A DNA stretch of 51,726 bases from a virus: IMG/VR virus record IMGVR_UViG_3300017731_000006, positions 1-51,726 of that record. One strand, written 5' to 3'. The notes under the pieces are model-generated. The model worked only from the letters and a program-made list of their open reading frames with translations, had not been told where the DNA came from and ran no database searches. A program made the translations under genes and the position numbers. Below, one piece after another: positions 1 through 51,726 of the stretch. Positions within the stretch are counted from its first letter, which is position 1, and each line of letters begins with the position of its first letter.

Positions 1-108
1 AAGAAGTATCACAGAATGGATGCTAAAATTTACGATCAAGTTATTTCTGACATCATGGATATTATTGCGGGCGAAGCAGAGTGGGCAAGCCTTGAAGATA
101 ATAGTTGA
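1..108 (+). CDS. C-terminal end of a truncated gene, unknown function
   Basis: The window opens inside a reading frame that runs in frame 1 to a TGA at 106-108, giving the last 35 residues of a protein whose start lies outside. The tail is acidic (it ends in EDNS) and shows no motif that I recognise. Its stop codon overlaps the TTGACA box of the promoter for the next gene, so gene end and promoter are packed together as elsewhere in this early-type block. Function unknown; that it is coding is inferred from the open frame and the tight fit to the following promoter. Confidence 0.5.
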   Translation, partial: KKYHRMDAKIYDQVISDIMDIIAGEAEWASLEDNS

Positions 109-141
109 CAAACAAAACAAACTAATTTAGTTTATTATTAT
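105..141 (+). promoter_or_regulatory. Early-class promoter, predicted leaderless start at 142
   Basis: TTGACA (105-110), 17-nt spacer, TAGTTT (128-133), then 8 nt to the ATG at 142. Same design as eight other promoters in 1-3541, where the last gap is 6 nt. There is no Shine-Dalgarno sequence before the ATG. Confidence 0.65.
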
Positions 142-498
142 ATGAAAACATTCAATGATTTAAAATTCACACACCACAAAGATATTAAAAGATGGACTGC
201 ATCACTTGAGCTTGACAACGGATATTTATTTTCTGTTATTGCGGGCGACATAGAAGACGATTGGTCTTTGCCTTATGGTACTTATCAGCATGAAACTTTT
301 GAAGTTGCAGTGTTTGGTGCTCAATTTGATGAGGGCGGAGACAGAAAGAAAGTTCCTCTTTCTTTATATGATGATGTGCTAGGATGGCAAAAACCTATTG
401 ACATTTCTAAACTCATGAGACAATTTCAACTTGACGGAAAAGCTCACGAAGATTTACTCGTTGCAATTCGTGAAGAAAAAAGCTTGCTTAACTCCTAA
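142..498 (+). CDS. Hypothetical early protein, 118 aa
   Basis: A 118-residue soluble protein with no recognised domain. The N-terminal half alternates hydrophobic and polar residues (segments such as WTASLELDNGYLFSVIAG) as in a small beta-sheet protein; the C-terminal third looks helical (LMRQFQLDG, EDLLVAIREEK). No signal peptide or membrane segment. The ATG at 142 is fixed by the promoter 37 nt upstream and by the absence of an earlier start that would leave the promoter intact. It heads a run of short rightward genes, each with its own promoter. Its role is unknown; host takeover is a guess from position only. Confidence 0.75.
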   Translation: MKTFNDLKFTHHKDIKRWTASLELDNGYLFSVIAGDIEDDWSLPYGTYQHETFEVAVFGAQFDEGGDRKKVPLSLYDDVLGWQKPIDISKLMRQFQLDGKAHEDLLVAIREEKSLLNS

Positions 499-518
499 AA
501 CTAATTTACCTTACTATT
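484..518 (+). promoter_or_regulatory. Early-class promoter, predicted leaderless start at 519
   Basis: TTGCTT (484-489), 17-nt spacer, TACCTT (507-512), ACTATT, then the ATG at 519. The -35-like box lies exactly 35 nt before the ATG and inside the end of the preceding gene. Confidence 0.6.
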
Positions 519-746
519 ATGACACCATACGAAACAAAAGATTACATCGAGCAAGTTATGGCTCGCTTGAACAATGAAGACTCAGAACTATTAGAAATGC
601 GCTATTGGCATAAGATGAAACTCAGAGAGATAGGGGAAGAGATTGATGTAAGTAGAGCAAGGGTTGAAATAAAATTAAGAGATGTGCTTAAAAACATTAG
701 GCGATTTGTTATCACAAGGCTTGACAAAGCATTACCATTAAACTAA
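519..746 (+). CDS. Small sigma-70 region 4-like HTH protein, 75 aa
   Basis: The protein is little more than one helix-turn-helix of the sigma-70 region 4 type: a helix around LLEMRYWHKMKL (about residues 24-36), then REIGEEIDVSRARVEIKLRD (about 36-55), where the turn and recognition helix of region 4 are expected. In sigma factors this domain binds the -35 element and the beta flap of RNA polymerase. There is no region 2, so it cannot melt DNA by itself; it may act as a small transcription regulator, an anti-sigma or appropriator-like protein, or simply a DNA-binding protein. It has its own early-class promoter, and its stop codon lies inside the promoter of the next gene. The fold is well supported by eye, the role is inferred. 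Confidence 0.7.
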   Translation: MTPYETKDYIEQVMARLNNEDSELLEMRYWHKMKLREIGEEIDVSRARVEIKLRDVLKNIRRFVITRLDKALPLN

Positions 747-755
747 TTTACTATT
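721..755 (+). promoter_or_regulatory. Early-class promoter, predicted leaderless start at 756
   Basis: TTGACA (721-726), 17-nt spacer, TAATTT (744-749), ACTATT, then the ATG at 756. The -35 box lies inside the coding end of the 519-746 gene and the TAA stop of that gene overlaps the -10-like box. Confidence 0.7.
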
Positions 756-1022
756 ATGACATTAAAAAAACAAGAAAGAATCTCGCTTATCCAAAAAGAA
801 GCAACCCGACAAAAACAAAACAAACTTCAAGCTAATTATAGAAAGTCAAAAGCTAAACTAAGACTAGAAACATTTCAACAAGTAAATCTTTTAGTTAAAT
901 GCGGTATTGAAGCAAATTATGCTCTTGAGTCAGCTAAAGAGCAACAAAAGTATGATAATGAATTGACTTATTTAATGAGACAGTCTATAAATGATAAACA
1001 ATTAAAACAATTAAAACTATGA
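756..1022 (+). CDS. Hypothetical small basic helical protein, 88 aa
   Basis: A Lys- and Gln-rich protein (many KKQ, RQK and KSK steps) that looks almost entirely helical and may form a coiled coil. No recognised domain, signal peptide or membrane segment. It overlaps the next gene by 4 nt (ATGA), so the two are likely translated together from one mRNA started at its own early promoter. Its high positive charge would suit nucleic-acid or ribosome contact, but that is only a composition-based guess. Confidence 0.7.
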   Translation: MTLKKQERISLIQKEATRQKQNKLQANYRKSKAKLRLETFQQVNLLVKCGIEANYALESAKEQQKYDNELTYLMRQSINDKQLKQLKL

Positions 1023-1285
1023 CATTAACACAAGAACAAAGATTATCCATCATTAAGCACGCCGTCCAATCGCCTAAAGGTCTTGGTCTCAACAAGTCTC
1101 TAGAAGATTTTGTTTCAGAGATTAAGTCTCAAGAGGTTTTGGGCGAGCATGGATTACTTGACAATCAAAAGCATGACATCGAAGACGAGATGTCTCTTAT
1201 TGATTACAACCCTACTGCCGAGTCGATTGACGAAGAGGATTTGGATCTTGGTATTAGCGACCAAATGAAAGGACTTTACAAGTGA
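1019..1285 (+). CDS. Hypothetical acidic early protein, 88 aa
   Basis: An 88-residue protein with a mildly basic N-terminus and a strongly acidic second half (stretches such as KHDIEDEMSL and ESIDEEDLDLG). No recognised domain. It starts within the last 4 nt of the basic protein gene upstream and ends in a GTGA overlap with a short membrane-peptide frame, so three genes appear translationally coupled. Unlike its neighbours it has no early-class promoter box 35 nt before its start, in line with expression by coupling. The pairing of a basic and an acidic small protein in one transcript is notable but unexplained. Confidence 0.7.
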   Translation: MTLTQEQRLSIIKHAVQSPKGLGLNKSLEDFVSEIKSQEVLGEHGLLDNQKHDIEDEMSLIDYNPTAESIDEEDLDLGISDQMKGLYK

Positions 1286-1392
1286 GTATTTTAGAATTTA
1301 TTATTTACTTTTTCTTCTTGACGCCCACATTCTTTGCTTTCTTTCTTATGTTTCAATGTATGCTTGGGCAAGACGACACTTGGGAAAAGTAG
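1282..1392 (+). CDS. Small single-span membrane peptide, 36 aa (GTG start)
   Basis: A 36-residue frame that starts at GTG 1282, overlapping the TGA of the previous gene, and ends at TAG 1390-1392. Residues 3-26 are almost all hydrophobic (segments LEFIIYFFFL and TFFAFFLMF) and form one transmembrane helix, followed by a short polar tail ending QDDTWEK. Size, GTGA coupling and a clean membrane segment suggest a real gene, possibly acting on the host membrane early in infection. No family recognised. The alternative is a chance T-rich stretch. Confidence 0.5.
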   Translation: MSILEFIIYFFFLTPTFFAFFLMFQCMLGQDDTWEK

Positions 1393-1402
1393 CATAATCC
1401 CC

Positions 1403-1475
1403 CCTAAGTTGTTGATGGTCAACGACTTAGGCGGGCCGGGGCGCCATAAGTGCCTGATAGTCAAGTGCTTATGGC
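1403..1475 (+). repeat. Twin hairpin element, copy 1
   Basis: Two strong hairpins side by side. The first (1403-1431) pairs CCTAAGT-T-GTTGA with TCAAC-G-ACTTAGG around a TGG loop. The second (1443-1475) pairs GCCATAAGTGC with GTGCTTATGGC, counting two G-U pairs. Between them is a G+C-rich link (GCGGGCCGGGGC) that contrasts with the A+T-rich surroundings. Bases 1413-1464 recur at 2233-2284 with four mismatches. It lies between a gene end at 1392 and the promoter for 1537. It could be a terminator without a U-tract, an RNA processing or stability element, or a protein site. Confidence 0.65.
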
Positions 1476-1501
1476 AACATGCATTTAATTTAACTTTTTT
1501 C

Positions 1502-1536
1502 TTGCTATAATTAGGTTAGGGTGTTAGTTTACTATT
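1502..1536 (+). promoter_or_regulatory. Early-class promoter, predicted leaderless start at 1537
   Basis: TTGCTA (1502-1507), 17-nt spacer, TAGTTT (1525-1530), ACTATT, then the ATG at 1537. A perfect extended -10 (TGCTATAAT, 1503-1511) overlaps the upstream box and could give a second transcript with a leader of about 18-20 nt. Confidence 0.6.
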
Positions 1537-1722
1537 ATGACAACATTAAAAGAACTCAACGAAAGAATTAACCAACTTCAACAAATTATCGACTCAGAGA
1601 AAATCGATGCAGATGCAGGTTGTAATTGGTCACAAGGTACAATCATCAATGCAGAACTTGAGAAAGAACAGATTTGTGATGCTATTGACCAAATGGCTAT
1701 CGCTAATTGCCTTGTTATTTAA
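1537..1722 (+). CDS. Hypothetical small coiled-coil protein, 61 aa
   Basis: A 61-residue protein. The N-terminal half (LKELNERINQLQQII) has the heptad spacing of a short coiled coil, probably a dimerisation helix; a second helix spans about residues 36-52. No membrane segment or recognised domain. It is monocistronic: promoter and twin hairpin element upstream, another early promoter directly downstream. Function unknown. Confidence 0.65.
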   Translation: MTTLKELNERINQLQQIIDSEKIDADAGCNWSQGTIINAELEKEQICDAIDQMAIANCLVI

Positions 1723-1723
1723 T

Positions 1724-1758
1724 TTGACAAAACCGAAAAACTCAACTAGATTATTATT
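1724..1758 (+). promoter_or_regulatory. Early-class promoter, predicted leaderless start at 1759
   Basis: TTGACA (1724-1729), 17-nt spacer, TAGATT (1747-1752), ATTATT, then the ATG at 1759. It begins just after the TAA of the preceding gene. No Shine-Dalgarno sequence. Confidence 0.7.
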
Positions 1759-1962
1759 ATGTTAGTATTAAAAACACCCGAACAAATTGATATGTTTCGA
1801 TTTCTCAGTATAAGATCCGCGCTCAAGTTAGAGTGTCTTGGAATGAAGGGAAGAGGTCAATCAGCATATTCAATCGCAAAAACTGAGTACGGATTCAAAG
1901 GAAACAAAAAATCTGTACTTTCACAAATGGAACAAATTATAAAAGAATTCAAAGAAAGTTAA
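1759..1962 (+). CDS. Hypothetical small phage protein, 67 aa
   Basis: A compact 67-residue basic protein with the pattern TPEQIDMFRFLSIRSALKLE, then GMKGRGQSAYSIAK and a GFKGNKKSVLSQ helix. The layout (long helix, glycine turn, Ser-Ala-Tyr helix, GxKGxK turn, C-terminal helix) gives the impression of a conserved small protein I have met in other phage and bacterial genomes, with no known function. It would suit a DNA-binding helical bundle, but no classical HTH can be claimed. Only 2 nt separate it from the next gene, which has no promoter of its own, so both probably share one transcript. Confidence 0.7.
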   Translation: MLVLKTPEQIDMFRFLSIRSALKLECLGMKGRGQSAYSIAKTEYGFKGNKKSVLSQMEQIIKEFKES

Positions 1963-1964
1963 TT

Positions 1965-2219
1965 ATGACAGATACAACATACAACGGATGGAAGAATTGG
2001 GAGACTTGGAACGTAGCGCTATGGCTAGGCAACGACCGGAGTCTTTATAAGAAGGCGCGTCGGTTCGTTCACTACAAAGACCTAGCTCAAGCGCTAGTAG
2101 ATTGCGGCACCCCTGTCACCCCTGACGGGGTGAGCTATAACGATCCTGACCTTGACACCTACGCACTAGACGAGTGGCTAATGGACGAACAAGGAGAAGA
2201 CGCCGAATGGTGTAATTAA
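1965..2219 (+). CDS. YNGWxNWETWNVALW-family small protein, 84 aa
   Basis: The N-terminus carries NGWKNWETWNVALWLGND, a tryptophan-rich signature of a small family common in phages and bacteria whose function is unknown. The family usually continues with a helix in which a partner or substrate site may lie, here KKARRFVHYKDLAQALVD, and ends with an acidic tail (DEWLMDEQGEDAEW). The gene is clearly richer in G+C than its neighbours (CCCCTGTCACCCCTGACG and similar words), which suggests a separate origin. It follows the 67-aa gene by 2 nt and is followed by the second copy of the repeat element. Confidence 0.75.
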   Translation: MTDTTYNGWKNWETWNVALWLGNDRSLYKKARRFVHYKDLAQALVDCGTPVTPDGVSYNDPDLDTYALDEWLMDEQGEDAEWCN

Positions 2220-2232
2220 ACCCGTAACCCAC

Positions 2233-2284
2233 TGATAGTCAACGACTTAGGCGGGCCAGGGCGCCATAAGCGCCTGATACTCAA
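2233..2284 (+). repeat. Twin hairpin element, copy 2 (partial)
   Basis: A 52-nt direct repeat of 1413-1464 with four mismatches (offset 820 nt), lying in the gap between two converging genes. The left arm of the first hairpin and the right arm of the second are missing or changed, so the folds of copy 1 are not fully kept; what is conserved is the unit TGATAGTCAACGACTTAGG plus the G+C-rich link. A further diverged unit follows at 2275-2293. Its position suits a bidirectional terminator; conservation of the core and not the stems argues for a protein site or a recently copied element. Confidence 0.6.
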
Positions 2285-2288
2285 CGAC

Positions 2289-2489
2289 TTACATGTCTTC
2301 GGCTAGCACATAGAGACGACCTTCGGGATTCCATCCTTTGGCTGATACATCTACAAAGTTGCCTTTTTCCACATTGTACCTTGCTACTGCATGGCTGATG
2401 TACATTTCCCCTTTACGTTCATCCGCCTTTTCGGCGCTTTCTACTATGGCGACCTTGCCTTGACCTATTGTTGTGAGAACTAATTTCAT
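2289..2489 (-). CDS. Hypothetical small protein, 66 aa
   Basis: A 66-residue protein rich in beta-type residues (KLVLTTIGQGKVAIVE, GRLYVLAEDM) that could form a small SH3-like barrel, although no family is recognised. Its ATG at 2489 is fixed by an early-class promoter exactly 35 nt upstream whose boxes lie in the 3' end of the neighbouring leftward gene. It is the last gene of the leftward early cluster and converges on the rightward cluster across the repeat element. Confidence 0.65.
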   Translation of the reverse strand: MKLVLTTIGQGKVAIVESAEKADERKGEMYISHAVARYNVEKGNFVDVSAKGWNPEGRLYVLAEDM

Positions 2490-2524
2490 GCTTATAATTT
2501 AGTAGATTCTCTGAGTAAAGTCAA
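2490..2524 (-). promoter_or_regulatory. Early-class promoter, predicted leaderless start at 2489
   Basis: On the minus strand: TTGACT (2524-2519), 17-nt spacer, TAAATT (2501-2496), ATAAGC, then the ATG at 2489. The boxes lie inside the end of the 2492-2710 gene. Confidence 0.6.
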
Positions 2525-2710
2525 GACTTTCTCGTATTCTTCTTGTGCTAGTACAAGCGCAGCATGGGCATCTTGTATGGCTTGCGCTGTGGTAAAGGTT
2601 TCGCTCCATTCTTCCTTAGTTCTATTCACAAGAAAGTTTAGGTTGCCGCGTGCCTTGCTCATTGCAATGGAGCAATCAAGTTCGGGGTATGGTACTCTTT
2701 CGGCGCTCAT
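2492..2710 (-). CDS. Hypothetical small helical protein, 72 aa
   Basis: A 72-residue protein, mostly helical: after a short N-terminus (SAERVPYPELD) come helices around IAMSKARGNLNFLVN and a long one from TAQAIQDAHAALVLAQEEY. No recognised domain or membrane segment. The ATG overlaps the stop of the upstream 50-aa gene by 4 nt (ATGA on the minus strand) and lacks its own promoter, so it is probably made by translational coupling from the promoter at 2894. Confidence 0.65.
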   Translation of the reverse strand: MSAERVPYPELDCSIAMSKARGNLNFLVNRTKEEWSETFTTAQAIQDAHAALVLAQEEYEKVLTLLRESTKL

Positions 2711-2859
2711 TGGTTATTGAATTCGTGGATGATTTGGTCAAGTGTCCATATGTTACCGCCTACGTCCTCGAAGAGGTCAAGTCCCTCAAGTGGGTCTCTG
2801 CCCAAGCGGTCGATGATACCGAGTTCTTCTGTCATGAATGTTTCTAATTGTTCTGTCAT
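2707..2859 (-). CDS. Hypothetical acidic small protein, 50 aa
   Basis: A 50-residue frame on the minus strand starting at ATG 2859 and ending with a TGA that overlaps the next gene's ATG. It is strongly acidic (segments MTEELGIIDRLGRD and LDLFEDVGG) with a final helix WTLDQIIHEF. Three signals support it as real: an early-class promoter at exactly 35 nt, an ATGA overlap with its neighbour, and a full open frame. Such a small acidic protein could mimic DNA or bind a host enzyme, but there is no direct evidence. Confidence 0.65.
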   Translation of the reverse strand: MTEQLETFMTEELGIIDRLGRDPLEGLDLFEDVGGNIWTLDQIIHEFNNQ

Positions 2860-2894
2860 GTTATTACTATTGTCTATTTAGTTAATTGTGTCAA
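2860..2894 (-). promoter_or_regulatory. Early-class promoter, predicted leaderless start at 2859
   Basis: On the minus strand: TTGACA (2894-2889), 17-nt spacer, AATAGT (2871-2866), AATAAC, then the ATG at 2859. The -10-like box differs from the TAnnTT form seen at seven of the nine sites. Confidence 0.6.
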
Positions 2895-2896
2895 AC

Positions 2897-3130
2897 TTAT
2901 TTTAAGTGAGTATGGCGCGCTTCCAACTTGTCGAGGAACTTGTCAAGCTTTGCACTGCTAGCCTTAAGTTCGGCAAGCCTCTTTTCTGCTCTTGCTAGTT
3001 CGGGCAAGGCAAGTTCTTCAATGGCAATTTCATCGGCTTCAACGTTCGTTGAGTTCTTACGTGTATTTGCTATTACGGATTTAATGTGTTTGATCCGTGC
3101 TTCTGTGTTTATTATATCTAATTCGTTCAT
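2897..3130 (-). CDS. Hypothetical coiled-coil early protein, 77 aa
   Basis: A 77-residue highly charged protein, almost entirely helical, with heptad-like spacing (LDIINTEARIKHIKSVI and ALPELARAEKRLAELKA), so probably a coiled-coil dimer. No recognised domain or membrane segment. Monocistronic, with its own early promoter 35 nt before the ATG. Its stop lies just upstream of the promoter of the next leftward gene. Function unknown. Confidence 0.65.
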   Translation of the reverse strand: MNELDIINTEARIKHIKSVIANTRKNSTNVEADEIAIEELALPELARAEKRLAELKASSAKLDKFLDKLEARHTHLK

Positions 3131-3165
3131 ATTACTACTATCGTATATTTTTTAACTTACGTCAA
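3131..3165 (-). promoter_or_regulatory. Early-class promoter, predicted leaderless start at 3130
   Basis: On the minus strand: TTGACG (3165-3160), 17-nt spacer, GATAGT (3142-3137), AGTAAT, then the ATG at 3130. Confidence 0.6.
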
Positions 3166-3182
3166 ACTTATTGGCAATTATT

Positions 3183-3506
3183 TTAGCTTAATGCCTCAAC
3201 AAGTTCTCTTTCGTTTTGGTTAGTGAATTTACTATGTAGAACTTTACCAAGTAAGGTTTCAAACTTATTTTCTAACGCCTTTGCATTAAAAGTAGCCTCA
3301 ACTTCATTACCGCTTTCGTCTTCTACGCAGTTAATTTTTACAGCGTCAACAAGAATGCGGTCGTCATCTCCTCTTACTACTATGTCAACGTCAACACCAC
3401 CTTCGTAGCAGTCTTTGCCTGAGTCAAGCTCACAAAACACATTTACAAGGTTAGACTCGATATGCTCGACTTGATCAATTTTTAAGTTATCTATTATTAA
3501 GTTCAT
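3183..3506 (-). CDS. Hypothetical early protein, 107 aa
   Basis: A 107-residue protein with a beta-rich middle (DVDIVVRGDDDRILVDAVKI) and a helical C-terminus (KALENKFETLLGKVLHSKF). No recognised family. I place the start at ATG 3506 (MNLIIDN...) and not at the in-frame ATG 3524: the upstream one would lie inside the TACCTT box of the promoter and upstream of the expected transcription start, while 3506 sits exactly 35 nt from TTGACG as in the sister genes. First gene of the leftward early cluster, next to the long divergent intergenic region. Confidence 0.65.
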   Translation of the reverse strand: MNLIIDNLKIDQVEHIESNLVNVFCELDSGKDCYEGGVDVDIVVRGDDDRILVDAVKINCVEDESGNEVEATFNAKALENKFETLLGKVLHSKFTNQNERELVEALS

Positions 3507-3541
3507 ATATACAAGGTAAGGCAAAAAAGAGGTGACGTCAA
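3507..3541 (-). promoter_or_regulatory. Early-class promoter, predicted leaderless start at 3506
   Basis: On the minus strand: TTGACG (3541-3536), 17-nt spacer, TACCTT (3518-3513), GTATAT, then the ATG at 3506. It decides the start codon of the gene. Confidence 0.65.
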
Positions 3542-3911
3542 ACTAATTGGCAATTATTTTAAAGAAAATTAATCCGACCCCGGGGGTACTTTTTTGAATT
3601 TATACGAAGGTATGACTTTCTAAATAGCGGGGGGGGTGGGTATCTTCATTCTCAATTTTGAATATTATAACTTTATATAATTTACTAAATCAAAAAAAAT
3701 CGGCGGGTAAAAAATCAAAAAAGGGTTTTTAAAAAAATTGGAAGGGGATAAAAATGTATAGCAAAAAATAAAACAATACAAATTTTATAATATTTTATAA
3801 TAAATACTGTATAGTTGAATAAAAAAAACAAAAAAAGAAATAATGTCTGGCATGAGTGTGGGGGTCGTGTTGAGATTGGCGACAGAATATGCCGCCGAAA
3901 ATAAGATTCTT
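3542..3911. other. Divergent A-rich intergenic region with G-runs
   Basis: About 370 nt between the leftward early cluster and the rightward RCC1 gene, the longest stretch here without a convincing long gene. It has a CCCCGGGGG block near 3577-3586, a run of eight G at about 3629-3636, many A-tracts, and repeated TATAAT/TTTATAATA words near 3780-3801. At 3842 the A-rich texture switches sharply to a G+C-richer stretch (the 24-codon frame at 3843). Homopolymer tracts, A/T-rich blocks and a divergent setting suit a replication origin or regulatory hub, but no iterons are evident. Confidence 0.4.
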
Positions 3912-3917
3912 GTGTAA
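3843..3917 (+). CDS. Possible 24-aa peptide
   Basis: A short frame from ATG 3843 to TAA 3915 encoding 24 residues (core SVGVVLRLATEYAAEN). Its base composition differs sharply from the A-rich DNA before it, as if selected for coding, and its stop codon falls inside the late promoter of the next gene. There is no early-class promoter at 35 nt and no clear ribosome binding site. It may be a real peptide, the relic tail of a lost gene, or a structured non-coding segment. Low confidence. Confidence 0.25.
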   Translation: MSGMSVGVVLRLATEYAAENKILV

Positions 3918-3925
3918 TCTTATAT
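3912..3925 (+). promoter_or_regulatory. Putative late promoter (GTGTA class) for 3932
   Basis: GTGTAATCTTATAT begins 20 nt before the ATG at 3932. No Shine-Dalgarno sequence between motif and start. Confidence 0.55.
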
Positions 3926-3931
3926 TAAGAT

Positions 3932-5428
3932 ATGAAAAAATTTGGAAAAAGTTACAAGAACATAGGTACGGCATCAGATCCTGTTTATCAATTAACTCTT
4001 GACGACACCGGTGGTGGACAACTAGACTCCACGCTTGTTGAAAAATTCTCAGAATTTGGACATGGTGACGGTATAATGCACGATCATACTCATAAAATGG
4101 CGTTGATCGATCAAGCGCATCAGGCTCGTGTTTTTGGTGGCACAAGCTATCATTGCGCTGGTAATAGCAGCAATCATGGTGCCTTCCTTAATTTACCTTT
4201 ACCAGACGGTGAACTAGCGGACAAGGTGTTCGAAGGTCATGACAATATGTTTATAATTTCCAAAACAGGTAAATGTTACGCCACTGGTTTAAATGACAAT
4301 AGACAATTGGGTTACAAGGATGGAACCCACATGACTAATAATTGGATTGGTCAAGTGGATTTACCAGAAGATCTGAAATGTATCCACGTTTCCACTGGAT
4401 CCCACAATCATAAAACATTTTACTATTTGATGGAAAATGGTGATTTGTATGGCTCAGGTCACAATCCACATGGTTATCTGTTTGGTTTGGGTATAAATAA
4501 TAATCAAATGAATACGTTGGGGCCAGCACCAGCGTTGATCAATACCAATGTAAAGCAAGCATACATCGGTGGTCGTCAGTGGACCACCACGAGTATTGGT
4601 CATACAAACACATATTACGGTCAGTGTGGATTCGTGTTGAAACACGACGGTACTGTTGAAACCACCGGTTGTAATAGTTATGGTCAACGAGGTGATGGTA
4701 CAACTAGTACCGGTACAGAAGCTGAACATCAAAATTGGCACAAAGTTACTCAAGGAGGTATGATAGACCAACAAGTTGTGGACATGAAAATAGTTACTAA
4801 CGGTCACGCCACAACTGTGTATGTAAGAACATCCACTGGTCGGTTGTACGCATGGGGTTACAACGCTTATGGTCAACTGGGAGTTGGAAACACCACACAT
4901 TCCGGAACTCCTCAAATCACAGTAACCAACGACGTGGTTGATTTTTGGGTTGCCGGTGGAAGTTCTGCCAGTGCGTATGTGTTGAAGACAGATGGTAACA
5001 TATACAGTTGTGGTCGCAATTCATACGGACAACTTGGTCTTGGTGATACTACCAGCAGAAACACATGGGAGTTGGTACCAGATTTGAGCGACAAAAATAT
5101 CACCAAAATGTTCTTGTGCAATTATGGCTCCGAAACAACAGCTTACGCTCTCAGCGATGATAAACAACTGTATGCTGCTGGTAACAATGGATACGGACAG
5201 ATAGGAAATGGTATAACCAGCGCTCAATTAATATTTACACGGTCCAACACACCAACCACACCGGTTCAGTTCAGATGTTACACTGGTGCATATGGTGATG
5301 GTGTTGGTTTTGCAGTGTATGTAGATGCAAAAGGTCATTTGTTCGGAATCGGTCAAGGAAATTACAGTCTTTTTGATGATAATGCTAATAATAAATACTC
5401 TTGGACCAGGATCGCAGGTAGATTATGA
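3932..5428 (+). CDS. RCC1-repeat beta-propeller protein, 498 aa
   Basis: Seven RCC1-type repeats are visible, each with a strand pair like GxLYxxGxNxYGQLGxG: they begin near residues 113 (GKCYATG), 170 (GDLYGSG), 240 (GTVETTG), 303 (GRLYAWG), 355 (GNIYSCG), 411 (KQLYAAG) and 468 (GHLFGIG). Seven is the blade number of the closed RCC1 propeller, so the fold looks complete. About 100 N-terminal residues precede it, including a His-rich stretch (HDHTHKMALIDQAHQ) that could bind metal. In phages such propellers are most plausibly surface or receptor-binding proteins, though no attachment domain was identified. Preceded by a GTGTA-class late promoter; overlaps the following oxygenase gene by 4 nt. 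The sequence is richer in Gly-GGT codons and G+C than the flanks, suggesting recent acquisition. Confidence 0.8.
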   Translation: MKKFGKSYKNIGTASDPVYQLTLDDTGGGQLDSTLVEKFSEFGHGDGIMHDHTHKMALIDQAHQARVFGGTSYHCAGNSSNHGAFLNLPLPDGELADKVFEGHDNMFIISKTGKCYATGLNDNRQLGYKDGTHMTNNWIGQVDLPEDLKCIHVSTGSHNHKTFYYLMENGDLYGSGHNPHGYLFGLGINNNQMNTLGPAPALINTNVKQAYIGGRQWTTTSIGHTNTYYGQCGFVLKHDGTVETTGCNSYGQRGDGTTSTGTEAEHQNWHKVTQGGMIDQQVVDMKIVTNGHATTVYVRTSTGRLYAWGYNAYGQLGVGNTTHSGTPQITVTNDVVDFWVAGGSSASAYVLKTDGNIYSCGRNSYGQLGLGDTTSRNTWELVPDLSDKNITKMFLCNYGSETTAYALSDDKQLYAAGNNGYGQIGNGITSAQLIFTRSNTPTTPVQFRCYTGAYGDGVGFAVYVDAKGHLFGIGQGNYSLFDDNANNKYSWTRIAGRL

Positions 5429-5928
5429 GTTTCATTGATAGAATAGAACAAAATGTGCAATGGCATCGCCCAGCACTTGAGTCTTCAATGGATCACGTCA
5501 AGTATCCACGTTACAATTTAGCTTATCGCGAGTCATCCGCAATAAAGGTTCTCCCAGAAGATAAACAACCTTTGAATAACATGACTCCTCAACTAGTTGA
5601 TTGGGTGTTGTCTCAATTCGCTAAAGAAATCGACATACCTGATGATTGGTCATATGTTGGTGTGAACAGGTACGATCAAGGAGATTACATACCACCACAC
5701 CATGATCCTTGGCCATGGCATGCTTTGATGGTGTTCACATCATCGGAACATGATGGTATTGTGATAGAGGACAAACACAACAAAAGATTCAATTTCTACA
5801 ATGACATTCCTGGTCGGGTGCTACACATTGAAAAAGGTGCGATGCACTGGGTGAACCCGGTTAGAGACACTCCCCGATATTCCGCTATTGTGGCTCGTGA
5901 CCCTTGCCTAATGGGTGAATTTAATTAA
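5425..5928 (+). CDS. 2-oxoglutarate/Fe(II)-dependent oxygenase, 167 aa
   Basis: A small double-stranded beta-helix dioxygenase. The iron triad is visible: H92 and D94 (in PPHHDPW), then H141 (in GAMHWVNP), followed by R151 (TPRYSAIV), which would hold the 2-oxoglutarate carboxylate. The strand pattern between them (HALMVFTSSEHDGIVIED) fits the family. Such enzymes hydroxylate proteins, nucleic acids or small molecules; phage members are common but usually of unknown substrate. The ATG overlaps the RCC1 gene stop by 4 nt, so the two are translated together and the propeller protein is the first substrate to consider. No signal peptide or membrane segment. Confidence 0.8.
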   Translation: MSFIDRIEQNVQWHRPALESSMDHVKYPRYNLAYRESSAIKVLPEDKQPLNNMTPQLVDWVLSQFAKEIDIPDDWSYVGVNRYDQGDYIPPHHDPWPWHALMVFTSSEHDGIVIEDKHNKRFNFYNDIPGRVLHIEKGAMHWVNPVRDTPRYSAIVARDPCLMGEFN

Positions 5929-5980
5929 AAATTAATAATTTAAAATAGAAAATTTATAATTTAATATACATTATAATATA

Positions 5981-6814
5981 ATGAAAGAACTAGACTTCAC
6001 ACAAGAAATACGGGCTCAACTAGAAGCTGAAGAGGGTAACGCGGAAGAAATCTCCCAGGAATCCTGGGCGGCCGAAGAAAAAAAGGGTAAAAAATTAAAC
6101 AAGCCATTTAGAACTTCGGGAGGGCCTAAGAAATTCTCAGTATATGTCAAAAACGAAAAAGGCAATGTCGTAAAAGTAAACTTTGGCGACCCCAACATGG
6201 AAATCAAGCGTGACGACCCTGCTCGCCGCAAAAGCTTTCGTGCTCGTCATGGCTGTGATAATCCTGGACCCAAGACAAAAGCAAAGTATTGGAGTTGCAA
6301 GATGTGGAGCAAGAAGAGTGTCACTAAAGTTACCAAAGGTAGCTCTGCCGAAGATGAATTATTGAACGAGTTAGACGAATCAGAGGCTTTGACTGACAAA
6401 CAAAAAAAGCTTCCACCTGCAATCCAGAAAAAGATCGAAGATAAGCAAGGTAAAACAAGCAAAGACTCAAAAGATAAGAAAGAAGGTGGAAACAAGAAAG
6501 AAAGCAACGATAAGAAAAAGGGCGGTGATAAGAAAACAGAGAAAGAGTCTGACGCAAAAAAAGGTCTTTGGGAAAATATTCGCGACAAGAAAAAACGTGA
6601 AGGCAAGAATTACAAGCCTGCCAAACCAGGCGACAAGGACTATCCAGACCCTAAAGCATTAAAAAAAGCTCAAAAATCAAGCAAAGAAAAAAAAGAATCT
6701 AAGGCTGACGAAAAAGCTGGTTACCCTCCCAAATGCAACGAGGGATATGTAGAAAAAGACGGCAAATGTGTACCTGTTTCTGACAGCGGTTGGAAAAAGA
6801 AAAAAAGTAAATAA
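5981..6814 (+). CDS. Lys-rich phage protein with conserved KRDDPxRRKSFRARHxC domain, 277 aa
   Basis: Three parts are visible. An acidic N-terminus (about 1-30). A conserved core (about 45-110) with KFSVYVKNEKGNVVKVNFGD, then KRDDPARRKSFRARHGC and AKYWSCKMW; I know this signature from many phage structural or prohead-associated proteins, where its role is not settled. Then a long low-complexity Lys/Ser/Asp/Glu region (about 150-240) ending in a Cys-containing tail (CNEGYVEKDGKCVPV) like one EGF-type loop. The basic core with two Cys could bind DNA. A degenerate GTGTA-like element (ATACATTATAATATA, 5965-5979) precedes the ATG. A head-internal or DNA-associated protein is plausible. Confidence 0.65.
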   Translation: MKELDFTQEIRAQLEAEEGNAEEISQESWAAEEKKGKKLNKPFRTSGGPKKFSVYVKNEKGNVVKVNFGDPNMEIKRDDPARRKSFRARHGCDNPGPKTKAKYWSCKMWSKKSVTKVTKGSSAEDELLNELDESEALTDKQKKLPPAIQKKIEDKQGKTSKDSKDKKEGGNKKESNDKKKGGDKKTEKESDAKKGLWENIRDKKKREGKNYKPAKPGDKDYPDPKALKKAQKSSKEKKESKADEKAGYPPKCNEGYVEKDGKCVPVSDSGWKKKKSK

Positions 6815-6818
6815 TTAG

Positions 6819-7049
6819 ATGCAAAACATAGGATACAGTGGGCAATACTTAGATAACAAAGAGTTTCGTGTTAAAATCCGGACAGGCTCCGACATACAAA
6901 ACAGTTTAAGTGACGCCATAGCCGGAGAAATGCTTCTTGTGACAGGAGCTAGCCCCGCCCTTTATGTTTGCACTAAAACGGTCACCGAACAAGACCCCGC
7001 AGAAGTTTACAAAATCGCCGACTTACCTCCTGGCAACAAGGTTGTATAG
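6819..7049 (+). CDS. Small putative virion protein, 76 aa
   Basis: A 76-residue protein with the pattern DAIAGEMLLVTGASPALYVCTKTV, which resembles the short beta modules (GEILYVTDTKKLYVF type) found at the ends of phage tail fibres and appendage proteins. A related module appears in the gene at 51008 and in the C-terminal repeats of the gene at 48394, so it may be a structural accessory protein. Only 4 nt follow the previous stop, with no ribosome binding site, and a strong terminator follows; the two genes are probably one transcript. Confidence 0.6.
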   Translation: MQNIGYSGQYLDNKEFRVKIRTGSDIQNSLSDAIAGEMLLVTGASPALYVCTKTVTEQDPAEVYKIADLPPGNKVV

Positions 7050-7064
7050 TATTATAAATTATTA

Positions 7065-7088
7065 GCCCTCTACAGAGGGCTTTTTTTT
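7065..7088 (+). terminator. Rho-independent terminator
   Basis: Stem GCCCTC/GAGGGC with loop TACA followed by eight T (7081-7088). A textbook intrinsic terminator closing the 5981-7049 transcript. Confidence 0.9.
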
Positions 7089-7090
7089 GC

Positions 7091-7104
7091 GTGTATAATA
7101 AATT
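7091..7104 (+). promoter_or_regulatory. Putative late promoter (GTGTA class) for 7107
   Basis: GTGTATAATAAATT begins 16 nt before the ATG at 7107 and directly follows the terminator, so a new transcript starts here. No Shine-Dalgarno sequence. Confidence 0.65.
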
Positions 7105-7106
7105 AT

Positions 7107-7346
7107 ATGAAACGCAAAACAATAGAAGATTACAAGGCAGATGCCCCACAAATACCAACAAATACATGTCCGTATATAGACTTCGCAAAAGATATTATAA
7201 AGGAAGTCAGGGACGAAACAAATAATTACTTTATAGGAGAAAAATTATTATTGATTGATTCTTTGCTTGAATATATTAGGGAAAGCAATGACAGCTTGAG
7301 GCAAGGTGGAGAATATTGGTACCGCTCTTTTTTAAATAAAAAGTAA
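7107..7346 (+). CDS. Hypothetical protein with CPxID ... LRxGxxYW pattern, 79 aa
   Basis: A 79-residue helical protein with NTCPYIDFAKDIIKEV near residues 19-34 and LLEYIRESNDSLRQGGEYWY near 53-72. Proteins with a CPxID helix and a C-terminal IRxxNxxLR helix recur in phages and are probably two-helix coiled-coil proteins; their function is unknown to me. It stands alone between a terminator plus late promoter and a converging leftward operon, with only 4 nt between the facing stop codons. Confidence 0.65.
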   Translation: MKRKTIEDYKADAPQIPTNTCPYIDFAKDIIKEVRDETNNYFIGEKLLLIDSLLEYIRESNDSLRQGGEYWYRSFLNKK

Positions 7347-7350
7347 GAGA

Positions 7351-8547
7351 TTAAACTCCTACTCCAAATGTAGGATCATTACGATCATATACTATAAGTT
7401 TTGGTGAGGTCAAGGTATCGTTGGTATCTATTTTTGTGATCCTAGCTTGTACATGCGGATATGGTAGATCATATTGCATGCCGAGATACACTTGACCAGG
7501 AAATCCTCCCCCTGTGTCGTCAGATATGCCCAATACTCGAATCCCGCCTGTTTGTATATTGTTAGAGCTCGCACCAAACCATTTAGTCTCAATCCCTAGC
7601 CCGGTATAAGATAAATCTTGCAAGGAAGAATCCTGCAGCACGGTTCCGGTATTATCGATATATTCAACTAGTAAATTTGATGGATTAGACTGAATTTCTG
7701 TTTTTACCCAATCAAACTCGTTATCTAATACAAGAATAGATGTATAAGTAAATGTGCTATTATTATGATAGAAGAATTTGAAATCGTTAGAATCGCTGGT
7801 TTTTGTAGTTTCGTTAGAATATCTTAAAGCAGGCGGATCATATCCAGGCCATCCCAAGCCTAAGGCCCCGGCCTCATTTATAGTATGATCCCATGTGCTA
7901 TTGTCAGCGACCTCGACATTTGGTGTTAAAGTGACATCTTGCGCGGGCATTTGAAAGTTTAAACTTGCATCAGTTGATCCATCTAGAGTGGGCCAATCAG
8001 AGGTCCAAGATAGAAAATTATACTCTGGTTCCATTGTTATACCGGCGGTAACAGTCGCACCTTCTTGGTAGTTTTCTGGAGCCAAAGGAGTTACTGCGCC
8101 CCCAGTGACGCCATTAACGGTCAGAATGTATGTAGCCAATGGGTTGATTGAGGCGATTAAATCAGTCAAGGTAACATGCAGTGTTCGATTATAGCTGCCA
8201 TCTTCCGCATCGTCCCTGGATATTGCAAACAAATCGCTTTGCTGTAGGGCAGATGTGGCTGGCAATTCGCTAATTTTTATACCGTCTTGCTCTGGCTCTT
8301 CATCTTCCGAAGGTAGATCGCTTTGAACATCAAGGATACCGTCGTCTATTTCGATATCATAAGAAACATCTCGTGACAATGTGGGTAGCTTTAAAATCTG
8401 GTTATTTGTTGTATCGATCTTAAGTTTCGAGACGACTGTTCCTGTTGAATCTTTGATGTCTATGGATTTTTCTCCTATTGCGGTGGATATATCTTCGCGG
8501 CCATAATCGTAGACCACATACTTGCCCCATATAATATTGATTTTCAT
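7351..8547 (-). CDS. Putative tail appendage protein with InlB-type repeat, 398 aa
   Basis: Domain signs in order: a beta-rich N-terminus (1-85); a phage fibre signature KISELPATSALQQSDLFAI (about 91-109) leading to LTDLIASI, which resembles anchoring segments of many tail fibres; a Listeria-Bacteroides type repeat (about 139-212), recognised from YILTVNGVTGG, YQEGATVTAGI, FLSW and the closing FQMPAQDVTLTPNV; then about 185 residues of beta-rich sequence with Gly/Asp-rich turns, perhaps a receptor-binding head. Last gene of a leftward three-gene operon. Another InlB-like repeat is in the gene at 48394, linking this operon to the tail tip. Confidence 0.65.
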   Translation of the reverse strand: MKINIIWGKYVVYDYGREDISTAIGEKSIDIKDSTGTVVSKLKIDTTNNQILKLPTLSRDVSYDIEIDDGILDVQSDLPSEDEEPEQDGIKISELPATSALQQSDLFAISRDDAEDGSYNRTLHVTLTDLIASINPLATYILTVNGVTGGAVTPLAPENYQEGATVTAGITMEPEYNFLSWTSDWPTLDGSTDASLNFQMPAQDVTLTPNVEVADNSTWDHTINEAGALGLGWPGYDPPALRYSNETTKTSDSNDFKFFYHNNSTFTYTSILVLDNEFDWVKTEIQSNPSNLLVEYIDNTGTVLQDSSLQDLSYTGLGIETKWFGASSNNIQTGGIRVLGISDDTGGGFPGQVYLGMQYDLPYPHVQARITKIDTNDTLTSPKLIVYDRNDPTFGVGV

Positions 8548-8559
8548 TTCAAATGAGTA

Positions 8560-9042
8560 TTATTTTGTTATCACAAAGAAGACAGCTTTATTTCCATTAC
8601 GAGTATTGACCGTAAAGGACTCACTGCTTTTTCCAACCGATAGTACGACGCCATCTCCGGCTCCAAAAGTTATAATTGAGCGACCCATTGACTCAGTAGG
8701 GGTAATTTTGAAACCCCCTTGACCAAAACCCTCAATAGTGCAACCTATGCCGCTGATCAAAGTCCAATTTCCTGAAGTGTTTCCTGATGCTAATCCTTGA
8801 GCTATGACTCTTGCAGCAACTTGAGGCTCTTGAGTTTCGTCTTTAATATCAATAATAGTATACTTAGTATTATTAGATGCAAGCGCATTCAAGCTTTCAA
8901 GGGAATTAGTGACATCAGTGTGGGAGCCACCTGGGCCATAAAAATTAGCAGAAGTTACCCCCGGGGACTCAGTATCAAGGCCTTCACCTAAATCGAAGGT
9001 CTCGCTCAGTTTTACCGAAAATCTGGCGAATTCTCTACCCAT
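8560..9042 (-). CDS. Putative virion appendage protein, 160 aa
   Basis: A 160-residue beta-rich protein with Gly-, Ser- and Thr-rich turns (SANFYGPGGSHTD, TIEGFGQGGFKITP) and no Cys beyond one. No recognised family. It lies between a small antitoxin-like gene (8-nt overlap) and the InlB-repeat fibre gene, 12 nt before the latter, in one leftward operon read from the late promoter at 9252. A fibre-associated or short appendage subunit is the most likely role, from context and composition only. Confidence 0.55.
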   Translation of the reverse strand: MGREFARFSVKLSETFDLGEGLDTESPGVTSANFYGPGGSHTDVTNSLESLNALASNNTKYTIIDIKDETQEPQVAARVIAQGLASGNTSGNWTLISGIGCTIEGFGQGGFKITPTESMGRSIITFGAGDGVVLSVGKSSESFTVNTRNGNKAVFFVITK

Positions 9043-9232
9043 TTTTCTTTTTAGCGTTGAGGTCGGCTTCTAATTGAGCATAAACAGCTTCGATCTCCCC
9101 TTCTTTCATCAAGTCAGACGGAGCCTTTCCGTCAAATTCTGGATGTGGATTTTTTAGCCATTGTGTGGCCGCAAAAAAAGGCATTTTCTTTGACAATAAA
9201 TTAAGTACGTCGTATTTTGATAAATTTCCCAT
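9035..9232 (-). CDS. MbcA/ParS-antitoxin-like small protein, 65 aa
   Basis: The centre reads FFAATQWLKNPHPEFDGKAP followed by SDLMKEGEIEAVYAQL. This matches the toxin-binding domain of Xre/MbcA/ParS antitoxins (DUF2384), with its WLxxPxPxxxGxxPxDL core and short closing helix. Only this domain is present: no DNA-binding HTH and no RES-type toxin gene next to it, so it is an orphan. It could neutralise a host RES toxin, or the fold may have been reused as a virion or assembly protein, since it heads an appendage operon. The ATG at 9232 is preceded by a GTGTA late promoter; the gene overlaps the next by 8 nt. Confidence 0.55.
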   Translation of the reverse strand: MGNLSKYDVLNLLSKKMPFFAATQWLKNPHPEFDGKAPSDLMKEGEIEAVYAQLEADLNAKKKNG

Positions 9233-9238
9233 ATAATA

Positions 9239-9252
9239 TATATATTATACAC
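9239..9252 (-). promoter_or_regulatory. Putative late promoter (GTGTA class) for 9232
   Basis: On the minus strand GTGTATAATATATA begins 20 nt before the ATG at 9232. It is back to back with the rightward late promoter at 9261. Confidence 0.6.
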
Positions 9253-9260
9253 TAAACTTT

Positions 9261-9274
9261 GTGTAATTATATAC
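9261..9274 (+). promoter_or_regulatory. Putative late promoter (GTGTA class) for 9292
   Basis: GTGTAATTATATAC begins 31 nt before the ATG at 9292, so a leader of about 15 nt is expected. No Shine-Dalgarno sequence (ACAAAAACAT before ATG). Confidence 0.6.
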
Positions 9275-9291
9275 AATCCTAACAAAAACAT

Positions 9292-10011
9292 ATGGGAAGA
9301 AAAAAAATTAATCAAGAAGAGATTGAAATCATTAACGATAACGCCTTTCAGCCTAAGATCCGAATTAAAGGATTGAAACTGAGTGAAAAACAAAAAAAAT
9401 TTGTAGATATAGCATTAGATCCAGAATGCAAAATAATTTTTGTTTCTGGACCAGCCGGATCCACTAAAACATACATGGCGGTTTTCGCTGCCCTTAGGCA
9501 ACTAAGGCAGGATGGCGAACTTGATCTGCTTTATGTGAGGACAGCTATAGAGAGTGCGGAAAAAGGCCTTGGAGCCCTTCCTGGCACCATAGAGGATAAG
9601 TTTAATCCATACATGGCTCCACTAGAAGATAAGCTCGACGAGATGTTGCCAAAAACAACGACTATCAAGCAAGAGCTCATTAAAAGCGGTAGAGTTCAAG
9701 CGATGCCAATCAATTTCTTACGAGGAGCAAGCTGGTTAAACAAAATCGTTATAGCTGATGAATCACAAAACTTTACATTCAGAGAGCTTGTTACGTTAAT
9801 CACCAGAATTGGTGAAGGCACGAAACTCTTTGTATGTGGCGACACAATGCAGAGCGACATCAACGGAAAGAGCGGTTTTAATGACATGATTAAAGTGTTT
9901 GACGACGATGAAAGCAGAGACAGGGGGATTTATTGCTTTAAATTTAACGAGTCAGATATTTTTAGGAGTGAAATACTTAAATATATAGTCAAAAAATTAA
10001 AAAACAAATAA
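9292..10011 (+). CDS. phoH: PhoH-like P-loop ATPase, 239 aa
   Basis: PhoH-type NTPase, a helicase-superfamily-1-like fold common in phages. Walker A is GPAGSTKT (residues 53-60), where the usual Gly before Lys is Thr as in many phage PhoH proteins; Walker B is VIADESQN (about 153-160), with D156-E157. Between them is the region TAIESAEKGLGALPG typical of PhoH (family form: RPxVExGExLGFLPG). Length is normal for the domain alone. PhoH is thought to act on RNA or to help during nutrient stress, but its phage role is not established. A GTGTA promoter precedes it and another follows, so it may be monocistronic. Confidence 0.85.
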   Translation: MGRKKINQEEIEIINDNAFQPKIRIKGLKLSEKQKKFVDIALDPECKIIFVSGPAGSTKTYMAVFAALRQLRQDGELDLLYVRTAIESAEKGLGALPGTIEDKFNPYMAPLEDKLDEMLPKTTTIKQELIKSGRVQAMPINFLRGASWLNKIVIADESQNFTFRELVTLITRIGEGTKLFVCGDTMQSDINGKSGFNDMIKVFDDDESRDRGIYCFKFNESDIFRSEILKYIVKKLKNK

Positions 10012-10015
10012 ATTA

Positions 10016-10029
10016 GTGTACTATTTTTT
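10016..10029 (+). promoter_or_regulatory. Putative late promoter (GTGTA class) for 10033
   Basis: GTGTACTATTTTTT begins 17 nt before the ATG at 10033, just after the PhoH stop. No Shine-Dalgarno sequence. Confidence 0.65.
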
Positions 10030-10032
10030 TAA

Positions 10033-10674
10033 ATGATAGATTGGTCCACAATAATAGCATCCGTGATTACTGCACTGGCTACATTAAGCAGTGTAATATT
10101 CGGACATAGAATATTTAAAAACAGGAATCAAGCCTCCTGTGATTCTGACTGCAAGGACCCGGTCATTAAAGACACTCTTCAAAGCAGGAACGTATACAAA
10201 GCATTAGAGTTCATTTTAACCGAGTTAGGTGGAGACAGAGCATATGTGATTGAGTTCCACAATGGAAACAGTTACTTATCAGGCAGGCATCAGCAGAAAT
10301 TTAGCTGTACTCATGAGATTGTCACAGAAGGAACTAGTAGAGAATGTATCGAGATGCAAGAATATAAAGTATCAAACTACCACTCTTATATAAGCCATTT
10401 AATTGATGACGGAAAGTTTTTTAGTTTTGACTCCGACAGTCTAGATGACCATGCATTTTCATCTCTTCTGCATTCCAAGGGGGTTAAGTCAATTTTCAAT
10501 GTACCAATCAAGACTCTTAATGGCAACATTATAGGTATTCTTGGAGTAGACTATGTCAAGGGGAATGTTGACCTAGTGAAGATTCGGGAAAAATTTGGAG
10601 AAGAAGACTTCGAACTTTATTTACTTAAATTTATAAAAGCACAAGCAAGAGCAATAGGTGGATACTTAATATAA
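10033..10674 (+). CDS. Membrane-anchored GAF-domain protein, 213 aa
   Basis: Residues 5-25 form one N-terminal transmembrane segment (IIASVITALATLSSVIFG), followed by a basic stop-transfer (HRIFKNRNQ), which predicts a cytoplasmic soluble part. From about 50 to 205 the protein looks like a GAF domain: EFILTELGGDRAYVIEFHNG opens the sheet and SIFNVPIKTLNGNIIGILGV is the classic pair of closing strands. GAF domains bind cyclic nucleotides, haem or other small ligands. No output domain (kinase, cyclase) is present. A membrane sensor, for example of host state or lysis timing, is possible but speculative. Read from a GTGTA promoter with no ribosome binding site. Confidence 0.7.
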   Translation: MIDWSTIIASVITALATLSSVIFGHRIFKNRNQASCDSDCKDPVIKDTLQSRNVYKALEFILTELGGDRAYVIEFHNGNSYLSGRHQQKFSCTHEIVTEGTSRECIEMQEYKVSNYHSYISHLIDDGKFFSFDSDSLDDHAFSSLLHSKGVKSIFNVPIKTLNGNIIGILGVDYVKGNVDLVKIREKFGEEDFELYLLKFIKAQARAIGGYLI

Positions 10675-10713
10675 ATAATTGATTTTTTTTGCAGTCAATT
10701 ATTATATAATAAT

Positions 10714-11028
10714 ATGCAACATATATATTGTACTGAATGTGGAGGTAAGGTCTCATACTCTGGGGCTAAACCTAAATTTTGTTCTTCATGCGGCTCACCT
10801 ATTGGAGGAGTGTCAACTCAGTCGAGCACAAAGACAAAAGTGAACCTGAATAAAAAGACATCGCAATCCAAAGCTTCAGTGCCGTTGAAAGATGATGAAA
10901 CAGACATTGACTATGTTCCAAGCATTGGGAGATTGAGTTATGATTTAGCTCATGAAGGATCAGGCAACAAAACTTACAAATTCGGAGATATTGTCAATGT
11001 CGAACCAGAGCAGAAACCCGGAAAATAA
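10714..11028 (+). CDS. Zinc-ribbon protein with disordered tail, 104 aa
   Basis: Residues 1-31 hold a zinc ribbon with two CxxC knuckles (YCTECGGKV and FCSSCGSPI), each followed by Gly as in the zf-ribbon family. The remainder is Ser/Thr/Lys-rich, probably unfolded, with a final YDLAHEGSG ... YKFGDIV segment. Zinc ribbons of this kind often join transcription or translation complexes. It overlaps the start of the sigma factor gene by 32 nt, so the two are probably co-expressed and this protein could be a cofactor of sigma. No GTGTA motif precedes it; the upstream DNA is an A/T hairpin-like stretch. Confidence 0.7.
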   Translation: MQHIYCTECGGKVSYSGAKPKFCSSCGSPIGGVSTQSSTKTKVNLNKKTSQSKASVPLKDDETDIDYVPSIGRLSYDLAHEGSGNKTYKFGDIVNVEPEQKPGK

Positions 11029-11767
11029 TTCAAAGAAAGATACCTCGTCCAATCCAGAAACCCAAACATACGAAGATCACTCAGACTTAATAGATCAAGA
11101 GCTGTCCAAAAGAAGGAAGAATTGGTTTTTAACATCAGTTGCCTGGGTTGACTTCGACGATGTTTGCCAGATTATTCGAGCTCATATATTTAATAAATGG
11201 AGTCAGTGGGATCAGTCTCGCCCCATCAAGCCATGGATAAACAAAATCATCGCCAATCAGATGAAAAATATCCTAAGGAATCATTATAGTAATTATGCGA
11301 GGCCATGCTTAAATTGCCCATTTAATTCAGATTCAGAGTATAATCTTTGCAGTTTTACAGCCTCTGGAGAGCAAGACTGCACATGCCCGCTATACAAAAA
11401 GTGGACTAAGAGCAAGAAGAATGCATATAATATCAAAATAACATTATCTTTAGAAAATCACATAAATCAAATAGATGCACGTTCAGATAATGTACTTGGG
11501 ACAGACATAGACGTGGCATCAGCAAAATTAATAAAAGAATTAAAGAAACAATTAAATCCTAGACAGTTTCAAGCTTTTGAATTATTATTTATTAAAAACA
11601 TGACAGACGAAGAAGTTGCCCACGAGATGGGTTTCAAGAGTACAGAGACAGGGAGAAAAGCCGGATACAAACAGATCAAAAACTTAAAAAAGACTTTAAA
11701 GGATAAGGCCGCTGCAATTTTAAACAAGAAAGGAATAGCATTTTTAGGCGATGATGAACTTAACTGA
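10997..11767 (+). CDS. Phage RNA polymerase sigma factor with Cys-rich insert, 256 aa
   Basis: Sigma-70 superfamily, two-domain form. Region 2 (about residues 45-100) has VDFDDVCQIIRAHIFNKWSQ, a tryptophan-rich segment and PWINKIIANQMKNILR, as in ECF and T4 gp55-like factors. Region 4 (about 180-240) reads LNPRQFQAFELLFIKNM then TDEEVAHEMGF and KQIKNLKKTLK. Between them is an insert with five cysteines (C104, C107, C118, C128, C130; CxxC-x10-C-x9-CxC, ending CPLYKKW), likely a Zn or Fe-S site. I place the start at ATG 10997 (MSNQSRN); an in-frame ATG at 10952 would overlap the zinc ribbon gene more. It is the prime candidate to read the GTGTA promoters. Confidence 0.75.
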   Translation: MSNQSRNPENNSKKDTSSNPETQTYEDHSDLIDQELSKRRKNWFLTSVAWVDFDDVCQIIRAHIFNKWSQWDQSRPIKPWINKIIANQMKNILRNHYSNYARPCLNCPFNSDSEYNLCSFTASGEQDCTCPLYKKWTKSKKNAYNIKITLSLENHINQIDARSDNVLGTDIDVASAKLIKELKKQLNPRQFQAFELLFIKNMTDEEVAHEMGFKSTETGRKAGYKQIKNLKKTLKDKAAAILNKKGIAFLGDDELN

Positions 11768-12803
11768 CGAGCAAAAACAATTCATTAGGGATAACTTTAA
11801 GGAGACTCCAGACTTATTAGAGTTGACCCGCAAGTTATTTGATAACCCTGATATTGACGGAAGAAGTCGAGAGGGTAGATCTGTAAGGGAGTTTTTGGCC
11901 GAAGAAAACTTGGAGTACCGAACTACAAAAAAAGACAAAGTGCCAGACATCCAGTTAAATGACCACCAAAGGGAATTTATAAAAGCTCAGGCTCAAAATG
12001 GGCTAAGTGCTTATCAAATTGCTGAAATACTCTTTCCTGATTCTAATGTCAGAAGGTTATGCAAGGAGCATTTAACTGTCCTTGAATTCCTGCGGCATTA
12101 TGAACCCTCTTATGTTCATGACAGTGAGAGTGCGGTTAATAGGGTGTACAGCCCCCCCAAATTAAATATTACATGCCTCAAGAAAATAAACATGTATACA
12201 ATGATAGAGCTCCAAGAAGACAGGTTAACTCACGAGGAAGAGGATTGCATTAATGCTTTACTTAGGAGCCTCTCTGCCCCCCGCCTTATTCAAGTAATAA
12301 GCAACTATACAAGCATGAAGGATAGAGAATTGTTTGAAGCAGAGTTTATAAGGGCTACATGGGATAAGCCAGACTTAACAAGTGATGAGATTAATTTATA
12401 TATTAATGTTTGTGTTGATTATATTAATTTAAAAAATATTACCTATCATATCGAAAAGTTAAATACTATGTTTAATGAAGTTGAAGACCAACAAGACATG
12501 ACTGTTAGGTTGGCTGAAGTATTAAAATCAAAAACCGACGAATACGATAAATGCGAGAAGAGAATGGAGTCTCTCATTAAAAAACTCAACGGTGACCGTG
12601 CAGAGCGATTAAAGAACCGCAGACAAGACAATGCAACCATTATATCTCTAGTTAAAAACTTTCAAGCTGAATCTGAAAGAAGAAGAATGGTTGAAATAGC
12701 AGAGATGCAGAAAAAATTAGTTGAAGAAGAGGTAACTAGACTTGATAATATGGAAAGCTGGAAAGCAAGAATATTAGGAATATCAAAAAACGATGCAGTA
12801 TGA
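11751..12803 (+). CDS. Duplicated-HTH coiled-coil protein, possible small terminase, 350 aa
   Basis: The N-terminus has two similar helical repeats: LTDEQKQFIRDNFKETPDLL ... VREFL (about 4-50) and LNDHQREFIKAQAQNGLSAY ... VLEFL (about 68-115), each shaped like an HTH with the second reading LSAYQIAEILF. A middle helical region follows, then a long charged coiled coil (about 235-335). DNA-binding repeats plus a helical oligomerisation part, encoded three genes before the large terminase, suit a small terminase subunit, but length and order differ from known ones, so this is inference. It overlaps the sigma gene by 17 nt; ATG 11754 is an equally possible start. Confidence 0.5.
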   Translation: MMNLTDEQKQFIRDNFKETPDLLELTRKLFDNPDIDGRSREGRSVREFLAEENLEYRTTKKDKVPDIQLNDHQREFIKAQAQNGLSAYQIAEILFPDSNVRRLCKEHLTVLEFLRHYEPSYVHDSESAVNRVYSPPKLNITCLKKINMYTMIELQEDRLTHEEEDCINALLRSLSAPRLIQVISNYTSMKDRELFEAEFIRATWDKPDLTSDEINLYINVCVDYINLKNITYHIEKLNTMFNEVEDQQDMTVRLAEVLKSKTDEYDKCEKRMESLIKKLNGDRAERLKNRRQDNATIISLVKNFQAESERRRMVEIAEMQKKLVEEEVTRLDNMESWKARILGISKNDAV

Positions 12804-13057
12804 AAAAAATTGAATTATTAATAGGTGATTTTGAATATAGTCAAATTGAAGAGATTTTTCAAAACGAAAAAGACTTTCTTCCAGTCAACGAAAAAGACTT
12901 TGTTATAATAAAAGCCTTAAAGCAAATCATTAACCCTAATAACTTAATAGAGAAGGATGTCGGCGGACAAGCAGACACAGACCAAGTAATCTATAAAAAA
13001 GTTAAAGAACCTGAAGATAAATCATTAGACACAGGTAATGTAAATTTTAAATTATGA
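12800..13057 (+). CDS. Hypothetical small protein of the packaging operon, 85 aa
   Basis: An 85-residue protein, N-terminal part compact (KKIELLIGDFEYSQIEEIF, then DFVIIKALKQIINP), C-terminal half acidic, Gly/Asp/Lys-rich and probably unfolded (GGQADTDQVIYKK). No family recognised. ATGA overlaps on both sides show tight translational coupling in the sigma-to-terminase operon. A small terminase partner or head assembly accessory are possibilities from position only. Confidence 0.6.
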   Translation: MKKIELLIGDFEYSQIEEIFQNEKDFLPVNEKDFVIIKALKQIINPNNLIEKDVGGQADTDQVIYKKVKEPEDKSLDTGNVNFKL

Positions 13058-13293
13058 CCACTGAAGAACAAAACCAAAAAATTATTCAATCTCTTGCTAA
13101 TGCGACTTTTCAGTCACTAAACCTTAATGGACTTATACATGCAGCAAAGTTTTATTGCATTAAAGAGGCAGAAGCTAAATTTGAAGAATTAGACGACGAA
13201 ACTAAAGGTAAGATTCTTTCTGAGCTCGAATCACAAGAAAAAGCTCAAGAAGAAACTGCTCAGGTTCAGGAAACCGCCCAGCAATCAGTCTAA
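13054..13293 (+). CDS. Hypothetical acidic small protein, 79 aa
   Basis: A 79-residue acidic helical protein: helices around NQKIIQSLANATFQSLN and GLIHAAKFYCIKEAEAKF, then a Glu/Gln-rich tail with repeats (EKAQEETAQVQETAQQ). No recognised family. It starts in the last 4 nt of the previous gene and ends 50 nt before the zinc-finger nuclease gene. Possibly an assembly or packaging accessory; function unknown. Confidence 0.6.
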   Translation: MTTEEQNQKIIQSLANATFQSLNLNGLIHAAKFYCIKEAEAKFEELDDETKGKILSELESQEKAQEETAQVQETAQQSV

Positions 13294-13343
13294 TTTCTGG
13301 GGCCCTGCCCTTGCTTATTATTCGGGCTCACAGTAAACGAACT

Positions 13344-14465
13344 ATGTCCCTAACCTGTAAGATATGCGGCAAGGTCTGCAAAAACAAGCAAGGCCTTCAT
13401 TCCCATGTGTCCAGAATACATAAGCTTACAATACCAGAATACTATATACAAGTATATCAGAAGAGAGATAAGCATACAGGAGAACTATTAGAGTTTAAAG
13501 ACTTTACTGATTACTTTAATAGAGACTTTAAAAATATAAATAATTTTATAAGTTGGGCTAAAAATACTAAAATTGAAGAAGTTCGGGGTTTGATGCTGAA
13601 ACAGCTCAAAGCCCGTGTAACGGGCAAAGAACTGAAGTCTGCCCCTCCGCATCTTGAATTATGTCTCAATAAGATGCCTTCTATCGATATGTTTAGAGAG
13701 TATTTTGGATCCTATTCTAAAGCTTGTGAAGAGGTTGGAGTTCCTCCTTTATACCCTAAAGGATTGATGAAAGACTTTTTTGCTTCAAATCCAGAACTGG
13801 ATGATGTGAAGATTATGATTGATACTCGCGAGCGAAAACCATTAGAGTTTAAGAAAAGTACAAGCTTAAAGTTAGACTTCGGTGATTATGCCGTGGGTGA
13901 TCCTTATTACAACTATACTTATGTTGATCGAAAGGACGAAAGCGACTTCAAGAGCACATTAACCACGGGCTTCGAACGATTCAAGCGAGAACTTGACCGT
14001 GCCAAACACTTTGATGCTTTTTTATTTGTTGTTGTAGAAGGCTCTATAGAATCAATTATAAAAAATAATATATTATTTGGTTCTAGGTCTAACTTGTCTT
14101 TTATTTGGCATAACATGAGAATATTGTCTCACGAATATGCTGGTCGTTGTCAATTTATATTTACTGGTAAAAATGGTAAAAATTTATTTGACCAGCTCGA
14201 CTCTGACTTTTATAATGAATATAATGAATTAAATGATTTATTAATTAATTTAAAAAAAGTCAAGAACGAAGACCGTGCCAGTAAAATTAGTAAAAAAATG
14301 TGGGTTATGAGAAAAAAAATATTCGAACCGGCATACGAAAAGTATGTCGCAGATGCCCGCATCGAATCTCAAAATATCATACCTAAGTTATTAGTGTACG
14401 GAAAAAAACTATGGGAAACAGACCTCCAATACTTTATCGATAATCATGTCCTGGGAAGAAGGTAA
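13344..14465 (+). CDS. C2H2 zinc finger plus ERCC4-type nuclease, 373 aa
   Basis: N-terminal classical C2H2 finger: C5-x2-C8-x12-H21-x4-H26. A linker with a helical segment follows, then an ERCC4 (XPF-type) nuclease domain from about 155: D160-T-R-E163-R-K (family IDxRE), G180-D181-Y182 (GDY) and V194-D-R-K197-D-E-S-D201-F (the ERK-like RKxxxDF). Key catalytic residues are therefore present. XPF-type nucleases cut branched or flap DNA. Here the gene overlaps the large terminase gene by 20 nt, which suggests trimming of replicative branches before or during packaging. I chose ATG 13344 over an in-frame TTG at 13311, which would add 11 residues that do not belong to the finger. Confidence 0.8.
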   Translation: MSLTCKICGKVCKNKQGLHSHVSRIHKLTIPEYYIQVYQKRDKHTGELLEFKDFTDYFNRDFKNINNFISWAKNTKIEEVRGLMLKQLKARVTGKELKSAPPHLELCLNKMPSIDMFREYFGSYSKACEEVGVPPLYPKGLMKDFFASNPELDDVKIMIDTRERKPLEFKKSTSLKLDFGDYAVGDPYYNYTYVDRKDESDFKSTLTTGFERFKRELDRAKHFDAFLFVVVEGSIESIIKNNILFGSRSNLSFIWHNMRILSHEYAGRCQFIFTGKNGKNLFDQLDSDFYNEYNELNDLLINLKKVKNEDRASKISKKMWVMRKKIFEPAYEKYVADARIESQNIIPKLLVYGKKLWETDLQYFIDNHVLGRR

Positions 14466-16320
14466 ATTCTTAATTAAGAAAAATACTCCGAATATAAATG
14501 AGGAGCTACTTAAAATAACAGGGCATCTTGAAGAGAAAGATGCCAAGTATCATTTACATAATTTCTTGCGAGAAAATATAACCTTTACTACCAACCTTAT
14601 TGCTGGGGTGGACTTATTCCCATTTCAGCACCTTGCAATTAAATCAATGCTTGAAACAGATTATTTCCTGGGTATATGGAGCCGGGGCATGTCTAAGTCT
14701 TTCAGCACCGCTATATATGCATTTCTCGATGCTATATTTAATCAAGGGGTCCAAATAGGTATTATGGCAGCTACTTTCAGGCAGTCAAAAATGATATTTG
14801 AAAAAATCGAAGACATTGCCAATAAACCAGAGGCCCAGTTTTTAGCACAATGCATAACAAAAAAATCTAAAAAGAATGACCAATGGACACTAGAAATTGG
14901 AGAGTCCAGGATTATCGCATTACCATTAGGCGACGGGTCAAAGCTTCGAGGTTTTAGGTTTCATAGGATTATTATTGACGAGTTTCTTTTAATGCCTGAG
15001 CATATATACAACGAAGTTATCTTGCCGTTCTTAAGTGTTGTTCAAAACCCTACCGAACGTGAAAAGGTTAGGAAGCTTGAAGACGACCTTATAGCTCAAG
15101 GAAAAATGAAAGAAGCAGACAGATATCAATGGCCAAACAATAAATTAATAGCTTTATCTTCTGCTAGTTATAAATTCGAATACTTATATAAAGTATATGA
15201 AACTTTTGAAGATTTGATATTAAATGGCATGCCTGACAATAGCTTAGATACTTCTAAGAGAGTTATTATGCATTTTAGCTATGATGTAGCCCCAAAAGCT
15301 CTTTATGATCAAAACTTGATTAATCAATCAAAACAGACCATGAGTCAATCTCAATTCGATAGGGAATTTAATGCTGTATTTACCGATGATAGTTCTGGGT
15401 ACTTTAAGACATCTACCATGGCGGAATGTACCGTCAAGGATGGAGAGGGGCCTCACCTAGAAATATCTGGAGATAGGGACTCTAAATATTTGCTAGCTTT
15501 TGACCCTAGTTGGGCAGAATCAGAAAGCTCTGATGACTTTGCTATACATGTGTTTAAATTAAACGATAATACCCAGACAGGGACATTAATTCATAGTTAT
15601 GCAATGCCTGGTTTAAAAATGCAAGATCATATTAATTATTTTCATTATTTATTAACAAATTTTAATATAGTAGCTATTGTTGGTGACTATGGTGGAGGTG
15701 TTCAGTTTATGCAGGCCGCAAATGCTAGCGAGCAGTTTAATAAAAGCGGTATTAATATCGGTGAGATTACAGCCAACTTTGATGACCTAGAGAAATATCA
15801 AGATGTTTTATTGCAGGCCAAGAATCAATACAATATAAAGGACAAAAGAATATGTGTATTAAGAAAAGCTACATCCGACTGGATTCGAAGAGCAAACGAA
15901 TTATTGCAAGCTAATTTTGACCATAAGAGGATATCATTTGGGTGCCGGGCATTAGATGAAAGTTATCATCAACAAGTAAAAGCCAAAGTACCTATTGACG
16001 GTTTAACATTTCTGCCAAACCAAAAAGAAGTTTTAAAAAATGCTGGAGCCTCTAAGATTATAGATTTCCTGGATCACCAGTATGACATGGTTAATTATAC
16101 AAAAAACCAATGTGCATTAATACAAGTGTCTTCCTCTACGCAGGGAACTCAAACATTTGGACTGCCCAGTAACTTGAGACGTCAAACAGGTCCAGGAAAA
16201 ACAAGAAAAGATTCTTATTCTGCACTAGTATTAGGTAACTGGATGATTAAGACTTACTATGACTTTACTATGGCAAAAACAGACCCGACCGCTGCGACAT
16301 TTGCCCCGATGATGATTTAA
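14446..16320 (+). CDS. terL: Terminase large subunit (packaging ATPase-nuclease), 624 aa
   Basis: Motor of DNA packaging. The ATPase part shows the terminase Walker A variant SRGMSKS (79-85) after the adenine-binding FPFQ segment near 62, and Walker B IIIDE (175-179). The RNase H-like nuclease part has its acidic residues at D353 (LLAFDPSW), D414 (VGDYGGG) and D540/D543 (DFLDHQYD), as in T4 gp17-type enzymes. Length is normal for the family. It overlaps the ERCC4 nuclease gene by 20 nt and is followed by an imperfect hairpin and a GTGTA promoter for the portal gene. No intein or frameshift seen. Confidence 0.93.
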   Translation: MSWEEGKFLIKKNTPNINEELLKITGHLEEKDAKYHLHNFLRENITFTTNLIAGVDLFPFQHLAIKSMLETDYFLGIWSRGMSKSFSTAIYAFLDAIFNQGVQIGIMAATFRQSKMIFEKIEDIANKPEAQFLAQCITKKSKKNDQWTLEIGESRIIALPLGDGSKLRGFRFHRIIIDEFLLMPEHIYNEVILPFLSVVQNPTEREKVRKLEDDLIAQGKMKEADRYQWPNNKLIALSSASYKFEYLYKVYETFEDLILNGMPDNSLDTSKRVIMHFSYDVAPKALYDQNLINQSKQTMSQSQFDREFNAVFTDDSSGYFKTSTMAECTVKDGEGPHLEISGDRDSKYLLAFDPSWAESESSDDFAIHVFKLNDNTQTGTLIHSYAMPGLKMQDHINYFHYLLTNFNIVAIVGDYGGGVQFMQAANASEQFNKSGINIGEITANFDDLEKYQDVLLQAKNQYNIKDKRICVLRKATSDWIRRANELLQANFDHKRISFGCRALDESYHQQVKAKVPIDGLTFLPNQKEVLKNAGASKIIDFLDHQYDMVNYTKNQCALIQVSSSTQGTQTFGLPSNLRRQTGPGKTRKDSYSALVLGNWMIKTYYDFTMAKTDPTAATFAPMMI

Positions 16321-16324
16321 AACA

Positions 16325-16357
16325 GAAAGTCGACTTTTAACTTTAAAGTAGACTTTC
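16325..16357 (+). other. Imperfect hairpin after terL
   Basis: GAAAGTC (16325-16331) pairs with GACTTTC (16351-16357); after one G-A mismatch ACTTT pairs with AAAGT. No U-tract follows, so it may be a weak terminator, a processing site or an mRNA 3' stabiliser. It is 10 nt before the late promoter at 16368. Confidence 0.5.
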
Positions 16358-16367
16358 AATAACTTTG

Positions 16368-16381
16368 GTGTACTATTAAAT
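16368..16381 (+). promoter_or_regulatory. Putative late promoter (GTGTA class) for 16382
   Basis: GTGTACTATTAAAT begins 14 nt before the portal ATG. No Shine-Dalgarno sequence, so the transcript may be leaderless. Confidence 0.65.
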
Positions 16382-18391
16382 ATGCCAAGAAAATATGTAA
16401 AAAAATCGGATTATTGGAATAATTTTAATACTGCAAATGGGGCCGGAGAAAGTCAGAACTCCCTACCATTAAAAGATGAAGAAGTAAAACCCTCAAGTGC
16501 TGGGGAAGCATATTATGCAGAGGCATCTCGCAACAGGAATGTAAATCAGCCTGGGTGTGAAGACGGAACAAGAACAAGACGAAACTATATTTCGACAAAT
16601 CAAAAACAAAATAAATATAAGAATATAGAGGACTGTCCACTTTCTTACAGTAATGAGAAGAATTACATTAGCCCTCGATCCTCAATATTGCTATGCCAAA
16701 AGGCTTATGCGAATATAGCGATCTTTAGAAATGCTATCGATGTAATGTCTGAGTTCTCAAATTCTGACATATACCTAGAAGGGGGGTCTGAAAAAGCAAG
16801 AAACTTTATAGAGAAATGGATGGATAGAATAGAAATATGGAAACTTAAAGATCAGTATTTTAGAGAATATTATAGGTCTGGCAATGTATTTATGTATAAG
16901 TTAAATGCTAAGTTCACTCCAGAAGACTTAGTAAAATTAAATAAAGTATATGCTGCTGAAAAAGAAGTATTGCCTAATAGGAAAATTCCAGTTAAGTATG
17001 TATTCTTAAACCCTTATGATTTTGTAGCTGATAGGGTATTATCTTTTGATGCTCAAGACGGAGTCTATAAGAAAATATTAAGCGAATACGATATTCAAAA
17101 GCTTAAGCACCCCCAGACAGATTACGACCAAGAAGTATTTGATGCCCTTCCTGAGGATGCTAAAAAAGCGATTAATGGTAGCCAGTTTAATCAAGAAGGA
17201 GTTTTAATTAGTCTAGATCCATCCAAACTTATATTCTCTTTTTACAAAAAACAAGACTACGAGCCGTTTGCTACTCCCTTTGGGTTTCCGGTTCTTGATG
17301 ATATAAACTGGAAGATGGAACTCAAGAAAGTGGACCAGGCAATTACTCGAACTATTGAAAATGTTATATTACTAGTTACAATGGGTAATACTCCTGACAA
17401 AGGAGGAATAAACCCAAACAACTTGAAGGCTATGCAGGATTTATTTCAAAATGAAAGCATAGGTAGAGCATTAATAGCAGACTATACCACAAAGGCGGAA
17501 TTTGTAATCCCTGACCTAAACAAAGTTCTTGGATCCGATAAATACGATATAGTTAACGAAGACATCAAGGAGGGTTTGCAGAATATTATCGTGGGTAAAG
17601 AAAACTACTCCAGCACTCAAGTTAAAGCTCAAATATTTCTCGAGAGGCTAAAAGAAGCAAGGAACACATTCCTTAATGACATTTTACAGCCACAAATAAA
17701 AGAGGTTTGCAAGGCCATGGGATTCAAGAACTACCCCAAGGCGAAGTTTGTGGAGATAGATATTAAAGATGAAGTGCAAATGCATAGAGTAACTTCTAGA
17801 CTTATCGAGATGGGCATCATAACCCCAGAGCAAGGAATGACTGCCCTCAAGCAAGGCGTTTACCCAAACCCTTCCGACTTAAAGTCTGCCCAAGAAAAAT
17901 TCGTAGAACAAAGGGAGCAGGGTTTTTATACCCCCCTGAGTGTCGCTCAGCCTATTTTACCAGAAGGTCAGGAGCTAGATCAAAGCCAGCCACAACAATC
18001 CACCCAGCAAGAAACAGGAAGACCCGCTGGCACAAAAACAAAAACAAACAATTTACTCGCAAAAGAAGATTCATACAGTAGAGCTGACATACAGTCCGTT
18101 ATATATGCCATTGAAGACTTGGGTAAACATATGGAATCTGAACTCAAGAAAGCATACGACAAGAAGCGTTTATCTAAAAACCATAAAACAATGATAGAGA
18201 GTCTTTCTGAAAGTATAGTCATGTCTTCCAATATGGACTGCTGGAAAAGCAAGGCAAGCGAATGCATTAAAGATTTTAATAATATAGAAGATTTAAATAT
18301 TATGCCTGAAGTATTAGAGGTTGGAGAAGAGCATAAAATAGTATCTTATCCTGCGGCTATACTGTATCATAGTAAAAAAAATAAAAAATAA
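16382..18391 (+). CDS. Portal protein, 669 aa
   Basis: Assigned as the dodecameric portal by position right after the large terminase, by length and by sequence shape: a disordered N-terminus, a mixed clip/stem region with a helix IAIFRNAIDVMSEFSNSD, the strand VPVKYVFLNPYDF-type segment (here IPVKYVFLNPYDFV), the QDYEPFATPFGFPVLDDIN segment that resembles portal loops, and a long helical crown part with FLERLKEARNTFLNDIL. The C-terminal 130 residues are Gln/Lys-rich and partly coiled coil, beyond the usual portal core. It has its own GTGTA promoter and is followed by another before the protease gene. Confidence 0.85.
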   Translation: MPRKYVKKSDYWNNFNTANGAGESQNSLPLKDEEVKPSSAGEAYYAEASRNRNVNQPGCEDGTRTRRNYISTNQKQNKYKNIEDCPLSYSNEKNYISPRSSILLCQKAYANIAIFRNAIDVMSEFSNSDIYLEGGSEKARNFIEKWMDRIEIWKLKDQYFREYYRSGNVFMYKLNAKFTPEDLVKLNKVYAAEKEVLPNRKIPVKYVFLNPYDFVADRVLSFDAQDGVYKKILSEYDIQKLKHPQTDYDQEVFDALPEDAKKAINGSQFNQEGVLISLDPSKLIFSFYKKQDYEPFATPFGFPVLDDINWKMELKKVDQAITRTIENVILLVTMGNTPDKGGINPNNLKAMQDLFQNESIGRALIADYTTKAEFVIPDLNKVLGSDKYDIVNEDIKEGLQNIIVGKENYSSTQVKAQIFLERLKEARNTFLNDILQPQIKEVCKAMGFKNYPKAKFVEIDIKDEVQMHRVTSRLIEMGIITPEQGMTALKQGVYPNPSDLKSAQEKFVEQREQGFYTPLSVAQPILPEGQELDQSQPQQSTQQETGRPAGTKTKTNNLLAKEDSYSRADIQSVIYAIEDLGKHMESELKKAYDKKRLSKNHKTMIESLSESIVMSSNMDCWKSKASECIKDFNNIEDLNIMPEVLEVGEEHKIVSYPAAILYHSKKNKK

Positions 18392-18405
18392 GTGTATCTA
18401 TATAA
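18392..18405 (+). promoter_or_regulatory. Putative late promoter (GTGTA class) for 18434
   Basis: GTGTATCTATATAA begins directly after the portal stop and 42 nt before the ATG at 18434, so a leader of about 25-28 nt is expected. The leader is A/T only near the start codon, with no Shine-Dalgarno sequence. Confidence 0.6.
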
Positions 18406-18433
18406 AGTATCATTTTTAATTTAAAAAAATATT

Positions 18434-20026
18434 ATGCTTCCATATAAATATATAACTAGTTTTGAAGAGAGTATAGCTGTACAAAATAACGATAGTGATC
18501 AACTAATAAGTTCTGCATCACTTGATTCACTGAAAGAGCTGGCCCCTGACAATATTGACTTCGAGAAAAACATCGACTTAGTTGGGGTTGCATTTAATGC
18601 GGCTGTAGCTAATAGGTTTAATAAAAACGGCGACGGAATAGATACCGCCACGGCATTAGCTATCAAGGATTACTTTATTCATAAACCTACGAATATTGAA
18701 CATCAAAAGCAAAAGGTAGTGGGCCATATCGTAGGTGCATCATTGTCATCTTATGGAAGTAACGAAGTTTTGGCGACCGAAGATGCTTCATTAACTGCAA
18801 AGCCATTTAATATAGCTCTCTCTGCCGTAGTGTATAAAACAGTTAACCCAGAGTTTGCGGAACTGGTCGAAAAATCAACAGACAAGGAAAGCGAGCTTTA
18901 CCAAACCGTGTCTGCAAGCTGGGAAATTGGATTTAACGATTATGTTATTGCGGTAGGCAGTGAGAATTTAGAAGAGGCAACAATCATCCCAAGAGAGCAA
19001 AGAGACGAATATTCAAAATTCCTTAAAGCATATGGGGGAAATGGCAGAACCGACAAAGGTGAAGAAGTTCATAGGTTAATAGTTGGAGACATTTACCCAA
19101 TCGGTATAGGCTTTACATCTAATCCTGCGGCTGATGTCAAAGGGGTGGTTTTATTAACAGAGGATGAGTTGCAAAACGAAGATGATAAAGAAACTGAGGC
19201 ATCGATAGAAGTATTGAAAATAAAAAATAATTTTTTACAAGAAAAAAGTTCCCATTTACATAAAGGCAATGTAATCATTAACAAGAATCATAAACTAAAG
19301 CACATTATGGACAAAGAAATTCTAAATCAAGTAACCGAAACACTCGAGGCTCAAGCTTCTTCCAAGAAATTGTCTGAAGAGGCTATTGCTAATATTACTA
19401 AAGTATTTCATGATGCTATTATCGACAAGAGCGAAAAATGGCAGCAAGAAAAAGAAGACCTTCAGAAGGAAAAAGAAGAGCTTGCTAAAGCTCAAGAGGT
19501 TTCCGATCAAGATCTTGAAGATATGAAAGTAAAGCTTTCTGAAGTTAGCGAAGAGCTTGCTACTATCAAAACTGAAGTGGCTGCACAACAAGAATCCGAG
19601 AGGTTCAACGAAAGAATGACCGAACTTGATAGTGAATTTTTGCTAGAAGATGAAGACAGAGTCCTTTTAGCTTCAGAGCTTAAAGAACTTGATTCATCCG
19701 AAGAGGCTTATGCTCAATACAAAGAAAAATTAAATGTAGTATGGAAACATAAGACAAAAGCTTTCAAAGAAGAGCAAGAAAAGATTTTTAATGAAAAGAT
19801 TGAGGAAGAGGTTCAAAAACGTCTTGCATCTCTCGCCAACGAAACCGAAGCTGAGGCAGAAACCGCTGAAGAAACAGAGGCAGCCGCAGAAGAAGTTATC
19901 GAATCCGCAGAGACCGAAGAAGAAGCTGTTGCGAATAATAATAGCGAGTCAATCGAAGAAGAAATTTCTTTAAGGGAAAAGTTTAAAAAATCTTTCTCTA
20001 AGGACGGTGTACAAATTCAATACTAA
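18434..20026 (+). CDS. Fused prohead protease and scaffold protein, 530 aa
   Basis: Residues 1-245 look like a T4 gp21-type prohead serine protease: VGVAFNAAVANRFNKNGDG, NIEHQ with H90, VVGHIVGASL, and TVSASWEIGF with S160/S162 as candidate nucleophile. Residues about 292-500 are a long acidic coiled coil (for example EKWQQEKEDLQKEKEELAK) starting with a gp22-like segment LSEEAIANITKVFHDAI, typical of internal scaffold proteins. The joint (about 250-291) is low-complexity and contains an in-frame ATG at 19307 (M292), so a separate scaffold may be made from the same gene. The gene directly precedes the decoration and capsid genes, as expected. Confidence 0.8.
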   Translation: MLPYKYITSFEESIAVQNNDSDQLISSASLDSLKELAPDNIDFEKNIDLVGVAFNAAVANRFNKNGDGIDTATALAIKDYFIHKPTNIEHQKQKVVGHIVGASLSSYGSNEVLATEDASLTAKPFNIALSAVVYKTVNPEFAELVEKSTDKESELYQTVSASWEIGFNDYVIAVGSENLEEATIIPREQRDEYSKFLKAYGGNGRTDKGEEVHRLIVGDIYPIGIGFTSNPAADVKGVVLLTEDELQNEDDKETEASIEVLKIKNNFLQEKSSHLHKGNVIINKNHKLKHIMDKEILNQVTETLEAQASSKKLSEEAIANITKVFHDAIIDKSEKWQQEKEDLQKEKEELAKAQEVSDQDLEDMKVKLSEVSEELATIKTEVAAQQESERFNERMTELDSEFLLEDEDRVLLASELKELDSSEEAYAQYKEKLNVVWKHKTKAFKEEQEKIFNEKIEEEVQKRLASLANETEAEAETAEETEAAAEEVIESAETEEEAVANNNSESIEEEISLREKFKKSFSKDGVQIQY

Positions 20027-20028
20027 AA

Positions 20029-20034
20029 AGAGGA
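20029..20034 (+). promoter_or_regulatory. Ribosome binding site for 20043
   Basis: AGAGGA, 8 nt before the ATG, within the leader AGAGGACATAAAAA. The same leader words precede the capsid gene. Unusual here because most genes in this window lack such a site. Confidence 0.75.
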
Positions 20035-20042
20035 CATAAAAA

Positions 20043-20717
20043 ATGGCTAATAGACTACTACCATTCAGACAATACAACGAACACTTCGTAGTGAATTTGT
20101 TTTCACTAGACGTAAGTGGTGCTACTTTAAGTGGCTTTACTCACGCAGCTTCAGGAGCTCACGATGCAGGTACCTTAGTAAAGGTTACTGATGGCAGTTG
20201 GGCAGCTGGAGAACCAGCCGGTTACGGAAGTGACGGCCAAGGATCTACAGAGCTTAATGCTTATCTTGGTGAAACTGGTTACCCCCATGTAGGGCGTAAC
20301 GTTAATCCTGAAGCCGCTCCAAAATTTGAAGTAGCAAGCGGAACCGACATTGTTCTTGGTGTTACCTTGAATCAAACTTTAGCATTCGACGAAAATGGAG
20401 AAAAGCTTCTTTACTATCGCCAAAAAGCACTCGAGCTTCAAGCTGTACTTCCAGGCGAAGTTGTACCAGTACTCACTAAGGGTATTATCACGGTTGCAGC
20501 AAGCGCAGTCATTGCAGGTAACGAGCCTTCAGTCGGAGATTTAGTCGCATTGGGAGCCGGAGGAAAGTTCCGTGCAGAAGGTGGCAGCGGAAACACAGTT
20601 GTTGGAAAATGCCTTGGAGTAGGAAACCGTGGAGATGTCTACGATCCTCAATCCGCCGACTACTTTGCTGGAGATGGTTCAACTGGATCATACTATATCA
20701 TCAAAATTGATCTTTAA
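20043..20717 (+). CDS. Putative capsid decoration or head-stabilising protein, 224 aa
   Basis: A 224-residue beta-rich protein with many Gly, Ala and Ser turns (SGATLSGFTHAASGAHDAG, GEVVPVLTKGIITVAASA) and a final GSTGSYYIIKIDL strand. It sits between the protease-scaffold and the major capsid gene with its own Shine-Dalgarno site, the usual place for a decoration or head-stabilising protein (lambda gpD-type position). The segment ELQAVLPGEVVPVLTKGII resembles the hydrophobic core of such proteins. No enzyme motif. Expected to be abundant, judging by its leader. Confidence 0.65.
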   Translation: MANRLLPFRQYNEHFVVNLFSLDVSGATLSGFTHAASGAHDAGTLVKVTDGSWAAGEPAGYGSDGQGSTELNAYLGETGYPHVGRNVNPEAAPKFEVASGTDIVLGVTLNQTLAFDENGEKLLYYRQKALELQAVLPGEVVPVLTKGIITVAASAVIAGNEPSVGDLVALGAGGKFRAEGGSGNTVVGKCLGVGNRGDVYDPQSADYFAGDGSTGSYYIIKIDL

Positions 20718-20730
20718 TCTGTAAGTCAAG

Positions 20731-20736
20731 AGAGGA
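20731..20736 (+). promoter_or_regulatory. Ribosome binding site for the capsid gene
   Basis: AGAGGA, 11 nt before the ATG at 20748, followed by CACAAAAAAAC. Near copy of the leader at 20029. Confidence 0.75.
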
Positions 20737-20747
20737 CACAAAAAAAC

Positions 20748-21830
20748 ATGAAAATCACACTTAAGAGAACAGAAGAACAAGTAGAACTTGTAAAAGCCAT
20801 GGCCTCTCGTAACAGAGATGTCGCTTACGAGGCTCAGCAAGCATTAGCTGAATTCATCGGGCCAGTATTGTCCGAAGTTATCGGCCAAGCTCCTACTTTA
20901 AGCAATCTTTTCACGAGCTTTCAATTCAACGAGATGGATAGCCCTAGCATTCCCTTGGACCTTTACTATGATGTAACTGCTCCAGACTATGTTAAGGTTT
21001 ACAGCACCACGGTTCCTGGCGGGTTACCCACCAACACTGTAACGCCTACCGTTTCTGAAATGAAGTTTAACACCTATCGCCTTGATAGTGCTGTTGACTT
21101 TGACAAACGTTATGCTGCTAAATCCCGCATGGATGTAATTGGAAAGACTTTTACACGTATTGCTCAAGAAATCTTGCTTCGCCAAGAAGATACATCTGCA
21201 AACTTGATCCTTGGATCTTTAGCTGATGCTCAAACTAACGGACAAGACCACTTAGTTTCCGCAAGCGGAGGTAACTTAATCCTTGACGATTTCAATAAGT
21301 TATTGACTCTTGCAAAGCGCATTAACACAGCATGGACCGGTGGAGCCCCAGAAGGTGGACGCTCTAAAGGTGTTACCGACTTGATTATGTCTCCTGAGGC
21401 AGTAGAAGGTCTTCGTGCTATGGCTTACAACCCAATTAATACTGAGCCGGGACTTGGAGCTGGTACTGCTATTCCAGCAACCGACGAAATGCGCAACTCT
21501 ATTTACAGTAACGGAGGAATTCCTGAATTCTACGGAATTAGCATCATGGAAATCAATGAGCTTGGAACTACTAATGGTACCGCTCAAAAATTCCTTGCTA
21601 CCTGGAATGCACTTAGCTCTCGTACTGACAACGATTTGGTTATCGGTCTTGACCGTGGCCGTGAATCCTTGTTCCGTGCTATTGCTCTTGATGCAGAAAG
21701 CGGATCCGAGCTTAGTCTTCTTGCTGACGACCAATACAGCGTTCGTCAACAAAAAATTGGATACTACGGTTCCATGGAAGAGGGTCGTATGATTCTCGAC
21801 AACAGAGTTCTTACAGGAATCACTCTATAA
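20748..21830 (+). CDS. Major capsid protein (HK97 fold), 360 aa
   Basis: Shell subunit of the head. The N-terminus is a helical arm (EEQVELVKAMASRNRDVAYEA), then the HK97-like E-loop region and a P-domain with SEMKFNTYRLDSAVDFDKRY, the spine-helix segment MDVIGKTFTRIAQEILLRQE, and an A-domain including LIMSPEAVEGLRA. The C-terminus SVRQQKIGYYGSMEEGRMIL carries the YGS-type motif seen in many phage capsid proteins. Position, length, strong ribosome binding site and terminator right after fit. The protease upstream may remove the N-terminal arm, but no cleavage site can be fixed. Confidence 0.9.
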   Translation: MKITLKRTEEQVELVKAMASRNRDVAYEAQQALAEFIGPVLSEVIGQAPTLSNLFTSFQFNEMDSPSIPLDLYYDVTAPDYVKVYSTTVPGGLPTNTVTPTVSEMKFNTYRLDSAVDFDKRYAAKSRMDVIGKTFTRIAQEILLRQEDTSANLILGSLADAQTNGQDHLVSASGGNLILDDFNKLLTLAKRINTAWTGGAPEGGRSKGVTDLIMSPEAVEGLRAMAYNPINTEPGLGAGTAIPATDEMRNSIYSNGGIPEFYGISIMEINELGTTNGTAQKFLATWNALSSRTDNDLVIGLDRGRESLFRAIALDAESGSELSLLADDQYSVRQQKIGYYGSMEEGRMILDNRVLTGITL

Positions 21831-21858
21831 TAAGAGCGTCTCTAAAAGGACTTCAAAG

Positions 21859-21884
21859 AATCCACCCATAGCGGTGGATTTTTT
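21859..21884 (+). terminator. Rho-independent terminator after the capsid gene
   Basis: Stem AATCCACC/GGTGGATT with loop CATAGC, followed by TTTT then G and TTT. Closes the head transcript. Confidence 0.88.
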
Positions 21885-21915
21885 GTTTATAAACATTATC
21901 ATATATATATAGATT

Positions 21916-21922
21916 AAAGGAG
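21916..21922 (+). promoter_or_regulatory. Ribosome binding site for 21934
   Basis: AAAGGAG, 11 nt before the ATG; a perfect Shine-Dalgarno core. Upstream is an alternating AT stretch (about 21900-21910) and no GTGTA motif, so the promoter, if any, is not of the usual late form. Confidence 0.7.
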
Positions 21923-21933
21923 AAAGGTAAATT

Positions 21934-22332
21934 ATGAAAAATAAAAAAAATGTAAATGCAAAAAAGCCCGCAAAGAAGACATCTAAAAAAATACAAGAAT
22001 TCAGTGATGGGAAAAACCACATAAAGGAAGAGGCTAGTTATGCAAGGAGCCTAGAACATATGATTGGCAGAAAGCAAAAAAATCCTTTTGGGGCTAATAC
22101 AATTGAAGAATTCGAGGCAAGTTTAGCTAGCATGCAATTGACTGAAATGCAAGAATTAGCAGTAAGTGCAGGGGTCTTCCCATCAGGAACAAAAGTTACA
22201 CTGAAGTCTAAATTAATTAAAGCATATAAGCAACAAGCACAGGGAGCATTAAAATCAATTCAAATTACGAAGCCAATGGTAGAACCTGGCTCTCAAAAAG
22301 AAAAAGATATCCTAAAGATTTTAAATCAATAA
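21934..22332 (+). CDS. Basic protein with SAP/Rho-N-like motif, 132 aa
   Basis: N-terminal 25 residues are Lys/Ala-rich and disordered. The centre (about 55-105) reads FEASLASMQLTEMQELAVSA then VTLKSKLIKAY, the helix-turn-helix pattern of SAP or Rho-N-like folds (LxxMxxxELxxLAxxxGV ... KxxLIxAL), which bind DNA or RNA or act as small assembly domains. The C-terminus has a short hydrophobic helix (KEKDILKILNQ). It follows the capsid gene after a terminator and has a strong Shine-Dalgarno site. A DNA-contacting head component or connector accessory is plausible; not proven. Confidence 0.55.
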   Translation: MKNKKNVNAKKPAKKTSKKIQEFSDGKNHIKEEASYARSLEHMIGRKQKNPFGANTIEEFEASLASMQLTEMQELAVSAGVFPSGTKVTLKSKLIKAYKQQAQGALKSIQITKPMVEPGSQKEKDILKILNQ

Positions 22333-22342
22333 TTTGTTTCAC

Positions 22343-22356
22343 GTGTACTTAATTAC
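22343..22356 (+). promoter_or_regulatory. Putative late promoter (GTGTA class) for 22357
   Basis: GTGTACTTAATTAC begins 14 nt before the ATG at 22357. No Shine-Dalgarno sequence. Confidence 0.6.
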
Positions 22357-23019
22357 ATGCATTCATTTAATCAAATTGGTGAGCTAGCTAGTGGTATATT
22401 AAAATATGAATTTGACTTCATAGAAGACCCTACTGAACAGCAGGCTGAATTACTCAGTATATCGGGCTCTTTAAGCGGAAAGCTTGGAGAGCTTAATATA
22501 ATATTAAATCAAAAATTTTGCTTTACCGGGGTAGATGGTAACCCTTATCCAAGGCTAGGAGATGAGGAATCCTCTATACTGGAAGAAATGTACCTGAGGG
22601 ATTACAACACAAAACAAGCCAGGAAAATATTAAGGGGCAGTTATGATAGCACAATTTCCGGAATAGACGGAGGCGGACAATCAAACTGGACGGAGCTTAG
22701 GGAAGGAGACACGACGATAAAAAGACCGGTGTCAGCGATTCCGGGATTATTTACCAACAAATTAGATTTAAGTAAAAACTTCAAGGCTTTAGCTTCAGAG
22801 TCCGAACAAAAAATTAAAGACTTAGCATATGCATATAATATGTATGGAGCTACGCCAAGGCAAGTAGCGGGACAAGATGCCCCGGATATAGATTATATAT
22901 TATGCCAAACAGACGCTGACACACCCTATTCAGGACATCTTCTAACGGAGACGGGAGTTAGCCCTTCTGGTGTCGATCTTTCAGGAATTAGCCCTACGGG
23001 TATGGGTTTATATAACTAA
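22357..23019 (+). CDS. Putative head-tail connector or neck protein, 220 aa
   Basis: A 220-residue protein with helical N-terminal half (SGKLGELNIILNQKF, SSILEEMYLRDYNTKQARKIL) and a Gly-rich centre, later LASESEQKIKDLAYAYNMYG. The helical bundle followed by a flexible segment is common for head-tail adaptor proteins, and the place after the capsid gene is right for one, but no family is certain. The last residues (SPSGVDLSGISPTG) are low-complexity. Its stop codon overlaps that of the converging gene by 2 nt (shared CTAA). Own GTGTA promoter. Confidence 0.5.
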   Translation: MHSFNQIGELASGILKYEFDFIEDPTEQQAELLSISGSLSGKLGELNIILNQKFCFTGVDGNPYPRLGDEESSILEEMYLRDYNTKQARKILRGSYDSTISGIDGGGQSNWTELREGDTTIKRPVSAIPGLFTNKLDLSKNFKALASESEQKIKDLAYAYNMYGATPRQVAGQDAPDIDYILCQTDADTPYSGHLLTETGVSPSGVDLSGISPTGMGLYN

Positions 23020-24002
23020 GCCCCACTAAGGTTCATTAAATCTTTCATTGAGAGAGAACCTCCTTTTTCTTTAGCTAAATCTTCTAGGGTTCTCCCTTGT
23101 TTTGGTTGAGATAACCCCAATTCATCCATGTCTTCTTTTGTTGCCCCAACAATAGTAGATGCACCAGAGTCTTTAGATATTTCCTGCTTAATTTTCTCTC
23201 TACTTTCCGATGAGTTTGCGAAATCCAATAAGCCGTCTGGGTCATTTTTAATTCTCTCAGGTATATCTTCGCTATACTGCTCAAATATATTTTTATATAT
23301 CTTTGTGTAAAGTGTTAAGTTTAGCTGGAAGTTAGTTAATTCAACCACGGGTTTTCCAAAAAAATCAGTTAAGTTTTCTATGAAACTATAATAGGATTTA
23401 TAAAAATCTTGTATTGCTAAATGTTTTATATTGTTATCAGAGAAAGCCTTATGAAACTCATTGTATGTCACTACAAGGTTAGAGACTTCCGTCGTGGACG
23501 CATATTCAAATTCCTTTTCTGAGTACAGTTTTTCCTGCAACCCCTTATCCTTGTAAAAACTATTGACTATATAGAAATCATTCGCTCGACTCAATGCATA
23601 CTTGTCAGCACTATTAGATACGAGATCTTGTTTTTTTGACTGAATGCGTGATAGTTTCTCTTCAGCTTCAGTTATCTGTTTATTTATTTGATCAAGGGCA
23701 CTTTTGAGGTATATATTCTTTTTATTCTTAATCAAGCTATCGACATAAAAAGATTGCTTTTCTATTTCAGCATCATCTTTTTCGGTCCACACTTCATCTT
23801 TTTTAAGCTCTTCAAAGATCTCCGCTTCAGTAGGTAGACCTTTTTTTTGAGCTCTCTCTAGATGCATGTCATAGATGTCGTCAAAATCTACAACATCATG
23901 AAATGACTGATGCTTTATATACCTTCTTTCTTCCCCTATAAAATAGGAAGAAAACCCTTCAGAGATTTCTTTAAATATTTTTCTGTAGTTGCGGGAATCC
24001 AC
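23016..24002 (-). CDS. Putative tail-assembly protein, leftward, 328 aa (GTG start)
   Basis: A 328-residue helical, charged protein. The N-terminus (FKEISEGFSSYFIGEERRYI, HQSFHDVVDFDDIYDMHLER) ends in a KKGLPTEAE turn; a coiled coil follows (about 105-135) and the C-terminus ends in a short KGGSLSMKDLMNL tail. Upstream on the same strand is a chaperone-like gene, and the two are in the same frame separated only by tandem TGA TGA; the start is GTG 24002. An ATG inside the stops opens another frame that ends after 11 codons. Pairs like this (small chaperone then longer partner) serve tail tube and tape measure assembly in long-tailed phages. Family not certain. Confidence 0.5.
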   Translation of the reverse strand: MDSRNYRKIFKEISEGFSSYFIGEERRYIKHQSFHDVVDFDDIYDMHLERAQKKGLPTEAEIFEELKKDEVWTEKDDAEIEKQSFYVDSLIKNKKNIYLKSALDQINKQITEAEEKLSRIQSKKQDLVSNSADKYALSRANDFYIVNSFYKDKGLQEKLYSEKEFEYASTTEVSNLVVTYNEFHKAFSDNNIKHLAIQDFYKSYYSFIENLTDFFGKPVVELTNFQLNLTLYTKIYKNIFEQYSEDIPERIKNDPDGLLDFANSSESREKIKQEISKDSGASTIVGATKEDMDELGLSQPKQGRTLEDLAKEKGGSLSMKDLMNLSGA

Positions 24003-24005
24003 TCA

Positions 24006-24770
24006 TCACAAATTACCTGAATCAATATCTGACTCTAGATCCTGGAACTCTTTCTCAGTTGGATTTTGACTGAAGTACCAAAAACTAATGAATGTCATTA
24101 ACTTATCTCTCGATAGATCAAAAATATCATTGCCACCTTCGTCCATTTCATAGTAGGACTCTTCTTTTTCTTCCGCGCTTTGACCTGGAAATAAGGGTAA
24201 AACTTCTCCACCCTCTGCCTGGTAATGAGAGAGATTTAACAGGTACCATAAAATAACTTTATTTTGAGCTTTAGTATCCGCCGTATGATTAAAGACATTC
24301 TGGTATGCGGTCTCAAGATCTACAATCTCTTTCCTGGTAGAAGCAAAAGATTTAGATAGTTCGGCCTCTCTAGATTTTTCTTTTTCGTTTTTTTGCTTTT
24401 TATCTAAAAGACGACCAAGGGAATTATTAATTTCATTTAATTCTTGATAAAGACGAATTAATCGGTTGGAGTCTTCTTCACTTAAGAGTCCCCCACTATC
24501 GCTATATTTCTTAGCTAGCATAGCTTTTGTAAGTATGCCTTTTTTAATGCACTTACTCATTTCAATACTGAATTCCATATCAGCATCCTCTACTTGCCTG
24601 CGAGATGGCTCGTGTATGATAATGTCATACGGAGTATCTTGCTTGACTTTTTTAGTTTTGGTGATTTTTTCCACCTCACCGGTTTCTTTGTTTTTTACTT
24701 GAGAAACCTCTTCCTTTTCAACCTCTTCGCTTTTGGCGATTTTAAATTGATAGATTACTTTTTTATTCAT
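24006..24770 (-). CDS. Putative tail assembly chaperone, leftward, 254 aa
   Basis: The N-terminus is a small beta-type domain (VIYQFKIAKSE) with a charged hairpin; then TPYDIIIHEPSRRQVEDADM and FSIEMSKCIKKGILTKAMLA, a pattern I associate with tail assembly chaperone-like proteins of large phages (PSRRxxEDADxxxS followed by xGILTxAMLxKKY). A long charged helix follows (about 110-150), then a helical C-terminus with LMTFISFWYFSQNPTEKEF. The gene has an AAGGA site before its ATG and no GTGTA motif. It reads against the surrounding head and tail genes, which is unusual for this role. Moderate confidence in the family. Confidence 0.5.
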   Translation of the reverse strand: MNKKVIYQFKIAKSEEVEKEEVSQVKNKETGEVEKITKTKKVKQDTPYDIIIHEPSRRQVEDADMEFSIEMSKCIKKGILTKAMLAKKYSDSGGLLSEEDSNRLIRLYQELNEINNSLGRLLDKKQKNEKEKSREAELSKSFASTRKEIVDLETAYQNVFNHTADTKAQNKVILWYLLNLSHYQAEGGEVLPLFPGQSAEEKEESYYEMDEGGNDIFDLSRDKLMTFISFWYFSQNPTEKEFQDLESDIDSGNL

Positions 24771-24806
24771 ATATATTCCTTATACCTTTGTTTATTTATA
24801 ATAAAA

Positions 24807-25091
24807 TTAAAACTTAAAACTTATAGTAAAATTTTCAAAACTGTTTTCTGTTTCTCTTATTGTCTCATTACCCATGTCTAGTATCTTTTTTCTTAAGTAC
24901 TGTAACTTTTGATCATCAAAGTAATCAGCCTGCTTTATTAACGAGTGATACTCTGGGGGTAAGGATTTTTTTAGTTTCTCGAAATTGATCGAATGGTCTT
25001 TATGCAGATCTTCAATTAAAACCAAAAAAGATTTAAACAAAATTTTTGTATTTTTCGAGTAAGCAGAATTAATAAGTTCGTCCGGTGTCAT
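24807..25091 (-). CDS. Hypothetical small helical protein, leftward, 94 aa
   Basis: A 94-residue all-helical protein (DELINSAYSKNTKILFKSFL, LPPEYHSLIKQADYF, KLQYLRKKILDMG). No recognised family. First gene of the leftward island, read away from the GTGTA promoter of the 25160 gene. Upstream on the minus strand is ATTACTATAGTTAA just before the ATG, a degenerate form of the late motif (GTGTACTATTTTTTTAA). Its position beside chaperone-like genes suggests tail assembly, without direct evidence. Confidence 0.55.
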   Translation of the reverse strand: MTPDELINSAYSKNTKILFKSFLVLIEDLHKDHSINFEKLKKSLPPEYHSLIKQADYFDDQKLQYLRKKILDMGNETIRETENSFENFTISFKF

Positions 25092-25142
25092 TTAACTATA
25101 GTAATCTATCTTAATATTTTTTCCAATGAATTAACAAGCTAT

Positions 25143-25156
25143 GTGTAATATATTTT
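25143..25156 (+). promoter_or_regulatory. Putative late promoter (GTGTA class) for 25160
   Basis: GTGTAATATATTTT begins 17 nt before the ATG at 25160. No Shine-Dalgarno sequence. Confidence 0.65.
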
Positions 25157-25159
25157 AAC

Positions 25160-25609
25160 ATGCCATCTTATTTTAATTCAGAAGAGAAAGAAGCACTTGA
25201 GTCTGTTATGCAAAATATGCATGATACTTTTGCTAGATCGATATTCGCTTATAAGGAATCAAAAAAAATAATAATAAGCACAGATCCTAATTTTAATTAT
25301 TTATATAATAATGTGAAAGGAGTAAAGCAAGTACTTAATAGGACTCAGTTTAAAGCCATAAAAGCAAGGATAATGTATATGGACAAGCAGAGCGAAGTTT
25401 CATATGACGCTGATGTTGGGGCGCAAATAAAAGTTAGCCACGATATAGGAGAGGTAAGAATAAAACTAGATGCAGAAGGTTACGATTACCTTAAAGATGC
25501 TAAACGTATAGAAATTGATGGCCGCCTTATGTTTAAGGTTACGGATGTAAAAAAACATGGATTATTTAGCCCCAAATTCTTTACTTACTACTTAAGACCA
25601 ACAGATTAA
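25160..25609 (+). CDS. Putative neck or head-closure protein, 149 aa
   Basis: A 149-residue protein: helical N-terminal third (EALESVMQNMHDTFARSIFA) then a beta-rich part (GEVRIKLDAEGYDYLKDAKR, EIDGRLMFKVTDVKKHG) ending in FFTYYLRPTD. The arrangement of a small barrel with a final YYLRP strand is typical of head closure (SPP1 gp16/HK97 gp7-type) proteins, and position before tail completion and tube genes fits. Not a certain family match. Its TAA overlaps the next ATG by one base (TAATG). Confidence 0.55.
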   Translation: MPSYFNSEEKEALESVMQNMHDTFARSIFAYKESKKIIISTDPNFNYLYNNVKGVKQVLNRTQFKAIKARIMYMDKQSEVSYDADVGAQIKVSHDIGEVRIKLDAEGYDYLKDAKRIEIDGRLMFKVTDVKKHGLFSPKFFTYYLRPTD

Positions 25610-26232
25610 TGAAAGTAAGATTCAAAGTTAATCAAAGAGAGCTGGATAAAGAAATAAAGTCGTCCATGTCTAAAAGAGCAAATGCGACTAAATTAAAAAA
25701 TAATTTAAAAGACAAATCCGGAAAACTTGTATACAAGAAGTTTGAAGAACAAAAAAAAAGAATGATTCAAGAGTTTTTAAACTTACCCATAACCAGAGAG
25801 TTACTGGCAGGTCCGCGAGCAAGCAATACTAGTGGTACATTGGGAGGATACGGAAACCTTTTTAGTTTTATAGGGTTCGAAAGTGGATCGAGCCCTGTAT
25901 CGCCAATCATTGATTTATTGCAAAAAACAGATATTAAGTTTACCGGTTTAACCTCGAGAGGTACAACCAGAATAAGGATAGAAATGCCAAGCCCAAAAGA
26001 TATTTTTGCTGTAACACCCTTGCCATGGGCAACTGGGATCAGTTGGGCGAAAGGAATCGAAACTGGATTATCTGGACTGGGTCAGTACATGAAAACAAAT
26101 TCTACATTTAGCAGGTCCGGAGGAGGAATACAATCAAGTAGTAGACTAAGGTCGGGCAAGTTCTCCAATACTCCATACATATCGAGATTTATTAATAAGT
26201 GGCAAAAAGAATTCATTAAATTATCCAAATAA
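25609..26232 (+). CDS. Putative tail completion protein (HK97 gp10-like position), 207 aa
   Basis: The N-terminus is basic and helical (KSSMSKRANATKLKNNLKDK, FEEQKKRMIQEFLNLPITRE) and the rest is rich in Gly/Ser/Pro loops and beta strands (LFSFIGFESGSSPVSPI, FTGLTSRGTTRIRIE), with PYISRFINKWQKEFIKL at the end. Such basic, HK97 gp10-like proteins join the head connector and the tail tube. Translationally coupled to the previous gene by TAATG. Assigned by context and shape; not a firm homology. Confidence 0.5.
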   Translation: MKVRFKVNQRELDKEIKSSMSKRANATKLKNNLKDKSGKLVYKKFEEQKKRMIQEFLNLPITRELLAGPRASNTSGTLGGYGNLFSFIGFESGSSPVSPIIDLLQKTDIKFTGLTSRGTTRIRIEMPSPKDIFAVTPLPWATGISWAKGIETGLSGLGQYMKTNSTFSRSGGGIQSSSRLRSGKFSNTPYISRFINKWQKEFIKLSK

Positions 26233-26236
26233 TACT

Positions 26237-27148
26237 ATGAAACCTCAATTCCAACATGAAGCAAACACTAGTTTCGCATTATGGTTAGACCAGCATTTAA
26301 CCTGTAAAGGGGAGGCTTTTTCGAACCATTTTGATAGCCTCTACTACCATGAGGATGAAAGGTTACCTTCCTATCCGGAAGATGACCACAACGGATACAT
26401 ATCTTATAATAGCCCCTACAAGCAATGGGTTTATAATAGCGATATAGAGGGAGCAGTTATTCCAACGGGGGTTTATGTTGACACAGGCGATGGAGTATAT
26501 AATTTTTGCAGCAGAGGTCAAAGCGGGTTAATTATTGATTTTGATAACGGTAGGGTATTGTTCGAGGGAAGGCATTTTGGAGAAAATTACAATAAATTAA
26601 ATGTAGAGGCGGAATTCTCCGTTAAGGATATAAATATATACCTCGCAGATGATACAGAAGAAAACATTGTTATTGAAAATAAATACAATATAAATAGTAG
26701 AACCACCCCAGAGCTTCTTAGCAACACTGGAATTCTTCCATACGAGAAAGTTTCTCCAGCAGCATTTGTTTCTATGGAAAGGTCCCATAACGAACCCTTT
26801 GCCTTTGGCGGGGAAGACTTAACCACATTAAACTATAGGGTGATATTTTTCACTGAAGACCTATATCAATTGGATGGAATAATGTCTTTATGTACGGACG
26901 CATATAATTTGGCAATAAAAAACATAGGGTACAACAGTCATCCTTTTAATGAATTTGGGGATCTAAAGACAGGATTTTACAGTTATAGAGAGCAAGTTAA
27001 AAATAACACAAAATGCGAACCGTTAATGTTTATAGAAGACACTAGATCCTCCAAAATTAATGACAAATTATCAAAAAAAATAAATCCAGGATTATATTTG
27101 GGCTTTGTGGATTTTGAAATCAGTCAACCAAGGTTTCCTAGGGCCTAA
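26237..27148 (+). CDS. Putative tail terminator or neck protein, 303 aa
   Basis: A 303-residue mixed alpha/beta protein. Notable stretches: EANTSFALWLDQHLTCKGEAF near the start, YVDTGDGVYNFCSRGQSGLI then IDFDNGRVLFEGRHF in the middle, LNYRVIFFTEDLYQLDGIMS and PGLYLGFVDFEISQPRFPRA near the end. The last part resembles the closing strand of tail terminator-type proteins, and the gene lies just before the tube genes. It follows the previous stop by 4 nt without ribosome binding site. No firm family. Confidence 0.5.
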   Translation: MKPQFQHEANTSFALWLDQHLTCKGEAFSNHFDSLYYHEDERLPSYPEDDHNGYISYNSPYKQWVYNSDIEGAVIPTGVYVDTGDGVYNFCSRGQSGLIIDFDNGRVLFEGRHFGENYNKLNVEAEFSVKDINIYLADDTEENIVIENKYNINSRTTPELLSNTGILPYEKVSPAAFVSMERSHNEPFAFGGEDLTTLNYRVIFFTEDLYQLDGIMSLCTDAYNLAIKNIGYNSHPFNEFGDLKTGFYSYREQVKNNTKCEPLMFIEDTRSSKINDKLSKKINPGLYLGFVDFEISQPRFPRA

Positions 27149-27175
27149 AAAAATATTTCCCATATACATTATAAA

Positions 27176-27217
27176 GATGTAATAATAACCAAACACTTAT
27201 TTTTAAATAAAAAGGAG
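27176..27217 (+). promoter_or_regulatory. Weak late-type motif and strong ribosome binding site for 27227
   Basis: GATGTAATAATAACC (27176-27190) resembles GTGTAATAACC before the tape measure gene. AAAGGAG (27211-27217) lies 9 nt before the ATG and is a perfect Shine-Dalgarno core. Confidence 0.5.
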
Positions 27218-27226
27218 AAAAAAACC

Positions 27227-28738
27227 ATGGCCGTACATAGAAATCGAGTAATTTATCAATCAGAAGCGTTATTTATTAGCCCCGACTCCACTGGGTATCA
27301 TTTTACAGGAGCAAAAGCTAGTAGCCCAATTGAGGGAGTAGGAAGCGGTCCATTTGGACTTGCAACCCCTCCGGTTGACTCATCTCAAGTGTTTGGTGGA
27401 GAATTAGATTCGCCAACCAGGACTAATAATGGTCAATTGGCTGGATGGGCCGAAGGAGATGCCTGGCCAGAGTGGAACCCTAAGGGAGATAATCCTGCAT
27501 TTGCAAAAGCCCATGGAAGTATTATCCAGCAATTAGAGCGTGTTCAAAGTGCGAATTATGGTTTCACAGTTAATCGTCAAGACATCAACCAATTTGGTCA
27601 TGCAGCCCGTCTTGACTCAATCGTAGTTGAGTCACCAACTGTTAATTTAGATTTTTCTTATTATTTAGTGGATGGTAGAAACGAGCGCTTGCTCGAGTTT
27701 GTTACAGACGGTCAGACTAATACATTAAGCGGAGCATTATCGCCAGAGTTATACCAAGCTGGAAATAACTTCTTTATACTAACAACTCCAGAAGCAAGAG
27801 ATGCTGTAAATGGAGACACTAATATACATGAAGAAGGCAAGGAAGACAGCAAATCCGTAATCTCTCTTGGTAATGGATATATAACCGACTACAGTGTAGA
27901 TGTATCTGTAGGATCAATTCCGACTGCCAGTGTAACTGTTGAAGGAATGAACATCAAGAGTGACCTGGGGACTACCGGTAATGATGTCCCCGCCATGGAC
28001 ATGAAAGATGGCTCTAAAACAAGTAATGCATGGAATAAGGATGCTCAAGGCAACAGAGTCTCTAAAGGTTCAGATGGATGTACTGGACTTTATTCGCTTC
28101 CTCCAACTATGAGTGGTTACGATGGTTGTGGGCAAGATGTTGCAGCGTTGCGCCCAGGAGATGTAGTTGTTAATTTACAAAATGCATCCCTTATGCACAA
28201 AGCAGTATCTGGTGCTCAAAACCAACCTTTAGTAGGAAGTGCCCACGTGCAGTCCGCAAGTATTTCTGTCCCAATGGGGAGAACTACTCTTCAGAGACTT
28301 GGATCAACATTTGGATTCTCTAAGGCGATGGACCTTCCATTGACCGTAACTATGAGTGTTTCTGCATTAGTCGCAGACATGAAAGAAGATAATTTGATCG
28401 ACTTTTTATGCTCCTGTGAAGAGTATAATGTTTCACTTGACATCTACGATCCTCAGTGCGACGACTGCACAGTAAAGGAAGGAACTAAAGCAATGGGATT
28501 TACTCTTAAGGGTGCTCGTTTAGAATCTGAAAACTACAGCAGCAGTCTTGGTGATAATAAAACTGTCGACCTTACATTTACCACTCAAATTGGTGGCGCA
28601 GATGACCTGCATAATGGATTATTTTTATACGGCAAAGAATCAACCGAGGGTAACAACGGACTCCCCCCAGCATGGACAGGGCTCAATGGTAGCACTGAAG
28701 ATGCTGTAAGTGGATACCTATTTGGATATCGAGCATAA
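27227..28738 (+). CDS. Major tail tube-like protein A, 503 aa
   Basis: Best candidate for the main tail tube subunit: first tail gene before the tape measure, strong Shine-Dalgarno site. Recognisable parts: RVIYQSEALFISP (N-terminal strand), FTVNRQDINQFGHAAR and VNLDFSYYLVDGRNERLLEF, then LGNGYITDYSVDVSVGSIPT and a C-terminal part with FTLKGARLESENYSSSLGDN. Every one has a counterpart in the gene at 28802 (RVIRYNSVGLFLA; FSVDTNRENIKQIG; FDYLLTDGYEESLL; IGNGYISSYSFSASVGD; FTIDNARLDGYSLSQGIGD), so they are paralogues. At 503 residues it is far longer than a minimal tube protein and probably carries an inserted surface domain. Ends before a hairpin. Confidence 0.7.
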   Translation: MAVHRNRVIYQSEALFISPDSTGYHFTGAKASSPIEGVGSGPFGLATPPVDSSQVFGGELDSPTRTNNGQLAGWAEGDAWPEWNPKGDNPAFAKAHGSIIQQLERVQSANYGFTVNRQDINQFGHAARLDSIVVESPTVNLDFSYYLVDGRNERLLEFVTDGQTNTLSGALSPELYQAGNNFFILTTPEARDAVNGDTNIHEEGKEDSKSVISLGNGYITDYSVDVSVGSIPTASVTVEGMNIKSDLGTTGNDVPAMDMKDGSKTSNAWNKDAQGNRVSKGSDGCTGLYSLPPTMSGYDGCGQDVAALRPGDVVVNLQNASLMHKAVSGAQNQPLVGSAHVQSASISVPMGRTTLQRLGSTFGFSKAMDLPLTVTMSVSALVADMKEDNLIDFLCSCEEYNVSLDIYDPQCDDCTVKEGTKAMGFTLKGARLESENYSSSLGDNKTVDLTFTTQIGGADDLHNGLFLYGKESTEGNNGLPPAWTGLNGSTEDAVSGYLFGYRA

Positions 28739-28762
28739 TTAAAATAAAAATTATTTAACAAC

Positions 28763-28794
28763 AATACACCACAGTTTTCGGGCTGTGGTGTATT
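28763..28794 (+). terminator. Perfect 12-bp hairpin between tube genes
   Basis: AATACACCACAG (28763-28774) pairs exactly with CTGTGGTGTATT (28783-28794) around the loop TTTTCGGG. The right arm includes the GTGTATT of the late promoter for 28802. Few Ts follow, so termination may be partial. Confidence 0.7.
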
Positions 28795-28801
28795 TATATA
28801 T
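28788..28801 (+). promoter_or_regulatory. Putative late promoter (GTGTA class) for 28802
   Basis: GTGTATTTATATAT begins 14 nt before the ATG at 28802 and forms one arm of the hairpin at 28763-28794. No Shine-Dalgarno sequence. Confidence 0.55.
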
Positions 28802-30196
28802 ATGGCAAAAACCAGAAATGTTATCAGGTACAATTCGGTGGGGCTTTTCCTTGCGGATTCAGTTTCTGATAGCAGCAGGGAGGATGATGTCGCAAAAACC
28901 GAAGTCAGTTTTTTCAATAAACTTCAGTCCTTTCAATTTTCAGTAGATACAAATAGAGAAAATATCAAGCAAATTGGAAGCGATCATTATGTCGCAAGGA
29001 CCATGGTTAAGCATGGTTCGATAAATGTTAGTTTTGATTACTTACTTACAGATGGTTACGAAGAAAGTTTATTAGGCTTGAATATATTAGGGCCCAGTGT
29101 AAAGTACGACGAAGAGGGCTCTGCATACAATTTAAATGTACAGGATAGTGGAACTATATACAATAATTTAAAAGAAAATAAATCCATGTTTTTTGTTTTA
29201 GGTGACGAAGGACATGATTTGACTGCATACGATAAAAGGGAACTGGGTTTAGAGGGTACTAATGTACTAGGTATAGGTAATGGCTATATATCAAGCTATT
29301 CATTCTCAGCATCAGTCGGAGATATAGCAAAAGCTTCGGTTTCATTTACGGCTTCCGATTTTAATTATGACTGCATGGATGCGGGCGGAGGGTTTTACTG
29401 GGAAAAAATAACAGAAACTTTAGGTAACTTATTATGGCAAGGAGATCAGAATGATGTAGATTTTATTTTATTCCAGGACGGAAGTGAGATACAATTAGAT
29501 AAGGATTTAGAATACCAAAAAATAGGTGCAATCAGGAACCCTTCCCTAGACTTAATAAATAAAGGAACACCGTTAGATAAAATAGGATTTCCCGCACTTA
29601 CCTTTAGGCCAAAACTATACAAGTCAGCAGCTACTGCTATACCTCCACATGGAATAAATCTAAAAATAAAAAATTTAAATATAGGAGGTCCAACACTAAA
29701 CACTGAACCTGATGGCGATTCTTGTTTTGAGAGCTCCGCTAACATTCAATCTTTTAATGTTAACATACCTTTTGAGAGAGAAGATCTTGAAGGTTTCGAG
29801 TCTATGCATATGTATGCTAGTAAATTGAAGTACCCACAGCTGGGCACATTGTCTATGTCTTTATTATCTAGCACATTTGAAAGTGGTAGGTTTATTGATA
29901 TATTTTGCGGGGACACTGAGTATGAAATTGAGATCGAGTTGACCAATGAATGCTCGTTTCACTGTTTTCCAGAATATGAAAGACAAAAAGCGATGAAATT
30001 CACAATAGATAATGCTAGGCTTGATGGATATTCTTTAAGCCAAGGAATCGGAGACTACGGAACGGTTGATTGTAATTTTTCTTTTGAAATGAATGCAAGA
30101 GAAGGTCTTTTTGCTAGCGGTACATATGGCAATAATAAACCAGCAACTTGTCATGGAGGTCCAGACGATGACAGGCAAATAATAAATATGGATTAA
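28802..30196 (+). CDS. Tail tube-like protein B, paralogue of 27227, 464 aa
   Basis: Diverged duplicate of the gene before it, with the same order of beta segments (for example RVIRYNSVGLFLA-type start as NVIRYNSVGLFLADSV, then FSVDTNRENIKQIGSDHYVA, FDYLLTDGYEESLL, LGIGNGYISSYSFSASVGD and DNARLDGYSLSQGIGDYGTV). It has several cysteines (ECSFHCF, FCGDTEYE) absent at those places in its partner. It may be a minor tube, tail-tip or terminal ring protein. The lower expected translation (no ribosome binding site, hairpin promoter) contrasts with the strong site of 27227 and suggests a minor component. Confidence 0.65.
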   Translation: MAKTRNVIRYNSVGLFLADSVSDSSREDDVAKTEVSFFNKLQSFQFSVDTNRENIKQIGSDHYVARTMVKHGSINVSFDYLLTDGYEESLLGLNILGPSVKYDEEGSAYNLNVQDSGTIYNNLKENKSMFFVLGDEGHDLTAYDKRELGLEGTNVLGIGNGYISSYSFSASVGDIAKASVSFTASDFNYDCMDAGGGFYWEKITETLGNLLWQGDQNDVDFILFQDGSEIQLDKDLEYQKIGAIRNPSLDLINKGTPLDKIGFPALTFRPKLYKSAATAIPPHGINLKIKNLNIGGPTLNTEPDGDSCFESSANIQSFNVNIPFEREDLEGFESMHMYASKLKYPQLGTLSMSLLSSTFESGRFIDIFCGDTEYEIEIELTNECSFHCFPEYERQKAMKFTIDNARLDGYSLSQGIGDYGTVDCNFSFEMNAREGLFASGTYGNNKPATCHGGPDDDRQIINMD

Positions 30197-30221
30197 TGTA
30201 GTTTAAATATAAAAATTTTAG

Positions 30222-30235
30222 GTGTAATAACCTTT
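30222..30235 (+). promoter_or_regulatory. Putative late promoter (GTGTA class) for the tape measure gene
   Basis: GTGTAATAACCTTT begins 43 nt before the ATG at 30265. The leader has a weak hairpin (AACCT/AGGTT) and AAGGA at 30257-30261, 3 nt before the ATG. Confidence 0.55.
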
Positions 30236-30264
30236 TAAGGTTTTATTATAAGGTATAAGGAAAA

Positions 30265-33200
30265 ATGGCAGGAATAAGAGCAGATATTGATCTAAGTGTT
30301 AACACTCAGGGTGTTAAGCGTAGCCTGGATCGTGCCACTAATGAAATCAACAAGGTTGTTAATAAAATTAGTGGTAAGAATGTAGGGTTCAGTGTTAACG
30401 AAAAAAGCTTTACGCAGCCACTTGGTAGAATCAACGCGTCTGCCAACGAGTTTACGAAATCTTTAGAGGCTTCAAATGCTCGTGTTATAGCTTTTGGTGC
30501 ATCGGTTGCAATCCTTGACGGGATAAGCAATGCTTTCAAAAGTTTGGTTACAGAGGCTGTAGCATTCGAGAAAACCCTTGCTGATATTAATGCGGTACTA
30601 AGCTTATCAAACTCTCAGATAAGATCCTTTGGGGAGGGACTGTTTGATGCGGCAAGGAACACTGCCCAAGGGTTTAATATTGCGGCGGAAGCTGCGCTAG
30701 AGTTTTCCAGGCAAGGTTTATCTACAGAGGAAGTCATAAAGCGAACTAATGATGCTTTAATACTTACCAGGTTAACGAGCCTGAAGGCTGCGGATGCTGT
30801 AGCTGGATTAACGGCAGCGGTTAATGCTTTTGGGGATGCCGGATTGACTACGACTGATATTATTGATAAATTATCAGCGGTAGATGTTAACTTCGCAGTT
30901 AGTTCTGAGGATTTAATTAATGCTTTGCAGCGTGCGGGAGCCGTTGCAATTGATGCTGGTGTCGAGTTTGATAGCCTTGTTGGTATTGTTGCGGCGCTTC
31001 AACAAACTACAGCTAGAGGTGGCGCGGTTATTGGTAATAGTTTAAAAACAATTTTCACGAGAATACAAAGGCCGGAGGCTTTAAATCAATTAGAGCAAAT
31101 GGGAATAGTTGTAAGAGACTTGAGTGGAGCAATTTTACCTGCAGATAAAGTTTTGCTTAATATGTCTAAGACTTTCGATAGTTTAACCCAATCCCAGCAA
31201 TCTAATGTGGTTCAGTTTTCAGCAGGAATATTTCAAGCCAATGTGTTTAGGGCGGCATTAAAAGACCTATCAAAAGAGAATAGCTTACATACTCAAGCCA
31301 CTAAAATATCTGCAGATGCAGCCGGAGAAGCTGCCAGGAAAAATGAATTATTAAACAAGACGGTTTCTGCATTAGCGAGTCAAGCCGGCACGAACCTTCA
31401 AGAATTAGCAGCGACTATAGGGCAACTAGCTATCGGCCCACAAATGGCAGATGCCCTTGAGTTTGTAAACGAAAGAATCGAAGAAATACGAGGAGCCCTA
31501 GGAGGAGGAGAAGAAGAAGGTAGCACTTTTGGTAAAGGATTAGTTAGGGGCATTGGAAATGTCATATCGGGCCCTGCGGCAATCGCATTTGGAGCTATAT
31601 TCATCAAGCTATTCATGAATATCGCCAAGTTCGCTTCTAATTCAATGAAGGATGTTCTTGGTGTTGTCAGCCAAAAAGATAGAATAAAACAGATGGAAGA
31701 TTCTATTGTGGATGCATTATCTAGGAACCATAATATTCAGCAATCTTTAAACAATTTAGAGGGAGATCGATTAGCTCAAGAAAAATTCATGCTGGGTATT
31801 ATAGAGGCTCAAACAGATGCCATGGAACAGCAAAGAAGGATCGCTCAATCTTTAGCTGGACCCTTGGTCGCAAAAGGAGTATCCCCGGACCTTGGGGCAT
31901 CAGGAGGGCTGGTTCCAGAAGCATCAAGGAGGAAAGAAAGAAAAGGGGCCGCTATGGGTGGATATGGTGCTGGACCTATTGACTCAATGCGGGTACAGGG
32001 AGTGGGGGATGTAGTCTATAATAAAGCTGAAACAGTAAAACAATTTCCAGGAATGAAGCAACCTGCAATTATGCCTCCTGAGAATAGTAGGGCTGGATCG
32101 GTATACCAAAAAGCATTTCAAGGAAAGCATGGGTTTGATCCATACGCAAGCGACGGATTCGTGCCTAATTTCGCAACAGCTATGGGTAAAAATTTGGTTA
32201 TGGATAAGTCCAAACTTACATTGTTTGGCGGATCTATGGATATTGCACGAGCAACTGGGGTCAATTATAAAGAAATAGAGAAATTATTTGCTAGTAGGCA
32301 ACCGGTAAAAATGTCCGCAAGCCTAAAAGATATCATTATGTCTTCAGATGGTGGAAAGCAAAAGATATCAGGTAAGGAGACATTATTTGAAGCATTCAGT
32401 GCATTATCCGGCGCGGGTATTGATTCAATTGAAAGAACGTTTAATGTAAGACCTCCGATTCCAGGGGGCAAGGGTAAGGGTAAGTTAAGTCGGGATCAAT
32501 TTGCAGAAAGAAAATCTCTTAATTTATTAAATAAAGAAGTTGGCGGGAATCAATTAACATACGATCCAAAAACAAAAAAAGGAGTACAGAATTATCCTGT
32601 AGATATTATTGGTCCTGGTGGGGCTCATGAGGTAAAGAGCGGAAAATTAAGTGCGGCAAACATAATATCAAAAAGTTTAAGAATGGCTTCTGATCGCGAA
32701 TTAAGCGGTTGGATGTCTGCAAATAAAATAAGTGGTGGAAAGGGGTTAAAGGGAAAAAATTTGAGCGGAGCCCAAAAACTCGCAGGTAAGATGGGGATCA
32801 AGGGTTCAGGCAAGGGTGGAGAATTTTCTGAATCTGATGCGGATATGTGGGGCATGAGTGAAGGGTTTGTTCCGAATTTCAAAAAAGACTGGAATTCTCT
32901 TTACAATGATTTAATCAAAAAGTATGAAGCAGGCCAAATTAAAACGCCAAAAAATATATACAAAGATGTTTTTGGTATGTCAGGCCCATCTTTTTTAAAT
33001 TACCTCAAAGAGCAAACAAGGACTCAAACCGTAAAGGGAAAAAAATATAATACCCGGCAATCAGGAATGAGGAAAGCGCTAGGTGATAAAAAATTTAATA
33101 ATGCTAAAAAAATATATAATGAAGTTAAAGACCGAACCGGTCACTTAAGTGATGTCAGAATAAAAGGAGACTTATTTGAGGAAGTTTTCTCTATGTTAGC

Positions 33201-36200
33201 TGGTCAGCCATTTAAGAAAGGCACAGACGCTTTAGATTTTTCCGAAGCTCGAGGTAGGAGAATTAGGGTGCCTCGTGAGCTCAGAAAAAAAATAGGACTG
33301 CAAGACTCAATTATTTACGGAGATACAGAATCTGGAACAGGGCATGGCGCCAAATTAATGAGAACTAAAGTTCTTAGAGAGTTAGCTGATCAAGGGAAAC
33401 TTGGTCAGATTTTGAGTCAATCAGGGAAAGTCGAACTGCCTGGTAGCCGATTTGTAGATATTATAGCCGAAGGGGCAGATGCTAGACCAAAGAAGAACTT
33501 AACTACTACTCTTGGTGATATAAGATCTAAATCAAAACCATTAACAAAACAGGCGATTGATCAATCTATAAAAAGCAAAAAAGAATTAAATAAAAAAATA
33601 AGCTATGATTATCATGTGGATGATATTGATTTAAATAAATTAACCTTTCAAGACATAAATAAATATCTATCTAAGCAGGATGCTGATTTAATAAAAAGGA
33701 AGACCGGAAAGTTTTCGGATATACAATCTAAATTTAACAATCAAGGCTTTGTGCCAAACTTTCATTACTGGCAAAAATTTCTCAAATGGTCTAAAGGTCC
33801 AAATGGCTGGGGCCTTCGGGGAGATGATTTTACTTTAACGGATTTTGCTAATTATTTGCAAAACCATACGGACACCAAACCACAAGAGATTGCAAAAATA
33901 AATAAACAAACTCAAGGGTTTAAAGCAAGGGCAAATAAAGACCTAAAGGGTCTTGGCGGCCCATCTATGGGAAGGGAGGGTGCTAAACATTATGCATCAA
34001 AAGCTGCGATTCAAGACAGAAAAGGCACGATTGATTTAAATGGTATTTTTATTAAAAACCTTAAAGACAAAGTCGAGAGGTATAATAGCGGTAGAAGTTT
34101 AGGTTCCTTTAGTGATGCATCAAGCGGCCTCGTTCCCAACTTTGCAGATATAGTTCCTTTTGATAATGCTGTACCTTTTAAGAAGAAAACAATCAAGTCA
34201 AAAAACTTGATGCATCAAGAATACTTAAAGGAATTTGCAGGGGGTGAAACTCAATTCAGGCCCGGGCAAACTATGCTTCAATTTTTGTCTAAATTTTATG
34301 ACAGAAAAACCTTGCAGGATTTAAAAAAATATCCAGAAGATTATAGAATATTATCTGGCGGTTTTGTTCCTAATTTTGCAGACCCATTAGCAGAAGCGGT
34401 GGAGCGAGAAAAGGCCGCCGGAATTCCAGCGAGCAATATAAAAATTGAACAAAGTAATCAATTAAAAGGGCCCGGAAACCCAATGGGTCTTGCTGTTACT
34501 AATACAAGAGATGAGCCTGCTGGGGTTGGCCAGGGGATCAGGCGGGCAAAAAGCATGGGAATCGATCCTAAGAGCCATGGTGCGGCCGGAGGATTTATGC
34601 CTAACTTTGTAGTTGGTGGTGTGGCTGGAGGACCGGCGGGTCAAAAGTTTAAAGATTTTGAAAATCAAGTAGAATCGACCACTAATTCTTTAAAGGATAA
34701 TGAAGAAGGGGTGGATAAGCATACCACTTCAAATATGGAGGGACTGCAGAGGCTGTTTTACCTTCAATCAAGCATTAGTATGGCTAGTGGGTTCCTTCAG
34801 GAATTTGCAGAGACAGGCGGAGAGACGACCAAAACAATGGCTGAACTTGGATTAGGGGTTAGCAATGTTGTGTCCACCATGATCGCTACTAAAGAATTTG
34901 CAAGCCAACTCGCAGAGATGGGAGGGGTCGAGAAAGGCAAAGAAGTTGGTCTTGGAGGCTTGCTTGGTAAAGTTACTAGGGGTGCTGGGGGAGCAGGAAA
35001 AGGCAAGGGATTAGGTTTAGATAAAATCGCTAAGACGATAGGTGGTATTGCAAAATTCGGCAAAGGCTTATTGAGGCTTGCTCCTGCGGTTGGCCAATTA
35101 ATTACTGGTTTTAGTGTGCTAAACGAAGTCTTGAAATTTGCTGGTATAGATATATTTGATCTTTTTAAGGATAATGCAGATAAAGCCGCAGATAAATTAG
35201 AAAAGCTCTCTGAATCTGCAGAAAAAACCCAATCAGCCCTTGATGAGGCGAACGGTTTATCAGCGACAAAAGATAAAATATCTAAACTAGAGATTATTGG
35301 GTCGGGCAGAACACTAAAGCAAGAAAAGTCATTAATGAGCCTGAGGATCAAAGAGATTAAGCAACAAACTAGTTTGCAATCTAAGCTTAGTCAAGTAGAT
35401 ACCGCTCATTTAAAAAACAAGGATTTAATAAATGAGATTAACAGTGCTAAGTCTGGCGAAATCAAAGGAACCGAAGTATTAGTTCGGGTGCTAGAGAAAG
35501 TAGCCAAACAAGAAGCGGTTCAAGCAGCTTTTGCTACAGCTATCCAAGATTTCGGGAAGAAAACGGGAGATGAGTTTGGTTTTATTGATACATTTGGGGA
35601 AGGAGACGCTCCCAGCAGTGACTTAAAAAAACAGTTAAATGTATTAGCAAATACAATTGCAGCGATAACTGTCGGCCTTAGCCCCGAGAAAAAAGGACAA
35701 ATCAAGGAAAATCTAGCAGCAGGGAATGTTCGAGGAATTGATGGATTGGAGTCTCTCGACCTAGAAACCGCAGAAAAGAAACAATTTTTCATCAATGCAT
35801 TACAAAGACAAATAGAAGTATCTGAAAGAGAATTTGAGGGCGATAAAAAAATACAACAAGCTAAAGCCGGAGGATTAAGTGAATATGTTAAAATAGTAGC
35901 TAACTATAAAAAACAAACAGAACAAATAGCACATCAAAATAATTTAGATAATATCATTAGCGCTTCTAAAAGGAAAATTAATAGTAGTTTAATTGACTTA
36001 CAAAGTGAGTATCAAATGATTAGCAAGTCTACTGCTATACAAAATAAAACAGCTTTAGAATCAGCGGCAATAACTGAAAAACTTGAGTCAAGTAAATTAA
36101 AAGCAAATAATGAAGCATTAAATGGGCTAGAAACTCTTCGCAAAGAATATATGAGTGTCTCTAAAATTGCTTCACGCTTTAACAGTGACGCTAAAGATGC

Positions 36201-39200
36201 CCAGGCTGGCGTGGCTGAATTTAAGCAAGCAATTACGACTGGCCTTAAACCCCAAAAGATTGCAGAGATTGGAGATATTTTAGGCAATCAAACGCCGCAA
36301 CAAATTCAGAAAATTAATTCATTTTTTGGAGAGCTCGGTGAAGAAATAAAAGATTTAAGTGATAATCAAGAGATTGTCAATAAGTTAACAGAAAAATATG
36401 GAGCTACTCAAGATGCCACTTTAAGGCAGGCAGTAATTTTATTGATGCACAAGATGAAATTAACAACCATAGAGCAAGAACATATAGAGTTGGTTGCAAA
36501 AAATAATGATATATTAAAAAGATCAAACAAAACAGCAGAAACAAATGCTAAAGTAGCAAGAGCTGGATTAGAAAGCGAAAAGGCTTTAAATTTAATAAAA
36601 CAAAAAACAGTCGAAGGTGCTAGGGAATTAGCTATGATTTCTGCCGAGCAAAAGAACCCCGCAGAATCCATGCTTGAAAACTTACAGGGCGAAGTTGACA
36701 CTCTGGCTGTCATTAATCATTTTAGAAAAGATAGCCTTAAAAAGATCATGGAGAGCGGCGCCCTTGATGACAAAGCCTATGAACAACAAATAGATAAAAA
36801 CCGCACAGATGCAGAGTCTGCTGTATTGTCCCTTAAGCAATTACAAGTTCAAGAAAATATACTTCGGGATACCGATGAATTTAAAATTATTCAAATAGCT
36901 AAGATACAAAGTGAAGTTCTTGGGGCTAGTGCAGCTGCCAAAGATGCAGCATTCAGGAATGAATATTTAAGTTATAACGAAACTAGAGAGTCTTTGGTTC
37001 AGTCGCAAATAAGCGAAGAAACTACTACCCTCGAAACAACCGCAAGAAATAATCTTACTAAATTAAAATTATTAGCAGGATCTGAAGAGTTAAGAAAACA
37101 AGTAGACTTACAGATTCAAGAAGAAATAACTTCAGCTCAATCATCCGCCTTAATTAATAGCGAGAAAGCATTAATATTAAGTGCAATGGGTAAACAAGGA
37201 GAATTACTGCGCCAAGCAAATGAATTGCAAGAATCTTCTAATAAATTAATCGGGTTAGAGAATGCGATAAGAAAAGCTGCGGTAAGCGAGCAAGAGTTAA
37301 GGTTAAGTGTTGGTGCAGATATAGCGACAGAAAGGGCCACTGGAATTAGAGGAACAAGAGAAGCCGGCATGAGGGCAACGATAACTGGTAGCCCAGAAGA
37401 TGCTCTTGCATTTGCTCAGTCCCTCAAAGAAACTAATAAATTATTAGGAGAAGGATCTCGGGCTTTTGATACATTGCGGGTGAAAATTGCAGAGATGGAT
37501 GTAGCCGCCAAAAATCTTGGATCTGATTTAGTTGACATAGGACTAGATCAAACTAGGAGCGGCATGAAGCAACTCTTTAAAGATATTGGAAGCGGTGCAA
37601 AAAGTGCAAAGGAAGCATGGTCTGACTTTGGTTTAGGATTGGCAGATGTTTTGCTTGACCGCATGATGGAGCACAATATCGATCAGATTATTAAAAATTT
37701 AACTTTTGCATTTACTGGAGAGAATGCACTTTCTGAGGCCGAGAAAATAGCTGGATCCAATAATCATTTAATTGATGCGAATACTCAGCTGATCAGCTCG
37801 CTTGATGCACTAAGAATGTCCGTAGAGGACCAAAAAAGAATAGTTGGGGAGCAGGCTGCAAGTAGGGCTGATATTGGAGTGACAAGGGATGGACCTAACC
37901 CCAATGAAGTTCCATTTGCACGGCCAGACCAACAGAGAGGAGAAAAATTAGCGATACAGGCTAAAACTGATCTTGCTAAAGCTAGAGCTAAAGAAATAGA
38001 AGAAGCTAAAGCCGCTCAGTTAGCTGAGGATGCAGCCAGAAATCCTAGAAGACCCAATATATATAAATCTGAAGAATACTCAGATCAAAGCTTAAAGCAA
38101 AAGAGTCATGTCAAACCCGAAGGTATAGTATTTAAAAGCCGAGAAAGACCTTCAGGCGGTACTGTCACAACACAAAGAATTAATGAAGCTCAAGCACAGG
38201 CTATACAGCAAGAAATAGCTAGGCTTGAGGCAATTGATTTAGATCCAAACAAAAGTTTAACAAATGAAACTAGACAACACCTTCAGGATTTAAAGTCAAA
38301 ACTTGCCGAGACTAATACTAATGTACAAAATTTTAATTTCCAATATCGGGAAGCGGTAGAAAACTCTAGACAAATTAATGCAGACCTCAATAGTCTGAAA
38401 ACGTCTATTAGTTTATCTACCAGGAATGGCCAAATTAATATTCCTCAATTTCCAAGTTTTGGCAACCAGTCCAAAAGACCAAGACAGGATTTCTTCGGCG
38501 GCAAAATACAAAAATTTGCAAAAGGTGGATTTGTTGAGGGCGAGCCCGGGGTTGATAAAGTACCAGCCATGCTCACTGCAGGAGAATTTGTTGTACCTAA
38601 AAAGGCAGCAAAGGCATTAAAAGATGGCGGCATATTGCAACACTTTGAGGAGGGTGGTGTTGCTCAAAGAGTGAAGGCCGGAGCGACCGGATTAGCCCAG
38701 GGATTTGCGATGCAAGAAGCAGCGAGATATGTTGCCAAGAAAATGCAAGACAAGGATGCCCACAAAGACAAGCCACCTGAATTTGATATGAACAAGTTTA
38801 AGAATTTGAACTTGGATTCTACACTTTCAATTTCAAGAGGAGACCCTAGATCAAGTGGGAAGCTTCTAGCTAAAGATCCAGTTATGGAAGAGTATCGGGG
38901 GCATTTATTAGATGTAGCTTCATATCGTGCGGCGCAGAAAAATAAAGATGTCAGTAAAAGAATGTCGAAAATTGGATCGATTGTAGGAACCGTGGCAAGT
39001 TTTGCGATTAGTCAATTAACTTCCTTGGCTGCAAAGCCACTTAATGCACTTATAGAAAAGGGTAAAAATGTAGCTCTTGGCCATAGTGGGATAGGTAAGC
39101 ACTCTGAGGCATTTAAGGCCGCAAGAAAAGCAAACCTAAATGTTAATTATTCAGAAGTATCCAAAAGTATTGAATCTGGCAGGGCATTGTCAAACGAGGG

Positions 39201-39993
39201 GTCCTCTTGGATGAGTGTGCCAAATCCAGACGGAACAGAAGGCTGGGAAAAATTATCCGAAACACCTAAGTATCCGCATTACAAGACACCGAAAATTAAT
39301 TATACTGGAATAGATAGGGGTCAGCGAGATATACTTACGGGCAAGCCATTAGAAGTATTTTCGGGTGGAGAAATTCCAGCCATGTTGACTGCAGGAGAAT
39401 CTTTTATACCAGCACCAATTGCGAAGCGCATAGGTTATGACAATTTAAATAAAATGAATCGCACTGGATCAATCCCCATCATTGATGGACCGGGAGGTGT
39501 AGATAATGTGGGTCCAGTTGGACTAAGCGAAGGAGATTTTATCATAAGAAGAAGTTCTACAGATAAGTTACTTCGAGACAACCCAAACATGATGAAGTTT
39601 GCAATGCAAAATCCAGACGGATTTCGCAAGGCAGAAAAAGGATACTATAAGGGCGGCATAGTTGGTACAGCAAGCTCTCCTAGTTCTTCCATTTCTACCC
39701 CACAGACAACATCAGGATCAAAGCCTGCTCCTGTAGTAGAGAATAGGATAAGCTCTCTATTAGAAGGAACACAAGCAAACCAAACAGAAACTGCTGCGAC
39801 AAATCAAAATACAGAAGTAACAAACAATATAAATGTCAATGTAACAATTGACAAATCCGGAAATGAAAAGGTTTCCACCGAAGGGGCACAAGGAACATAC
39901 GAGCAAGAGCAACAACTTGCCATGAAGATAAAGACAAAGGTACTCGAAGTTATTCGAGAGGAGAAGCGAATAGGTGGAGAGCTTAGCGGATGA
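30265..39993 (+). CDS. Tape measure protein with variable modules and GFVPNF repeats, 3242 aa
   Basis: Sets tail length and is ejected into the host cell. N-terminal about 40-330 is the TP901-type tape measure core (FEKTLADINAVLSLSNSQI, AALEFSRQGLSTEEVIKRT, LINALQRAGAVAIDAG, GNSLKTIFTRIQRPEAL). A hydrophobic segment lies near 433-455 and another near 1593-1635. Between 631 and 1448 six GFVPNF-type motifs separate modules; two modules look like PD-(D/E)XK nuclease folds (D780 with E789-V-K791; D1065 with D1085-I-R-S-K1089). A long charged helical part (about 1640-2640) follows. The C-terminus has GGFVEGEPGVDKVPAMLTAG (from 2754) and GGEIPAMLTAGES (from 3034), tape measure hallmarks. At about 0.15 nm per residue the tail would be near 490 nm. 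Confidence 0.88.
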   Translation: MAGIRADIDLSVNTQGVKRSLDRATNEINKVVNKISGKNVGFSVNEKSFTQPLGRINASANEFTKSLEASNARVIAFGASVAILDGISNAFKSLVTEAVAFEKTLADINAVLSLSNSQIRSFGEGLFDAARNTAQGFNIAAEAALEFSRQGLSTEEVIKRTNDALILTRLTSLKAADAVAGLTAAVNAFGDAGLTTTDIIDKLSAVDVNFAVSSEDLINALQRAGAVAIDAGVEFDSLVGIVAALQQTTARGGAVIGNSLKTIFTRIQRPEALNQLEQMGIVVRDLSGAILPADKVLLNMSKTFDSLTQSQQSNVVQFSAGIFQANVFRAALKDLSKENSLHTQATKISADAAGEAARKNELLNKTVSALASQAGTNLQELAATIGQLAIGPQMADALEFVNERIEEIRGALGGGEEEGSTFGKGLVRGIGNVISGPAAIAFGAIFIKLFMNIAKFASNSMKDVLGVVSQKDRIKQMEDSIVDALSRNHNIQQSLNNLEGDRLAQEKFMLGIIEAQTDAMEQQRRIAQSLAGPLVAKGVSPDLGASGGLVPEASRRKERKGAAMGGYGAGPIDSMRVQGVGDVVYNKAETVKQFPGMKQPAIMPPENSRAGSVYQKAFQGKHGFDPYASDGFVPNFATAMGKNLVMDKSKLTLFGGSMDIARATGVNYKEIEKLFASRQPVKMSASLKDIIMSSDGGKQKISGKETLFEAFSALSGAGIDSIERTFNVRPPIPGGKGKGKLSRDQFAERKSLNLLNKEVGGNQLTYDPKTKKGVQNYPVDIIGPGGAHEVKSGKLSAANIISKSLRMASDRELSGWMSANKISGGKGLKGKNLSGAQKLAGKMGIKGSGKGGEFSESDADMWGMSEGFVPNFKKDWNSLYNDLIKKYEAGQIKTPKNIYKDVFGMSGPSFLNYLKEQTRTQTVKGKKYNTRQSGMRKALGDKKFNNAKKIYNEVKDRTGHLSDVRIKGDLFEEVFSMLAGQPFKKGTDALDFSEARGRRIRVPRELRKKIGLQDSIIYGDTESGTGHGAKLMRTKVLRELADQGKLGQILSQSGKVELPGSRFVDIIAEGADARPKKNLTTTLGDIRSKSKPLTKQAIDQSIKSKKELNKKISYDYHVDDIDLNKLTFQDINKYLSKQDADLIKRKTGKFSDIQSKFNNQGFVPNFHYWQKFLKWSKGPNGWGLRGDDFTLTDFANYLQNHTDTKPQEIAKINKQTQGFKARANKDLKGLGGPSMGREGAKHYASKAAIQDRKGTIDLNGIFIKNLKDKVERYNSGRSLGSFSDASSGLVPNFADIVPFDNAVPFKKKTIKSKNLMHQEYLKEFAGGETQFRPGQTMLQFLSKFYDRKTLQDLKKYPEDYRILSGGFVPNFADPLAEAVEREKAAGIPASNIKIEQSNQLKGPGNPMGLAVTNTRDEPAGVGQGIRRAKSMGIDPKSHGAAGGFMPNFVVGGVAGGPAGQKFKDFENQVESTTNSLKDNEEGVDKHTTSNMEGLQRLFYLQSSISMASGFLQEFAETGGETTKTMAELGLGVSNVVSTMIATKEFASQLAEMGGVEKGKEVGLGGLLGKVTRGAGGAGKGKGLGLDKIAKTIGGIAKFGKGLLRLAPAVGQLITGFSVLNEVLKFAGIDIFDLFKDNADKAADKLEKLSESAEKTQSALDEANGLSATKDKISKLEIIGSGRTLKQEKSLMSLRIKEIKQQTSLQSKLSQVDTAHLKNKDLINEINSAKSGEIKGTEVLVRVLEKVAKQEAVQAAFATAIQDFGKKTGDEFGFIDTFGEGDAPSSDLKKQLNVLANTIAAITVGLSPEKKGQIKENLAAGNVRGIDGLESLDLETAEKKQFFINALQRQIEVSEREFEGDKKIQQAKAGGLSEYVKIVANYKKQTEQIAHQNNLDNIISASKRKINSSLIDLQSEYQMISKSTAIQNKTALESAAITEKLESSKLKANNEALNGLETLRKEYMSVSKIASRFNSDAKDAQAGVAEFKQAITTGLKPQKIAEIGDILGNQTPQQIQKINSFFGELGEEIKDLSDNQEIVNKLTEKYGATQDATLRQAVILLMHKMKLTTIEQEHIELVAKNNDILKRSNKTAETNAKVARAGLESEKALNLIKQKTVEGARELAMISAEQKNPAESMLENLQGEVDTLAVINHFRKDSLKKIMESGALDDKAYEQQIDKNRTDAESAVLSLKQLQVQENILRDTDEFKIIQIAKIQSEVLGASAAAKDAAFRNEYLSYNETRESLVQSQISEETTTLETTARNNLTKLKLLAGSEELRKQVDLQIQEEITSAQSSALINSEKALILSAMGKQGELLRQANELQESSNKLIGLENAIRKAAVSEQELRLSVGADIATERATGIRGTREAGMRATITGSPEDALAFAQSLKETNKLLGEGSRAFDTLRVKIAEMDVAAKNLGSDLVDIGLDQTRSGMKQLFKDIGSGAKSAKEAWSDFGLGLADVLLDRMMEHNIDQIIKNLTFAFTGENALSEAEKIAGSNNHLIDANTQLISSLDALRMSVEDQKRIVGEQAASRADIGVTRDGPNPNEVPFARPDQQRGEKLAIQAKTDLAKARAKEIEEAKAAQLAEDAARNPRRPNIYKSEEYSDQSLKQKSHVKPEGIVFKSRERPSGGTVTTQRINEAQAQAIQQEIARLEAIDLDPNKSLTNETRQHLQDLKSKLAETNTNVQNFNFQYREAVENSRQINADLNSLKTSISLSTRNGQINIPQFPSFGNQSKRPRQDFFGGKIQKFAKGGFVEGEPGVDKVPAMLTAGEFVVPKKAAKALKDGGILQHFEEGGVAQRVKAGATGLAQGFAMQEAARYVAKKMQDKDAHKDKPPEFDMNKFKNLNLDSTLSISRGDPRSSGKLLAKDPVMEEYRGHLLDVASYRAAQKNKDVSKRMSKIGSIVGTVASFAISQLTSLAAKPLNALIEKGKNVALGHSGIGKHSEAFKAARKANLNVNYSEVSKSIESGRALSNEGSSWMSVPNPDGTEGWEKLSETPKYPHYKTPKINYTGIDRGQRDILTGKPLEVFSGGEIPAMLTAGESFIPAPIAKRIGYDNLNKMNRTGSIPIIDGPGGVDNVGPVGLSEGDFIIRRSSTDKLLRDNPNMMKFAMQNPDGFRKAEKGYYKGGIVGTASSPSSSISTPQTTSGSKPAPVVENRISSLLEGTQANQTETAATNQNTEVTNNINVNVTIDKSGNEKVSTEGAQGTYEQEQQLAMKIKTKVLEVIREEKRIGGELSG
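32155..34608 (+). repeat. Six GFVPNF motifs in the tape measure gene
   Basis: Residue positions: GFVPNF 631-636, GFVPNF 867-872, GFVPNF 1161-1166, GLVPNF 1288-1293, GFVPNF 1366-1371, GFMPNF 1443-1448; a degenerate GLVPEA occurs at 548-553. Codons differ between copies (for example GGATTCGTGCCTAATTTC and GGCTTTGTGCCAAACTTT), so the peptide and not the DNA is conserved. The spans between copies are 230, 288, 121, 72 and 71 residues and are unrelated to each other by eye. Confidence 0.85.
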
Positions 39994-41912
39994 AGCAAGC
40001 ATTCTTAGCTCACGAGCAGAAATTTTTTATTAATGGAACTCAAATGTCTGGTATCCAGAGCGTTGAGGGTTCGTACTCTATACAAGAAAAACCAATTAAT
40101 GTATTAGGCTGGGGGCTAGTTGGAGAAGATTATTATCCACCAGAGCCTAAAATAGAAATTGAAAATAAACCAGAAGATAGTTGCTACGGCTTCGTGATTC
40201 AAGAGCATGGGCTTTTTGATTTATTACAAGAAGATGTTCTTAGTTGCCCCGAAGACAGACCGAGGAGGTGCCCTGATCCCAAATCGATGGCGGTATTGAA
40301 TGCGCCACTAGAAGGAAATTTCTCAATAAATTCAACGCTAGTAAGTGAAGATTTTTTTATACAATTTTTGGGTGACACTCCATTTACTGGAAGTTTGCAT
40401 CATGGCCATGAGTATTTTGGGTTCCATAGTGGTTATATTACTAGTCATACAGTATCATGTGCCATAGGTCAGGTTCCGTCAACATCGACAAGTATAAGAG
40501 TGTTTGGGGACATAGGTGGTTCGCCAAATTTCGTTGACAAGGAAAACGATCAATTTTCCGTGCTGGATGAAAATGGATTTGCTTATATACTGGAAGATTC
40601 ATATTATAATAAACCAGAGTATAATGCTAAGGGCGACAATCCTTTCCCAGAGATAAGAGTTCCCGACCAAGGATCGATAAGCATAAAATGTGCAGGCTCA
40701 GAGACAGATAGAGTTGTGGCATTTAACCATTCAATTAATGTAGGCATAGAGCCAATATATGTTGTTGGGTCAGCATATGCTGCTCAGGTCGATGTTAATT
40801 GGCCAATTATTACAGATACTTCGTTTACCCTTGAGATAGATGAATACAAATATCAAAGTCTTAGGAAGTATATGTTCACACCCACTGTAGAAGATATCGC
40901 TATAAAGATTAATGATTGCTTTGGGGATCCAATTCAACATTATACTATCGAGCAAGCTAGGCTTATTCGGGAATCTGTTTCATCTTCTGTAGATGGAAGA
41001 TTAACTGTAAATCTTCAGTATAAATCTTATTATAATAAAAGGGGAAAACTACCCCACTCTAAAGATTTTACAAATAGCAATTTTACCGAAGCAATGTGGA
41101 GCCCTTCGTTTTTGAGACCAACCTTATGGAATGATGCTTTAGATAAAAACTATCTAAATTTAGATGGATATGCTGTAAAGGGATGGAGGAGTAAGGGACC
41201 TAATGATGCCGTATTGGAATCTTCAAGCGGGGGTTTTGATCCAAGGTTTACTCAATATATATTTAATAAAAAACCTGCTATTAATTTTTACGGCAAAAGT
41301 ATTTTAACCACTAGAGATATTAATATAAACAGGGGGGAGCCTTATTATGTCTTTATAGCTGGTCAGTTTAAGGATATGAATAAGCGGGCTGTTTTGGTGG
41401 ATACACTGGGCGTTGATTTTCATCAAGAATTTGATAGGCTCCTGATAGAGAGGTTAGACACAAACAATATAAAGGTATCTACTCAAACTAGAAGGCCGGA
41501 TGGAGTATTAGAAGAAACTGGCTCAATAAAAAGCAAAGGAGATGACATTGTTGACGGAGGAATAAAAGAAAGCTATCAGAGTGCTTCGTCTAGTGCAGAC
41601 ACTATTAGGGTAGAGGAATTTATAATAACAGTTTTAATTGATGGAGATAATTCATATTTAGATATAAATGGAAGATCTGCAATAGTCGAAGGCTCTTTAG
41701 GCCTCAATAAAGTAGAAGCTTTTTCCATCGGTTCAGTTATGAATGAAATGGAATCTACTATCAATGGATTCATAGCAGAGAATGTGGTTGTTAGTGGCTT
41801 TATTCCTGATAGTGAAATATTCAGAACTCAAGGGTATTTAGCTCACAAATGGGGGTTTGTAGATTTATTACCAGAAGACCACACCTATAAAGAAAAACGT
41901 CCAGTAGTATAA
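39990..41912 (+). CDS. Tail protein with tube-like N-terminus and lectin-like C-terminus, 640 aa
   Basis: Residues 1-355 resemble the tube paralogues (KFFINGTQMSGIQSVEGSYS, FGFHSGYITSHTVSCAIGQV, IEQARLIRESVSSSVDGRL), so a distal tail or tail-tip ring built on a tube fold is likely. Residues about 380-640 look like a LamG/concanavalin-type lectin domain: INFYGKSILTTRDININRGE, then the hallmark ending with YLAHKWGFVDLLPEDHTYK (A618-H-K-W621), which I know from many environmental phage and bacterial surface proteins. It overlaps the tape measure gene by 4 nt, the normal place for a distal tail protein that binds the tape measure end. Confidence 0.65.
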   Translation: MKQAFLAHEQKFFINGTQMSGIQSVEGSYSIQEKPINVLGWGLVGEDYYPPEPKIEIENKPEDSCYGFVIQEHGLFDLLQEDVLSCPEDRPRRCPDPKSMAVLNAPLEGNFSINSTLVSEDFFIQFLGDTPFTGSLHHGHEYFGFHSGYITSHTVSCAIGQVPSTSTSIRVFGDIGGSPNFVDKENDQFSVLDENGFAYILEDSYYNKPEYNAKGDNPFPEIRVPDQGSISIKCAGSETDRVVAFNHSINVGIEPIYVVGSAYAAQVDVNWPIITDTSFTLEIDEYKYQSLRKYMFTPTVEDIAIKINDCFGDPIQHYTIEQARLIRESVSSSVDGRLTVNLQYKSYYNKRGKLPHSKDFTNSNFTEAMWSPSFLRPTLWNDALDKNYLNLDGYAVKGWRSKGPNDAVLESSSGGFDPRFTQYIFNKKPAINFYGKSILTTRDININRGEPYYVFIAGQFKDMNKRAVLVDTLGVDFHQEFDRLLIERLDTNNIKVSTQTRRPDGVLEETGSIKSKGDDIVDGGIKESYQSASSSADTIRVEEFIITVLIDGDNSYLDINGRSAIVEGSLGLNKVEAFSIGSVMNEMESTINGFIAENVVVSGFIPDSEIFRTQGYLAHKWGFVDLLPEDHTYKEKRPVV

Positions 41913-41914
41913 TT

Positions 41915-43114
41915 ATGGGAAAACCTTTTTACAGATATGAAGATGTGCCCGTACTATTGGCTGAAGAAGGGCAAGAGCCCATTATGGTTCTAGCTACAGA
42001 TGCTTCGATATCGGCAAACCAACCGCTAGAAGCAAAGAAATTTCTAGAAGATTACAATATATCCTTTGCCCTTCAAAATCAGGATATCACATTTCAAGGA
42101 GAAGAAGAGACTGAGTTTTTATTGGGCCCAACCTCTGGCCCGGGCATAAAGGTGCCTGAATCAATAGAGATTATAAAAAGCGGACAGAAAATATCTTACC
42201 CAGGAGGCCAGTCCCTATACTTATCCAAGGATCTTTACCCGGGAGATTATCATATCAATGTTAAGTCCACAGGGGATACGGTACTTGATTTGCATAGGGA
42301 TGTTCCGTATGGCGAAGTCGATGTAATTAGGAATTATTCGGCCAAGGGGGAGATTAGAGGTAGGTTAAGTATTAGCTATTACATGAACACCGGTAACCTT
42401 CATTCCTTTGCTGATCTAACAGGCCTCGCAGACCCAAACATATATCCACAAGTAAACGAGAAAAGAATAACTGGGTCAATAGGGGATTATAAATTTTATC
42501 ATGCATACTTAAAAGAACTATCATTTAATGCTCAACCATTCAATGTAATTGAAGCTAATATTGATTTAGACGTTTATGGAAAAATGGAGTATAATGAAGG
42601 GTGGTCTGAATATGTATTAGAAGATATGCCCTGTGTGAGAAAAAGACAGTATACCGTGCCCCATGCTATGAACACAAAAGTTTATGGAGCCAATGGTATT
42701 GGCATCGAATATCCCTTGAGTTTTAGTTATAATATTAGTGCAAATAGATATCCAGAACTCAATGTACCTATTAGTGGGTTCATAGATGATGACGGAGAGC
42801 TACCAACCCGTGTGACTAAAAACGAAATAGACATAACGATATCCATAGAAGGAGAGAAGTTGGATCCATTTCTCAAAATTACTGGTCAGCGAGCTGACAT
42901 TACCATCCTTCTTTCAGATATTGGTTTCGAGGAAGAATTTACGGACAACAATTACGGTAAGTTAAGTGAATTTAAATTAGCAGGAAACCTAGTACTACCA
43001 GATGTCGTTCCCGCAGAATTAGAGCAGTACGGCGTAAAAGATGAAGATGCACTATCTGTTTCGGAAGGAGGGTTCCTTCGAGGAAGAGCCACAGTAAGAC
43101 AATCTTATAGATAA
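41915..43114 (+). CDS. Tail protein, tube-fold-like, 399 aa
   Basis: A 399-residue beta-rich protein. It opens with FYRYEDVPVLLAEEGQEPIM and SISANQPLEAKKFLEDYNIS, has a middle part with YKFYHAYLKELSFNAQPFNV, and ends with KLSEFKLAGNLVLPDVVP and GRATVRQSYR. The overall order of strands, with a closing amphipathic strand, is like that of the tube paralogues, but identity by eye is low. It follows the lectin-type tail gene by 2 nt and is followed immediately (no gap) by the 1371-aa gene, so the operon is tight. Probable distal tail ring or hub. Confidence 0.55.
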   Translation: MGKPFYRYEDVPVLLAEEGQEPIMVLATDASISANQPLEAKKFLEDYNISFALQNQDITFQGEEETEFLLGPTSGPGIKVPESIEIIKSGQKISYPGGQSLYLSKDLYPGDYHINVKSTGDTVLDLHRDVPYGEVDVIRNYSAKGEIRGRLSISYYMNTGNLHSFADLTGLADPNIYPQVNEKRITGSIGDYKFYHAYLKELSFNAQPFNVIEANIDLDVYGKMEYNEGWSEYVLEDMPCVRKRQYTVPHAMNTKVYGANGIGIEYPLSFSYNISANRYPELNVPISGFIDDDGELPTRVTKNEIDITISIEGEKLDPFLKITGQRADITILLSDIGFEEEFTDNNYGKLSEFKLAGNLVLPDVVPAELEQYGVKDEDALSVSEGGFLRGRATVRQSYR

Positions 43115-46100
43115 ATGGATATTTCTGCACAAAGCTGGAAGCGTGGGGTTAGTTACTCGAAAGATAATATCGTAAAGGTAGATAACCTAGCGAATATAGA
43201 TGATTTCATTTCATCTCAAGGAGGTTCTATTAATACTAATGAGATTATATCAATAGATATAGAGGCAACAGAAAAAGAGCAATCTTATGGTGGTTATTTT
43301 CCAGTCAACCCTAGTTGGGATTACTCAACAAAGGCAATGGTCAAAAAAATCACGAAAGACTCTGAGCTAATAGATAATTATAAAACATTTTTGACAGAAA
43401 CTAATGGAGCTATTGACCCGGTAAATTCAATAGGTGTTGGGGTGGCTATACAATTCTATGATGAAAATTTTAATAAATTAAATCCTACTGACAAAAGAAA
43501 TACTTATAGGCTTTTAGCCCAAGCCGAATTAAGTCATGATGAATATTATACTGCATATTTAGATATTAAATCTAAAGATATACCTCAAGGAGCAAGGTTA
43601 GGTCAAGTATTCGTATTTATATATGGATTGAAGTCTGGTGGATTTGAGTTTGATAGAATTAGCGCGACAAGTACAAGCCCGTTTTTTTATTGCACCCAAG
43701 ATCATGATTCATCAATTGAAAACCATCCCGGGTCAGAATTGTGGCACGATACTGGATACTGGACTCAGGACTTTGAGTGGAGACCTTCTTATGGGTCAAA
43801 AAGTAATTTTGTAGCAACTAACGAAAACCTTAATCTTGGGGAAGGCTCTGATTATGTAAATAATTTGGCTATAAATTCTTTGCCCCTAGAAATAGATGTA
43901 AATTTCAATAATAGAACAGATAAGGAGGCTAAGGCAATCATGCATTTCTTACAAGAGAAGCATTTTGCTTATGAGTCTATATTTGGAATAGATTACAGGG
44001 GCGACCGATTGTTATCTGGAGATGTATCTTCTTTTAGGTTCGTTTATACTCATCCGTATAGAAAAGATTTACATTTTACTTGTACCGATTTTTCTCACTC
44101 AATATTATATAGAAATAATAATGTTGTAACTGCTAAATTTGTATGCAATACAGAAAGCTCTTTAAGGAGCGTTGATAGCCATGCTGGGTATAATTATAGG
44201 CTTGACGTGCTGGTACCTGTATTTATTGATGGAGAAACAAAATTTACAAAAGGGGAACAAGTAAAATTAAATACATTCTCGCTGGAGTCTGGAAATGAAG
44301 AGGATCCAACTGAGACACTAGATGGGGTTTCAGATATAGTAAAAGTATCAGAGACAGAGGCCCAGATAATCTTTAATCAGGATCAGGCTATCGAGCTGGG
44401 GGATTGTGTTTATATAGAAATCCCAGAAGAAGATTCTATTTTTTCAGTCGGATTAACCAAGATAGTCCATAAAATAGATGATAGAAATTATATATTTGGG
44501 CCAATATTAGAATCTGGATCTGAAGCATCACCCCAGACAGTTAATATTAAACATCTAGAGAGATGTCCGGAAGATTGTTTGACCAGTAAGGTCTTGTTTC
44601 CTCCTGGGTTAGACATTATACCGCCAGAAACTCTTGATCCTGTTACTGGAGTGCCCAAGAAAAGAGTGGTAATGTTAAAAAATTATCGAAAGATTCAGAT
44701 TGATTCGGAACTAACAAAGGACTCCAAGGAAATTATAGTTACTCCACTTTCTGATTTTACTTTAAATGCTACAGATGATTTTTATATACTAGTTCCAGCG
44801 GTAAGAGGCAGGCACAGTATATACTTGGAAGATCCAGACAGAATACCAAAGTTTCCGTGGCTGGAGGTCAGGTCGTTTGAACAAAAGCCAAGCTTATCAT
44901 TTGAGCTTAGCAATTCGCCAGATAAAGTGCAATCCGATTTCCAGAAGTATTACAATAAGAAATACAAAAAACAGATTAATCAAAATTTATCAAAATTTAC
45001 TGTTGTATTTGACCAGAGAGATGATGAAGAAGCATTAGAAATATTGCAATTTCTTGAAACTCATTTAGGTTATAAGAAGTTTAGGTTCTCCATGCCCAGG
45101 CCTTATCTAACAGATGAATCTCATGAGACTACATTATCAAAACCAGGAATGTCAATATTCTTTTGCCCAAGTTGGGATCACCAGGTATCTTATAAAAATA
45201 ATCATAAAATAACTGCAACTTTTATAGAATCTGCGACATCAAAAGAAGAAGATCTTTTCTCGGTTTTTGGAATTGGGCAGAACGAGAGCAGGCCGTGTTA
45301 TTCGGCATATTTAGAGGATCCAATTACCCCTCATCAATTATGTACGTTTTCTTCTGTATTGCAAGCCGCAACATGCGGCGGTTTTAGTAGGCTTCAGGGA
45401 GGGGAAGTCGGAGTGCAGTTAAAAAGAAAAGCTATTGATATTATATTCATTGTGGACACTACGGGTAGTATGACCCATTACAACATTAGTGGGTCTGGAC
45501 CTTCTGGTAATTTTTCATTTACAAAATTTAGGGCCGCCATTGATACTATACGTAAAATGATAGTCGCGCATGATGATTATGTAATGCCGGGGACTTTAGG
45601 TTATGCTGGACAATTAAACACCCCAACGATAGAATTCGTTAATATATCGGGGGATGACAACTTGCCTCCTTGGGCGGTTGATAAGAATGGAGAATCATTG
45701 ATAGACGCGGCAGTAGAAGATATTAATAAAGATTTAAAATTAAAAGGTTTTAATATTGATAATTTTGAAAGATTTAAAATAAAAATAGATAAACAAAGAG
45801 TTAATATAGGATTAATACTTTTTGAAGCTGGAACACAGCTTGACGTATCAACTGGACAACAATCGTTTGATAAACAATATATTTACGATAGGCTTTCTGG
45901 GTTGACGGGAGACTATCGAAGAAACGAGGGGGAATATTATACAAAAGCGATTGCTAGGGCATTAGCTCAAATGTATAATAGTCCTAGAGCTGAATACATT
46001 ACAGATAGAATGATTATCACATTAAGTGATGGCCTGATATACAACATGCAGGGAGAAAATAACGATGCAGCTGGAACTGCCCCTGCTATATTTAGCCCTA

Positions 46101-47230
46101 CAGCAATAAACATATGCAAGGCATTAAGGTATGATAGGGAGCTAGCTAAACGTAGGCCCCGGGATGAAGTCTTGGCTAAATTTGGTCATAGTGGAAACAC
46201 CATAAAAAAGTTTTTAGACAGCTATAAAAATCAGGAATCTAATGCAGGCAAATCTTTTTACAATAACCCGGATAATGGGGTGGATAATCCAGATTGGTAT
46301 GAAGAAAGGTTGAATACTATATTTATGTCTGTAGGGATAGGGATACCTGGGAAACTGTCGACCAAATTAAAAGATTATGTTTACGACTTTGAAGATGAAA
46401 CCAAGGGTAGTGAGTTTTATTTTGAAATAAGTAACTCAAGCAATCAAGGTGGGGAAGTGAAGAGGCTTCTTGATTTAATTAAAGCTGTAGAATTAATAAG
46501 CGAAGGATCTGGTTATGAAAATTATTTCTCGGTGACCGTGCATAATTGCGGACCAAGAGATGTTGAAATAAAAAATACATTAATTAATATTGAATCAGAA
46601 GCTGACCCACTAAAGTGGACAACCGAAAGACTAAAAGGAGGGATACCTAAAAGTGGAAGTTTTCAACAATTAGAATACTTGCAGTCTAATGAAACAGAAG
46701 GAAACTCATTAAATGGAAATGGTGGCCAATATTATGGTGACCCTAATAATAAAAAAGCACTGACAGATGAAACTACAGCGGACTCTAATATTCTATGGAA
46801 ATCATTTAATACTAAATACGAAGTATATCGAGACTGCGGCTTGGTTTTAATTGATGGGGGCTGGAAAAATAAACCATCTGATGGAGTAAATAATGTAGGT
46901 GTAGCCTCAAAAGGAATGCCAGTAAGAGTTTTTAGTAGCAGTACAGATCTTCAGATAGTTGACTACAACATAAGTAATGTAACCGAGGAAAATAACCTTC
47001 AGGGGGATTACTCTCACTTGCCAAAATTAAAACCTGGGGAATCTTTGGATTTATTTTTCGGCATAAGAATCAACAGGCTTGCTAATATAAATGAAAATAT
47101 ACAATTAGTATTCAATACAGACGATGGAAGTATTAAAAAATCTGATTGCTATGCAGAGATACAATTTCCTATAAAATTGAATGATGTAACCGAACCTGAG
47201 CCTATAGAGGTGATAGAGGAGCCGCAGTAA
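43115..47230 (+). CDS. Large tail-tip protein with duplicated minor-tail domain and VWA domain, 1371 aa
   Basis: Two similar tail domains (about 240-350 and 590-710) are recognised by KEAKAIMHFLQEKHFAYESI ... LYRNNNVVTAKFVCN in the first and DEEALEILQFLETHLGYKKF ... SYKNNHKITATFIES in the second, as in phage minor tail M-type or DUF2460-like proteins. A von Willebrand A domain follows from about 775: MIDAS motif D781-T-T-G-S785, later VNIGLILFEAG, then MIITLSDGL as the third MIDAS loop. A C-terminal Ig-like part (about 1090-1371) ends the protein. VWA domains bind proteins through a metal. As part of a tail tip this might contact the host surface or trigger ejection. No gap before the gene. 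Confidence 0.7.
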   Translation: MDISAQSWKRGVSYSKDNIVKVDNLANIDDFISSQGGSINTNEIISIDIEATEKEQSYGGYFPVNPSWDYSTKAMVKKITKDSELIDNYKTFLTETNGAIDPVNSIGVGVAIQFYDENFNKLNPTDKRNTYRLLAQAELSHDEYYTAYLDIKSKDIPQGARLGQVFVFIYGLKSGGFEFDRISATSTSPFFYCTQDHDSSIENHPGSELWHDTGYWTQDFEWRPSYGSKSNFVATNENLNLGEGSDYVNNLAINSLPLEIDVNFNNRTDKEAKAIMHFLQEKHFAYESIFGIDYRGDRLLSGDVSSFRFVYTHPYRKDLHFTCTDFSHSILYRNNNVVTAKFVCNTESSLRSVDSHAGYNYRLDVLVPVFIDGETKFTKGEQVKLNTFSLESGNEEDPTETLDGVSDIVKVSETEAQIIFNQDQAIELGDCVYIEIPEEDSIFSVGLTKIVHKIDDRNYIFGPILESGSEASPQTVNIKHLERCPEDCLTSKVLFPPGLDIIPPETLDPVTGVPKKRVVMLKNYRKIQIDSELTKDSKEIIVTPLSDFTLNATDDFYILVPAVRGRHSIYLEDPDRIPKFPWLEVRSFEQKPSLSFELSNSPDKVQSDFQKYYNKKYKKQINQNLSKFTVVFDQRDDEEALEILQFLETHLGYKKFRFSMPRPYLTDESHETTLSKPGMSIFFCPSWDHQVSYKNNHKITATFIESATSKEEDLFSVFGIGQNESRPCYSAYLEDPITPHQLCTFSSVLQAATCGGFSRLQGGEVGVQLKRKAIDIIFIVDTTGSMTHYNISGSGPSGNFSFTKFRAAIDTIRKMIVAHDDYVMPGTLGYAGQLNTPTIEFVNISGDDNLPPWAVDKNGESLIDAAVEDINKDLKLKGFNIDNFERFKIKIDKQRVNIGLILFEAGTQLDVSTGQQSFDKQYIYDRLSGLTGDYRRNEGEYYTKAIARALAQMYNSPRAEYITDRMIITLSDGLIYNMQGENNDAAGTAPAIFSPTAINICKALRYDRELAKRRPRDEVLAKFGHSGNTIKKFLDSYKNQESNAGKSFYNNPDNGVDNPDWYEERLNTIFMSVGIGIPGKLSTKLKDYVYDFEDETKGSEFYFEISNSSNQGGEVKRLLDLIKAVELISEGSGYENYFSVTVHNCGPRDVEIKNTLINIESEADPLKWTTERLKGGIPKSGSFQQLEYLQSNETEGNSLNGNGGQYYGDPNNKKALTDETTADSNILWKSFNTKYEVYRDCGLVLIDGGWKNKPSDGVNNVGVASKGMPVRVFSSSTDLQIVDYNISNVTEENNLQGDYSHLPKLKPGESLDLFFGIRINRLANINENIQLVFNTDDGSIKKSDCYAEIQFPIKLNDVTEPEPIEVIEEPQ

Positions 47231-47235
47231 CTAAA

Positions 47236-48393
47236 ATGCCTTTTATAACACAAAATTCTGGAATTTGCCTGTCTGAGGAGGGTGTTAGTAATTTTTCTGC
47301 ATGCGGACCAATTGTTAGGGAAAGCGATGCGTCATATGTTTTTACAGAAAAGGAATTAAAAATTTATACTGACAATAGTTGCTCTGATTCAACCACTAAA
47401 TTTGACTGTAATTTTAAAAGAACAATCGTTGACTCGGGAAGATTTGTGAAGATAACAAATACTTGTACTCTTCCAATAGAGATAACCGGATTTGTGAATA
47501 GTGACCCTGTTAGGTTCTCTTTGTTTGAATATCCTAAATACAGAAATCAAGGCTCTATGTATACGGTAGATAACACAGAACAGTTACCAATCACATTAAA
47601 CCCGACCGACTCTTTTAAGATTCCTACATTTTTTCACCCATTAATTAGCGAGCTAGAAACTGGAAACGCTGGAATAATTCAGGATGTCCATGATCAAGAG
47701 TTGCCTATTGATGTTTTTGGGGCAAGGGTGGATATATATCCAGGATTCCCTATATCAAATTGCTCTACGGACGAAAATGACTGCGATGCATACTTCACAC
47801 TAACAGGGAGCTTTCTTTGCGAAGATCCTGGGGAGCGAGAGTGGATGGAAAATCAAGATAATTTTATACCTGCAGACTTAAGCGAGTTTGATCCAGACAT
47901 TGAAAACGATGTTTGCATAAATAAAACACCATCACTAGAATTTACTACAGACGGATGGGTAGACGACTTAGATTTCATGCAAAAATTAGATGAATCTATA
48001 TTGTCATATTCTGAAGAAATAACTAACGGAGGTAAAGATATTGCTGAATTATATAAACATATAGGAATGTCTGGAGCTCTTGGCGGCATGCGGAGGATGA
48101 TACAGGGTAAAAATAATGTAAACGAATTAATAAATGGATCTCTGTCAGACGAAGAAGTTGTATATACTTATGATAATAAAAGTTATTCCATGACGGTAAA
48201 TTATGATAGCCAGAAAAATTCAATCATGAATATTGATGGGCTTGATTTCACTGGATTATTTTATGATATCGTTGGCGGTCAAGATGCAAGAAGCCAAACT
48301 GTATTCATAAATAGCAGGCAAGAAACAATTATATCTTTATTTGTTGCAGACGAGGGAGACTATGATGCTGTAGATTTTTGCGAGGAAGAATAA
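47236..48393 (+). CDS. Cysteine-rich tail protein, 385 aa
   Basis: A 385-residue protein with about 15 cysteines, many paired close in the N-terminal half (SCSDSTTKFDCNF, NCSTDENDCDAYF). The first half looks like a stack of Ig-like or ASH-type beta domains (RFVKITNTCTLPIEITGFVN, ITLNPTDSFKIPTFFHP), the second is acidic then helical (LDFMQKLDESILSYSEEI, ELYKHIGMSGALGGMRRMI), with a final acidic VDFCEEE. It follows the VWA gene by 5 nt and directly abuts the next gene. The many Cys suggest disulfides or metal in an extracellular tail-tip part. No family certain. Confidence 0.6.
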   Translation: MPFITQNSGICLSEEGVSNFSACGPIVRESDASYVFTEKELKIYTDNSCSDSTTKFDCNFKRTIVDSGRFVKITNTCTLPIEITGFVNSDPVRFSLFEYPKYRNQGSMYTVDNTEQLPITLNPTDSFKIPTFFHPLISELETGNAGIIQDVHDQELPIDVFGARVDIYPGFPISNCSTDENDCDAYFTLTGSFLCEDPGEREWMENQDNFIPADLSEFDPDIENDVCINKTPSLEFTTDGWVDDLDFMQKLDESILSYSEEITNGGKDIAELYKHIGMSGALGGMRRMIQGKNNVNELINGSLSDEEVVYTYDNKSYSMTVNYDSQKNSIMNIDGLDFTGLFYDIVGGQDARSQTVFINSRQETIISLFVADEGDYDAVDFCEEE

Positions 48394-50982
48394 ATGAATT
48401 TCAAAAATATAGATATCTCTTTAAGTAATAATCAAAACGATTATTTATCTTTTAGTGTGGCTATGGATGCTGCTACTAGCTCTGAAATTAATTTATTTAA
48501 TATTGGTGGTACTGGTATACTTCAGTATACAACAAAGTCTGATTATGTTTTTGAGTTAAGTAGACACAGAGCTTTTACAAATGAAGTGAAGCAATTAAGT
48601 GCAACAGAGCCGGATATGATTGGGTACCCTGATGGGCTTGCATGGGTGCCTGGTCAACATGTATCAATGTTATCTGAGGAAGATACTGTAACAAATAAGT
48701 TGCCAATCACTCAAGACGTTACACTTCTAAGCGAAGATGAATATCATAAAGGAGAGTTCTTGATACTTGATGACTATTATAATATATCTTGGCCGACAGA
48801 AGGAGATTGGTTTCCTGTAGAATTAACAAGCATAGAAGATTCCAATAAGAGCTCTCCCCACTTAGAAATTAAAACAAATCAACAAGGATCAATTGGAAGA
48901 AAGTCTTATGCAGTAAGATATTTAAAGGATAAATTTTTACTGTCAGATTCTTATGCGAATTCTCTGCTTGCGTCAGCAGAAGAATTAATGGCACTCGAGA
49001 TATTCTCTCCAAAGCTTGAGGGGTCTTTATTTAAGTTTAGTTTGAAGAGAAACTCTCTCGAAGAAGATTTACTGGGAGCGGGAAGTATAAGGCTAGGTAA
49101 AAAACCGGAGCTAGTTTACGGGAGGCTAACGGATAAGCACACCACACTGACTGAGTGGAACTCTATATTTGATGTTAATGGATCTGCGAATGCTGACTCA
49201 ATATTCAGAGATGGATCAAATAGAGACGAAGTATTCTATCAGCACCTAGAAGAATATATAAATAAAAATTGGCACGGTAAATTAAAAAGAAATTTATGGG
49301 GAGATGCGATAGAGGATGAATCAGTAGAACTAACAATAAGAGATCCTAAAATATTAAAAGATAATATATTATATTGTTTTTATTATTTTGGAGCATCAGA
49401 TGATGTTAAAAATTTAGGATTATTTGCTTATAAGGATTTCTCTGTAACCTCATTAGATACTGTTATAAATTGGCATGTAGGGCTGGGCGCAAAAAGTAGG
49501 TACTCTAGCGAACATAGGAGCCTATCGACAGAACTCGCATATTTGCCAGCAATAAAAAAGCAGCAACAAATCAGTAGGGTTGTTGGGCTATCGCCAAGAT
49601 CATCGTATGCATATGATGTTGAGTATAATAAGATCGAGGGAAGCAATAGAAATAAGGGTTATGAATATAGTATTACTTTTGTAGACACTCCTGGTGGGTC
49701 TGAGGCATCATATCCAGAGCCTTTATACAGGGAGGGACAAGAAGTGATACTGTTAGTATACCCGCAAAATAATTTTTTCCTGGAATCCATTAGTGCAGTT
49801 GACTCGCAGGGTAATCCAGTCGAGATTATTGATAATAGAATTATTATGCCCGACAGCGATGTAATTGTGACGGCAATATATGCAGAGGTTAGTAATAACT
49901 TGGTTAATTTTATAGGTGGATGGACTTACGACCAATCAACTACAACACAGCAAATGTGGCAAAACGGCAATCTTTTAGTTGAGGAAACCGATAGAAATAA
50001 AAATATAACTATTGAAACTGATGCTTATATGCAGTTAGCAAAAGTTGCATTTAATCAATCAGCTGTAATTGGTGAGGTAATTGTAATTGATGAAAATATA
50101 GATGAAGAAACCAGGCAGAAGATAGAGGGACATCTGGCTCACAAGTGGTCAATGCAGCAATTCCTTCCAGAATCTCATCCCTATAAGGAATCCAATGTTT
50201 TAGGGTGGGGTCCATCAGATGTGGGACAATCATTGGTTGGGTGGTACAATGAGACCTCAATAGTTGAGTCTAATGGAGAGGTAGTTGAATGGACTGATAA
50301 AACGCCATCTAGTGCGAACTTTTATGTGCCAGCTGGAGTAGATAATCCCGCTTACTCGCAGCTTCATGGTTTGCCGGCGGTCAAGTTTGACGGACTCGAG
50401 AATTCAGAAAATGATTACATGCGAACCAATCAAGGAGATTCTCCGTTCTTGGCTGGAGGCACTGTTCAGCGAAACTTAACAGGTTTAGCATGCTTTGTGG
50501 TATATAAATATTTACCCGACTTGGATGGTTTCGCTCCATGTGGTAGAGCTTCTATTTGGGGGCATAGAAACATGTGGCTTAATGTTCATGCTCCATGGAG
50601 TAATGGATTTGGGTATTGGGATATAGACGCTAATCCAAATCAATCAAGAATTGGAGCCCCATGGATGACTTGCGCATTTAATATATCTTTCGTCGCAACA
50701 GAGCAAGATATATTATCAACAGAGCCAAATAATCCTTCGGGTGAGGTTGTGATAGCATATGGATTGGATACGTCGAATATTTATATTTATTATGAGGGTG
50801 TATGGTATATTTATGAAAACACTAATGGTCCTTTTAATATTAACTTTCAAGCAACTGAAGCGGAAATATTAGCAACGGAACCAAGTAACCCCTCAGGAGA
50901 GGCCACAGTAGCATATGGAACTGATACGGGTAATTTATATATATATTATGATGAGGTTTGGTATATTGTTAATAATGACTGA
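48394..50982 (+). CDS. Multidomain tail fibre-like protein with InlB-type and lectin-type parts, 862 aa
   Basis: Order of parts: a beta-rich N-terminus (1-420) with two charged helical stretches; an InlB-type repeat (about 423-505: YEYSITFVDTPGG, YREGQEVILLVYP, IIMPDSDVIVTAIYAEV); the second half of a LamG-type domain ending in HLAHKWSMQQFLPESHPYK (H583-K584-W585); then the first half of another LamG-type domain (about 605-760: SLVGWYNETSIVESNGEVVE, LPAVKFDG) that lacks its own ending; finally two 52-residue repeats (762-813, 814-862). This order (C-half then N-half) suggests domain shuffling. Likely a receptor-binding appendage. Starts immediately after the previous stop. Confidence 0.65.
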   Translation: MNFKNIDISLSNNQNDYLSFSVAMDAATSSEINLFNIGGTGILQYTTKSDYVFELSRHRAFTNEVKQLSATEPDMIGYPDGLAWVPGQHVSMLSEEDTVTNKLPITQDVTLLSEDEYHKGEFLILDDYYNISWPTEGDWFPVELTSIEDSNKSSPHLEIKTNQQGSIGRKSYAVRYLKDKFLLSDSYANSLLASAEELMALEIFSPKLEGSLFKFSLKRNSLEEDLLGAGSIRLGKKPELVYGRLTDKHTTLTEWNSIFDVNGSANADSIFRDGSNRDEVFYQHLEEYINKNWHGKLKRNLWGDAIEDESVELTIRDPKILKDNILYCFYYFGASDDVKNLGLFAYKDFSVTSLDTVINWHVGLGAKSRYSSEHRSLSTELAYLPAIKKQQQISRVVGLSPRSSYAYDVEYNKIEGSNRNKGYEYSITFVDTPGGSEASYPEPLYREGQEVILLVYPQNNFFLESISAVDSQGNPVEIIDNRIIMPDSDVIVTAIYAEVSNNLVNFIGGWTYDQSTTTQQMWQNGNLLVEETDRNKNITIETDAYMQLAKVAFNQSAVIGEVIVIDENIDEETRQKIEGHLAHKWSMQQFLPESHPYKESNVLGWGPSDVGQSLVGWYNETSIVESNGEVVEWTDKTPSSANFYVPAGVDNPAYSQLHGLPAVKFDGLENSENDYMRTNQGDSPFLAGGTVQRNLTGLACFVVYKYLPDLDGFAPCGRASIWGHRNMWLNVHAPWSNGFGYWDIDANPNQSRIGAPWMTCAFNISFVATEQDILSTEPNNPSGEVVIAYGLDTSNIYIYYEGVWYIYENTNGPFNINFQATEAEILATEPSNPSGEATVAYGTDTGNLYIYYDEVWYIVNND
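50677..50982 (+). repeat. Tandem 52-residue repeat at a fibre C-terminus
   Basis: Unit 1 at 50677-50832, unit 2 at 50833-50982 (156-nt period). Peptide pattern FNIxFxATExxILxTEP then NPSGExxxAYGxDTxNxYIYY and a final VWYI. The nucleotides have diverged, but most amino acids match. Related modules occur in the genes at 6819 and 51008. Confidence 0.8.
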
Positions 50983-50992
50983 TATGGTTTAA

Positions 50993-51006
50993 GTGTATTA
51001 TAATTT
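50993..51006 (+). promoter_or_regulatory. Putative late promoter (GTGTA class) for 51008
   Basis: GTGTATTATAATTT begins 15 nt before the ATG at 51008. No Shine-Dalgarno sequence. The GTG of the motif is in frame with the gene but is not taken as the start. Confidence 0.65.
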
Positions 51007-51007
51007 A

Positions 51008-51385
51008 ATGAGTTACAGGACAATAAAGACATGCCAATCCTCTAATATGCCAACCGATGCAAGTGTTGGAGATATTTTTTTTGATACAGAGACGAAAAGC
51101 TTACTGATTAAGGACGAATCTGGCTGGAAGGCAGCTCTGTACGATTTAACTCATAGTACAGCTGAAAATAGTCTCTCTGTTCAGTGGTTCGATAAAGATC
51201 AGCAAGGCGACCTGGTATTACGATCTGCCTCATTAGATTCCCAGGGTCCAGCAATAGAGCTGTGGGAAGCCGTTAATTCTACGGATTATTCGCCAAGAGA
51301 ATCAGATTACGAAACAGAAGAGGTTGGTATACAATACTTTGAGGATGTCGATGGAGATATTTCTCCTAGGAATAATCCAGTATAA
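51008..51385 (+). CDS. Small fibre-associated structural protein, 125 aa
   Basis: A 125-residue acidic protein. Residues about 14-45 hold the module NMPTDASVGDIFFDTETKSL followed by IKDESGWKAALYDL, a short beta unit common at the ends of phage tail fibres and appendages (GDIFFDTxTKxLxxxDxxxW). The rest is Ser/Asp/Gln-rich with a C-terminal GIQYFEDVDGDISPR. I take ATG 51008 (MSYRTIK); an in-frame GTG at 50993 is part of the promoter. Between two fibre-type genes, so probably a fibre or virion accessory. Confidence 0.6.
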   Translation: MSYRTIKTCQSSNMPTDASVGDIFFDTETKSLLIKDESGWKAALYDLTHSTAENSLSVQWFDKDQQGDLVLRSASLDSQGPAIELWEAVNSTDYSPRESDYETEEVGIQYFEDVDGDISPRNNPV

Positions 51386-51397
51386 TTTGATTTAAGT

Positions 51398-51411
51398 GTG
51401 TAATTATAATC
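51398..51411 (+). promoter_or_regulatory. Putative late promoter (GTGTA class) for 51436
   Basis: GTGTAATTATAATC begins 38 nt before the ATG at 51436. The leader is A-rich with no clear Shine-Dalgarno sequence. Confidence 0.6.
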
Positions 51412-51435
51412 AATGAAATATATTAGAAAATAAAT

Positions 51436-51726
51436 ATGACAACAAGAAATTTAGTGCCAAGGGGAGACGGAGAAGGAGGAATAGGTAAGCCTGGATTACA
51501 TTGGGGTTATGCTGGTTTTAAAACAGGAAACTTTGATGAGGTTAATGTTGTCGGGAATCCGGTGTTAACTGGATATGTGGTTACCGAATCAGATGTAACC
51601 GCCCATCAGGCTGCATTAACTATTAGTGAGAGTCAGATATCAGACCTTGGAGCTTATCTAACAGACTATACTGTTACGGAAGCAGACGTGACCGGGCATC
51701 AGGCTGCATTAACTATTAGTGAGAGT
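51436..51726 (+). CDS. Tail fibre protein, N-terminal part (runs off the window)
   Basis: An open frame from ATG 51436 to the window edge, 97 codons. It starts TTRNLVPRGDGEGGIGKPGL, a beginning typical of phage tail fibres (the RNxxPRxDxEGxIG pattern anchors the fibre to the virion), followed by WGYAGFKTGNFDEV and then a 31-residue repeat (VTESDVTAHQAALTISESQ and a second copy VTEADVTGHQAALTISES). Such repeats form long triple-stranded or spiral fibre shafts. The C-terminal host-binding part is outside this window. A GTGTA promoter precedes it. Confidence 0.75.
   Translation, partial: MTTRNLVPRGDGEGGIGKPGLHWGYAGFKTGNFDEVNVVGNPVLTGYVVTESDVTAHQAALTISESQISDLGAYLTDYTVTEADVTGHQAALTISES
51580..51726 (+). 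repeat. 31-residue fibre repeat, 93-nt period
   Basis: Copies begin at 51580 and 51673. The last 30 nt of overlap (51604-51633 and 51697-51726) are identical, while the codons just before are synonymously diverged (GTTACCGAATCAGAT versus GTTACGGAAGCAGAC). The second copy is cut by the window end. Confidence 0.8.

Follow-up and report, generated by a model that had tools for sequence, protein, structure and literature searches.

The window (the whole stretch of 51,726 nucleotides of viral DNA that was analysed) carries a tape-measure gene, two intervening genes, the gene under study and two genes beyond it:

30265..39993, plus strand: tape-measure gene, 3242 aa, matching PF10145
39990..43114, plus strand: two genes, 640 and 399 aa, separating the tape-measure gene from the gene under study
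43115..47230, plus strand: gene of the candidate tail-tip protein, 1371 aa, from the list of open reading frames, with two gpM-like domains, a VWA domain and a C-terminal beta domain
47236..50982, plus strand: two genes, 385 and 862 aa, 3' of the gene under study

An earlier note on this DNA had described a tail-tip protein in which a VWA domain follows two minor-tail domains, and its reading frame was recovered exactly (43115..47230, plus strand, 1371 aa). Given that the PF10145 tape-measure gene lies upstream, we place the 1371-residue gene in the tail-tip region. Its product would be a structural part of the tail tip of a long-tailed phage, within an overall explanation that we consider somewhat probable. 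General domain scans of the genes from 39990 to 50982 returned no AAA match (compare the MoxR-VWA chaperone pairs discussed below).

The first half of the protein comprises a beta-sandwich and the two minor-tail domains:

43178..43675, plus strand: beta-sandwich, residues 22-187, resembling CBM16/CBM4 carbohydrate-binding modules and the central fibre of phage Douge
43865..44200, plus strand: first gpM-like minor-tail domain, residues about 251-362, found by hhalign to the second copy
44876..45229, plus strand: second gpM-like minor-tail domain, residues 588-705, matching PF05939 and phrog_14

In VIA-align the beta-sandwich aligned to the Douge central fibre (8zdp; Z 10.1, 133 residues, 3.1 Å) and to CBM16 (Z 8.2-8.5), a likeness that derives from a model of the whole N-terminal part with a pLDDT of 65.8 and a pTM of 0.43. 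The second gpM-like domain lies above the curated Pfam cut-off (PF05939, Phage_min_tail; E 8e-11, 42.7 bits against 39). The first copy was recognised by comparison with the second alone: the two halves gave a probability of 98.5% in profile comparison, whereas four controls, in which other parts were compared, gave 0.1-0.6%. Both minor-tail domains placed ahead of the VWA domain are borne out. The family profile also matches the lambda tail tip protein M (8iyk_M, E 0.0019).

Relatives were compared in an alignment of 24 rows (A5). Second copies of the same contigs were omitted from it (L009, L024, L028, L029, L032, L033, L039), as were L012, L013, L016 and L035, identical to L011; L021, 99.9% identical to L020, and L026, equally close to L019; L025, a near-copy of L017 that was later used as a pair; and L008, a near-copy of L004. 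Among named phages (50,697 records, a set that may lack those closest to the window), tblastn gave no match to the window protein or to its relatives L034, L005 and L074. Genome contigs gave no match to the VWA profile, and the N-terminal profile matched a single contig of 6.8 kb, from the bin of a Flavobacteriaceae MAG. As viral contigs of small size are sometimes placed in the wrong bin, this points only weakly to a host. The contractile-tail family PF04984 had no match in seven of seven related records, which may be fragments and which do not include the window.

The second half of the protein holds the VWA module, with a site resembling a MIDAS:

45422..46513, plus strand: VWA fold, residues about 770-1133, from the predicted model and structure alignment
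45455..45469, plus strand: DTTGS, residues 781-785, loop 1 of the MIDAS-like site, from sequence and alignments
45566..45799, plus strand: 78-residue stretch from the first helix to the next core strand, residues 818-895, from model secondary structure and A5
45932..45934, plus strand: Glu940, at the canonical MIDAS Thr position, placed by its ungapped distance of 32 residues from the loop-3 Asp
46028..46030, plus strand: Asp972, the loop-3 Asp
46523..47185, plus strand: C-terminal beta domain, residues 1137-1357, from the model and pair comparison

The structure prediction that the earlier note had asked for returned a VWA fold (AlphaFold2, alignment of 24 rows; pLDDT 79.8, pTM 0.83). In VIA-align this model aligned to Plasmodium TRAP (4hqo_B) with a Z of 15.4 over 188 residues at 2.7 Å, and the 50 matches listed ranged from Z 13.9 to 15.4 over 164-196 residues; as far as their identity can be judged, these are VWA or I-domain proteins. 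Foldseek whole-model TM scores were low, at most 0.39 among the 50 matches listed. PF00092 (VWA) stayed below its Pfam cut-off of 23.8 bits for the whole protein (19.3 bits) and for the module alone (21.9 bits); at E ≤ 0.01 it matched five of the 24 A5 rows. By its predicted model the domain is of VWA-like fold, not a PF00092 member by score; because the fold aligns to TRAP and I domains, chance resemblance of a motif would not account for it. The VWA module profile had no match among PDB sequences at E ≤ 1, and the 50 matches listed from a viral fold library held no clear tail-protein VWA, the best being giant-virus proteins. Typical VWA domains have a shorter stretch after the first helix than the 78 residues found here. 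Between the window and L002, the VWA module is best conserved in its C-terminal beta domain, with differences at 20 of the 224 sites counted from residue 1134 onward.

The DTTGS motif named in the earlier note is present at residues 781-785, and D781, T783 and S785 agree with the canonical DxSxS/DxTxS pattern of MIDAS loop 1. The loop-3 Asp is also present (D972; Asp in 30 of 30 family rows), whereas the canonical Thr of loop 2 is replaced by Glu940. Across the 30 family rows this position holds Glu in 16, Lys in 11, and Arg, Ser and Thr in one each. We assign Glu940 to the MIDAS Thr position because its ungapped distance of 32 residues to the loop-3 Asp equals that from the GGGT Thr of L074, a member of the same family. 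Neither pairwise nor profile alignment places it reliably against integrin Glu220, for which the spacing is 31.

Conservation of the MIDAS residues in relatives, on which the earlier note had made its proposal depend, divides the family and so counts in part against that proposal. In A5 the D-x-T-G-S motif, the Glu and the Asp are invariant in all 13 Glu-type rows; the remaining 11 rows have Lys at the Thr position, and four of these (L027, L030, L031, L037) lack the last Ser of DxSxS. L064 lacks the first Asp. Lys at the Thr position and broken loops in relatives mean that the family can do without the metal site, and in the subgroup of the window the site may be important. We put at about even the chance that D781, T783, S785, E940 and D972 would bind a divalent cation; as a set they are similar to the site with Glu in integrin beta I domains.

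Around these residues, the face of the domain varies strongly:

45752..46114, plus strand: MIDAS-face loops 2 and 3 with the intervening strands and helix, residues about 880-1000, hypervariable and exchanged as a cassette in relatives

We counted differing sites, indels included and metal-site residues excluded, in the loops and in the rest of the VWA domain, and compared the counts with 363 circular shifts. The loop mask follows VWA topology but was drawn after the first pair had been inspected. Seven pairs were tested, leaving aside pairs among L011-L020 that share rows with the chosen ones and L010/L022 (99.7% identical). Changes were in excess in the loops of all four close Glu-type pairs, each value being reached by one or two of the 363 shifts: the window and L002 (41/75 in the loops against 72/284 in the rest), L011/L014 (18/67 against 13/284), L018/L019 (20/69 against 20/284) and L017/L025 (8/67 against 6/284). 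These pairs are not fully independent, as L014 and L018 have a cassette in common. None of the three Lys-type pairs had a clear excess (8/57 against 24/267, reached by 49 shifts; 18/55 against 64/245, by 67; 0/56 against 8/249, by 336). At the five metal-site positions no difference was found in any of the seven pairs.

Synonymous change was also raised in the loops of several pairs, which indicates that imported DNA, and not point-by-point selection, accounts for much of the loop change. A diversity-generating retroelement is not favoured as the source. Over residues 880-1000, four of five pairs differed across all six substitution classes, most often at third codon positions; L018/L020, with six changes only, five involving adenine and five at first or second codon positions, is alone in that it would fit adenine-directed change. 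RVT_1 (PF00078) had no match in nine of nine records searched, the window included, which may be fragments.

Exchange can be followed at two scales. L014 and L018 are identical at 333 of 348 nucleotides (96%) over the equivalent of window residues 880-999, against 72% across the rest of the gene; from these sequences, loops 2 and 3 are swapped between phages as one cassette. In L018 and L064 (L018 numbering), amino-acid identity is 98-100% in each 40-residue bin as far as residue 880, a point immediately ahead of the VWA module; across the 3 kb upstream, nucleotide identity is 97-100% per bin. Past residue 880 identity falls to 18-65% of amino acids per bin through the end of the protein, and 97-100% nucleotide identity resumes at +7.5 kb, through the end of the compared sequence. 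As this pair shows, phages that are otherwise near-identical over the compared flanks can differ by replacement of the VWA domain together with the genes that follow it. Since the downstream genes are carried along to about +7.4 kb, this exchange is not specific to the VWA domain. On a tree of the N-terminal part, in which several rows are long branches of unsure placement, Glu and Lys types are scattered, with seven changes for Glu, at least four of them forced by well-supported branches; the Glu type clusters no more than chance allows, a count as low being reached in 88 of 500 shuffles.

We regard it as somewhat probable that the VWA domain serves as a specificity module, exposed on the tail tip and subject to recombination, that contacts a host ligand, perhaps in a metal-dependent manner in the window's subgroup only. 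The two gpM-like domains would belong to the ring that ends the tail tube; were the protein a trimer, six such domains would make one pseudo-hexameric ring of 3-fold symmetry. Each chain would display a VWA domain with its MIDAS-type face outward, and from the variability and exchange we infer that this face would contact a ligand differing between hosts or strains. The window's subgroup would hold a divalent cation there, and in other branches, with Lys in place of Thr/Glu or a broken site, the fold would bind without that metal. The possible host partner proposed in the earlier note gains indirect support, from loops that are the fastest-changing part of the VWA domain in Glu-type pairs and from the exchange of cassette and block. 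Within the limits given above, the domain is sequence-variable and exchanged between close relatives, as a receptor-binding module would be. It is probably not the sole host-binding part, and the main one may lie elsewhere, since the strongest variation in the locus falls in a distal region, starting at +8.4 to +10.5 kb by pair; the C-terminal extension of the gene is also among the strongest-varying parts in some pairs.

Alternatively, the VWA domain may grip a partner within the virion, such as a neighbouring tail protein or a side fibre, with which the loops would co-vary. The travel of the domain and its downstream genes as one block (L018/L064) would fit this, as would its encoding by a separate gene in four contigs (L033, L034, L038, L039), as a docking subunit could be, and the Lys-type sites, which have no canonical metal set yet remain in the sequence family of the fold. 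However, among near-identical pairs, the C-terminal extension and distal region are replaced in L010/L022, and the distal region in L018/L020 and, by itself, in L004/L008, while the VWA domain stays 97-100% identical in nucleotides, which speaks against loops that merely track those parts. Moreover, the stretches of high identity outside the cassette between L014 and L018 (about +4.5 to +4.9 and +8.5 to +9.1 kb) are equal or higher in L011/L018, which do not share the full cassette, so that the compared sequence holds no partner region specific to L014/L018. On balance we find such a virion partner unlikely.

The domain might also be a degenerate structural scaffold with no ligand, its loops recording tolerated drift and recombination. 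The broken MIDAS of L027, L030, L031, L037 and L064, the raised synonymous change and the Lys-type pairs with no clear loop excess point this way, but drift should also strike D781, T783, G784, S785, M786, E940 and D972; although the positions around them are hypervariable, none of these residues changes in any of the 13 Glu-type rows, and we think such a scaffold quite improbable. Purely by analogy with I domains, which change shape upon ligand binding, the domain could act as the ejection latch suggested in the earlier note, relaying a helix shift to the gpM ring and freeing the DNA upon receptor contact, and the joining of VWA and ring domains in a single chain would allow it, but the separate VWA gene in four contigs loosens that mechanical link and L076 has a ring-type gene with no VWA detected in the plus-strand reading frames of the examined stretch, making a latch very improbable.

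Extended beyond the window, the specificity-module reading would have some uncultured tailed phages recognise hosts by a metal-dependent adhesion domain of integrin-beta-like type, of which the 3-fold ring at each tip would bear three, with specificity switched by exchange of the loop cassette or the whole VWA block and with lysine replacing the metal in some lineages. In this full form we consider it rather unlikely. If true, an I-domain-type adhesion module on a tail-ring protein would bring to phages a binding fold familiar chiefly from parasite invasion and from cell adhesion in animals. It would also serve as a marker by which to trace the exchange of specificity in uncultured phages, and would offer a concrete way to test metal dependence. 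Thr, Glu, Lys or a broken site on one scaffold would form a natural series on the loss or rebuilding of a metal adhesion site.

Binding parts at siphophage tail tips are otherwise mostly fibres and carbohydrate-binding domains. Ig-like domains are also among them, according to PMC10721106. Tailed-virus VWA proteins have been reported before, in PMC10892097, PMC7911831, PMC7824862 and PMC8651126, as MoxR-VWA chaperone pairs, CobT-like proteins and a Vi01-like phage protein; within the open literature, to which our search was confined, the VWA passages of these four papers hold no description of VWA as an adhesion part of a phage tail tip. VWA terms also occur in PMC8569155, PMC8195603, PMC7159879 and PMC12691664. 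The Vi01-like protein, gp185, appears with a count of 1 in what seems to be a proteomics table, under DNA/RNA processes, so phage preparations may already have yielded a VWA protein. Where the proteins described in those passages are assembly chaperones, cobaltochelatase-like or uncharacterised, that of the window is fused to a tail-ring protein.

With VWA and integrin I domains (TRAP, integrin alpha-1/alpha-2 I, ANTXR, BatB) the window domain shares the fold, the DxS/TxS loop and the loop-3 Asp; it differs in its Glu for the MIDAS Thr, in the 78-residue stretch, and in belonging to a phage tail protein and scoring under the Pfam VWA cut-off. Integrin beta I domains have Glu in place of the alpha-I Thr, a position to which Glu940 may correspond, and the Glu-to-Asp spacing is 31 in beta-3 against 32 here; plain sequence alignment leaves the register unfixed, and common descent is supported by the fold alone. 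For integrin beta-3, PMC3792891 describes simulations in which Glu220 contributes to keeping the MIDAS ion in place, and gives Asp251 as one of the MIDAS ligands of the closed state. Lambda gpM shares with the window protein the PF05939 domain family, the position downstream of the tape measure and the tail-tip profile match. According to PMC10721106, six gpM form a 3-fold ring that anchors the lambda tip to the tube, whereas the window protein has two copies per chain, together with its CBM-like and VWA additions.

The 1371-residue protein that carries the VWA fold belongs to a complete viral record of 51,726 bases, in the gene order tape measure, 640 aa, 399 aa, 1371-residue ORF, 385 aa, 862 aa:

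30265-39993, plus strand: tape-measure gene (3242 aa, PF10145), upstream of the 1371-residue ORF
43115-47230, plus strand: tail-tip gene, ORF of 1371 residues
Residues 588-705 of the tail-tip protein: minor-tail domain PF05939, above the Pfam cut-off and the protein's sole such Pfam domain
Residues 1137-1357: separate beta domain after the VWA fold, in the model

PHROGs places the protein in phrog_14, minor tail protein, and a profile of its N-terminal part (16 rows) matches the lambda tail tip protein M (8iyk_M, E 0.0019). An earlier note had read two minor-tail domains in this protein, and we indeed find a second copy at residues ~251-362 (hhalign, 98.5%) beside PF05939. Residues 22-187 are similar (Z 8-10) to the central fibre of a mycobacteriophage and to carbohydrate-binding modules, in an N-terminal model of middling quality (pTM 0.43). 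Both flanking genes, 39990-41912 (640 aa) and 48394-50982 (862 aa), match phrog_10356 (virion structural protein), so that, from sequence, a domain seems to be common to the two proteins within the tail-tip cluster. As a rule of thumb, tails measure about 1.5 angstrom per tape-measure residue, and 3242 residues would give a tail near half a micrometre. The closest relative (contig L002, 6001-11586) is 86% identical over the parts in common with the tail-tip gene; its protein is larger by about 190 residues close to the N terminus and by a long C-terminal extension, both absent from the window protein. Elsewhere in the record, a 498-aa protein (3932-5428) matches RCC1-type ('regulator of chromosome condensation') PHROGs, a 271-aa protein (10952-11767) is a possible phage sigma factor by a weak match to sigma-70 region 2 (E 8e-5, just under the cut-off), and two ORFs on the minus strand (328 and 254 aa; 23016-24770) with no Pfam match at E 0.001 lie inside the plus-strand structural gene cluster.

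The Pfam VWA score of the window protein is sub-threshold. From alignment A5, which joins residues 743-1357 of the window protein with 23 relatives, AlphaFold2 gave a model with pLDDT 79.8 and pTM 0.83, in which residues 770-1133 superpose on VWA and I domains (VIA-align Z: TRAP 15.4, factor B 15.1, BatB 15.1, integrin alpha-2 I 14.9). Foldseek TM scores of the whole model were low, as expected if a single domain of a longer model matches. In the metal site (MIDAS), D781, T783, S785 and D972 occupy required positions, and the loop-2 Thr position is Glu940. We assigned the latter because the 32-residue stretch Glu940-D972 aligns ungapped with the distant relative L074, whose canonical GGGT Thr falls at Glu940 and whose loop 1 reads DRSGS. 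Counting sequences and not events, some rows being near-copies, this position is E in 16, K in 11 and R, S and T in 1 each of 30 rows, the loop-3 Asp is D in 30/30 and the first MIDAS Asp is retained by 27 of the 29 rows with that site uncut; within A5, D, T, G, S, M, E, D and G are invariant in all 13 Glu-type rows amid widely variable intervening residues, and the 11 Lys-type rows keep the first Asp in 10 and the last loop-1 Ser in 7. We give a metal step about an even chance, for the window's subgroup only.

Nucleotide identity of the gene is lowest at window residues 921-1000 (40-residue bins) in window/L002, where the N-terminal bin also contains a 190-column gap, L011/L014, L018/L019 and L017/L025. 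Differing sites in the MIDAS-side loops were compared with those in the rest of the VWA for seven pairs, using 363 circular shifts of a loop mask that follows general VWA topology and was defined with knowledge of the first pair. All four Glu-type pairs have a loop excess, each reached by 1-2 of 363 shifts (window/L002, 41/75 in loops vs 72/284 in the rest; L011/L014, 18/67 vs 13/284; L018/L019, 20/69 vs 20/284; L017/L025, 8/67 vs 6/284). By the same shifts, the three Lys-type pairs have no clear loop excess (L031/L037, 8/57 vs 24/267, reached by 49/363; L034/L038, 18/55 vs 64/245, by 67/363; L005/L006, 0/56 vs 8/249, by 336/363). The five metal-site positions show zero differences in all seven pairs.

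The same module bears marks of exchange. L014 and L018 share 96% of nucleotides (333/348) over window residues 880-999 vs 72% over the rest of the gene. L018 and L064, the latter with a VWA without the first MIDAS Asp, are 97-100% identical in nucleotides per bin over 3 kb upstream and 98-100% in amino acids through L018 residue 880, drop to 18-65% per bin beyond the VWA start (L018 residue 889, window residue 743), and from about +7.4 kb return to 97-100% through the end of the sequence compared. On a tree of the N-terminal part, which contains several long branches, Glu and Lys types are scattered: E changes 7 times, at least 4 of them forced, and is not clustered beyond chance, and K is clustered (2/500 shuffles). 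By this scatter and the two exchanges, VWA types seem to travel from phage to phage separately from the ring domains.

Scans of viral contigs with the VWA and N-terminal profiles yielded 38 distinct contigs, each counted once, and a VWA is present in 36 (31 via the VWA search, 5 via hmmsearch of plus-strand ORFs, that of L074 as a partial match), a biased rate, since 31 of the 38 were picked by VWA. Neither search found it in L075, which starts inside the gene, or in L076. In L033, L034, L038 and L039 the VWA is its own gene, immediately 3' of the gpM-like gene. The window protein has no match among 50,697 named phage records.

Further variable spots in these loci are part of the tape-measure region, a C-terminal extension of the VWA gene that relatives have and the window protein lacks, and a distal region. 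The last is the strongest hot spot, starting between +8.4 and +10.5 kb from the gene start and seen to about +12 kb (L004, L010, L017 and L018 loci), and is replaced in the near-identical pairs L010/L022, L018/L020, L017/L025 and L004/L008; synteny would put it at the window's end or just past it. As the main receptor-binding protein it is a strong candidate, and a better one than the VWA. Simple co-variation with the distal region is made less likely by three of these pairs, L010/L022, L018/L020 and L004/L008, whose VWA remains 97-100% identical; in L017/L025 the VWA and the distal region both differ.

Variation centred on the MIDAS face, with exchange centred there too, is the pattern that would be expected of a contact that sets specificity. 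The earlier note had offered adhesion or an ejection latch; this pattern makes adhesion the best-supported reading, and for the latch we found no evidence. On balance we lean towards the VWA being a binding module of the tail tip. According to the lambda study (PMC10721106), a 3-fold ring of six gpM connects tube and tip. A trimer of chains with two gpM-like domains each could form a lambda-like ring, and would display three VWA domains.

Integrin beta subunits offer a comparison for the metal site. We take integrin beta-3 Glu220 to stand in for the alpha-I Thr, in which case Glu occupies the Thr position in both systems. Work on integrin beta-3 (PMC3792891) places Glu220 and Asp251 in the MIDAS; Glu and Asp lie 31 residues apart in beta-3 and 32 apart in the window protein, and direct alignment did not place Glu220 on Glu940 reliably. 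In tailed viruses, earlier reports describe VWA domains as chaperone partners, CobT-like subunits or unexplained proteins (PMC10892097, PMC7911831, PMC7824862, PMC8651126), one of these, from Vi01-like phages, being in an apparent proteomics table. In the literature searched for VWA in phage tails, we found no VWA that is joined to a tail-ring protein and has a metal face that diversifies. The VWA would be an exchangeable binding module of the tail tip, on a fold not usually found at tail tips.
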